Both the position numbers and the translations under genes were made by a program. Below the pieces are notes generated by a model. The model saw only the letters and a list, made by a program, of their open reading frames with translations. It did no database searches and was not told the origin of the DNA. From Thermoplasmata archaeon (GTDB lineage Archaea > Thermoplasmatota > Thermoplasmata > Lutacidiplasmatales > UBA184): DNA of 36,830 bases. The DNA lies in the NCBI GenBank assembly GCA_030037815.1, contig JASHPZ010000085.1, forward strand, positions 1 to 36,830. Reading direction: 5' to 3'. Positions within the stretch are counted from its first letter, which is position 1. Every line of letters begins with the position of its first letter. Shown here one piece after another: positions 1 to 36,830 of this stretch.

Positions 1-156
1 CTCGCGGCGGGCGCCGCCCTGTGGACCTCGGGTCGCGCCGACTCGATGGCGGACGGGGTCGCGGAGGCCCGACGCGCGATCGACGACGGGCGGGCCGCGG
101 CGCTCGTCGACGACCTCGTACGGCTCGGCAAGGAGTTTCCGCCGGGGGGCGGATAG
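1..156 (+). CDS. trpD: Anthranilate phosphoribosyltransferase, C-terminal fragment
   Basis: The window opens inside this gene; the last 51 codons are visible, ending in TAG at 154-156. The fragment begins LAAGAALWTSGRAD and continues with a helix containing EARRAIDDGRAAA, which resembles the end of TrpD, where a conserved Asn-Ala-Ala helix is followed by an amphipathic helix and a short tail. TrpD transfers phosphoribose from PRPP to anthranilate, the second step of tryptophan synthesis. The identification rests mainly on this short match and on context: trpC follows after two bases and trpF, trpB and trpA come next. The catalytic part lies outside the window, so nothing can be said about its active site. 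Confidence 0.8.
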   Translation, partial: LAAGAALWTSGRADSMADGVAEARRAIDDGRAAALVDDLVRLGKEFPPGGG

Positions 157-158
157 GC

Positions 159-965
159 ATGGGGTTCCTGGCCGAGATCGTCGCGGAAGTCCGGGCGGAT
201 GTCGCGCGACCGGAGTACGGAGAAGGTCTGCCCGGGCCGGGCGCGTCCCATCCCGCGAGCCTTCGGCAGGCGCTCGCGGAACGACGGGGCGGACGCGGCG
301 TCGTCGCGGAGTTCAAGCGGGCGTCGCCCGGCGCTCCCGACTCCGTCCGTCGGCCGTGGACCCCGACCGAGTTCGTCCGGGCGACGGACCTGCCGATCGT
401 CGTGGCGTACTCCTGCCTCGCGACCCGCCCGCGATTTCTGGGCGGACCCGCCGATCTGGCGGAGCTCGCGGCGAGCACGCCACTCCCGGTGTTGTTCAAG
501 GATTTCGTCCTGGGGGCGGCCCAGGTCCGGACCGCGCGGAGGTCGGGGGCGGCGGCGATCTTGCTCGTCGCACGTCTGGACGGAAACGCCGGGCTGGAGG
601 AACCGCTGCGGGCCCTCGCCGAGCGCGCCCGGTCGGCCGGCCTCGAGGTACTCCTCGAATTCCACGCGGAGGCAGAGTTAAACCTCGTGGACCGGGTGCC
701 GGCCGACGTCTTCGGAGTCAACATGCGCGACCTGGACACCCTCAAGTTCGAGCGGGCGGCGGCCGAGCGGACCCTCGTCAAGGCGCGCGAACTCGGACTG
801 CACCCGCTGGTCGGTATGAGCGGCGTCACGTCGGCCGCGGACGGCCGGCGCCTCTGGGACCTCGGCGCGGACGCCCTCCTCGTCGGCTCGGCGTTGGCCC
901 GGTCGGAGCGACCCGGACGATTCCTGGACGACCTCGCCGCCGAGCGGGGGGGTGTCGCGCGATGA
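159..965 (+). CDS. trpC: Indole-3-glycerol phosphate synthase
   Basis: This 268-residue TIM-barrel enzyme closes the ring of CdRP to give indole-3-glycerol phosphate in tryptophan synthesis. The ATG at 159 is chosen because it lies two bases after the trpD stop and gives the usual family length; the open frame runs further upstream through trpD. Visible catalytic landmarks are Glu51 and Lys53 in AEFKRASP, Lys114 in LFKDF, Glu167 in LLEFH, Asn188 in GVNMRDL and the phosphate-binding GSALARS near 243-249. One oddity: the strand that normally reads E-S-G reads M220-S221-G222, so the glutamate corresponding to Glu210 of the Sulfolobus enzyme appears to be methionine. The stop overlaps the trpF start by 4 bases (ATGA), suggesting coupled translation. 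Confidence 0.95.
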   Translation: MGFLAEIVAEVRADVARPEYGEGLPGPGASHPASLRQALAERRGGRGVVAEFKRASPGAPDSVRRPWTPTEFVRATDLPIVVAYSCLATRPRFLGGPADLAELAASTPLPVLFKDFVLGAAQVRTARRSGAAAILLVARLDGNAGLEEPLRALAERARSAGLEVLLEFHAEAELNLVDRVPADVFGVNMRDLDTLKFERAAAERTLVKARELGLHPLVGMSGVTSAADGRRLWDLGADALLVGSALARSERPGRFLDDLAAERGGVAR

Positions 966-1606
966 AGACGTTCGTGAAGTTCTGCGGGCTCCGCACCCCG
1001 GAAACGGTCCGTGAGGTGCCGGACGGCGGCGCGGCCGGGTTCGTCATCGACGTGCCGGCGTCCCCCCGGACGCTGACGCCGGAGGCCGCGGCCGAACTGA
1101 TCGGGAGCGTCCCGACCGAGGCCGAGGCGTGGGCGGTCGTCGTGGCTCCGAGCGCGGCGCTCGTGCATCGCCTGTTCGACGAGGTCGGCGTCGACCGGAT
1201 CCAGGTGTACGGCGCCGTGCCGCCGGACCTCGAGTTCCTCGAGATCCACCACCTCGTGCCGTCGATGCCGATCCTGCCGACCGTGGGGGGCCCCCTCCCC
1301 CCCGTGCCGCCGGCGGAGGACTACCCGCGCGTCCACCTCGACGCCGCGGGCCAACCGCTCCCCGGGGGGAGCGGGCAAAAACCGGACTGGGAGTCGTGCG
1401 CGCGCGTCGTCGACAGCCAGCCGGGCCGAAAGTTCGTGCTCGCCGGCGGGTTGACGGCCGAGAACGTCGCCGACGCCCTCGCGACCGTGCGCCCTTGGGG
1501 CGTCGACGTCTCGTCGGGCATCGAGAGCGCGCCCGGCGTGAAGGACGTCGCGCGGATGCGGGCGTTCAAGTCGGCGGTCGAAGCGTACGAGTCGAGTCAT
1601 GGGTAG
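962..1606 (+). CDS. trpF: Phosphoribosylanthranilate isomerase
   Basis: This 214-residue TIM barrel isomerises phosphoribosylanthranilate to CdRP, the step before TrpC. The N-terminus reads MKTFVKFCGLR, which carries the catalytic-base cysteine (Cys8) in the family KxCG motif. The general-acid aspartate is probably in RVHLDAAG, and the phosphate-binding region is LAGGL followed by GVDVSSGIE near the end. The ATG at 962 overlaps the trpC stop by 4 bases, and the gene ends 8 bases inside trpB. Gene order C-F-B-A and tight overlaps show one transcript. The loop after the third strand is proline-rich (GGPLPPVPPAED), otherwise length and motifs are ordinary. Confidence 0.94.
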   Translation: MKTFVKFCGLRTPETVREVPDGGAAGFVIDVPASPRTLTPEAAAELIGSVPTEAEAWAVVVAPSAALVHRLFDEVGVDRIQVYGAVPPDLEFLEIHHLVPSMPILPTVGGPLPPVPPAEDYPRVHLDAAGQPLPGGSGQKPDWESCARVVDSQPGRKFVLAGGLTAENVADALATVRPWGVDVSSGIESAPGVKDVARMRAFKSAVEAYESSHG

Positions 1607-2771
1607 GCGGTTCGGCCCCTACGGGGGGGCCTACGTCCCCGAGACGCTCGTCCCGGCGCTGGACGAGCTCGCGTCGGAGTGGCGGACGGCCCGCTCCGAA
1701 CCGTCGTTCCGGGCCGAACTCCGACGGTACTCGACCACGCTCGGCGGTCGACCCACGCCCCTCTACTTCGCCGAACGCCTGACCCGTCGCGCGGGTGGGG
1801 CCGAGATCTGGCTCAAGCGGGAGGACCTCGTCCACGGTGGCGCGCACAAGTTCAACAACGCGCTCGGGCAGGGGCTCCTCGCCCGACGGATGGGCAAGCC
1901 CCGGGTCATCGCCGAGACGGGGGCCGGCCAGCACGGCGTGGCGTCCGCGATGATCGGGGCGGCCCTCGGCCTCGACACGGTCGTCTACATGGGCGAGGTC
2001 GACATGGCGCGCCAGCGCCCCAACGTCGACCGGATGCGCCTCCTGGGCGCCCGGGTCGTGCCCGTGCGCTCCGGCAGCCGTACGCTGAAGGACGCGATCA
2101 ACGCGGCGCTGCGCGACTGGATCACGAACGTCCGGACGACCCATTACCTTCTCGGCTCCGCGGTCGGCCCCCATCCGTTCCCTTCCATCGTGGCCGAGCT
2201 CCAGAGCGTGATCGGGCGCGAGATCCGCACCCAGAGCCGGCGGGCGTTCGGGCGCCTTCCCGACCTCGCCGTGGCGTGCGTCGGCGGCGGGTCGAACGCG
2301 ATCGGTACGTTCCATCCGCTGCGGAACACCGGCGTTGAGCTTCTCGGCGTGGAGGCCGGGGGGCCGGCCCGGTCCCGGGTCGGGGCCGCGTCCCTGACCC
2401 GCGGACGTCCCGGGATCCTGCACGGGGCGTACACCTACGTCCTGTCGGACGCGGACGGACAGGTGCGCGAGACCGAGAGCCTCTCGGCCGGCCTCGACTA
2501 CGCGGGCGTCGGGCCCGAGCACGCGTGGCTGCGCGACACCGGGCGCGCCCGCTACGTCGCGGTGCACGACGACGACGCGCTCCGCGCCTTCCGCTGGCTG
2601 GCCGAGGACGAAGGGATCCTCCCCGCCCTCGAGCCGGCCCACGCGGTGTTCGCGGCGGTCCGCGCGGCGCGCCGACGTCCGAGGACCCAGCACGTGGTCG
2701 TGACGCTCTCCGGTCGCGGCGACAAGGACCTCGAGGTGGTGACCCGTGCGGGTCGCGCGCGCGCTCGCTGA
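1599..2771 (+). CDS. trpB: Tryptophan synthase beta chain
   Basis: This 390-residue PLP enzyme joins indole and serine to form tryptophan and works as an alpha2-beta2 complex with TrpA. The N-terminus GRRFGPYGGAYVPETL is typical of TrpB1. The PLP lysine is Lys84 in GGAHKFNNALGQ; the usual text here is T-G-A-H-K-I-N-N, so this copy has two mild substitutions. ETGAGQHGVA carries the catalytic glutamate, VGGGSNAIG binds the PLP phosphate, and SGRGDKD closes the protein. The ATG at 1599 overlaps trpF by 8 bases. The 3' end overlaps the probable trpA start by 26 bases. Confidence 0.97.
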   Translation: MGRRFGPYGGAYVPETLVPALDELASEWRTARSEPSFRAELRRYSTTLGGRPTPLYFAERLTRRAGGAEIWLKREDLVHGGAHKFNNALGQGLLARRMGKPRVIAETGAGQHGVASAMIGAALGLDTVVYMGEVDMARQRPNVDRMRLLGARVVPVRSGSRTLKDAINAALRDWITNVRTTHYLLGSAVGPHPFPSIVAELQSVIGREIRTQSRRAFGRLPDLAVACVGGGSNAIGTFHPLRNTGVELLGVEAGGPARSRVGAASLTRGRPGILHGAYTYVLSDADGQVRETESLSAGLDYAGVGPEHAWLRDTGRARYVAVHDDDALRAFRWLAEDEGILPALEPAHAVFAAVRAARRRPRTQHVVVTLSGRGDKDLEVVTRAGRARAR

Positions 2772-3519
2772 GCTCCGACGTCTGGGGCGGCCCGCGCTCG
2801 TGCCGTACGTGATGGTCGACCGGGCGCGGCGGCGGACGTGGGAGGCGACCGCGCGAGCGCTCCGCGCCGGCGGTGCCAGCGCGGTCGAACTCGGCTTCCC
2901 GTTCAGCGACCCGATCGCCGACGGGCCCGTTCTCGAAGCGGCGGCCGAGCGGGCGCTGGCCCACGGGACGACGTGGGCCGACCTGCTCGCGGCGCTCGAC
3001 CGGTTCGCTCCGGTCCTCCCGACCGCCGTGATGACGTACGCGAATCCGGTGTGGCGGCATGGGCTCGAACCGGCGTTCGCGGACCTCCGCGCCCACGGGG
3101 CGACGGCGCTCGTCGTCCCCGACCTCTCGTTCGAAGAGTCTGCCCCCTGGCGGACGGCGGCCCGGGTGGCCTCGGTCGACCTCGCGCTGCTCGCCGCGCC
3201 CGTCACCGGGGCGGCGCGGACGGTTCGCCTCGCCCGCGCCACCCGCGGGTTCCTCTATCTCGTCGCGCGCTACGGGACCACCGGTCGCGGAGCGGCCTCC
3301 CGCCCCGCCGAGCTCGCGCGGCTGGTCCAGGTCGCGCACGGTGCCGCGCCGAGGACGTCCGTCCTGGTCGGGTTCGGGGTCCGCGATCGGGCGTCGGCCG
3401 TCGCGGCCCTCGCTACCGGAGCGGACGGGGTGATCGTCGGCTCGGCGCTCGAAGAGCGGTTCGCCCGGTCGGAGCCGCTCGAGCGCACGGCCCGATGGCT
3501 CGGCTCGCTCGTGTCCTAG
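2746..3519 (+). CDS. trpA: Tryptophan synthase alpha chain
   Basis: This 257-residue TIM barrel releases indole from indole-3-glycerol phosphate and passes it to TrpB. The catalytic residues are visible: Glu48 in VELGFPFSDP and Asp59 in IADGPVLE. The phosphate loop is seen in YGTTGRG and LVGFGVRD, with GVIVGSALEERF near the C-terminus. The start is taken as GTG 2746, inside the end of trpB, because it places the conserved N-terminal helix at the family position; no in-frame ATG lies nearby upstream. It is the last gene of the operon and faces endA tail to tail with a 24-base gap. No clear terminator is seen there. Confidence 0.94.
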   Translation: MRVARALAELRRLGRPALVPYVMVDRARRRTWEATARALRAGGASAVELGFPFSDPIADGPVLEAAAERALAHGTTWADLLAALDRFAPVLPTAVMTYANPVWRHGLEPAFADLRAHGATALVVPDLSFEESAPWRTAARVASVDLALLAAPVTGAARTVRLARATRGFLYLVARYGTTGRGAASRPAELARLVQVAHGAAPRTSVLVGFGVRDRASAVAALATGADGVIVGSALEERFARSEPLERTARWLGSLVS

Positions 3520-3543
3520 CGCGCGGCCGCGCCGTTCCCCCGT

Positions 3544-4608
3544 TCAGGGACGGATGCGTTCGAGCGAGAGAAAGCCGACGCTCGCGTCGGGCCGCACCCC
3601 GGCGAGGAGGAACTCCTTCCGGACGCCCTGTGCGACCCGGACGCCCCCCGCGACCTCCGGCCAGGTCGCGACGTGCTCTGCGGGCACGGCCTGGATCAGG
3701 TACCGCGCGTGCGCGTGGTCGGGGTTGCGGGGATACGCGCGGAAATGCGCCCCGTACTTGAATCCCGTCTTGACGACCAGTCGGCGGCCGCGGAGATCGC
3801 GGTAGGCGGCGAGGCGCTCGGCGAATCGCGGGTCGACCTTCCGGGCCCGCTGCTCGAGCCGCGTCGCCGGGATCGGGCGCGCGCTCTTCGCGTCCCGGAG
3901 CGTGAGCTGGCCCGTGCCCGCGAGGTAGGCGGCTTCGAGGAGGCTCAGTTCGAGCCGGTCGCCGACGCGGCTCCCGTAGGCGAGTTCGCGTCCCAATTCG
4001 GCGACGGCCGCCGGGTCGTGCACCGTCACGCGGTCCTCCGCGAGCCACCCTTCCGCGGCGGCGGCGAGCGGCCGGGCCGGGAGCGCGCCGTTCGGCGACG
4101 GGCGCCGCACCCGATAGTACGTCAGGTCGGACTCCTCGTCCACGAGTCCGAGCAGGAGCGTCTTCTTCGCCCCCTGCGCGCGTTCGGCCAATTCGACCAG
4201 CCGGCCGAGGTCGAACGGCTCCCGCTCGCTGAGGGCGCCGACCCAGTACCGGGCCGGCGTCTTGTGGAGCACGCCGCCGCGCGGAAGGACCGCGAACGCC
4301 ACCGGCGGCGGGCTCGCGCGGACGACGTAGCCGCGCTGCCGCAGGTCGCGGTAGACGAGGTAGCGGACGGCGAAGCCGGGGTCGGCGCGGACCGCGCGCC
4401 GGAACACGGTCGACCAGGGGACCGGGCGGGCCGCGGGCCCGACGATCGCGAGACGGTCCATCTCGGCGAGGTAGACCGACTCGTACCGGTCGAGGAGGAG
4501 CTCCCCGCCCGCCCCGAGGGTTCCGAAGAATCCCTTCGCGTAGACCGAGCTCGCCTCGGCCGGGTCGCCGACCCGGACGGTCGCGTCATGCCGGAGCTCG
4601 CCCGTCAC
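3544..4608 (-). CDS. endA: tRNA-splicing endonuclease, two-unit (alpha2-type) form
   Basis: EndA cuts the bulge-helix-bulge motif at both ends of archaeal tRNA introns. The 354 residues contain two tandem endonuclease units, as in the alpha2 enzymes of several Euryarchaeota. The N-terminal unit (about 1-175) keeps the fold, with RYESVYLAEMDRL and VRYLVYRDLRQRG, but has no catalytic triad. The C-terminal unit (about 176-354) has RLVVKTGFKYGAHFRAYP and HAHARYLIQ, giving a probable triad of Tyr292, His300 and Lys331 (in GVRKEFLLA). The GTG start at 4608 overlaps the pyrE stop by 4 bases (GTGA). It is the last gene of the lipid operon. A tRNA with an intron is present in this window (26675-26779), so its likely substrate is directly visible. 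Confidence 0.93.
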   Translation of the reverse strand: MTGELRHDATVRVGDPAEASSVYAKGFFGTLGAGGELLLDRYESVYLAEMDRLAIVGPAARPVPWSTVFRRAVRADPGFAVRYLVYRDLRQRGYVVRASPPPVAFAVLPRGGVLHKTPARYWVGALSEREPFDLGRLVELAERAQGAKKTLLLGLVDEESDLTYYRVRRPSPNGALPARPLAAAAEGWLAEDRVTVHDPAAVAELGRELAYGSRVGDRLELSLLEAAYLAGTGQLTLRDAKSARPIPATRLEQRARKVDPRFAERLAAYRDLRGRRLVVKTGFKYGAHFRAYPRNPDHAHARYLIQAVPAEHVATWPEVAGGVRVAQGVRKEFLLAGVRPDASVGFLSLERIRP

Positions 4609-5156
4609 GCGCGAGCCCCGCGCAGCTGGGCCATCGTGACGAGCGCCTCGAGGCGGACGCCGACCGCTCCGAGGCGCTCGGTCGCGCCGCTCTCGCGATC
4701 GACGATGACGAGCGCGCGCTCGACCCGGCCCCCGGCCGCCCGGACGATCTCGACGGAGCGCACCATGCTCCCGCCGGTGGTGGAGACGTCCTCGATCAGC
4801 AGCACCCGGCTCTCCGGCGGGATCGCGCCCTCGAACGGTTGGCGGGTCCCGTGCTCCTTCGCGGTCTTGCGGAGGATCGCGTACGGGAGTCGGGTCCGCA
4901 GCGCGGTCGCGACCACCAGCGGCACCGCCCCGAGCTCCATCCCGGCGAGCCGGTCGACGGGGCCGACCCGCGCCGCGAGGGCTTGGGCCAGGAGGTCGAG
5001 CCGCGCCGGATCCGGCCAGGCCCGCTTCACGTCGATGTAGACGTCACTGCGCTCGCCGGAAGCGAGGGTGAACTCCCCGAACCGCACCGCCTCCGCGTCG
5101 AGGAGCGCGCGGATCAGCTCGGGGGGCGCGGGACTCGATGGGGCGTCGGTCGTCAC
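4605..5156 (-). CDS. pyrE: Orotate phosphoribosyltransferase
   Basis: This 183-residue enzyme adds phosphoribose from PRPP to orotate to form OMP in pyrimidine synthesis. The family signature FGEFTLASG is at about 26-34, RSDVYIDVKRA follows, and the PRPP-binding loop VLLIEDVSTTGGSM is at 118-131. Lys98 and Lys100 in LRKTAKEHG match the mobile catalytic loop. The frame is open far upstream, but the GTG at 5156, overlapping the carS stop by 4 bases, gives the correct family length. It is translationally coupled on both sides, to carS and to endA. Confidence 0.93.
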   Translation of the reverse strand: MTTDAPSSPAPPELIRALLDAEAVRFGEFTLASGERSDVYIDVKRAWPDPARLDLLAQALAARVGPVDRLAGMELGAVPLVVATALRTRLPYAILRKTAKEHGTRQPFEGAIPPESRVLLIEDVSTTGGSMVRSVEIVRAAGGRVERALVIVDRESGATERLGAVGVRLEALVTMAQLRGARA

Positions 5157-5731
5157 CAGGGCACCTTCTTCAGACCGGCCCAGAAGCCGATCCAGTTGAA
5201 GACCGTATGGAGGCCGAGCGTGTAGACGAGCAGCCAGAAGACGCCCGGGAGCGACGCGAACACGCCCAGGAACAGCGCGGGGTACGCCGCCAGCCCGACC
5301 GCGATCGGCACGAGCACGAACGGCATCTGGTCGAGGAGCACGGTCCGCGCCCCGCTCGCGCGGCCGAGGCGGCGCTTCACGAACGAGCCGAGGGCGTCCC
5401 CGGTCATCGCGCCGAACGTCAGGATGAGCACCACCGGGATCGCGGCCGCGACCGTCGTGCCGAGCCGCGGCACGAGCTGGAGGTTCGGCGGCGCCAGGAG
5501 GATCAACCACGCCTCGAGCAGTCCGATCGGCATCGCGGCCAGCGAGCCGAAGAGGAATCCGCTCCACGTCTTGGACGGTCCGAGCACCGGTCGGCCGTCG
5601 GCCCGCCAGAGGCGGCCCCCGTCCATCTTCGGGCCGACGCCGCGGGGTATGGTCGCGAGCGCGCTGGCGGCGTAGGCGGGGAGCAGGAGCCAGAGGACCG
5701 TGAGCGCCGAGTCGAGGAACGGGTTCAGCAC
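5153..5731 (-). CDS. carS: CDP-archaeol synthase
   Basis: This 192-residue membrane protein of the CarS (DUF46) family activates 2,3-di-O-geranylgeranylglyceryl phosphate with CTP to give the CDP-lipid, the third step of archaeal phospholipid synthesis. About five hydrophobic segments are visible. Family motifs include LLLPAYAASA near the N-terminus, RPVLGPSKTWSGFLFG, GAMTGDALGSFVKRRLG and VLLDQMPFVLVP. The start is GTG 5731, 13 bases after the M20 peptidase stop. Its stop overlaps pyrE. Steps one and two of the same pathway (GGGP synthase and DGGGP synthase) are encoded earlier in the same operon, which supports the assignment. Confidence 0.93.
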   Translation of the reverse strand: MLNPFLDSALTVLWLLLPAYAASALATIPRGVGPKMDGGRLWRADGRPVLGPSKTWSGFLFGSLAAMPIGLLEAWLILLAPPNLQLVPRLGTTVAAAIPVVLILTFGAMTGDALGSFVKRRLGRASGARTVLLDQMPFVLVPIAVGLAAYPALFLGVFASLPGVFWLLVYTLGLHTVFNWIGFWAGLKKVPW

Positions 5732-5744
5732 GCGAGGGGCCCCC

Positions 5745-7373
5745 TTACGGCTCGGTCACGTACCGCTCGATCGCTCGCGCCACGCCCGCGATTCGGCGCG
5801 GGTCGGCGCTCTCCTCCGCGTCGTGGATGTGGGCGTCGGGGTCCATCGACCCGAAGACGAGCGCCGGCAACGGCTCGCCGGCGGGGGTCGTGAGGTCGCG
5901 GAGCGCGCTCGCGTCCGTCCCGCCGTACTCGCCGCGGATCCCGTGCCCGCCGACCGTCTCGGCGAGGATCCGCTCCAGTTTGCGGGCCGCGGGATGGTCG
6001 ACCGGGAGCGCGTAGCCGGAGCGGCAGCGGCTCGGCGGCGCGTCGATCTGCGCGTGCGGCGAGCGCGTCGTCGCCCAGGTGCGCACGTAGGCGGTCGCCT
6101 GGGCGAGCCCCGACGCGAGCTCCATCTCCGGGATGAGCCGGAGGTCGACCGTGAACGAGGCGGTGCCGACGACGTCGCGCGACACCCAGTCGCGGTCGCA
6201 CGCGGCCCGAAGGAGCCCGAGCGCCGCCGGGACCGGATTGTGTCCGCGGTGCGGATAGCCGCCGTGCGTCGCCTCGCCGACCACTTGAAGGGCGAGCGCC
6301 GCCGGGGGGACCGTGAGCGCCGTCGCCTGGGCGACTTCGAGCCGGAACGGCGGAGCGAGGAGCGGTCGGAGTCGGTCGGCCAGGGCGGTGAGGTCGCCGG
6401 GCGCGCCCTCGAAGACGAGCGTCACGGACCGCGCGACCTGGTTCGCGGCGTCCGTCTCCGCGTGGGCGGCCGACAATCGGACCGCCGTCGAACCGTCCGG
6501 GGCGCCGAGGTCGAACTTCGTCACGGTGGCACGTCCGGTCAGCACCGGTTCGGGCGCGTGCCGGTCCGGCCAGTCGGGGGACGGATAGACGGAGCGCCAC
6601 GTCCGGGCCACCTCGTGCAGACCGACCAGGGCCTCGCCGTACGCCAACGTGGCGTCCAGCGCGACCGGGCGGTCGAACGTCGCGTCGAGGAAGGCGACCC
6701 CGCTCGAGCCGGCGGTCGTCTCGGGGCTCCCGTCCGGGATGAGGGCGACGTCCGCCCGCAGCACGCGTGCGGGGTCGTCCGCCGCGAGTCGCGCGTCGTG
6801 CGCCTTGATCGCCTCGACGCCGCCCTCGCCCCCGGTCTCCTCGTCGCAGCACGCGACCAGTCGGACGTTGCGGCCGAGGCGGTCCCGCTCGGCGAGCCGC
6901 CGCATGGCGAGCAGGCTCGTGACGACGCCGCTGCCGAGGTCGTCGTTCGAGCCGCGGCCGTACAGCCGTCCGTCCGAGCGGTAGGTGAGCGTGTGCGGCG
7001 GCGAGTGCCAGCGGCTCCGTTGTTCGGCGGGCACCGGCACCACGTCAAAGTGGGCGAGGATCAGCACCGTCTCGCGGGCCCCGACGTCCAGGTCGACCAC
7101 GACGTTCGGGCGGGGACCTCCGTGGAGCACGCCGTCTCGGCCGGGGTCCGTCTGGGGGTCGTAGACCCGCGTCGCGAGGCCGTAGCCCCGCGCGGCCCGC
7201 ACGATCGCGTCGGCCGCGCGCACGTAGTTCGGCTTCTCGTACCGGCCGGCGGGGGGGTCTTCGAGGTTCGTCGGCGCGATCGCGACCAGCTGCTGGAGGA
7301 GTCGGAGGGTCGGTTCGTCCCCGAGCGCCGTCACCGCGCTCGGCGGCAGCGGCGCGGATTCCTCCTGCGCCAT
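5745..7373 (-). CDS. M20-family zinc metallopeptidase, substrate unknown
   Basis: The 542 residues carry the full M20 (ArgE/DapE/CPG2-like) metal site. His108 and Asp110 are in LAHFDVVP, the bridging Asp144 is in GRGSNDDLG, and the catalytic and metal-binding pair Glu178-Glu179 is in CDEETGGEGG. A C-terminal GGTDASAL and AHIHDAEES give the last metal ligand, typical of the family. It is longer than the usual 400 residues, with a long stretch between about 190 and 340 that should hold the lid domain plus an insertion. The substrate cannot be told: small-peptide hydrolysis or deacylation are both possible, and a RocB-like member is an alternative. ATG 7373 lies 7 bases after the DUF2070 stop, so it is inside the lipid operon, which is unexpected for a peptidase. 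Confidence 0.88.
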   Translation of the reverse strand: MAQEESAPLPPSAVTALGDEPTLRLLQQLVAIAPTNLEDPPAGRYEKPNYVRAADAIVRAARGYGLATRVYDPQTDPGRDGVLHGGPRPNVVVDLDVGARETVLILAHFDVVPVPAEQRSRWHSPPHTLTYRSDGRLYGRGSNDDLGSGVVTSLLAMRRLAERDRLGRNVRLVACCDEETGGEGGVEAIKAHDARLAADDPARVLRADVALIPDGSPETTAGSSGVAFLDATFDRPVALDATLAYGEALVGLHEVARTWRSVYPSPDWPDRHAPEPVLTGRATVTKFDLGAPDGSTAVRLSAAHAETDAANQVARSVTLVFEGAPGDLTALADRLRPLLAPPFRLEVAQATALTVPPAALALQVVGEATHGGYPHRGHNPVPAALGLLRAACDRDWVSRDVVGTASFTVDLRLIPEMELASGLAQATAYVRTWATTRSPHAQIDAPPSRCRSGYALPVDHPAARKLERILAETVGGHGIRGEYGGTDASALRDLTTPAGEPLPALVFGSMDPDAHIHDAEESADPRRIAGVARAIERYVTEP

Positions 7374-7380
7374 CGGCCCC

Positions 7381-9195
7381 TTACCGCACCACGAACGCGA
7401 CCACGAGCGAGCTCATCAGGAGCAGGAGCAGGGTCGCCGCGAACATGTGCGTGAACATCGAGAGGGTGTCCCCGAGCGAGGTCAAAAGCCGAGCGGTGTA
7501 GCCGGGTCCGAGCACCTGGACCGTCGGCACCGGGCGCGCGCCGGAGGCGACGGTGGTCGGCGCCAGGTCGTCGCGGGCCTGGGCGAGGACCGCGCGCGCG
7601 TCGGCGCGGAGACGCTCGAGCGGGCACCGCTCGCCCAGCGCGTTGATCCCCCCGTCCACCTCGTGCACGACGTGGTTGTCGGTCGTCATCACCTCGGCGT
7701 CGTCGCACACTTCGCAGAGCGCGGCGACGATCGGGTCGCGGGCGCCGACGACCAGGTTGTTCCCGTCGACCAGGACGTATCCGGTCGTCCGGCCCGCCGC
7801 GCGCACCGCGAGCGCGCGGATCCCCTGCGGGCCGATCCCGTCCTGCCCGATGGAGTACCCGCCGCGCGTCGCGACGCCCACCTCGACCGGCCCGTCGACC
7901 GACTGCGCGATCGCGGCTGCGACCGCCGCCTTCGCGTCGCGGATCAGTCGCTCGGCGACGGGGCTGCCGTAGACGATGTCGCCCTGGTCCTCGACGTAGG
8001 AATTGTGCGCGTCGACTAGCAGGATCCGGAGCGACGTGGACGCCGCCAGTTCGCGCACGATCCGGTCCGCGACGCTGAACGCGATGTCGTCGGTCGGCCG
8101 CGGCGCCTGGGTCACGAGGACGAGCACGGCCCCGCCGAGCCGCTGCGCCCGGGCGAGGCTCTCGGGGTGGGGGCGGACGAGCGGGCTCGCGGGGCCGGAC
8201 GTCGGTCGCTCGAGTTCGGCGAGGACCTCCCGCGCCGACTGGCCGATCTTCCGCACCTCCGCCTCCGCGGGGAGGTCCAGGTCGTGGTCGGACGGCGTGT
8301 GCGGCACGAGGACCGTTCCGGCGCCCGGGCCCAGCTCCTCCGCGAGCTTGCGCGGCAGGTCGGAGGCGCCGAGCGCGGCGAACGGCCCCGGGTGCACCGT
8401 CGGCAGCGCGACGGTCGCGTGCGGCCGGTCCCCGCGGAAGAAGGTGAGGAGGCTCACCTGGACGTCCGCGGGCACGGCCGAGCGCTGGAAGAACGCTTCG
8501 AGGGCGCCGGTGGCCGCCGGGTCGCGCGCGCCGACGTGGTCGAGGAGCGGTCGGATCAGCGACACGCCCGACGCGTGGAACTCGCGGCGGAGCGGCCGGT
8601 CGGAGGCCCGCAGCAGTCCCACCGCGCAGCCGAACGCGATCAGGAGGAAGGCGCCGGTGGCGACCCAGACCCCGACGTTCGGGGGCTGTAGGGCGAACGC
8701 GCCCGCGAGCATCAACGCCGGTTGGAGGAGCGCCGCCGGGAGCATCCGCGCGTGGCTCGCCCGCGCGACCCCGTAGAGGGTCGCGTGGCGGAACCAGAGC
8801 GCCGGTCCCGCGAGGAACGGCACGAGGAGCACGAGCGGCGGCACGATGGACGCGTCCAGCGCGCCGACCCCGCGCCAGATCCCCGCGAGCGGCAGTTGGA
8901 ACGCGAGGACGGACAGCGCGAGGAAGGTGCTCCGGTGCCACTCGAACCGACCGCTGAGCGCGCGGACGACGGGGGTCGTGAGACCGGCGGCGAGGAGCGC
9001 GGGGCCCGCGGTGACGAACAGCGTCGACGCGAGCCACGCGCCATCTGCGCGGCCGACCAGGACGAGCGCGAGGACGACTCCGACCACGGCCGTCAGCCCG
9101 AGCGCGACCGGAGGCGGTGGCGCACGAAACAGGACGTGGCCCCGGCGCACCTCGCGTCGGCGGGTCGTCGGGTCGTCGGGGGCCTCAGGCGTCAC
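7381..9195 (-). CDS. DUF2070 archaeal membrane protein
   Basis: This 604-residue protein matches the archaeal DUF2070 family, whose function is not established. The first about 230 residues contain six or seven hydrophobic segments, beginning with PPVALGLTAVVGVVLALVLV. A soluble domain follows with conserved polar motifs: VHPGPFAALGASDLP, LLVDAHNSYVEDQGD and EVMTTDNHVVHEVDGG, whose histidines and aspartates look like a metal site. A last hydrophobic segment (FAATLLLLLMSSLVVAFVV) ends the protein. The frame is open upstream to 9462, but GTG 9195, overlapping the GGGP synthase stop by 11 bases, is the only sensible start. Its place between two ether-lipid enzymes and carS suggests a role at the membrane, possibly in lipid metabolism; this is inference. 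Confidence 0.87.
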   Translation of the reverse strand: MTPEAPDDPTTRRREVRRGHVLFRAPPPPVALGLTAVVGVVLALVLVGRADGAWLASTLFVTAGPALLAAGLTTPVVRALSGRFEWHRSTFLALSVLAFQLPLAGIWRGVGALDASIVPPLVLLVPFLAGPALWFRHATLYGVARASHARMLPAALLQPALMLAGAFALQPPNVGVWVATGAFLLIAFGCAVGLLRASDRPLRREFHASGVSLIRPLLDHVGARDPAATGALEAFFQRSAVPADVQVSLLTFFRGDRPHATVALPTVHPGPFAALGASDLPRKLAEELGPGAGTVLVPHTPSDHDLDLPAEAEVRKIGQSAREVLAELERPTSGPASPLVRPHPESLARAQRLGGAVLVLVTQAPRPTDDIAFSVADRIVRELAASTSLRILLVDAHNSYVEDQGDIVYGSPVAERLIRDAKAAVAAAIAQSVDGPVEVGVATRGGYSIGQDGIGPQGIRALAVRAAGRTTGYVLVDGNNLVVGARDPIVAALCEVCDDAEVMTTDNHVVHEVDGGINALGERCPLERLRADARAVLAQARDDLAPTTVASGARPVPTVQVLGPGYTARLLTSLGDTLSMFTHMFAATLLLLLMSSLVVAFVVR

Positions 9196-9946
9196 GGGAC
9201 TGCCGCACCTCCGCGAGGATCGCGCGGAACCCGTCGCCCAACCCCTCCTCCTCGGTGATCGTCCCCGTGACGAGGATGTTGGCCCCCGCGTCGAGGAGGG
9301 CGCGGGCCTCGGGCCCGCCGCGGATCCCGCCGCCGACGATGAGCGGGATCGACAGGACCCCCCGGACCGCCTCGACCAGCGGCACGGGCACCGGCGCGGG
9401 GGCGCCGCTCCCGGCCTCGAGGTACACGTAGCGCATGCCGAGGTACTCGGCCGCGAGCGCATACCCCACCGCCTGCTCGGGCGCGTCCCGCGGGACGGCG
9501 TCCGCCTCCCCGACTTCGCCGACGCGCATCCCCGGCGCGACGATGAGGTAGCCGAGGGGGATCGCCTCGAGGCCCAGCGCTCGGATCGCGGGCGCCGCGC
9601 GGGCGTGGGTGCGGATGACGAGGTCGAGCCGGCGCGAGTTGAGGAGGCTCATGAAGAGGATCGCGTCCGCCTCCGGCGCGACCGAGCCCTCGCCTTCCGG
9701 GAAGATGATCACCGGGACCGGCACGGCGTTCTTGACCGCCGCCGCCGTCGCCCCCATCGCGCCGCGGGAGATCCCCGTCGAGCCCCCGAGGAGGATCGCA
9801 TGGCTCCCGAGCTCCACCGCACCGCGGGCGACCTGGGCCGCCTTCTCGCCCGGCGATTTGTCGGGGTCGATCAGGGTGAAGTGCAGCGGGCCGGCGCGGA
9901 GCTGTTCCTCGAGATACGCCTGCACACGACCGGGGGCGGGCGTCAC
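9185..9946 (-). CDS. Geranylgeranylglyceryl phosphate synthase
   Basis: This 253-residue TIM-barrel prenyltransferase makes the first ether bond of archaeal lipids, joining geranylgeranyl diphosphate to sn-glycerol-1-phosphate. Diagnostic motifs are LHFTLIDPDK (Asp27 and Asp29, magnesium), ILLGGSTGIS, FPEGEGSVAPEADAILFM, PLGYLIVAPG, YLEAGSGAPAPV and LIVGGGIRGG followed by ILVTGTITEEEG. The GTG start at 9946 overlaps the stop of the DGGGP synthase by 4 bases (GTGA); upstream codons in this frame are only an open shadow of the UbiA gene. The product is the substrate of that upstream gene's enzyme. Confidence 0.95.
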   Translation of the reverse strand: MTPAPGRVQAYLEEQLRAGPLHFTLIDPDKSPGEKAAQVARGAVELGSHAILLGGSTGISRGAMGATAAAVKNAVPVPVIIFPEGEGSVAPEADAILFMSLLNSRRLDLVIRTHARAAPAIRALGLEAIPLGYLIVAPGMRVGEVGEADAVPRDAPEQAVGYALAAEYLGMRYVYLEAGSGAPAPVPVPLVEAVRGVLSIPLIVGGGIRGGPEARALLDAGANILVTGTITEEEGLGDGFRAILAEVRQSRDA

Positions 9947-10812
9947 CGGAACGCCACCGCCACGAACGCGAACAAGGCCACGGTCATCGCGAGCTTGCTC
10001 ACCGACTGACCGTAGTGGAGGCGGGCCGGCAGCGACCGGACCGACTCCCCGAACATCACGTCCGAAGCCCCGACCAGGAAGACGTACATAATTCCGGCGA
10101 AGGAGAGGAGACGGACGAACCAGAGGAGAGGGAGGACGCTCAGGACCACCGCCGCGCCGGCGCTCGCCCGGGCCACCCCCGCCGCAAACGGCATCCCGCG
10201 CTCCTTCGGCAGCGTCGACCGGCCGACGTCCCCGGCGACGTCCTCCATGTCCTTGATCACTTCCCGGCTGAGGGTCGCGAGGATCGCCATCCCGGCGAAC
10301 GGCAGCAGCACGACCGCGTTGCCGGCGGCCGCGCCCCCGTAGAGGAAGACGAGGCCGGTGAGGGCTCCGACCACGAGGTTTCCGACGAACCCGCGGGCCT
10401 TCAGGAGCAGCTCGTAGCCGAGGAGCAGGCCGACGGCCAGCGCCAAGAGGAGTCCGACCAGCGGCTCCGCCCACGCGACGGGCACGGCCACGAGGACGCC
10501 CGCGACGAACGCCCCGATCGCGAGCCGTCTCGCGCCGCGCACCGAGACCGCGCCGGTCACGAGCGGTCGGTCCGGGTGATTCTGCCGGTCGCCGTCGCGG
10601 TCGAGGAGGTCGTTCAGCACGTTCCCGCCGGCCGTCACGAGCGCCGTGGAGGCCGCGGCCAACAGGACGAGGAGCCAGAACGTCGGCGCGGGCCACGACG
10701 TCAGCCCCCGCCCGACCAGCCCGCCGACGATCGTGCCGACGAACGAGACGGCCACGTTGCCGGCCCGCACGAGCCGAAGGGCCGCCCGCACGGGAGCGCG
10801 TGGCGTGCCCAC
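9943..10812 (-). CDS. UbiA-family digeranylgeranylglyceryl phosphate synthase
   Basis: This 289-residue integral membrane prenyltransferase adds the second geranylgeranyl chain to GGGP. The first aspartate-rich motif is N67-D68-L-L-D71-R-D-G-D75, followed by RQNHPDRPLVTG; the second is in SREVIKDMEDVAGD. About eight to nine hydrophobic segments alternate with short loops, as in UbiA proteins. The pairing with the GGGP synthase by a 4-base overlap makes the ether-lipid assignment much more likely than a quinone or heme prenyltransferase. The start is GTG 10812 and it is the first gene of the seven-gene operon. I see no convincing TATA element at the usual distance, only GTTATC very near the start codon. 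Confidence 0.92.
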   Translation of the reverse strand: MGTPRAPVRAALRLVRAGNVAVSFVGTIVGGLVGRGLTSWPAPTFWLLVLLAAASTALVTAGGNVLNDLLDRDGDRQNHPDRPLVTGAVSVRGARRLAIGAFVAGVLVAVPVAWAEPLVGLLLALAVGLLLGYELLLKARGFVGNLVVGALTGLVFLYGGAAAGNAVVLLPFAGMAILATLSREVIKDMEDVAGDVGRSTLPKERGMPFAAGVARASAGAAVVLSVLPLLWFVRLLSFAGIMYVFLVGASDVMFGESVRSLPARLHYGQSVSKLAMTVALFAFVAVAFR

Positions 10813-10886
10813 CCCGATAACGGTTGTGTCGGAGCGGGCGGACCCGCGAACCGAATCCCCCCAAGTGGCCTCGGCGTGCGCGGCGA

Positions 10887-10894
10887 CTTATTAG
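10887..10894 (+). promoter_or_regulatory. TATA-like element of the M16 peptidase pair
   Basis: CTTATTAG lies in a GC-rich gap, centred about 27 bases before the ATG at 10918. In archaea transcription begins about 25 bases after the TATA centre, so this predicts a leaderless or nearly leaderless mRNA. Confidence 0.6.
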
Positions 10895-10917
10895 GGGAGG
10901 CGACTCGGAGGCGGGCG

Positions 10918-12237
10918 ATGCCCGTTCCCCGCATCCCGCGCCCGCCCCTCCGCCGGTTCGCGCTCGGGAACGGTCTCCGCGTCCTGCTCGCGCCGATCCC
11001 GGCGAGCCCGACGGTGAGCGTCTGGGTCTGGTACCGGGTCGGTTCGAAGAACGAGTGGCCCGGGGTGACTGGCGCGTCCCACTGGGTCGAGCACATGCTG
11101 TTCGAGGGCTCTCCGCGCTACGCCAAGGGGCAGATGGACCGCGCGGTGGTCGCGGTCGGCGGCGAGTCGAACGCCTTCACCGACACCGACTTCACCGCGT
11201 ACCTGACGACCGTTCCGCGGGAACACCTCGCCGTGCCCCTCGACATCGAGGCCGACCGGATGACCCGGGCGCTGATCGCGGACGCGGAGGTGGAGCGCGA
11301 GCGGACGATCATCCACTCGGAGCGGGAAGGGAACGAGAACTGGCCCGAGTTCCGCGCGGAGGAGGAGCTCTACCAATTGGCGTTCCGCGTCCACCCGTAC
11401 CGGTGGGACGCGCTCGGCCGGCGCGAGGACATCGAGCGGATGACGCCCGCCGAGCTCCGCGCGTACTATCGTCGGTTCTACGGCCCGCGGAACGCGGTCC
11501 TGGTCGTCGCGGGCGCGTTCGACGCCCGTGCGGTGGAGCGGGAGGTCCGTCGCCGGTTCGGGCGTCTGCCCGCCTCGGGCGAGGACGTCACCGTCGGGGA
11601 CGTGGAGCCGGCGCCTCGCGGAGAGCGCCGTGGTGAACTTTCGGGACCCGGGACCACGCCGTTCCTGACGGTCGGCTGGCGCGCCCCGGCGCTCGACGAC
11701 CCGGCGACCCCCGCGACCGCGCTGGTCGACACGATCCTGGGCGGCGAGAGCCGACTGTTCGCCGCCGGCGGCGGCTGGGCCCGCTCGTCCGAGCATCCGG
11801 GCGCGCGGCTCTATCGGGCGCTCGTCGACCCCGGCCTCGCGGTCCGAGCGACCAGCGAGTGGCGCCCCCGGGTCTACCCTGGCCTCTTCACGATCCAGGC
11901 CCAGGCGGCCGACGGGGTCGGCCTCGACCGGCTCGAGGCGGCCGTGTCGGACGTGGTCGCGCGGCTCGCCCGCGACGGCCCGACCGTCCGCGAGCTCCGG
12001 GACGCTCGAACGAAGATCGCGCAAGGCGCCCGCCTCGCCTACGAAGGCGCGTCGCGGACGGCGTTCCGGCTCGGCTACTTCTCGGTGCTCAAGTCGCCGG
12101 AGTTCGAGGAACGGATCCTACGCGCGCTCTTACGAGTCCGCGCGCGCGAGGTCCGCGACCGGGCGCGGCAGATGTTCCGGACGGAGGCGCGGGTGACGGT
12201 CCGGTACACCCCGACCCCGGAGGGCCCCGATGCCTGA
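10918..12237 (+). CDS. M16 zinc peptidase, catalytic subunit
   Basis: This 439-residue protein belongs to the M16 (pitrilysin/processing-peptidase) family. The inverted zinc motif HxxEH is His55-W-V-Glu58-His59 in GASHWVEHMLFEGSP, and the third metal ligand is Glu135 in IIHSEREGN, 76 residues further as the family requires. The arrangement of two alpha/beta domains fits length and pattern. No signal peptide is seen, so it probably acts in the cytoplasm on peptides. The ATG 10918 is chosen by the TATA spacing and by family alignment; the frame continues open upstream without meaning. The second M16 gene overlaps its end by 8 bases, as in bacterial two-gene M16B systems where the two products form a heterodimer. 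Confidence 0.93.
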   Translation: MPVPRIPRPPLRRFALGNGLRVLLAPIPASPTVSVWVWYRVGSKNEWPGVTGASHWVEHMLFEGSPRYAKGQMDRAVVAVGGESNAFTDTDFTAYLTTVPREHLAVPLDIEADRMTRALIADAEVERERTIIHSEREGNENWPEFRAEEELYQLAFRVHPYRWDALGRREDIERMTPAELRAYYRRFYGPRNAVLVVAGAFDARAVEREVRRRFGRLPASGEDVTVGDVEPAPRGERRGELSGPGTTPFLTVGWRAPALDDPATPATALVDTILGGESRLFAAGGGWARSSEHPGARLYRALVDPGLAVRATSEWRPRVYPGLFTIQAQAADGVGLDRLEAAVSDVVARLARDGPTVRELRDARTKIAQGARLAYEGASRTAFRLGYFSVLKSPEFEERILRALLRVRAREVRDRARQMFRTEARVTVRYTPTPEGPDA

Positions 12238-13501
12238 GTCGCGGACCCCGTTGCGCCTCGAGTACCGCCCCGGTCCGGCGGGCCTGACGATCGCGTACCA
12301 AGCGGCGCCGCCCGGCAGCGCGAGCGTGTCCGCGACGTACGTGGCCCCGGCCGGCTGGGGGTTCGACCCGCCGGCAAGGCGGGGGCTCGCGCGCGTGGTC
12401 AACGCCGTCGGGGCGAGCGCGGCGGGGCCCTACGACCGCGTCGAGCTGGCGCGCCGGCTGGACGCCCTGGGCGCGGCCGTGTCGCGGCAGGCCGCGCCCG
12501 AGTCCGCGGAGTTGACGATCGGCGGCCCGGCCGACCGCTGGAGGACGCTGCTCGAGATCCTCGGTCACCTCGTGCTGCGGCCCCGGTTCGACCGTGACGA
12601 CCTGGCGCGCGTCCGCCGGCAGGTGTTCGAGCGCCAGTCGCGCGAGATGACCCAGCCCGCCAGTCGGGCGGACAAGGAGCTGCTCGCGGAGCTGTTTCCG
12701 GGCGGCCACCCGTACGGCGCGACGGGGCTCGGGGTCCGAGCCGGCGTGGCCCGGTTGACGCGGGACGACCTGGTGCGATTTCACGGTCAGCACTACACCG
12801 CGGACGGCGCGCTCCTGGTCCTCACGGCGCCGCTCCGCCCCTCCGTCCTGGTCGGGTTCGCCGACCACGTCTTCCGCGGCCTACCGGGCCATTCGGCGCC
12901 GACCCTCGGGGCGCCCGCCGCCCGGACCGGCGGCGCCGCGGTTCGGATGGTCCCGCTGCCCGGGTCCGCGCAGGTGGAAGTGCGTGTCGGGGGTCGCTCG
13001 ATCGCCCGCACGTCGGAACTGTATCCGGCCGCGTTCCTCGCGGACGAGGTCCTCGGCGGCCGCCCGCTCCTCGCGCGGCTGTTCCAACGTGTGCGCGAAC
13101 GCGGCGGCCTCGCCTACCATGCCTCGAGCGAACTCGAAGCGATGCGCTACGGCGGCTACTGGATCGCACAGGCGGGCACCGGGCCCGAGCGCTGGCGGAA
13201 GGTCGTGCCGATGCTCCACGACGAACTCGACCGCCTCCGGTCCGAGGAGGTCCCCGAGCGCGAGCTCCGCACGACCCGCGAGAGCTCGATCGGGGCGATC
13301 CCGCTCGGCCTCGAGACGACCGCCGAGGCCCACGAGCTGGCCCTGGAAGCGGCGTACCATCGGCTCCCCGAAGAGTACTGGGTCACGTGGCCCGACCGTC
13401 TTCGGACGGTCTCGCGCCGCGAGGTCCGCGAAGCCGCCGCCGTGGCGTTCGACCGCGCGAGTCAGCGCACGGTGCTGGCGGGACCCGGCCTGGACGACTA
13501 A
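12230..13501 (+). CDS. M16 peptidase-like, non-catalytic partner subunit
   Basis: This 423-residue protein has the M16 fold but no HxxEH: the matching region reads GLARVVNAVGAS. It keeps the Arg/Tyr-type substrate-binding region, RVRERGGLAYHASSELEAM, in its second half. In known M16B heterodimers one chain brings zinc and the other brings this Arg/Tyr pair, so the two genes here (ATG 12230 overlaps the first gene by 8 bases) should form one peptidase. The TAA stop at 13499-13501 overlaps the stop of the convergent fdhD gene. Start alternatives are unlikely because the overlap is coupled. Confidence 0.9.
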   Translation: MPESRTPLRLEYRPGPAGLTIAYQAAPPGSASVSATYVAPAGWGFDPPARRGLARVVNAVGASAAGPYDRVELARRLDALGAAVSRQAAPESAELTIGGPADRWRTLLEILGHLVLRPRFDRDDLARVRRQVFERQSREMTQPASRADKELLAELFPGGHPYGATGLGVRAGVARLTRDDLVRFHGQHYTADGALLVLTAPLRPSVLVGFADHVFRGLPGHSAPTLGAPAARTGGAAVRMVPLPGSAQVEVRVGGRSIARTSELYPAAFLADEVLGGRPLLARLFQRVRERGGLAYHASSELEAMRYGGYWIAQAGTGPERWRKVVPMLHDELDRLRSEEVPERELRTTRESSIGAIPLGLETTAEAHELALEAAYHRLPEEYWVTWPDRLRTVSRREVREAAAVAFDRASQRTVLAGPGLDD

Positions 13502-14355
13502 CGCGCGGAGTCGGACCGGGGGTCGGCGGCCCGCAGCCGCTCGGGGTGGGCGTAGACGTTCAGCCGTCCGTCGCGCACGAAACCGGCGAGCGTGATCCCC
13601 CACCGGTCGGCGGCCGTCACCGCGAGGCTGGACGGCGCGGAGACCGCCGCGACGATCGGGATCCCCGCGCTCGCCGCCTTCTGCACGATCTCGAAACTCA
13701 CCCGTCCCGAGATCTGGAGCACCGAACGGCGGGCGGGAAGTGCTCCGTCCAGGAACCGGCGGCCGACCACCTTGTCGACCGCGTTGTGCCGCCCGACATC
13801 CTCGGCGACTTCGGTCACGCTCCCGTCGGGGTCGAACAGGCCGGCGGCGTGCACCCCGCCCGACCGGTCGAACAGCCGCTGTCGGGCTCGAAGCCGGGCC
13901 GGAAACTCGACGATCGTGGACGCGGGAAGGGTGAGGTCGCTCTGGACCGGGCCGCCCAGCTCGGCGAACAGTCCCTTGACGAGCGACCGGCCGCACACCC
14001 CGCAACTGGAGTTGACGAAGTACTGGCGTCGGCGCGCGGGGTCGAGCGCCACCGGACGTCGCGTCCACACCGTGACGACGTGGTCGCCCTCGGCTTCGGG
14101 CGGGTCGACCCGGTCGACCAGCGCGGAGTCCGTGAGGATGCCCTCCCCGAACAGGAAGCCCGCCGCGAGCGCGGCGTCGTCCCCCGGCGTCCGCATCGTG
14201 ACGCTGACGACCTCCCAGCGGTCGCCGTGGCCGAGTCGGATCTCGAGCGGCTCCTCGACCACGACCTCGTCGGTCGCCGGGACCTCGAACGGCGCAGCGC
14301 CTCCGCTCCAACGGGTCGCGTCGACCGTTTGGAGCGACGGGGGGTCGCTCGTCAC
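13498..14355 (-). CDS. fdhD: Formate dehydrogenase sulfurtransferase FdhD
   Basis: FdhD passes sulfur from a cysteine desulfurase to the molybdenum or tungsten cofactor of formate dehydrogenases. The 285 residues show MRTPGDDAALAAGFLFGEGI, the sulfur-carrying pair Cys118 and Cys121 in SSCGVCGRSL, FDRSGGVHAAGLF, and the signature EDVGRHNAVDKVVG. GTG 14355 overlaps the stop of the DUF1641 gene by 4 bases (GTGA). It is the third gene of the fdhA operon, so maturation factor and enzyme are co-expressed. The TAG stop overlaps the end of the M16 partner gene on the other strand. Confidence 0.96.
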   Translation of the reverse strand: MTSDPPSLQTVDATRWSGGAAPFEVPATDEVVVEEPLEIRLGHGDRWEVVSVTMRTPGDDAALAAGFLFGEGILTDSALVDRVDPPEAEGDHVVTVWTRRPVALDPARRRQYFVNSSCGVCGRSLVKGLFAELGGPVQSDLTLPASTIVEFPARLRARQRLFDRSGGVHAAGLFDPDGSVTEVAEDVGRHNAVDKVVGRRFLDGALPARRSVLQISGRVSFEIVQKAASAGIPIVAAVSAPSSLAVTAADRWGITLAGFVRDGRLNVYAHPERLRAADPRSDSAR

Positions 14356-14819
14356 GGGGCCCCGGAGGTCGACCGGCCCATTCCGCGCAGGAACCCGAGG
14401 ACCATCCGGAGCCCGCGGTTGACCTCGGGGTCCCGGAGCGCCGAGACGACGTCCAGCCAGCCGAGGGGTCGATCCTCTTGGGCGGCGCGGGCGGCGTCGA
14501 GCGCGCCCGGAACGGCACCGGCCAGCGGGGCGAGCGTCGTCGGGTCGAGGTCGCGGAACGCGCGGACGAGGAGCTCGAGATTCCGGACGGCCTTTCGGAC
14601 GTCGGCCGCCGGGAGGCGCTCCGTGAGCACTTCGACCACGCGGTCCTCCTCGCCGAGGAGCCCCGCGGAGAACCGGAGCACGCCCCGCTCGTCGAGTCGA
14701 CGGACGAGCTCGAGGAGCGCCCGGAGGGACTCGACCGACTCGACGAGGTCCGGTCGAAGTTCCTCGAGCGGCCCTTCGGGCGGCGCGGGCTCCGGCGGCG
14801 ATCGGATCGGTCGCGCCAT
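14352..14819 (-). CDS. DUF1641 protein
   Basis: This 155-residue, largely helical protein matches DUF1641, a family usually encoded beside formate-dehydrogenase-like genes in bacteria and archaea; its biochemical role is not known. The recognisable C-terminal motif is NRGLRMVLGFLRGMG, preceded by DVVSALRDPEV. There are no cysteines or membrane segments. ATG 14819 lies one base after the fdhA stop codon and is preferred; a GTG at 14837 inside fdhA would add six residues. It overlaps fdhD by 4 bases. Position between enzyme and maturation factor suggests an accessory or adaptor role for the oxidoreductase. Confidence 0.8.
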   Translation of the reverse strand: MARPIRSPPEPAPPEGPLEELRPDLVESVESLRALLELVRRLDERGVLRFSAGLLGEEDRVVEVLTERLPAADVRKAVRNLELLVRAFRDLDPTTLAPLAGAVPGALDAARAAQEDRPLGWLDVVSALRDPEVNRGLRMVLGFLRGMGRSTSGAP

Positions 14820-14820
14820 G

Positions 14821-17739
14821 CTAGGCCCCCGGGGCACGGTAGTCCGGGCGGGCCCACTTCTGCTCGACGTCCGCGCCGGATACCGGTACGCGGGGCTTGC
14901 CCCGCGGGTTCGCGCGCGGCAGCGGGGAGGCGACCGGCCCCGCCCGGCCGAGCCGCTCCAGTCGGACGCGGGTCCCCTTGTAATCCGGAGTCGTGGTCGG
15001 GCCGTCCCGGCGGTCGGACGTCAGGCGGTTCACGGCGGCCTCCCCGCGGTCGTGGAGCGTCAAGAAGAGCGTCCGACCGCGCACGCGGTCCGTGACAACC
15101 ACGCGCGCCCGGGCGGCCCCCGTCGGGGAGATCAGGCGCACGGAGTCGCCGTCCACGAGGCCGCGCTCGGTCGCGAGTTCGGGCGACACTTCGACGAACG
15201 TCCCGGGGACCTTGTGCGCGATCGCGCGGTCTTCGTAGGTGAGATTCCCCCAGTGAAAGTGCTCGAGGAGCCGTCCGTTGTCGAGCGTGAGGTCGAACTC
15301 CGGAGCGTCCTCTTCGGGCGGACGCCACTCGACGGGGAAGAACCGGGCGCGGCCGTCGGGGAACGCGAACGACGTTTCGTGGAGCACGGGGGTGTCGGTC
15401 CCGTCCGCTCCCACGGGCCAGAGCAGGCTCGCGAAACCCTCGAGGCGCTCCCGAGAGACTCCGGCGAAGATCGGCGTGACGCGCGCCGCCTCGTCGAGCA
15501 CGCGACCCGGGTCATACTCGGGCCACCCGGCGCCCATCGCGTTCGCGATCGCGGTCACGATCTCGCCGTCGCTCTTCGCCTCGCCGAGGGGCGGGAACGC
15601 GGGATACAGCCGTTGGATGCGGCGCTCGGTCGAGGTGAAGGTGCCGTCCTTCTCGAGGCTCGCCGCGGCCGGCAGCACGACGTCCGCGCACTCCGCCGTG
15701 CGGGTCAGGAACAGCTCTTGCACCACGAGGAAGTCAACCGATTCGAACGCCCGCCGGACCTTCGCTTCGTCCGCGTCCGCGAGGAGCTTGTCTTCGCCGA
15801 TGACGTAGAGCGCGTGCAGGCGTCCGTCCAGGATCGCGTCGACCATCTCGGTGCTGGTCAGTCCCTTCGTCCGGGGGAGGGGCGCCCCCCACTCCGCCTC
15901 GACCCGAGCTCGCGCAGCGTCGTCGTCGACCCGCTGGTACCCGGGGAGGAACCCCGGCAGGCATCCGAAGTCGCTGACGCCCTGGACGTTGCAGTGTCCG
16001 CGCAGCGGGTACCCCCCCGTCCCGGGACGGCCGAAGTTGCCCGTCAGCAACAACAGATTGCAGATCGCGGTGGAGGTGTCGCTTCCGTTCTGGTGCTGGG
16101 TGACCCCCATCGCCCAGAGGGCACACGCGGACCGCGCCGCGTGCAGTATCTCGGCGCAGCGGACGATGTCGGCCGCCGGAATGCCGGTAACCGCCTCGGT
16201 CCGTTCCGGCGTCCACGAGGCCACCGCCGCCCGGAACGCGTCGACCCCGACCGTCCGGTCCGCGATGAACGCGGCGTCCTCCCATCCGCGCGCCAGCACG
16301 ACGTGCGCCACCCCGTTGAGCAGCGCGAGGTCGGTCCCCGCGCGGGGGGAGAGGAACAGGTCCGCTCGGGCGGCCATCTCGTGGCGGCGGGGGTCGACGA
16401 CGATCAGCTGCTGGCCGCGCAGCTTCTGCGCGCGCTTCACGCGTCCCGCGAGGACCGGGTGCGCCTCCGCGGTGTTCGACCCGACCGTGAGGACGAGGTC
16501 GGCCGACTCGATGTCGGCCATCGTGCCGGCGTCGGCGCCCACGCCGACGGTGCGGAACAGCCCGGTCGTCGCGGGGGCCTGGCAGTACCGCGCACAGTTA
16601 TCGACGTTGTGCGTTCCCAGTACCTGGCGGGCGAACTTCTGCGTCACGAACGCCTCTTCGTTCGTCCCGGTGCACGTCGCGATGACGCCGACCGCGTCCG
16701 GGCCGTGCTGCGCGCGGACCTCCCCGAGGCGGCGCGCGACCTCGGCGAGCGCCACCTCCCAGGAGACCTCGCGGAACCGGTCCCCCTCGCGGAGGAGGGG
16801 CCGCACCAGCCGGCGGGGGCTGTTGACGAAGTCGTAGCCGAACTTTCCCTTCACGCACGTCGCGATCCCGTTCGCCGGCGACTCCGGTCGGGGAGCGACC
16901 TTGAGAACCTCCCGCCCGCGCGTCCAGACCTCGAACGAGCAGCCGACCCCGCAGAACGTGCAGACGGTCTTCGTACGCCGGATGGAGCCGCGGCGCGCCG
17001 CCGCCTCCACCTCGCTCGTCAGCCACAGCGGCCCGAGGTCGGGGGACGCCTCTTTCGTCCAGCCGACCAGCCGCTGTCGGGCCGCGGCGGAGATCCCGCT
17101 GAAGTGGCCGGCGCGCCCGCGGATCGACCGCTCCATCATCGCGTCGACCGGGCAGACGGTCGAGCAGGTCCCGCACGAAACGCACGACGAGTCGTCGATC
17201 GAGCGGCCCGAGTCCCAGACGACCCGCGGGGGGTCGAGCGACCAGTCCATGTGGATCACTTCGTTGACGACGACGTTCTGGCACGCCTCGACGCAGCGGC
17301 CGCACTGGATGCATTGGGCTGGGTTGTAGACGTAGAACGGGCTCGAGTCGTCCAGGGGGTACGGCTTCGCCCGGTACGCTTGGTGCCGGATTCCCAACGC
17401 GAGCGCGGTATTGTGCAGCTCGCAGTCTCCGTTGTTGCGGTCGCAGAGCGTGCACGCGAGCTCGTGGTTCTCGAGCGCGTGTTCGACCGCTCCCCGTTGC
17501 GCGGCCGCCACGAGCGGGGGTCGGACCTCCACGCGCATCCCGTCGGCGGGGACGACCGCGCACGAGCGCTGGAGCTTCCCGTCCACGAGCACCACGCAGG
17601 CGTCGCACGTCCGGAGCGGTCCGAGTTTCGGGTGGTAGCAGAGGCTGGGGATGCTCAGCCCCTCGTGTCGGAGCGACTCGAGCAGCGGTCGGTCGGTCGC
17701 GAGCTCGCGGGGCATCCCGTCGAGAAGTACGTGGACCAT
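14821..17739 (-). CDS. fdhA: Formate-dehydrogenase-like Mo/W oxidoreductase, NuoG-type N-terminus
   Basis: The 972 residues start with iron-sulfur modules: a [2Fe-2S] domain (Cys34, Cys45, Cys48, Cys60), a NuoG-type His92/Cys96/Cys99/Cys106 cluster, and two [4Fe-4S] clusters (Cys143/146/149/153 and Cys186/189/192/196). A fifth cluster at the head of the catalytic domain uses Cys260, Cys263, Cys267 and Cys295. The metal ligand is Cys386 in NCARYCQAP, encoded by TGC, not selenocysteine. The next residue is Gln387, where formate dehydrogenases have a catalytic histidine. The second active-site region reads GGYPLRGHCNVQG, keeping the arginine. No NADH-binding or hydrogenase subunit is nearby, so the electron acceptor is unknown; formate oxidation, or CO2 reduction, is the family function but is not certain here. 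ATG 17739 is followed directly by the [2Fe-2S] fold. Confidence 0.9.
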   Translation of the reverse strand: MVHVLLDGMPRELATDRPLLESLRHEGLSIPSLCYHPKLGPLRTCDACVVLVDGKLQRSCAVVPADGMRVEVRPPLVAAAQRGAVEHALENHELACTLCDRNNGDCELHNTALALGIRHQAYRAKPYPLDDSSPFYVYNPAQCIQCGRCVEACQNVVVNEVIHMDWSLDPPRVVWDSGRSIDDSSCVSCGTCSTVCPVDAMMERSIRGRAGHFSGISAAARQRLVGWTKEASPDLGPLWLTSEVEAAARRGSIRRTKTVCTFCGVGCSFEVWTRGREVLKVAPRPESPANGIATCVKGKFGYDFVNSPRRLVRPLLREGDRFREVSWEVALAEVARRLGEVRAQHGPDAVGVIATCTGTNEEAFVTQKFARQVLGTHNVDNCARYCQAPATTGLFRTVGVGADAGTMADIESADLVLTVGSNTAEAHPVLAGRVKRAQKLRGQQLIVVDPRRHEMAARADLFLSPRAGTDLALLNGVAHVVLARGWEDAAFIADRTVGVDAFRAAVASWTPERTEAVTGIPAADIVRCAEILHAARSACALWAMGVTQHQNGSDTSTAICNLLLLTGNFGRPGTGGYPLRGHCNVQGVSDFGCLPGFLPGYQRVDDDAARARVEAEWGAPLPRTKGLTSTEMVDAILDGRLHALYVIGEDKLLADADEAKVRRAFESVDFLVVQELFLTRTAECADVVLPAAASLEKDGTFTSTERRIQRLYPAFPPLGEAKSDGEIVTAIANAMGAGWPEYDPGRVLDEAARVTPIFAGVSRERLEGFASLLWPVGADGTDTPVLHETSFAFPDGRARFFPVEWRPPEEDAPEFDLTLDNGRLLEHFHWGNLTYEDRAIAHKVPGTFVEVSPELATERGLVDGDSVRLISPTGAARARVVVTDRVRGRTLFLTLHDRGEAAVNRLTSDRRDGPTTTPDYKGTRVRLERLGRAGPVASPLPRANPRGKPRVPVSGADVEQKWARPDYRAPGA

Positions 17740-17746
17740 GACCGAA

Positions 17747-17783
17747 CGGGTCGCGCCCCGCGCTCCGCCGCGGGAACGACCCG
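17747..17783. promoter_or_regulatory. Nested dyad at the fdhA promoter, candidate operator
   Basis: Two nested inverted repeats lie between the TATA-like element and the fdhA ATG. The outer arms are CGGGTCG (17747-17753) and CGACCCG (17777-17783); the inner arms are CCCGCG (17757-17762) and CGCGGG (17769-17774) around a 6-base centre. The dyad centre at about 17766 falls where transcription should start. It may be a repressor site or, if transcription starts earlier, an mRNA hairpin 7 bases before AUG. Confidence 0.5.
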
Positions 17784-17785
17784 GT

Positions 17786-17793
17786 CTATTTAT
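17786..17793 (-). promoter_or_regulatory. TATA-like element of fdhA
   Basis: Read on the minus strand this is ATAAATAG, the only AT-rich stretch in the gap. It overlaps the mobB-mobA stop codon and lies about 50 bases before the fdhA ATG, which predicts a 5' leader of about 25 bases. Confidence 0.6.
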
Positions 17794-18794
17794 CGGAGGT
17801 TCGCCCGCCGCCGACCGGCGAGCGCGCGCCGGAGTTGGCGGAGGTCGCGCGGGGTGTCCACGTCCGTGAACGACTCGGGGACGACCGCCCGCGCGGGCCA
17901 CCACCGTACTTCCCCCCGCGCGTCGAGCCGATCGACCAGCGCCTGAAGGCCCGCCCTCCGGCGGAGCAACGGCGTCACCGTCCCGCGGGAGGCACGGGCA
18001 TAGATCGCGTGGAGGACCTGCGGGACCCCGCGGGCGTCGATCGGGACGATCGAACGGCCGTCGAACGCCGCGCGCATTCGCCGCAGGCTCGCCGCGTCGA
18101 GGGACGGCATGTCGCCGCCGAACAGGAAGAATGGGCGGGGGGAACTCGCCGCGGCGGCCGCATATCCCGAGAGCGGCCCGCTTCCGCGCCGGTCGCGTAC
18201 CTGGGGGACGCGGAGGCCCGGGGCGGGGTCGACCGAGACCACTTCCGGACTCAAGCCCGCGCGGCGGGCCGCGGAGATCCCGCGCGCGAGGACGGTGCGC
18301 CCCGCCACCGTCCGGTAGAACTTCCTCGGCAACCGGGTCGAGCGACCTACGAGGAACACCGCGCGGGTGACCGGCGCGGGCCGGCTGGCGTGGGGGGAGG
18401 TGGTCGCCCGGTGCCACTCCACTTCGGCGACGACCGCCCGTGCCAGCGCGCGCACTTCGTCGGGCCGCCGCACCCGCACCCGCGCGCCGTGGAATCTCCG
18501 GCGGGAGTACCCTTCCACGAGGATCACGTCGACCGGGAGGGTGCGCGCCAGCGCCCACGCATCCCCCCGAAATCGTACGAAGGACTCGGTGCCGGAGAAG
18601 ACGACGAATCGAGCACCGGCCGAGTGCAGCCGGTCGGTGTCCTTGCCGCGCACATCGGGGGAGTGGTCGGAGTGCTTCACCACCGCGAGAGGAATCCGCT
18701 GCGCTGAGAGCCGTCGCGCGACGTCCTCGAGAAGAAGCGTTTTTCCCGAACCGCTCCTCCCGACGACCTGGATGACCAGCGGGGCGCGGGGCAC
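17790..18794 (-). CDS. MobB-MobA fusion, molybdenum cofactor guanylylation
   Basis: This 334-residue protein joins two molybdopterin-dinucleotide factors. The N-terminal MobB-like domain (about 1-150) has a P-loop GRSGSGKT at 12-19 and the family text KHSDHSPDVRGKDTDRLHSAGA split over two strands. The C-terminal MobA-like nucleotidyltransferase (about 155-334) has VGRSTRLPRK, LFGGDMPSLDAASL and the closing FTDVDTPRDL. The MobA nucleotide loop is shorter than the usual LAGGxSxRMG, so activity of this half should be treated with care. The order MobB then MobA is the reverse of common fused forms. GTG 18794 is chosen because it precedes the P-loop strand directly and a TATA-like site lies about 30 bases upstream. 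It sits upstream of fdhA on the same strand and divergent from moeA. Confidence 0.86.
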   Translation of the reverse strand: MPRAPLVIQVVGRSGSGKTLLLEDVARRLSAQRIPLAVVKHSDHSPDVRGKDTDRLHSAGARFVVFSGTESFVRFRGDAWALARTLPVDVILVEGYSRRRFHGARVRVRRPDEVRALARAVVAEVEWHRATTSPHASRPAPVTRAVFLVGRSTRLPRKFYRTVAGRTVLARGISAARRAGLSPEVVSVDPAPGLRVPQVRDRRGSGPLSGYAAAAASSPRPFFLFGGDMPSLDAASLRRMRAAFDGRSIVPIDARGVPQVLHAIYARASRGTVTPLLRRRAGLQALVDRLDARGEVRWWPARAVVPESFTDVDTPRDLRQLRRALAGRRRANLR

Positions 18795-18819
18795 GGCGTC
18801 GGTCGAGCGTCCCGCCGAC

Positions 18820-18829
18820 CTATCAAACC
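18820..18829 (-). promoter_or_regulatory. Possible TATA-like element of mobB-mobA
   Basis: The minus strand reads GTTTGATAGG in the 40-base gap between the divergent mobB-mobA and moeA starts, centred about 30 bases before GTG 18794. It is a weak match; no separate element is seen for moeA. Confidence 0.35.
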
Positions 18830-18834
18830 TGTTG

Positions 18835-19980
18835 GTGCCGCTCGAGACCGCGCGGCATCGAATCGACGGCGCTCGGTTCCGACCGTGGCCGACCGCGGTG
18901 GTTCCGATCGTCCAGGCGGTCGGCCGGTTCAGCGCCGTCACGATTCGAGCCCGCGTGCCCGAACCCGCCCAACGGCTCGCGGCGATGGACGGCTTCGCGG
19001 TACGGTCGGGGTCCTCGAGCGCGCGCCCAGTCTTCCGAGTCGACCCCGGGGAGTCCCGGGCCGGCGGGACCGTGGCCACGCTGGCGCGCGGCCACGCGAT
19101 CCGGGTGGGAACGGGCGCCCCCCTCGACCGGACGACCACCGCAGTCCTCCGGTGGGAGCGCGCCCGCGTAGATGGCGATACCGTCTCGGCCACCGGAGTG
19201 GTGCACCGCGACGTCGACGTCATCCGCGTCGGCGAGGACTACCCGCGCGGCGCGGTCCTGGTCGCACGTGGCGAGGTGGTCCGGCCCCTCCACCTCGCCG
19301 TACTGGTCGCGAGCGGAGCCCGTTCGCTCCGGGTGTTCCTTCCGAACGTCCGGGTGATCGCCATCGGCGACGAGCTCGCGTCGCTCGGCCACCGGGGGGT
19401 CCGGGACTCGATCGCGCCGACCCTCGCGGCGCTCCTCCGGTTCGGAAGGGTCGAGGTCGAGAGCGCCCTACCGGATCGACCGGACCGGATCGTGCGTGTG
19501 CTACGGCGGGCCGCGCGCCGCTCCGACCTCGTCGTCACGGTCGGGGGAAGTTCGGTCGGCGCGCACGACCGGACGAAGGAGGCGGTCCGCGCCGCGGGCC
19601 GGCTCCTGTTCGACGGCGTGCGGGTGAACGTCCTCAAGCGGGGCGCCGTCGGGGTCGTAGGTCGGGTCCCGGTCGCCGTCCTGCCGGGCCAGGTCGGCAG
19701 CGCGGTCACCGTCTGGCACGAGCACGGGCTCCATGTCGTGGGCCGGTGCGTCGGGCGCGACCCGCGGCGGTTCGAGAGCGTGCGACTGGACCGCGCCGTG
19801 GCGAACTGCCATCGGATGGATTCGGTCTACCTGTTCCGTCCGTCCGCGCGGGGGGTCGTCGCGGCGCGCTGGGGCGTCCACCGGTCCCGCGACCTCCTCG
19901 ACGCCGTCGGCTTCGGGATCCTGCCGCGTGGCCGCACGACCCCCGCCGGTGCGAGGATACGGATCCAGCGGTTGGACTAG
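18835..19980 (+). CDS. MoeA-like molybdopterin molybdenumtransferase, divergent
   Basis: MoeA inserts molybdate into adenylylated molybdopterin. The 381 residues follow the MoeA domain order: RLAAMDGFAVRSG at 47-59, RVGTGAPL at 90-97, IAIGDELASLG near 175-185, TVGGSSVGAHDRTKEA at 235-250 and a C-terminal beta-barrel domain. Several conserved loops are changed: DSNGPML reads DSIAPTL, the PGKP loop reads LKRG, and LPGNPVSA reads LPGQVGSA. The protein could therefore be a diverged MoeA with altered specificity or low activity; a second MoeA elsewhere in the genome would be informative. GTG 18835 gives the usual 50 residues before the MDGFAV motif. It is divergent from mobB-mobA with a 40-base gap. 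Confidence 0.85.
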   Translation: MPLETARHRIDGARFRPWPTAVVPIVQAVGRFSAVTIRARVPEPAQRLAAMDGFAVRSGSSSARPVFRVDPGESRAGGTVATLARGHAIRVGTGAPLDRTTTAVLRWERARVDGDTVSATGVVHRDVDVIRVGEDYPRGAVLVARGEVVRPLHLAVLVASGARSLRVFLPNVRVIAIGDELASLGHRGVRDSIAPTLAALLRFGRVEVESALPDRPDRIVRVLRRAARRSDLVVTVGGSSVGAHDRTKEAVRAAGRLLFDGVRVNVLKRGAVGVVGRVPVAVLPGQVGSAVTVWHEHGLHVVGRCVGRDPRRFESVRLDRAVANCHRMDSVYLFRPSARGVVAARWGVHRSRDLLDAVGFGILPRGRTTPAGARIRIQRLD

Positions 19981-19993
19981 CGCCCGGGCGCGT

Positions 19994-20026
19994 CGACCGG
20001 CGGGCGAGTGCGCGCCGACCGGCGGG
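19994..20026 (+). repeat. Two 11-base direct repeats before the RHH-like gene
   Basis: CGACCGGCGGG occurs at 19994-20004 and again at 20016-20026, 22 bases start to start, about two helical turns. They lie just upstream of the TATA-like element of the small DNA-binding-type protein at 20081, so they could be its own operator. The GC-rich background makes chance possible. Confidence 0.45.
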
Positions 20027-20052
20027 GTTGAAAATTTGAGCACCAATACACA

Positions 20053-20058
20053 CTTATA
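20053..20058 (+). promoter_or_regulatory. TATA-like element of the RHH-like gene
   Basis: CTTATA lies within an AT-rich patch, about 25 bases before ATG 20081. This is the spacing expected for a leaderless archaeal transcript and supports that start codon. Confidence 0.65.
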
Positions 20059-20080
20059 CGCCCCCCGCCTCCCCGAGCCG

Positions 20081-20338
20081 ATGCCCCCCCGCCCGAAGGC
20101 GGACCCTCCGGTCCAGGGGATGCTCCGCAAGAACATCACCATCACCGCCGAAGAGGCGGAGTTCCTGGAGCGTCACCCCGAAATCAACCAGAGCGCGCTG
20201 TTCCGCCAGATCGTCGAGAGCCTGATGCTCGCCGAGCGGACACCGGGCGTCGCGTCCACGCAGCCGGTCCGCCTCGGGAAGGCGGTCTACCGGTCGGGCG
20301 CGATCATGTTCCAGAAGTCGAACGAGCACCGCGAGTAA
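20081..20338 (+). CDS. Small ribbon-helix-helix-like protein
   Basis: The 85-residue product has the pattern of a ribbon-helix-helix DNA-binding fold at about 15-50: a short beta strand (RKNITIT), a helix (AEEAEFLERHP), a turn (EINQS) and a second helix (ALFRQIVESLMLAE). The family binds DNA as a dimer, often at its own promoter. The C-terminal part (51-85) is not recognised; it ends RSGAIMFQKSNEHRE. ATG 20081 is supported by the TATA element 25 bases before it. Its last 35 bases overlap the end of dtdA on the other strand. The target is unknown; the two direct repeats upstream are a candidate. Confidence 0.7.
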   Translation: MPPRPKADPPVQGMLRKNITITAEEAEFLERHPEINQSALFRQIVESLMLAERTPGVASTQPVRLGKAVYRSGAIMFQKSNEHRE

Positions 20339-21161
20339 GGGCTCGTTCCCGCGCCGGCGCCTCCGCGTCCCGGAGTCGGCGCACGGCAGTGGATTCGAAG
20401 GCGGCGAGTTCCGCGTCGCGCGCACGGGCGAAGACGACCCCGTCGTGCCCCGGAGTGGCGTCCAGGGCCGCCCGCACCGTGGCCGCGGTCACCGTCTCGA
20501 GCGCGTGGCGCGACAAGAGGTGCCCGAATGCCCACCGGCGTTCGAGGGCGAGTTCCGTGAAGTGCGGCGCGTAGTGGCCGCCGCCCGCCCCGACCGCGAC
20601 CCGGTCGGCGGGGTCGGGGGTCAGTTCGTGCAGGACCCGCGCGAGGAGGGCGACCGCCTCTGGGGTCGGACCGGGGCGCGCCCCAAACCCGATCTCGACG
20701 AAGAACGACGGCAGCGCGAGCTCTGGGCCGTGGTGGGTCGCCTCGAACGTCGCCGGGAGGCCGAGCGCGGAGGCGCCCTCCGTGAGTCGCCGCAGGGCGT
20801 CGGTCATTCGGCGGGGGTCCGTCGGGTTCACCGTCCCGGTCCGGCCGCCGACTTCGGCGCTCCCCACCGGATTACCGAGCGGATGAACGGTCAGGCACTC
20901 GACGTTCTGCTCGCTGCGGTGGACCGAGGGGAACACCAGCGTCCACCCTTCGTCCCGGAACTTCGGAGGAAGGCGAACATCGAGCCGCTCGTCCGTGACG
21001 TGCCAGCCGGGACGCCGCACGAGCTCGACGCCCGGCGCGAGGAGTCGGATCGGCGCGCCGTCAACGTGCGCCCCTGTGGCGGGCGGAGTCCCCCAAAGGT
21101 CGGCGAGAAGGGCGGCGACGGGGTCCGGCGCCGCGACCACGAGAAGGAACCCGGGGGCCAC
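20304..21161 (-). CDS. dtdA: D-aminoacyl-tRNA deacylase, archaeal DtdA (DTD2) type
   Basis: This 285-residue enzyme removes D-amino acids wrongly attached to tRNA. Family landmarks in order are FPSVHRSEQN (77-86) with LTVHPLGN, EATHHGPELALPSFFVEIG (140-158), GGGHYAPHFTELAL (193-206) and FGHLLSRHA (212-220). The frame is open far upstream through the surface-protein gene, so the start was set at GTG 21161, just before the first beta strand (FLLVVAAPDP), which matches the family N-terminus. The C-terminal 12 codons overlap the convergent RHH-like gene. It lies 68 bases after the surface-protein stop and probably has its own promoter or reads through from it. Confidence 0.9.
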   Translation of the reverse strand: MAPGFLLVVAAPDPVAALLADLWGTPPATGAHVDGAPIRLLAPGVELVRRPGWHVTDERLDVRLPPKFRDEGWTLVFPSVHRSEQNVECLTVHPLGNPVGSAEVGGRTGTVNPTDPRRMTDALRRLTEGASALGLPATFEATHHGPELALPSFFVEIGFGARPGPTPEAVALLARVLHELTPDPADRVAVGAGGGHYAPHFTELALERRWAFGHLLSRHALETVTAATVRAALDATPGHDGVVFARARDAELAAFESTAVRRLRDAEAPARERALTRGARSTSGT

Positions 21162-21185
21162 GGCGTCGCGGACGGCCGGGGGCGG

Positions 21186-21190
21186 AAAAA
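21186..21190 (-). terminator. Oligo-T run after the surface-protein gene
   Basis: On the minus strand a pyrimidine-rich stretch ends in five T at 21190-21186, 40 bases after the surface-protein stop. Archaeal RNA polymerase can terminate at such runs. The same stretch is 27 bases before the dtdA start, so it might instead act as a poor TATA element. Confidence 0.35.
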
Positions 21191-21229
21191 GGGGAGGGGA
21201 AAGGGTTCGCTCCGTCGTCGGGGCGGGGC

Positions 21230-24200
21230 CTAGGCCGGGACCGCGCGCTCCGTCCGCGCCGCCGCCGCGCCGGTCGCCATCGGGCCGCCGACGGTGAACC
21301 CGACCGAGACGCTCGCCGGACCGCCGTTCACCGTCACGCTCGCGTTGGTCGCCGAGTAGCCCGAGCCGGGCGCGAGCACGGTGTAGGCGTAGGTGCCGTT
21401 CGCCAACTGGAAGGTGATCGACGTGCCGGTCGTCGACTTCGTGGTCGACCCGACCGTCACCTGCCAGCTCGTGTGGTGCGGCAGCCCCGACTCCGTGAAC
21501 GTCACGACGTACTTCACGAGCGTGAAGTGCGTCACGACCGTCACCGGCGCGCCCGAGACCGCGAAAGACCCGGACTGGGTCGCCGAGTAGTTCGGCACGG
21601 TCGCGATCGCGTAGCTGTACGACCCGTTCGCGAGGTGGAACACGATCTTCGGCGTCGTCGCGGTCATCGTGGTTGCGCCGACCGTCACCGACCAGGACGT
21701 GTGCGCCGGCAGCCCGGTCTCCTGGAACGTCACGGCGTACTTCGCGACCGAGAACGCCTCGGTGATCGTCACCGTGGTGCCCGCGACCGTGAAGCTCCCG
21801 CCCGACGCGCTCGTGTAGCCCGGCACGCTTCCGACCGTGAACGCGTACGTCCCGTTCGGCAGCGTGAAGTGGATCTCGCTGACCGTCGCGCTCATCGAGG
21901 TCGCGCCGACCGTCACCGACCAGTTCGTGCCCGCGGGGAGTCCGGTCTCCTTGAAGGTGACCGTGTACTTCACCTGCGAGAACGTCCGCGTCAGGGAGAC
22001 GTCCGAGCCCGCGACGATGACCGACCCCGATTCGGAGGTGCGGTAGCCGGGGACGAGCCCGACCGTGAACCCGTAGGTGCCGTTCGGCTCCTCGAAGACG
22101 ATGGTCGCCCCCGTCGAGGAGAGCGTCTCGGAGTTCATCGTGATCGACCACGCGGTGCCGTTCGGCAGGTGGATCGCGGTGAAGGTGACGCTGTAGAGCA
22201 CCGGCGCGAACACGACCGACTCGGTGACGGCCGCGCCGTTCACCGTGACCGTGCCCGCGTAGGCGATCGTCGACTGGTGCCAGCCCGAGACGTCCTGGAT
22301 CGCGTAGGCGTACGTCCCGTTCGGGAGCCCCGAGAAGACGAGCGCGTCCGTCCCGCCGTCGGTGGTCGTGCTCATCGGGGTGCCGTTCACCGAGACCGCC
22401 CACGTCTGGCCGCCGGGCAGCCCCGACTCGTCGAACTCGACCGAGTACGTCACCTGGGTGAAGACGACCGCGACCGACGCCACGCCGCCCGCCACCGTGA
22501 CCGTTCCCGAGTAGGCGACCGAGTCCTGGTGCCATCCCGACACGTCCGCGATCGCGTAGCTGAAGGTCCCGTTCGCGACCGCGCCGAAGTCGAGCGCGTC
22601 GGTGCCGCCGTCCGTCAGCGTGCTCATCGGCCCGCCGTTGAACGTCACCATCCAGGTCTGGCCCGCAGGGAGCCCCGACTCGGAGAACGAGACGCCGTAC
22701 GTCACTTGGGCGAACACGACCGACACCGCGAGGGCGCCGCCCGAGACCGACTCCACGCCGGAGTAGGCGATCGTCGACTGGTGCCAGCCCGAAACGTCCT
22801 GGACCGAGTACGCGTACGTCCCGTTCGGTTCGGCCGCGAACGACAGGGTGTCGGTCGCGCCGTCCGTGATCGTCGACATCGGCACCGCGTTGAACGTCAC
22901 CGACCAGGTCTGACCGGCCGGCAGTCCCGACTCGGAGAAGCTGACCGCGTAGGTCACCTGGGTGAACACCGCGTTCTCCGTCACCGGCGCGCCGTTGACC
23001 GTCACCGTACCCGAGTACGGGAGGCTCGACTGGTGCCAGCCCGAGACGTCCTGGATCGAGTACGCCCAGGTGCCGTTCGCGACCGCGAACGTCACCGAGT
23101 CCGTGCCGCCGTCCGTCGTGGTGCTCATCGGCACGCCGTTGAGCGTGACCGCCCACGTCTCGGAGGCCGGGAGTCCGGACTCGTCGAACGCCACCGCATA
23201 CGTCGTGACGGTGAACGTCACGGGGATCCCGAGCGCCGCGCCGCTCACGGTGAACGACCCGGACTGGGTCGTCGTGAAGCCGGGCACGATCGCGATCTGG
23301 TAGGTGTAGCCGCCGTTCGGCAGGTTGAACGCGATCGTCGTGGTCGAGCTCGCGACCGTCAACTGACCGGGGATGGCGATCGACCAGTGCGTGCCCGACG
23401 TGAGACCCGACTCGGTGAACGTCACCGTGTGGCCCGCCGAGAACGCGAACGTCGTGACGGTCCCGATCGGCGCGCCCGAGATCGTGAACGACCCGGTCGC
23501 CGGGTTCGCGGCCGACTGGGACGCGCCCGTCAGCCCGCTGAACCCGGTGTAGGTGTACGTCCCGGAGGGCAGGTAGAACACCACGCACGGCGTGCCGCCG
23601 CAGACCGCGAGCAGCGTGGTCGTCTGCGTCTCGTTCAGCCAGCCGTAGCCGGTCGCGTTGACCACCCGCACCTCAAAGGAGGTCGTGCCGGTCGAGCTCG
23701 GCAACCCGGTCGCGTAGAACGTCGGGTCGTAGACCGAGTAGGCGATCAGCGGCGCGTAGTCGCCGCGGAACGGGTTCGCGGTCGCCGCGATGCCGGCGGA
23801 CGACGTGATGCTGGTCGAGCGCGCCGCGTACGGGATGTTCGCGTACGGGTTCGCGGCGTTGCCGTAGTTGAACCAGAAGTTGCCGCCCTGGTAGGTCGTG
23901 CCGAGGATGCTCCCGCTGAGCGAGAACCCGAGGTACGACGTGACGAACGACGCCGACTGGCAGGTGGTCGGTCCGGGGTAGGTCGGGGAGGAGAGCGGCG
24001 CATAGCCGGCCTGGCACGTCACGTTCCAGAAGTCCTGGTCCGACGCGGCAGCGCTGGCCGTCCCGTTGGTGTAGAACGCGTTGTTCCAGATCCGGTCGTA
24101 GCTCTCCGAGACCACGAGCCCCGTGGACGGCGCCGTGAGGCCGACGTACGAGGGCTGCGGCGCCGGGGTGAACGTGTTCCCCCAGACGACGTTCCGCGTG

Positions 24201-26548
24201 TTGGTCAGGGCGGCCCCGTTCACGACGGACGTTCCGCCGTTGATGAACTCGAGGCCCCGGTCCGAGACCGAGAACGTGTTCGCGGCGAACAGGTCGTTCT
24301 GGCAGGTGTTGCACACGACGGAGTAGAGCGTGGTCGCCTCCGAGTTCGCCCACGCGTAGATCCCGCTCGTGCCCGCGAGCGTGAAGTTCTGCACGTGGTA
24401 GAAGTACAGCTGGAACTGGTCGGAGTACGGCACGTCGAACAGGTTGAGGCTCGGGAGCTGCCAGGACGGGTAATCGATCAGGAACGACGGGGCCGGGTTC
24501 GACTGCGCGTAGACGGTGGTCGAGTTGATGTACTCCCCGATCCAGACCGTGAACAGGTAGTCGTTCAGGTCGCTGAACAGCCACGAGAGCGACCCCGACA
24601 CCCCGTACGGCGCGCCGACGGTCGGTGCCCCGCTCTCGATCCGGTACTGATTCCCGACGCTGCCGAGCCCGAAGCTCCCCGCGTTCGTGGAGATGTTCGC
24701 GAGGTCGCCCGCGCTGAACGCCCACAAGGGGGTGTAGACCCCCGTGGAGGCGTCGCGCGTGAGCGTGATGGTCGGCTCCTGGCTCGACGCGGTCAGGTTG
24801 ACCGTCTGGAGGATCGGGTCGTACCCGCCGAGCAGCACCTCGACCGTGTAGAGCCCGGGCGACAGCCAGAGGTTCCGTCCGAGCGTCGTCGGCGTGGGGG
24901 AACCCCCCGACCCGCTCCAGCCGGAGAACCAGCCGAACGTCGGGGCCACCTGGAACTGCGACTGGTTCGTGACGCCCGCGCCCCGCGCGACGCCCACCCA
25001 GGCGTTCGCCGGGCTGATGTGTCCGTAGTTGAGCGCGTACGCCCCGCCGCCCGCGGGGTAGGGGGCGCCGGTCGCGTTCCAGAGGCCGCCCAGGATCGAT
25101 GCGCCCGTCACCAAGTGGGCCACCGGCGTGCCGGCTCCCGTGAGAAGCGTCGGGCCCGGTCCGCTGACGCCCTGCGGCGCCCAGTAGCCGACCGACCCCG
25201 AGCTCGTCTCACCGGTCTCCCCGCCGAAGTCGTACGCCGCGGGGGTCGCCGCGTACGCCGTGCACTGGCCCGACGTCATCTCGTTGGCCGCGGGACAGTA
25301 GTTAATCCCGACCTCGGCGTTCGCGTACGCGGTGACCGTGGTCGCGCCGCTCGAGGTCCCGATCCCCCAGTCCATCTCGAAGTCGTTCGTCAGGCCGACC
25401 GGGTCGTAGACCGTCCCGTTCGCCTCGATCGCGGCCGAGCCGATGCGGCCGTTCGGGCCGTGGATCGGCACGCCACCGGGGTTGACGGACGGGCTGACGG
25501 AATTGAAGAACACGTCGTCGTACTCGCCGCAGACCTTCCCGGTGCCCGGGCTGGTCGGACAGACGCGCTGGCCGAGCGAGTTGAGCACCGTGTAGTTGAA
25601 GAACACCTCGTTCACCGGCGCGGTCTGGCTGATCGTGCCGCAGGACGGGACGCCGGTCCCCGGTGTCGTGTCGAGATGGCACGGGCCGGTCGTCGTGTTC
25701 AGGTAGAGGGCCAGGGTGAACGGGTAGGAGATCGTGATCGACGGCCCGTTGACGGCGTAGAAGCCGCCGCGCGGGGTCGAGAAGCCCTCGAGGGCGTTGG
25801 TGCCGGACGTCCACGCGGCCGTCGGGTTCGAGAAGTTCCAGATGTTGTTCTCGAACGAGAGCGAGTGGGTCGCCGGATTGTAGTTGATGACGTTCTGCAG
25901 CCAGAATTCGTTCGGGCAGTTCGGGGCGTTCGACGACCCGACCGTACAGCCGGTCGGCGCATTCGGGTTCGCCGGGAACGAGTTCTGTCCGAACAGCGTC
26001 ACGTTCGTCAGGACCGCGTTCAACTGGGCGCCGTACGCCGTCTGGGTCCCGAAGTCGAACTCCTCCGTCTGGACCCCGAGCGGGTCCTGGGTCGAGAACG
26101 TCGCCTGGAGACTGGTCGTGTCGACCGTGGTCGTGCCGATCGTGCCGTTCGTGTCGTTGAGGCCGTAGTAGGCGATGCCCATCGGGGCCGGGGCGCCCGA
26201 GTAGAGCGGCGTCACCGGTCCGGCGGCGGTCGGGTCGGCCGCCTGGTGCAGGTTCGGCGGGAGGAACAGGTTCGGGTTCCCTCCGCTGGCGAGATAGGAC
26301 GCCTCGTCGGCGGCCACGGTCGCGGCGCGGCCGGCGTCGATCCCGAACGTCTTCGTCGGCGCGGTGGACGCGGCCGACGAGACCGCGGGCGCCGAGACCG
26401 GCGCGGGAGTCGAGGTCGCGCCGGCGGTCGGGGCGGCCGAGGACCCTACGGCGGGCGCTCCGACCACCCCGGCGACCAACGCCGAGGAGACCACCATGAA
26501 TGCGGCGACGGCGAGCACGATCGTGGCGCGGCGATACCCGGTTCGCAT
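21230..26548 (-). CDS. Giant secreted thermopsin-like repeat protein
   Basis: This 1772-residue protein starts with a signal or anchor segment (TIVLAVAAFMVVSSALVAGVV, about 9-29) and an Ala/Ser/Thr/Pro-rich linker. Residues about 120-480 resemble thermopsin (peptidase family A5), an acid protease of acidophilic archaea: PAPMGIAYYGLND, NEFWLQNVINY and HSLSFENNIWNFS. A middle region (about 690-940) of short repeated turns with NDLFAANTF and NNAFYTNG looks like a right-handed beta helix. From about 945 to 1757 come one degenerate and nine clear beta-sandwich repeats with the ESGLPxGxxW signature. Many Asn-X-Ser/Thr sites suggest glycosylation. Unlike many relatives it has no C-terminal membrane segment, ending VGGPMATGAAAARTERAVPA. 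Whether it is an active protease, an adhesin or an envelope component is not decided. ATG 26548 is supported by a TATA element. Confidence 0.88.
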   Translation of the reverse strand: MRTGYRRATIVLAVAAFMVVSSALVAGVVGAPAVGSSAAPTAGATSTPAPVSAPAVSSAASTAPTKTFGIDAGRAATVAADEASYLASGGNPNLFLPPNLHQAADPTAAGPVTPLYSGAPAPMGIAYYGLNDTNGTIGTTTVDTTSLQATFSTQDPLGVQTEEFDFGTQTAYGAQLNAVLTNVTLFGQNSFPANPNAPTGCTVGSSNAPNCPNEFWLQNVINYNPATHSLSFENNIWNFSNPTAAWTSGTNALEGFSTPRGGFYAVNGPSITISYPFTLALYLNTTTGPCHLDTTPGTGVPSCGTISQTAPVNEVFFNYTVLNSLGQRVCPTSPGTGKVCGEYDDVFFNSVSPSVNPGGVPIHGPNGRIGSAAIEANGTVYDPVGLTNDFEMDWGIGTSSGATTVTAYANAEVGINYCPAANEMTSGQCTAYAATPAAYDFGGETGETSSGSVGYWAPQGVSGPGPTLLTGAGTPVAHLVTGASILGGLWNATGAPYPAGGGAYALNYGHISPANAWVGVARGAGVTNQSQFQVAPTFGWFSGWSGSGGSPTPTTLGRNLWLSPGLYTVEVLLGGYDPILQTVNLTASSQEPTITLTRDASTGVYTPLWAFSAGDLANISTNAGSFGLGSVGNQYRIESGAPTVGAPYGVSGSLSWLFSDLNDYLFTVWIGEYINSTTVYAQSNPAPSFLIDYPSWQLPSLNLFDVPYSDQFQLYFYHVQNFTLAGTSGIYAWANSEATTLYSVVCNTCQNDLFAANTFSVSDRGLEFINGGTSVVNGAALTNTRNVVWGNTFTPAPQPSYVGLTAPSTGLVVSESYDRIWNNAFYTNGTASAAASDQDFWNVTCQAGYAPLSSPTYPGPTTCQSASFVTSYLGFSLSGSILGTTYQGGNFWFNYGNAANPYANIPYAARSTSITSSAGIAATANPFRGDYAPLIAYSVYDPTFYATGLPSSTGTTSFEVRVVNATGYGWLNETQTTTLLAVCGGTPCVVFYLPSGTYTYTGFSGLTGASQSAANPATGSFTISGAPIGTVTTFAFSAGHTVTFTESGLTSGTHWSIAIPGQLTVASSTTTIAFNLPNGGYTYQIAIVPGFTTTQSGSFTVSGAALGIPVTFTVTTYAVAFDESGLPASETWAVTLNGVPMSTTTDGGTDSVTFAVANGTWAYSIQDVSGWHQSSLPYSGTVTVNGAPVTENAVFTQVTYAVSFSESGLPAGQTWSVTFNAVPMSTITDGATDTLSFAAEPNGTYAYSVQDVSGWHQSTIAYSGVESVSGGALAVSVVFAQVTYGVSFSESGLPAGQTWMVTFNGGPMSTLTDGGTDALDFGAVANGTFSYAIADVSGWHQDSVAYSGTVTVAGGVASVAVVFTQVTYSVEFDESGLPGGQTWAVSVNGTPMSTTTDGGTDALVFSGLPNGTYAYAIQDVSGWHQSTIAYAGTVTVNGAAVTESVVFAPVLYSVTFTAIHLPNGTAWSITMNSETLSSTGATIVFEEPNGTYGFTVGLVPGYRTSESGSVIVAGSDVSLTRTFSQVKYTVTFKETGLPAGTNWSVTVGATSMSATVSEIHFTLPNGTYAFTVGSVPGYTSASGGSFTVAGTTVTITEAFSVAKYAVTFQETGLPAHTSWSVTVGATTMTATTPKIVFHLANGSYSYAIATVPNYSATQSGSFAVSGAPVTVVTHFTLVKYVVTFTESGLPHHTSWQVTVGSTTKSTTGTSITFQLANGTYAYTVLAPGSGYSATNASVTVNGGPASVSVGFTVGGPMATGAAAARTERAVPA
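21287..23434 (-). repeat. Nine tandem repeats encoding ESGLP beta-sandwich units
   Basis: Units begin near 23434, 23203, 22954, 22702, 22450, 22198, 21970, 21742 and 21514. Two length classes alternate in blocks: four units of about 252 bases (84 residues, each with DVSGWHQ) are flanked by one unit of 231 and four of 228 bases (76 residues, with VPGY-type turns). The 252-base units are closer to each other than to the rest, suggesting recent internal duplication. Confidence 0.88.
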
Positions 26549-26564
26549 GGCGCGCCGTACCGAG

Positions 26565-26574
26565 TTATACTAAA
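26565..26574 (-). promoter_or_regulatory. TATA element of the surface-protein gene
   Basis: The minus strand reads TTTAGTATAA, the strongest TATA match in the window, centred about 22 bases before ATG 26548. This predicts a leaderless transcript and fixes the start codon. Confidence 0.7.
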
Positions 26575-26591
26575 TGAAGCCCGCACCACCG

Positions 26592-26631
26592 ATGCGCGTG
26601 CGTGCGCATCGTAATACGCACTTATGCGCAT
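26592..26631. promoter_or_regulatory. Cluster of TGCGCAT-type half-sites upstream of the surface-protein promoter
   Basis: ATGCGC (26592-26597) and GCGCAT (26604-26609) form an inverted repeat, and the perfect palindrome ATGCGCAT follows at 26624-26631. The two TGCGCAT copies start 22 bases apart. They lie 20 to 60 bases upstream of the TATA element and may bind a regulator of the surface protein. Confidence 0.45.
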
Positions 26632-26674
26632 TTCGGCGCAGTGCGCTTCCCGGGGGGCCGTCGACCGGGGGAGG

Positions 26675-26779
26675 TGCTCCCGGCGGGAGTTTCCCCGACG
26701 GGCCCGAGGGCGCCGTCGGTTTTGAACCCGCGTCAGAGGCTCGAGAGGCCTCTATCCTTGACCACTAGACTACGGGAGC
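26675..26779 (-). tRNA. tRNA-Glu (CTC) with a T-loop intron
   Basis: Reading the minus strand from 26779, the acceptor stem GCTCCCG pairs perfectly with CGGGAGC at 26682-26676, followed by the discriminator A at 26675; CCA is not encoded. The anticodon stem GAGGC/GCCTC closes a 7-base loop CTCTCGA, with anticodon CTC at 26745-26743 and T before it. The T-stem GCGGG/CCCGC is perfect only if 32 bases inside the T-loop are removed. The mature length is then 73. The D-arm has the G-T-C/G-A-T stem and GG of glutamate tRNAs. A possible promoter is the AT-containing CTAGAAAGG about 40 bases upstream. Confidence 0.9.
26689..26720 (-). other. Bulge-helix-bulge intron of tRNA-Glu, position 59/60
   Basis: The 32-base intron has its own hairpin, CCGACGG (26719-26713) with CCGTCGG (26701-26695). 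Exon TTC (26726-26724) pairs with intron GAA (26693-26691), giving a short central helix with one further A-G mismatch. Three-base bulges AAA and ACT flank it; cutting after the second base of each gives the T-loop TTCAAAT exactly. This is the archaeal splicing signal at a non-standard position. Confidence 0.85.
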
Positions 26780-26828
26780 GCCGAGGCGCGTGTAGGCCAC
26801 CTCCTCTTTGAGCCTTTCTAGGTCGGGG

Positions 26829-27233
26829 CTACCGGAGCGCAACCGGTTGGGCGGGCGACGTCTCGGGGCTCACGACCACCGCGGTGCCGTAGGCGAAGAT
26901 CTCGGTCATGATTTCGCTCATCTCGGACGTGTCGAACGAGGCGGAGATGACGGCGTTCGCGCCGAGGCTTCGCGCGTGGTCGACCAAGCGCGTGAGCGCC
27001 TCGTGCCGCGACTGCTCGAGGAGCTGCGTGTACTCCTTGATCTCGCCGCCCCCGAGGCTGCGGAACCCCGCCACGATGTTGCGGCCGAGGCCGCGCGAAC
27101 GCACGATCAGCCCGTAGGTGAGCCCGATGACCCGGTCAACGCGGTACCCCGGCAAGAACGGCATCGTGACGACCGGGAAGTCGGTCGGCGGCGCATAGAC
27201 GGGGGGACTCGGCGGGAGCGGCGGGCCGGACAT
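26829..27233 (-). CDS. YbjQ/UPF0145 (DUF74) family protein
   Basis: This 134-residue protein matches the YbjQ family, small proteins that form pentameric rings and are sometimes called heavy-metal-binding, with no firm function. Motifs: a conserved core of GGGEIKEYTQLLEQSRHEAL, then ARSLGANAVISASFDTSE, and EIFAYGTAVVV close to the end. The first 25 residues are a proline-rich tail not typical of the family. ATG 27233 is supported by a TATA-like CTTAAG 26 bases upstream on the minus strand. It ends 50 bases before the tRNA and is divergent from the gene at 27316. Confidence 0.88.
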   Translation of the reverse strand: MSGPPLPPSPPVYAPPTDFPVVTMPFLPGYRVDRVIGLTYGLIVRSRGLGRNIVAGFRSLGGGEIKEYTQLLEQSRHEALTRLVDHARSLGANAVISASFDTSEMSEIMTEIFAYGTAVVVSPETSPAQPVALR

Positions 27234-27256
27234 GCGGGCGAATGCCCGGCCGCCGA

Positions 27257-27262
27257 CTTAAG
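27257..27262 (-). promoter_or_regulatory. TATA-like element of the YbjQ-family gene
   Basis: CTTAAG is centred 26 bases before ATG 27233 on the minus strand, again the leaderless spacing. It sits 25 to 30 bases from a plus-strand element, so the two divergent genes share an 82-base promoter region. Confidence 0.5.
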
Positions 27263-27286
27263 GAGGACGCGTCCGACGGGGAAGCG

Positions 27287-27294
27287 CCTATGAG
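27287..27294 (+). promoter_or_regulatory. TATA-like element of the gene at 27316
   Basis: CCTATGAG is centred about 25 bases before GTG 27316. The match is modest but the spacing is that of the other leaderless promoters here. Confidence 0.45.
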
Positions 27295-27315
27295 GTCGCG
27301 CCGGCTCTTCGGGAC

Positions 27316-27771
27316 GTGACCCCGCCCGTGAAGGCCCGCAGCGGCCACATCCTCCTCGACACCAAGCGCTCGTACAAGGACCTCGTCCGCGTCTACCCCG
27401 AGATCCACAAGCGCGTCGTCGAGATGAATCGGCCGTTCGTCAAGGAGTCGGACCCGCTTCTCCCGGACGTGATGCTGGACGAGAACCTCCGCGACTTGAA
27501 GGGGGACCGCAAGCCGGTCGGCTACAACCGGCAGGACGTCTTCGGCCTCCGCCTGATCTTCCCGATCGTCGACGACGAACGGGCGGAGTTCTACTTCACC
27601 AAGCCCGCGCGCTGCCAGGAGGTCGTCCAGATCACGGAGCAGGTCTCCGCGCTCCTGCGCCGCCGCGGCATCAAGCACACGGTCGAGTACGACCGCCTCG
27701 CCCTCGGACCGCCGCGCGGCCTCCCGGGGATGCCTCCGCCCGGCTCGACGCCGGGGTTCCTCTCGGGCTGA
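27316..27771 (+). CDS. Hypothetical protein
   Basis: I do not recognise this 151-residue protein. It is soluble, charged and without cysteines in pairs or membrane segments. The main part (about 10-128) alternates strands and helices: GHILLDTKRSYKDLVRVYPE, VFGLRLIFPIVDDERAEFYF and a helix QVVQITEQVSALLRRRGIKH-like at about 103-120, followed by a Gly/Pro-rich tail from about 132. GTG 27316 is chosen by the TATA spacing. It is divergent from the YbjQ-family gene and convergent, with an 18-base gap, to the 1500-residue helical protein. Codon use is like its neighbours and base-3 GC bias supports real coding. Confidence 0.7.
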   Translation: MTPPVKARSGHILLDTKRSYKDLVRVYPEIHKRVVEMNRPFVKESDPLLPDVMLDENLRDLKGDRKPVGYNRQDVFGLRLIFPIVDDERAEFYFTKPARCQEVVQITEQVSALLRRRGIKHTVEYDRLALGPPRGLPGMPPPGSTPGFLSG

Positions 27772-27789
27772 CCGGGACCGACCGCCGGA

Positions 27790-30700
27790 CTACGGCTCGG
27801 ACGGGGGCCGGCGGAACGGCCAGAACGCGCTGGCCGCGGGCGCCGACGCCGGAGGCGGGGCGGGCTCGGTGGTCGCCGCGCCTTCCGCCTGGAGCCGCTT
27901 CAGCGACTCGCGGGCCTTCTCGAGCGCGGCGGCGTAGTCGGTGTCGCGCAGCCGCAGCGACTCCGCGAGCAGCTGCCGGGCCTCGGTCGTGTCGAGGTGG
28001 CGTTCGTGCGCGCGCGCGAGCGCGGCGTCGATCAGGAAGTGGAGGTTGAGGAGCTCGCGGTGGAGCGACTTGCGCAGATTCAGGTCCTCCTCGGCCTTCA
28101 GGAGCAGTCGGCCCGCATCCAGCGCGTGCCCCGCGCTCGCGAGCTCGACCACTTCCTTCACGCGCGCGCGGACCGGACCGACGCTGACGTGGAGACCTTC
28201 CTCGGCGAACGTCACCTCGGTCTGGAGGTCGCGCAGCCGGCGCTCGAACGGCTCGCGGACCGACGGTTCCAGCGTCCGGGTCGCCTGCCCGAGCAGGTTC
28301 TCGGCCTCGTCGAGGCGGCCCTGGTCGACCGCGATCCGCGCCTCGCTGAACACCTGCATCACCGGGGTCGTGTCGACGCCCAGCCGTTCGCCGACCCAGA
28401 GGCGGTCCTTGAACGCGCCCATCCGGCCGATGATCTCCTCTTGCCGACGTCGGCGGGCGAGCTCGGCCTCGGATCGGACGAGCTTCAGCGCCTGCCCGAA
28501 GTCGCGACGCTCGCGGAGCTGCGTCAGTTGCGTCCGCAGCTCCTCGCGGCGGGCCTGCTCCGCGGGGGACGCGTCGCCCGCCCGGGCGTACTCCGCCTCG
28601 ACCTCGCGCCACCGTCCGTCGACGACGGACTCGAACAGTCGCCGGCTCGCGGCCTCGCCGCGCGCGAGCGCCTGCTTCACGTGCGGCCACTCGCGCCCGC
28701 GCAGCGCGGCCTCGGCCTCCGCCACGACGCTCTCGAGCGGGTCGAGCTCCGTCGCGAGTCGCTCGCCGCGCGCGGCTTCGACCTGCCGACGGAGCTCGCC
28801 CATCGGGGCGGCGAACAGCCGCTCGATCGCCCAGCGACCCATCTCGGTCGCCTCGCGGGCGGCCCGGATCGCCTCCGCGTACTGGCCGAGGGCCCCGTGC
28901 CGCTGCGCCTCCGCGAGGCGACCGGCCCCGTCCGTGACGACCGCCCCCAGGTCCGCGGCCTCTGCGATCTGGCGCTCCGCCGACCGCATCGCGTCGCCGG
29001 CGCGGCGGTGTCCGTCCCGCGCGACGCCGAGGGCGTCGGAGGCGACCATCGACTGCTCGAGGACGTCGGGGTACGCGTGCTGCTGGAACGCGGCGCGGGC
29101 GAGGTCGAACTCCTCCTTCGCGCTCGGGGCGACCACGCCCTCCTCGACCGCGCGCGCGATCGCCCGCTCGGTCGCCTCGAGCGACCCTTCCGCCAACCGG
29201 CGCTGGAGGTCGACCCGCTCGAGCTCGTTCTCGCTCTTCGCGGCGAGCTGGAGCGCCTCCACCGCGCGGCCCTCGTCGAGCGCCATCCGCGCCTGGTGGA
29301 GGAGGTTCTCGGCGATCGACGTGTTCGACCCTTCGTGCCGCAGCCGCGTGACGGTCGCCTGGAATCCGGCGAGCGTCTTCGAAACGTGCTGGTAGGTGAC
29401 CTGGAGGATCTCGCGCTCGAGCGGGCCGCCGAGCTCGATGACGCGCGCGTACTGACGGTCGCGAAGCATCTGCTCGAGCCGCTCCATCTGGGCCCGGAGC
29501 GCGGCGACGTCGACGTGGAGGAGGTCCGCCTGGGCGAGCGACTCGCGCGCCCGCTTCGTCACGCGGTCGGCGTGCTCGACGAACCCGCGGGTCGAGATGA
29601 ACTCCGCGCGCGCCTGGTCGAGCAGCGCCGCCGCGCCGACCGGGAGCGGCAACGCCACGCGCCGGCGGGCCTCGCCCAGCGGCGTCAGGATCTTGTCGAC
29701 CTGGACCCCCGCGGCGCGCGCGATGTCGAGGTCCCGCTCGAGGCCGCGCAGGTTCTCTTCGAGGATCGGCCGCAGGAGCGCGACCAGCTCTTCATGGAGG
29801 AGGTGCGCGCCGGTCCGGGTCGCCTCGGGCGCGGCGGTCGCCCGCTCCGTGCGGAGCGTCTCCAGCCGGTGCTGGTACGGGTCCATCGCCGCGGAGAGCC
29901 GGCGGCCGTCCTCGATCAGGAGCTGGGTCTCGTTCAAGATCCGATCCCCGTCCAGGCGGGCCTCTTCGGCGCGGAGCGACTGCTCCACCCCGTCGAGCAG
30001 CGTGCGGGCCCCGTCGAAATCGAGCGCCTGGTACGCGAGTCGGGCGTTCCGGAGCGGTTCGTAGAACGGGGTCGGGTCGGCGCCCGCGCCCCGCAGCCGC
30101 CCGAGCAGGTCCTGGGCGCGGGAGATGCCCTCGAGCACCGCCTGCGCCCCGGCCCGCGCGCGGCCCGCCGACTCTTCGAGCCGGGTCGCGACCTGGTACG
30201 CCTCGGGATACCGTCCGCCTCGCGCCGCCGACTGCGCCTCCTCGAGCTGGGATCGGAACCGCCCGAGGTCGAGCCCCATCGTCTCGAGCTCGACCAACGA
30301 GAGCTTCGCATGAGAGACCGCTTCCTCGCTGCGGAGGAGCTGCTGCTGCTGCGCGCGGGTCCGGATCTCCTGGGAGGCGCGGGACGCCTTGACGAAGTCC
30401 CCCATGTTGAAAATCTGCTGGACCTCGTCGATCTGCCGCTGGACCTCGTCGCTCGCGCCGCCCATCGACTCGAGCACGCGCACCTCCGACTCGAGCAGCT
30501 CGACCAGCGCGGACGCGTGCGCGGCGAACACCGCGGCGAAGTCCCGCTCGGCCCGGCGCATGCTCTCGATCGACGCGGGCAGGTCCTCCTTGACGCGGAG
30601 GGAGACGTCGGCGTCCGCGAGGAGCCGCCGGACCGGAGACGTGAGCGCCTCGTCCGGAATGTCGGCGAACCCCTGTTCCATCTCTTCCACGCGCCGCGCG

Positions 30701-32292
30701 ACGAACGGCGCGGCCGCGGTCCGGAGGGCGACCTCCGCCTTGGCCACGGACTCCGCTGCCTCGACCAGCTTCCCGTCGTCCAGGAGCCCCCGCGCGGTCG
30801 AGATCTCCGCCTCCGCGTCCGGGTGGAGGAAGCCGCGTTCCCGGGCGTACTCCCGGATGCGGTCGAGGGTCGTCCACCGTTGGCGGAAGAACTGGAGCGC
30901 GTCCCGTCCGAAGGCGAGGACCGCTTCGCGGAGGATCTGGCGGGCGACGTCGACCTCGGCGCGGTCCAAGTGGCCGCGCGCCTTCACGAGCAGCGGGTCG
31001 AGCGCCTCGGTCGAGAAGCCGGAGGCGCGGAACCGTTGCGCCATCTCGTCCATCGCGCCGAGCTCGTCCCGCGCGCCGTCGAGGTCTTCGGTGAGCCGCC
31101 CGACGCGGTCGAGCGCCTCTTGGCTGGCGGCCAGGGCCTCCGAATAGATCTTGAGACGCAGCGCCTCGCGCGCGCGGTTCATCGCCGCGAAGACGTCGGT
31201 CGGGTCGCGACCGAGCCGGCGCGCCTCGACGATCCGGGGCCGGACCTCGTCGAGGAGTCCGGCGACCACGCTGACGATCGGCTCCTCCGCCGCCCGCCGG
31301 GCGTCGGTGAGCAGCGGCGCGATATCGAGCGGAGGGGCCTGGGGGAGCCGGGCGATCGCGGACTCGACGGCCGCGCGCGCGGCGGTCGGGTCGACCCCGA
31401 ACTCGGCGGTCGCGTCCAGGGAGGAGCGCAGGCTCTCGAGCGCCTGACCGCACCGATCGCGCAGCGCCTCCGCGAGCTCGGTCAGTCCGCGGTCGACCGC
31501 GTCCACCGTGGTCGGCCAGCGGTCGGCCGGGGCGTCCGCGTCGTCGCGCAGCGCGGCGTCGAGCGCACCAGTCGGCGCGCCGAACTCCTTCGCCGCCGCG
31601 ATCATCTCCGTCGCGGCGTCGCGCGACTGCGTGCGCCGGGCGACCGCCTCGGGGAGTCCGTCGGCGACGAACCGGTTCAACTGGTCCATCGCTTCGAGGA
31701 GCCCGCCCTCCTTTGCCGGCTCGACGGCGGTCGCGAGGCCCCGCTCAAACTCCGCGAACCGTTCGGACGAGAGGGTCGCCCAGCGGGCCACGGCGACCGC
31801 GCGTGCGCGGGCTTGTTCGATGAACTGGACCTCGGCGGCTTCGAGACTTCCCTCGATCCCGACCAGGGTCGCCGCGGTGTCCGCCCAGTCGCGGCCCGCC
31901 CCGGCGGCGGCCATCGCCTCGAGGCGGCCGCTCACCCCCTCCGGGAGCGGGACCCCCATGCCCGAGAGTCGGCCGACCGCCTCGGTCGTGCGACGTCGAC
32001 GGGCCTCGAGCGGCGACGGGACGACCTCTCCGAGATACGTGAGCAAGGACCGGGCCTCGGTCTCGACCGTGTCCCAGTCCGACCGACGCGCGGACTCCTT
32101 GATCTTGGCCGACCGTTCCGCGGCCTCGGGGGGCCGGATCGCGAGGCGCTCGAGGAGGAGGAGCTTCTCGTCGACCTCCTTCTGGAGCGCCTCGCCGCCC
32201 TGGCGCTTCTTCTTGAGCGCCTCGGCTTTTTCTTGCAGGATCCGCGTCAGCCGGGACGACGGGAGTGAACCCACCCCTCCCGGACCGGACAC
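27790..32292 (-). CDS. 1500-residue all-helical repeat protein, function unknown
   Basis: The protein is almost entirely helical, with a basic start (KAEALKKKRQGGEAL), then dozens of helical hairpins of roughly 35-45 residues with the loose pattern LxxARxxLDxGxxxEAxxL. Examples are RGLLDDGKLVEAAESVAKAE and RIAVDQGRLDEAENLLGQA. This resembles TPR- or spectrin-like bundles and coiled coils. There is no Walker motif, no membrane segment and no signal peptide, so it is neither an SMC protein nor obviously exported. It ends in a Pro/Ala tail with FWPFRRPPSEP. A scaffold or cytoskeleton-like role is possible but only inference. The start is GTG 32292 with AGGGAG a few bases upstream and a TATA element about 80 bases upstream. 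Confidence 0.85.
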   Translation of the reverse strand: MSGPGGVGSLPSSRLTRILQEKAEALKKKRQGGEALQKEVDEKLLLLERLAIRPPEAAERSAKIKESARRSDWDTVETEARSLLTYLGEVVPSPLEARRRRTTEAVGRLSGMGVPLPEGVSGRLEAMAAAGAGRDWADTAATLVGIEGSLEAAEVQFIEQARARAVAVARWATLSSERFAEFERGLATAVEPAKEGGLLEAMDQLNRFVADGLPEAVARRTQSRDAATEMIAAAKEFGAPTGALDAALRDDADAPADRWPTTVDAVDRGLTELAEALRDRCGQALESLRSSLDATAEFGVDPTAARAAVESAIARLPQAPPLDIAPLLTDARRAAEEPIVSVVAGLLDEVRPRIVEARRLGRDPTDVFAAMNRAREALRLKIYSEALAASQEALDRVGRLTEDLDGARDELGAMDEMAQRFRASGFSTEALDPLLVKARGHLDRAEVDVARQILREAVLAFGRDALQFFRQRWTTLDRIREYARERGFLHPDAEAEISTARGLLDDGKLVEAAESVAKAEVALRTAAAPFVARRVEEMEQGFADIPDEALTSPVRRLLADADVSLRVKEDLPASIESMRRAERDFAAVFAAHASALVELLESEVRVLESMGGASDEVQRQIDEVQQIFNMGDFVKASRASQEIRTRAQQQQLLRSEEAVSHAKLSLVELETMGLDLGRFRSQLEEAQSAARGGRYPEAYQVATRLEESAGRARAGAQAVLEGISRAQDLLGRLRGAGADPTPFYEPLRNARLAYQALDFDGARTLLDGVEQSLRAEEARLDGDRILNETQLLIEDGRRLSAAMDPYQHRLETLRTERATAAPEATRTGAHLLHEELVALLRPILEENLRGLERDLDIARAAGVQVDKILTPLGEARRRVALPLPVGAAALLDQARAEFISTRGFVEHADRVTKRARESLAQADLLHVDVAALRAQMERLEQMLRDRQYARVIELGGPLEREILQVTYQHVSKTLAGFQATVTRLRHEGSNTSIAENLLHQARMALDEGRAVEALQLAAKSENELERVDLQRRLAEGSLEATERAIARAVEEGVVAPSAKEEFDLARAAFQQHAYPDVLEQSMVASDALGVARDGHRRAGDAMRSAERQIAEAADLGAVVTDGAGRLAEAQRHGALGQYAEAIRAAREATEMGRWAIERLFAAPMGELRRQVEAARGERLATELDPLESVVAEAEAALRGREWPHVKQALARGEAASRRLFESVVDGRWREVEAEYARAGDASPAEQARREELRTQLTQLRERRDFGQALKLVRSEAELARRRRQEEIIGRMGAFKDRLWVGERLGVDTTPVMQVFSEARIAVDQGRLDEAENLLGQATRTLEPSVREPFERRLRDLQTEVTFAEEGLHVSVGPVRARVKEVVELASAGHALDAGRLLLKAEEDLNLRKSLHRELLNLHFLIDAALARAHERHLDTTEARQLLAESLRLRDTDYAAALEKARESLKRLQAEGAATTEPAPPPASAPAASAFWPFRRPPSEP

Positions 32293-32366
32293 GGTATCTC
32301 CCTAAGCGCGCGCCGGACCCCCGGCGGACGCAGAGGGCCCCGGCAGTCGTTTCATGCCGGGTCTCC

Positions 32367-32378
32367 TTTATTAATGAA
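32367..32378 (-). promoter_or_regulatory. TATA element of the large helical protein gene
   Basis: The minus strand reads TTAATAAA in this stretch, the only AT-rich part of the 121-base gap after eIF5A. It predicts a start of transcription near 32346 and a 5' leader of about 50 bases ending in AGGGAG before GTG 32292, so this gene is not leaderless. Confidence 0.55.
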
Positions 32379-32413
32379 ACGTCAGGAACGCGGCGGGCCC
32401 GCCCCCGGTCCCC

Positions 32414-32800
32414 CTAGGTCCGGCTGATCATCCGCCGGCCCATCGCGTCGATGTACTGGACCTCGGCGCCGGGGCTGAGCGACGGCTTCGTCTCCGCGTC
32501 GATCGCGAGGCTGAACGTCTCGTACGATTCGAGGTCCATCAACTGGACCTCGGTGTCGGTCAGCGACAGCACCTGCGCCTGGCGCTTGCCGATCATCGGG
32601 ACCTGGACCTTGTGCTTCACGGGGAATACGACGCTCCGCTTCGACCCGTCGAAGATGCCCACCGCGTCGATCCGGGCCTTCGCTTCCCCGTGCTTCCCCG
32701 GTTTGGACGTCTGGATCGAGAGGATCCGGCACGGCTCCTCGTCGATCAGCATGTACCGTCCTTCCTTGAGTTCGCGGACCTCCTGCTGCGTCCACGCCAT
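32414..32800 (-). CDS. Translation factor aIF5A
   Basis: This 128-residue factor helps the ribosome through stalling sequences such as polyproline and is modified by hypusine. The hypusination site is Lys36 in [12 protein letters not shown], and the N-terminus [20 protein letters not shown] is typical of archaeal aIF5A. The C-terminal OB domain includes [19 protein letters not shown]. The frame is open far upstream on this strand, but ATG 32800 gives the family start and has GAGG about 9 bases before it. It is divergent from the IleRS-like gene at 32948. The many Pro-rich stretches in proteins here would need this factor. Confidence 0.97.
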
Positions 32801-32837
32801 CGGGGTGTTCCTCGGGGGCGGGGGAAGTTCGGGGCGG

Positions 32838-32843
32838 CATAAG
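32838..32843 (-). promoter_or_regulatory. TATA-like element of aIF5A
   Basis: CTTATG on the minus strand, about 40 bases before ATG 32800, leaves a leader of about 15 bases that includes the GAGG ribosome-binding sequence. Confidence 0.5.
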
Positions 32844-32896
32844 AGTTGCCCTGATTTCGGGGCGCCGGCCCGGCGGCGCGCCGCGCGACGGCAGGG

Positions 32897-32902
32897 TTTA
32901 TT
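32897..32902 (+). promoter_or_regulatory. TATA-like element of the IleRS-like gene
   Basis: TTTATT lies 48 bases before ATG 32948 on the plus strand in an otherwise GC-rich gap, predicting a leader of about 20 bases. It shares the 147-base divergent region with aIF5A. Confidence 0.5.
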
Positions 32903-32947
32903 CCCGCCCGGCCCCCTCTCTGCGTACACCCGTTCCCGGGGCGCCCC

Positions 32948-35900
32948 ATGGCCGGCGACGTACCACGGTACACTCCGCACGTCCTCGAGGAGGCCGCGGC
33001 GGCGCTCTGGAAGAACCGACGGCTCCCCCCGGTCGGCGGGTGGGTGGGCCGCGGCGACGGCCCGGTGCTGCGCCAGTACGTCGGAGCGTTCGCGGACTCG
33101 GATACCCCGGTGCGGATCGCGCACCGGTCGGTCGCCGCGGACGTCGACGCCCGGTTCTACGCGCTCTCGGGCCGGAGGGCCGTCGGGACGCTGCGCCGCG
33201 TGACGCCGGGAGGCGACCCCGCCGCCGCGCCGATCGGGCCGCTCCTCGGACGGCTCGGGGTGTGGGTCGGCGGTGAAGGCGCGCGGGCGTGGGACGAGAC
33301 CGAACGGGCGGCCGGGCGCGCGGCGATCGTCGGGCGGCTCGCGCGGGCCGGCGCGCTCGTGTTGCGGGATGCGCCGTTCCGGGTCTGCCCGACCTGCTCG
33401 ACGCCGCGAAACCCGGAGCGGATCGTCTACCGGGAAGAGGAGGGCGACACCTACCTCGTCCGATTCCCGACGCGCCTCGGCGACCGGACCGTCGCGCTGG
33501 TCGTCTGGGTGGACGCCCCGTGGCGGCTCCTCGGAACGAGCGCGCTGCTCGTGAACCCCGAGTTCCCGTACGTGGTCGCCCGGTCGCGGCACCGCGACGC
33601 GGTGGAGCGGGTCGTCACGTCGCGCGCGTCCCTCGACCGGCTCCGCAGCTGGCTCCCGGGCGTGTTGCTCGAGGTGGAGGAGGAGGTCGTCGGCGCCCAG
33701 CTCCTCGACCTCGTCTACGAGTACCCGCTCCGCCACGAGTTCCCGATGGGCGGCAGCCTCGCCCCGCCCGCCGGCACGGTCCAGGGCGCCGCGGACGTCG
33801 GGGAGAGCGGCACGGGGATCGTACCGCTCGTGCCGGGGCACGGGGGCACGGACGCGCAGGTCGCCGAGCGGCTGAAGGTGCCCGGCTGGCCGCTCCTGAC
33901 GGCCCGCGGCCAGCTCGACCTCACGTTGATGCACAAGTACGCCGGGCTCGACCTCGCCACGGCGAACGACTTCGTCCTCCGGGACCTCGCGGAGGAGGGG
34001 GCGCTCTACGCCCGTCTCCGGGTGCGTCGCGGCGTCCCGCACTGCCAGGTGTGCGGCGGGGGGCTGATCTGGGCGCCCGGCCGCGCCTGGTGCCTCGAGC
34101 CGGCGCGGTTGCCGCGCGAGGTCGCGGAGACGTACCGGCGGCTGCTGCCCCGCGACCCGATCGTCGGGCAGATCGAGTTCGCCGCGTGGCCGGTGAGCGA
34201 GTCGTCCACGACGGACGGCGAGCGGGCGGTCGGACTGCTCGAGTGCAGCCGTTGCGAGCGGCTGGAGATGCCCCCCGCCGACCTGCGGTGCGCCTGTGGG
34301 GGCCGCCGGACGCTCGTGAACCGCCGGCTGCTCAGCTCGTTCGAAGGCGCCGTCTCCGCGTGGGCGCGGACGGACCCCGTGCCGTTCGGGGACGCGGTCC
34401 GCGTCTACGTCAACGACCGGCGACGCGCCCCGACGCTCGTCCACCACCTCGCCTGCGCGTCGGTCGTCGACGGGCTCACGGGCGAGTTCACCCTCGACGT
34501 CCTCGCGTCGATCGCCGACCTCGACCTCGACGCGCTCGTGACCGCGCACGGTACGGACGCCGTCCGGTCGGCGCTCGTCCGCGCCCCGGCGACCGGTCTG
34601 ACGGCCGCGACGTTCACCGCGTTGTGCGTCCAGGAGCGGGCGCGGCTCTCGCGGTGGTGGTCGGCGGCGCGCGCGCTCGCCGACGCGGCCGAACGCTCGC
34701 TCCTCGCCAGCGCGAACCGACCGATCCACGAGGCGCTCGGAGAGCTCGAGCCGGAGGACCGCGCGGTCCTCGCGCTCTGGGAGCGGGTCCGCGCGCAGGC
34801 GGTCGCCGACTTCGAGCGCCACCAGCCCGGTGCGGCGCTCCAACGCTTCCACCGGTTTCTCGAGAGCGACTTCGGGGACTACCGCGATTGGGCCGCGGCG
34901 CGCCTCGGGGCCAACGCGCTCGCGCCGTCCCGCCGGGCGGCCCAGCGGACGCTCGTCCACCTCCTCCGATCCGGTGCGGTCCTCGTCGCACCGGTCGCGC
35001 CGTTCACCGCGGAGGCGGTCTACCGCCTGCTCCGACCCGAGGCGACGAGCGTCTTCGAAGCGACCTCGGAACCGGTCGACCGGGCGCTGGTCGACGACGC
35101 CGCCACCGCCCGCTGGGATCGGTGGCGCACGGTCCTCTCCACGCTCGACCGGTTCCGCCGGCGGCAACGGATCGGGCGGACGACCCTCCTCCCGATGGTC
35201 GTCCTGGCCGCCGCGACCGACGAGCTCGGCGACCGGCTCCGTGAGGACGCGGCGACCTTGGCACGCCTGGCCCGCGCCGCCCACCTCGAGGTCGCTTCGC
35301 CGAAATCTCCGTGGACCGGACGCCGACGCACGCTCCGACCGATCGAGAGCGAGATCCAGCGGGCGTACCCGACCCAGGCCTCCCAGATCATGCACCTGCT
35401 CCAGCGGGGCCTTCCGCGGGCGAGCGGCGAGTCGGGGGAGCTGAGCGTCGTCATCCACGGGCTCCCCCGCACGATCACGCCCGCGATGTACGAGTACGTG
35501 GAGTCGCTCCCCGCCGGCGTCGTGGAGACGCCGTGGACCGGCGGTTCGCTCTACGTCGAGCTGCCCGGCAGCGCCGACGGCGCGACCGCCGGCCCGCCGC
35601 TCTCCGCGGACGCCTTCTGGTTGACCCGGCGCATCGCGAAGCGACTGCGCGCCGCGCGCCGCGACGGGATTCCCGCCGCCGTGACGGTCGCCGTCGTGGC
35701 GACGTCGCCGCCCCTCGCGGAGGAACTTGCGCGGCACGCGGCCCCGATCGCCCAATCCCTCGGCCTCGCCGAACTGCGGGTCGTTGAGCACGGCGAGAGC
35801 GCCCCGCCCCCGGGGCGCATCGTGGGCCGGACCCGCACGGGCGCGCGGTGGTGGGTCGACCTGCCGGGGCTCCCGCCGGCGCCGCGCACGCCCCGTCGGC

Positions 35901-36830
35901 TGACGAGCCCCCGCCGTCGCATGCGGATCGCCGTCCCGTCCGCGCACCGCGGGTTGGCGCCGGGCGACCGCGATTTCGCCGACCTGGCGCAGATCGCGCG
36001 CGAGGAGGCGGTCCGCGCGCTGGGCCAGGAACTGGATGCGTTGCTCGGGGCGCCCCTGATCGGGCCGGCAAAGGTCGCGGGCGCGTGGGAGGGCGGGGTG
36101 ACCTCGTTGGAGGGGTATCGCAGCGCTCCGTTCGACACCCTCGTCGCGATGCCGGGATTCGGCCGGGCCCTCACGATCGAACTGTTCGACAAGCTGGGGC
36201 GCACGGTCCCGCCGGAGGCGAGGGCTCCTCCCCCCCGGCGGACGGCTCGGAGCGCACCGCCCGTCGCTCCCGCCGCCCCAGGAACTCTCGTCGCCCCCGA
36301 CCTCACGGCGCCCGTTTCGAAGGCGGAGACCCTTCGGCCACCCACCCTTCCGCCGGCTCCGGAGCCTGTCGAAACGGACTCCGGGGGGGACGGGGTGGCC
36401 GAACTGCCCACGCCCGAGGACTCGGTCGTCTCCGAGCCGGAAGTCATGCCGCCAACGACCTCTGAGTCGGTTGCCGCATCGCTCCCGCCGCCCGAGCCGT
36501 TAGCCACACCGCTCCCGCCGCCCGAGTCGCCCACGGCCCCGAACACCGAAGTCGAAGTCGTTACGGAAACGGATTCGAGCCTGCCGTCCGTACCGGTCGA
36601 AGGCCCGGTCGGAGGGCCCGGCGCGGCGCCCGCCGACGCCGGTTCCGAGGCGGAACGGCCGGCGGAGAGCGCCGTGGCTCGGGAGGTCCTCCCGCCGGAG
36701 GACCCCGTTCCCGAGGCCGGGGCCGCCGCCGCAGCCGAACCGCCGCTCGAGTCGGGGGTCGCGAGCGCTCCGGCCGCGGACGTTTCGTCCGTCCCCGAGC
36801 CCGCTCCGCTCGAAGCGGCTCCGTCCGGGG
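32948..36830 (+). CDS. Catalytically dead isoleucyl-tRNA synthetase paralogue with HhH and disordered tail (3' truncated)
   Basis: The frame is open from ATG 32948 to the window end (1294 codons). It follows archaeal IleRS along its length: [16 protein letters not shown] at the start, a first zinc pair Cys147/Cys150, the editing domain with [12 protein letters not shown] (about 185-196) and [15 protein letters not shown] (288-302), [12 protein letters not shown] (364-375), [11 protein letters not shown] near 534, the anticodon domain with [16 protein letters not shown], and the C-terminal domain with [14 protein letters not shown]. Yet no HxGH is present (the GDGP at 36-39 is kept, then AFAD), the KMSKS position reads TLDVL, the editing threonines are VDA and the editing His is Pro293; only Asp302 remains. 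A helix-hairpin-helix ([20 protein letters not shown], about 1064-1083) and a 200-residue Pro/Ala/Glu tail follow. It cannot charge tRNA as written; tRNA or DNA binding is inference. Confidence 0.85.

Follow-up and report, generated by a model that had tools for sequence, protein, structure and literature searches.

The gene at the 3' end of the window (the whole stretch of DNA analysed here, a contig of 36,830 bases) encodes a descendant of IleRS that has shed its catalytic and editing motifs and has been retained. Its descent, the loss of its motifs and its retention are well supported, and for its molecular role we infer RNA binding, signalling and co-regulation. At a probability of roughly one half, we favor the reading in which the ancestral synthetase was bifunctional, and its non-catalytic role outlived catalysis after another IleRS took over the charging.

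The IleRS-like open reading frame runs from position 32948 to 36829 on the + strand, as do all features below unless stated otherwise, and its 1294 open codons exit the 3' end of the contig. It represents a dead IleRS of type B descent (the 'PS' family), whose 3' part is lost at the contig end and continues on another contig of the same genome, C7, which shares 95.5% identity with the window over 869 bases. The host is a soil archaeon. Against the NCBIfam model ileS (TIGR00392) the protein scores 113.8 bits (6.9e-33), below the cut-off of 621.4, and a Pfam scan detects Anticodon_1 at residues 604-746 (34757..35185; 2.8e-11, above the cut-off) and does not find tRNA-synt_1. Residues 780-985 (35285..35902) form the IleRS C-terminal, DUF5915-like region, which has no Pfam match of its own and is placed only by alignment to the type B DUF5915 region. 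A helix-hairpin-helix (HHH) follows at residues 1031-1074 (36038..36169), with conserved GPxKxxxxW and PGFG motifs and a weak Pfam HHH_5 match (E 0.0033; 18.3 bits, cut-off 27). An earlier note on this DNA had described a full-length IleRS paralogue with an intact frame, and this is borne out. The note had also described an appended HHH, which scores weakly here, and a long Pro/Ala/Glu-rich tail. Because C7 carries this stretch onward into a DUF835 domain (4.3e-10; 39.9 bits against a cut-off of 33.1), the supposed tail (36170..36829, overlapping C7) is a linker and not the protein end; DUF835 itself lies on C7, beyond the window. The same domain was present in all four full-length relatives scanned.

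Aligned with motif-complete IleRS, the window protein scores none of the five catalytic and editing motifs. Of the catalytic Rossmann domain, the N-terminal half survives as a remnant (residues 1-140; 32948..33367), in which HIGH is replaced by PVRI and GxDxHG falls in a gap. The C-terminal half is likewise a remnant (residues 401-560; 34148..34627), where KMSKS falls in a gap and the DQ motif has become NDRRRAPTL, with a conserved RRR at 491-493. Between the two lies the CP1 'editing' domain (residues 141-400; 33368..34147). No other domain is so well conserved in the family. The editing Thr and His of CP1 are gone: WTTTPWT reads WVDAPWR, the editing His is Pro293, and Asp302 is the sole retained element of the editing set. 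The alignment therefore agrees with the earlier observation that HIGH, KMSKS, the Thr-rich editing strand and the editing His are all replaced. It also places the proposed 9-residue spacing correctly, from Pro293 (ancestrally His) to Asp302 (33824..33853); of 16 family members, 14 have Pro at position 293, one has Gly and one Ala, and Asp302 is invariant.

The zinc-type pairs Cys147/Cys150 (33386..33397) and Cys366/Cys369 (34043..34054) are invariant in an alignment of 34 sequences that includes motif-complete IleRS, and in the group 433/436/448/450 (34244..34297) Cys436 is kept in at least 90% of these sequences and the other three are invariant. These cysteines had been thought kept or added; they are kept, and none appears added, being ancestral and common to motif-complete IleRS in this alignment. 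A core model (pLDDT 86), which leans on the 16 family members and 18 other type B sequences from which it was built, matches IleRS at 1.5e-48. By descent and predicted fold the protein is an IleRS, with CP1, the zinc cysteines and the anticodon domain all present. The predicted overall fold would also suit a still-working IleRS whose motifs are unrecognised. We reject this as highly improbable, given the score of zero out of five, the partial absence of the motif regions themselves and the motif-complete IleRS elsewhere in the same genome. The former active site might instead serve as a putative new ligand pocket or enzyme, in which the basic residues R60 and R491-R493 replace the N, H/D and Q of motif-complete type B. 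R60, R491 and R492 are invariant among the 16 family members, with R493 in 15 of them, and active type B differs at these positions. However, the catalytic domain is partly missing and the RRR motif is absent from other degenerate lineages, which leaves such a pocket improbable.

The second, active-type IleRS that the earlier note had proposed to seek in this genome lies on contig C56, a separate and motif-complete copy (756 bits, above the cut-off). A long frame on C27 was ruled out as an IleRS, as it encodes a ValRS (942 bits against a cut-off of 704). The genomes read were chosen for their hits and are a non-random sample. Among the 24 with two IleRS-like copies (G013 and G096 included, the single fragment of G068 left out), exactly one copy carries five of five motifs in 22 and two such copies occur in none, 'five of five' being a post-hoc definition whose patterns were loosened (e.g., MHKS, PLSKS) after the motif table had been viewed. 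In the remaining two genomes, the likely active copy is interrupted by a contig end. With one copy read, 32 of 39 genomes carry all five motifs; the other seven comprise five with a degenerate copy only and the partner unread (G065, G033, G074, G079 and G048), one with a one-letter difference (AFSKS, in G044), and one with Ns (G015). G065 gave no IleRS match at 1e-70 and was taken for an incomplete draft.

The coexistence of both copies in the 24 genomes would also fit a dead copy that acts as an accessory subunit, pairing with the active IleRS as a heteromer or joining a multi-synthetase complex, and aiding tRNA delivery, stability or localisation. Three genomes of family f5, in which the motif-complete fusion is retained and the short copy is eroded but present, show a role swap that suits a pair where either partner can be dead. 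However, some other lineages retain the active short copy alone, and we hold a subunit role to be rather unlikely.

The gene is carried by 71 of the 103 genomes of the family. The other 32 have no match at 1e-60 (13 of the 36 genomes that are at least 90% complete and at most 5% contaminated), so some lineages can do without the protein. No internal stop occurs among the relatives' matches listed. For the three closest pairs in the family dN/dS is 0.15-0.20, and their dead catalytic parts taken alone give 0.15-0.24. Pairs that join the window copy to its nearest relatives have higher values, 0.44-0.47 and up to 0.76 in one domain; all these ratios, by NG86 only, are rough because dS is flat with distance (about 0.7-1.2). 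At the level of sequence comparison, purifying selection is shown between close relatives, and with the 71 genomes this supports the conservation of homologues that the earlier note had looked to. The two outcomes that it had named against itself, the lack of a second IleRS together with motifs recovered by structural alignment, and a frameshifted copy in a single assembly, were not found: the second IleRS exists, and the gene recurs with open frames beyond a single assembly.

The neighborhood of the gene is conserved as well. A divergent aIF5A gene (32414..32800, - strand) is the neighbor in 15 of 15 loci having upstream sequence, and the intergenic region between the two (32801..32947) is common to both genes. 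The distance between their starts is 134-378 bases in 13 of the 15 loci; the two remaining loci have spacings of about 1.9 and 2.5 kb. Given this divergent arrangement in the order (Lutacidiplasmatales), the dead IleRS may be co-regulated with translation. A decaying pseudogene or an artefact of assembly could account for the loss of motifs, the fast divergence, the interruption of the window copy by the contig end and the higher dN/dS of the window's own pairs. This explanation is rejected as extremely unlikely, since it conflicts with the lack of internal stops among the matches listed, the close-pair ratios of 0.15-0.20, the identical neighbor in 15 of 15 loci and the presence of the gene on long contigs from independent assemblies.

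Trees were built by FastTree. In a tree built from the anticodon and C-terminal part, type A separates (0.968), and the window's family lies within type B beside other degenerate copies (0.962); outgroup-free trees also place the dead copies within type B. When a ValRS outgroup is included, the dead copies move to it and the window's family stands next to it, a placement that we read as long-branch attraction. The copies of families f13, f18 and f24 form one clade with other degenerate copies in one tree (0.986) and stand beside the motif-complete f7 and f12 in another (0.857). Those of f15 and f27 match valS better than ileS in NCBIfam, and were assigned to type B because of BLAST, DUF5915 and the tree.

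The earlier note had taken the C-terminal modules as new to this lineage, and this view of HHH and tail had to be dropped, since DUF835 and often HHH are found on motif-complete IleRS of other families. Fusion to DUF5915 and DUF835 is a common feature of the motif-complete archaeal-type IleRS of Thermoplasmata, and HHH is often present too. DUF835 exceeds the Pfam cut-off in ten motif-complete fusions from ten families, and some motif-complete relatives give a strong HHH match (1.5e-14 in L093). At 1e-5, no HHH was found in four of seven motif-complete fusions, so this module is not a constant one. The window protein fits this type B IleRS-DUF835 family of Thermoplasmata, with DUF5915 seen by alignment only, DUF835 on C7 and a weak HHH. 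The structural matches of a DUF835 model (pLDDT 93) include KaiC (E 3.4e-5) and FlaH (1.0e-4), and the P-loop G-x4-GK[ST] occurs in none of 38 DUF835 sequences, one of which (L043) has GK[ST] outside such a context. As modelled, the protein terminates in an inactivated KaiC-like DUF835 without a P-loop.

Ten families retain fusions that are dead or partly eroded, and in eight of these families DUF835 is present. The domain was not found in the f27 copy or the f6 copy (L114), which weakens the notion that it is always retained. In f2, f3, f9, f13, f18 and f24 (four f9 sequences and one for each of the others), the median identity of DUF835 between degenerate copies and active fusions is 0.47-0.61 (active-active 0.53), and the catalytic part of the same copies falls to 0.19-0.47 (active-active 0.59). 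In the window's family DUF835 has itself diverged, to 0.21 with active forms, and a comparison of charge by domain gave no clear signal. The conserved DUF835 beside a collapsed catalytic part in f3 and f9, and its retention on a strongly reduced scaffold in f15, would suit a protein in which the C-terminal HHH/DUF835 signalling module alone matters and the synthetase part is a passive leftover spacer. In the window's family, however, CP1 is the most conserved domain (0.48 against 0.36 for DUF835), the dead catalytic part of close pairs is under purifying selection, and the f27 copy keeps the scaffold with no DUF835. We therefore consider a mere spacer unlikely.

In the favored reading of an outlived catalysis, the ancestor would be an archaeal-type Thermoplasmata IleRS with a C-terminal extension ending in DUF835, often with HHH, which charged tRNA-Ile and performed a second, non-catalytic job that required both scaffold and extension. 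Where a lineage has another IleRS, usually of the short HIGH/KMSKS type, charging would pass to that copy, and the fusion could shed its active and editing sites while being kept for the second job. The scaffold, with CP1 and its zinc sites, the anticodon-binding domain, the C-terminal domain and HHH, would bind tRNA-Ile or another structured RNA without a reaction, and the KaiC-like domain, devoid of a P-loop, would relay or assemble the bound state as a protein-interaction module. The dead IleRS may be an adaptor that binds RNA and carries a signalling module derived from KaiC. The roles put forward in the earlier note, tRNA-Ile binding, a translation regulator or a nucleic-acid binding hub, are likewise putative. 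GCN2 is a pseudo-HisRS fused to a kinase. It resembles the window protein in the logic of a synthetase-like sensor joined to a signalling domain, and differs in synthetase class and output domain; by this analogy, the window protein might be a GCN2-like sensor of uncharged tRNA coupled to an output. More tentatively, the ancestrally bifunctional Thermoplasmata IleRS, with its KaiC-derived tail, may have been a signalling hub for translation status, whose functions were split by duplication or acquisition, so that the dead copy would be a tRNA/RNA sensor with an inactivated-KaiC output, a counterpart of GCN2 in logic and not in descent.

Compared with known systems, the window protein shares domain order, CP1, zinc cysteines, anticodon and C-terminal domains and predicted fold with archaeal IleRS (TIGR00392) and solved IleRS (PDB 8c8v, 1ile). 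Unlike these, it is without HIGH, KMSKS, GxDxHG, DQ and the editing Thr/His, and has HHH and DUF835. According to the portion of PMC9437257 consulted, LeuRS-I of Sulfolobaceae is a class-I synthetase duplicate whose editing domain is disrupted; the protein performs no aminoacylation, is needed for optimal growth (Weitzel et al. 2020), and reportedly binds tRNA-Leu and forms leucyl-adenylate. Both are archaeal duplicate class-I synthetases with an altered editing domain, but LeuRS-I makes an adenylate, whereas the window protein lacks the adenylate-forming motifs and carries a KaiC-like domain. HisZ, PoxA, SbzA and IleRS2 are further cases, in the same portion, of a synthetase scaffold duplicated or reused; the IleRS entries in its table, IleRS2 and SbzA, are catalytic, and its material on aaRS duplicates holds no inactive IleRS. 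The consulted part of PMC5847659 describes DUF835 as an inactivated KaiC-like domain of Methanomicrobia and Thermoplasmata that serves as a response-regulator output, joined there to REC/PAS domains and here to a synthetase. In our literature search, neither an IleRS fused to DUF835 nor an archaeal IleRS without activity turned up; such fusions may be mentioned in Makarova et al. 2017 (mBio), a study of KaiC-like ATPases that lay outside that search.

Inactive synthetase paralogues are already known, and here the same evolutionary experiment has been run across a class. Where two copies are present, only one has a full active site and the other is still retained, which offers a route to separate a non-aminoacylation function from enzyme activity. 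The finding also connects DUF835, whose function is unknown, with the machinery of translation.

The open frame at 32948-36829 (+) runs off the end of contig C91 (36,830 bases), which the window covers in full and which is one of 94 in a draft genome of 1.57 Mb that is 89% complete. Its product, here the dead IleRS, is on its sequence and modelled structure an IleRS by descent and fold, because its NCBIfam ileS match is weak but present (113.8 bits, cut-off 621.4) and it carries an anticodon domain above the Pfam cut-off and has the predicted structure of the enzyme. The model (mean pLDDT 86), for which 16 family members were aligned with 18 further archaeal-type sequences, has IleRS as its first 15 solved-structure matches, with 8c8v as the best (E 1.5e-48, TM about 0.56). 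The earlier note had described a full-length IleRS scaffold stripped of its catalytic motifs, and both parts of that description hold: a test for five active-site motifs (GPP, HIGH, GxDxHG, DQ and KMSKS types, in patterns loosened post hoc) detected none, and the editing Thr and His are absent. The note had proposed a search for a second, active IleRS, and a motif-complete one does lie in the same genome, as a 1000-codon frame on contig C56 (ileS 756 bits, above cut-off) with GPP, HIGH, GWDCHG, EGIDQTRGW and KMSKS; another long frame, on C27, encodes ValRS. Named relatives of the dead IleRS belong to Thermoplasmata MAGs, including UBA184 and UBA61. Lutacidiplasmatales, which includes UBA184, appears in PMC9287336 as a soil order of high GC.

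The missing 3' end can be followed on another contig, C7, which overlaps the window end by 869 bases at 95.5% identity and is therefore probably this locus again in a variant contig. The reading frame continues there into DUF835 (4.3e-10, above cut-off), and full-length relatives share this ending, with DUF835 above cut-off in 4 of 4 scanned. Positions 35962-36830 and the C7 sequence (L052) are two variant copies of one locus end in one draft genome, which suggests a strain mixture. The DUF835 model (pLDDT 93) matches KaiC (E 3.4e-5) and FlaH (E 1.0e-4) at TM about 0.6; these model-based matches are in line with the view, in PMC5847659, that DUF835 is an inactivated KaiC domain. The pattern G-x4-GK[ST] was found in 0 of 38 DUF835 sequences. 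The only DUF835 above cut-off in this genome is that of the dead IleRS; two other Thermoplasmata genomes searched gave 12 and 13 matches.

Thermoplasmata contain two main IleRS types: type A, short and mostly with HIGH and KMSKS, and type B, archaeal-like with HxGT and MSKS. In ten motif-complete type B proteins from ten taxonomic families (f4, f5, f11, f14, f16, f17, f21, f22, f25, f28), the synthetase is followed by DUF5915 and then by DUF835 above the Pfam cut-off; many of these fusions, not all, contain an HHH, and zinc ribbons are often present too. Some type B proteins lack DUF835 (three of f8, one of f23), and another f8 genome does have the fusion by sequence. Two copies were read from DNA in 22 genomes; in 20 of these a single copy has the full set of five motifs, and no genome holds two such copies. 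In the remaining two (G063, G066) a contig end truncates the copy that is probably active. Two further genomes, G013 and G096, also fit the one-active-copy pattern, for a total of 22 of 24. Most commonly, a complete type A copy accompanies a fusion that is dead (0/5 motifs; f1, f3, f6, f9, f15, f27) or partly eroded (3/5; f2, f13, f18). In f24 the fusion keeps 2/5 motifs, and a short protein of HxGT form is the better of the two copies. The reverse occurs in three f5 genomes, with a complete fusion and a short copy of 3/5 or 4/5 motifs that has KISRA, KIEAE or RMRGG at the KMSKS position and altered editing residues. This reverse case is seen in the type A copies L101, L136 and L164 (genomes G002, G061 and G130), whose KMSKS and editing motifs are eroded beside a motif-complete fusion. 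G025 (f20) has a complete fusion and an odd second copy with 2/5 motifs; this 982-residue protein (GVHH, AMHRS, EMREQVRLW) fits neither type. In G068 a type B match is divided over two frames, perhaps by a frameshift or assembly fault. The single-contig genome G013 encodes a type A IleRS with all its motifs. Its dead copy, of 1017 codons, has an anticodon domain, DUF5915, a weak HHH, a zinc ribbon and DUF835; NCBIfam names this copy only weakly, as ValRS-like.

In a tree built from the anticodon domain and the C-terminal region, type A splits cleanly (0.968), and the window's family falls inside type B with f2, f3, f6, f9, f15 and f27 (0.962). There, f13, f18 and f24 group separately (0.956), next to f7 and f12, which are motif-complete (0.857); this placement would imply more than one decay of catalysis. 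The whole-core tree without outgroup joins all degenerate copies in one clade (0.986); with a ValRS outgroup the window's family adjoins the outgroup, probably through long-branch attraction. A model of the C-terminal half (751 positions) was searched against 194 genomes of the phylum. Among the matches listed, DUF835 was reached in an IleRS-length frame only in Thermoplasmata, an indication only of restriction to this class; those of other classes mostly stop at about position 386 of the model, and among the longer ones several read through a stop codon. Domain identities were compared using 15 active sequences, four degenerate copies of f9 and one each of f2, f3, f13, f18 and f24. Against motif-complete fusions, the catalytic part of the degenerate copies drops to an identity of 0.19-0.47 (active-active 0.59), and their DUF835 holds at 0.47-0.61 (active-active 0.53); the window's family has diverged in all parts (0.15-0.23). 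The scaffold itself must, on these sequences, matter in some lineages, because DUF835 was sought and not found in the f27 copy and the complete f6 copy read.

Of 103 genomes in the taxonomic family, 71 contain the dead IleRS by a profile from 16 sequences. They fall in 3 of 7 genera and include 23 of the 36 genomes with completeness of 90% or more and contamination of 5% or less. No internal stop codons occur among the matches listed. One genome, G217, holds two nearly full-length matches, on C58 and C20. Three close-relative pairs gave NG86 dN/dS of 0.18, 0.15 and 0.20 over 981-985 codons; for their dead catalytic parts the values are 0.15-0.24. In five pairs at greater distance the ratio is 0.28-0.47. 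The two pairs that include the window copy gave 0.44-0.47, with a maximum of 0.76 for the anticodon part; these ratios are rough, because synonymous distance does not rise with protein distance. Within the family CP1, the editing domain, is the best conserved (median identity 0.48) despite its lost editing residues, and the former active site has new conserved residues (R60, R491 and R492 in 16/16; A64 and R493 in 15/16).

The aIF5A gene is divergent from the dead IleRS gene in all 15 loci with upstream sequence, at 134-378 bases start to start in 13 of them. A 1500-residue protein at 27790-32292 (-), without Pfam match at 0.001, is matched in 12 of 13 other loci compared. Four genomes of the same genus (G080, G050, G132, G160) have neither this protein nor the dead IleRS in the sequence read near aIF5A. 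In four genomes of other genera (G057, G101, G041, G021) this giant gene or part of it, but no dead IleRS, lies in the stretches read near aIF5A. A conserved 151-residue protein without Pfam match (27316-27771, +) recurs in 10 of 13 other loci compared. Further along are a 1772-residue frame at 21230-26548 (-) with three thermopsin stretches (Pfam 6.9e-23, on a model of only 256 positions), a 1519-residue open frame without Pfam match at 13387-17946 (+), in GC-rich DNA, that may or may not be real, an M16 peptidase with both domains at 10015-12237 (+) and a DUF2070 membrane protein at 7381-9462 (-).

The analysis establishes the protein's descent, its loss of motifs, its retention and its neighbour, together with the fold as predicted and selection among close relatives; for function, its domain content offers a lead. 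The scaffold may bind tRNA-Ile or another RNA, and DUF835 could pass on the RNA-bound state, as inactivated KaiC domains can be signalling parts. The nearest precedent, reported in PMC9437257, is LeuRS-I of Sulfolobaceae, an archaeal duplicate synthetase without aminoacylation that still makes the adenylate. Our literature search, which was not exhaustive, found no paper describing IleRS fused to DUF835 or an archaeal IleRS that is inactive. Inactive synthetase paralogues are already known; what is new here is the architecture, and what is unusual is the one-active-copy pattern.
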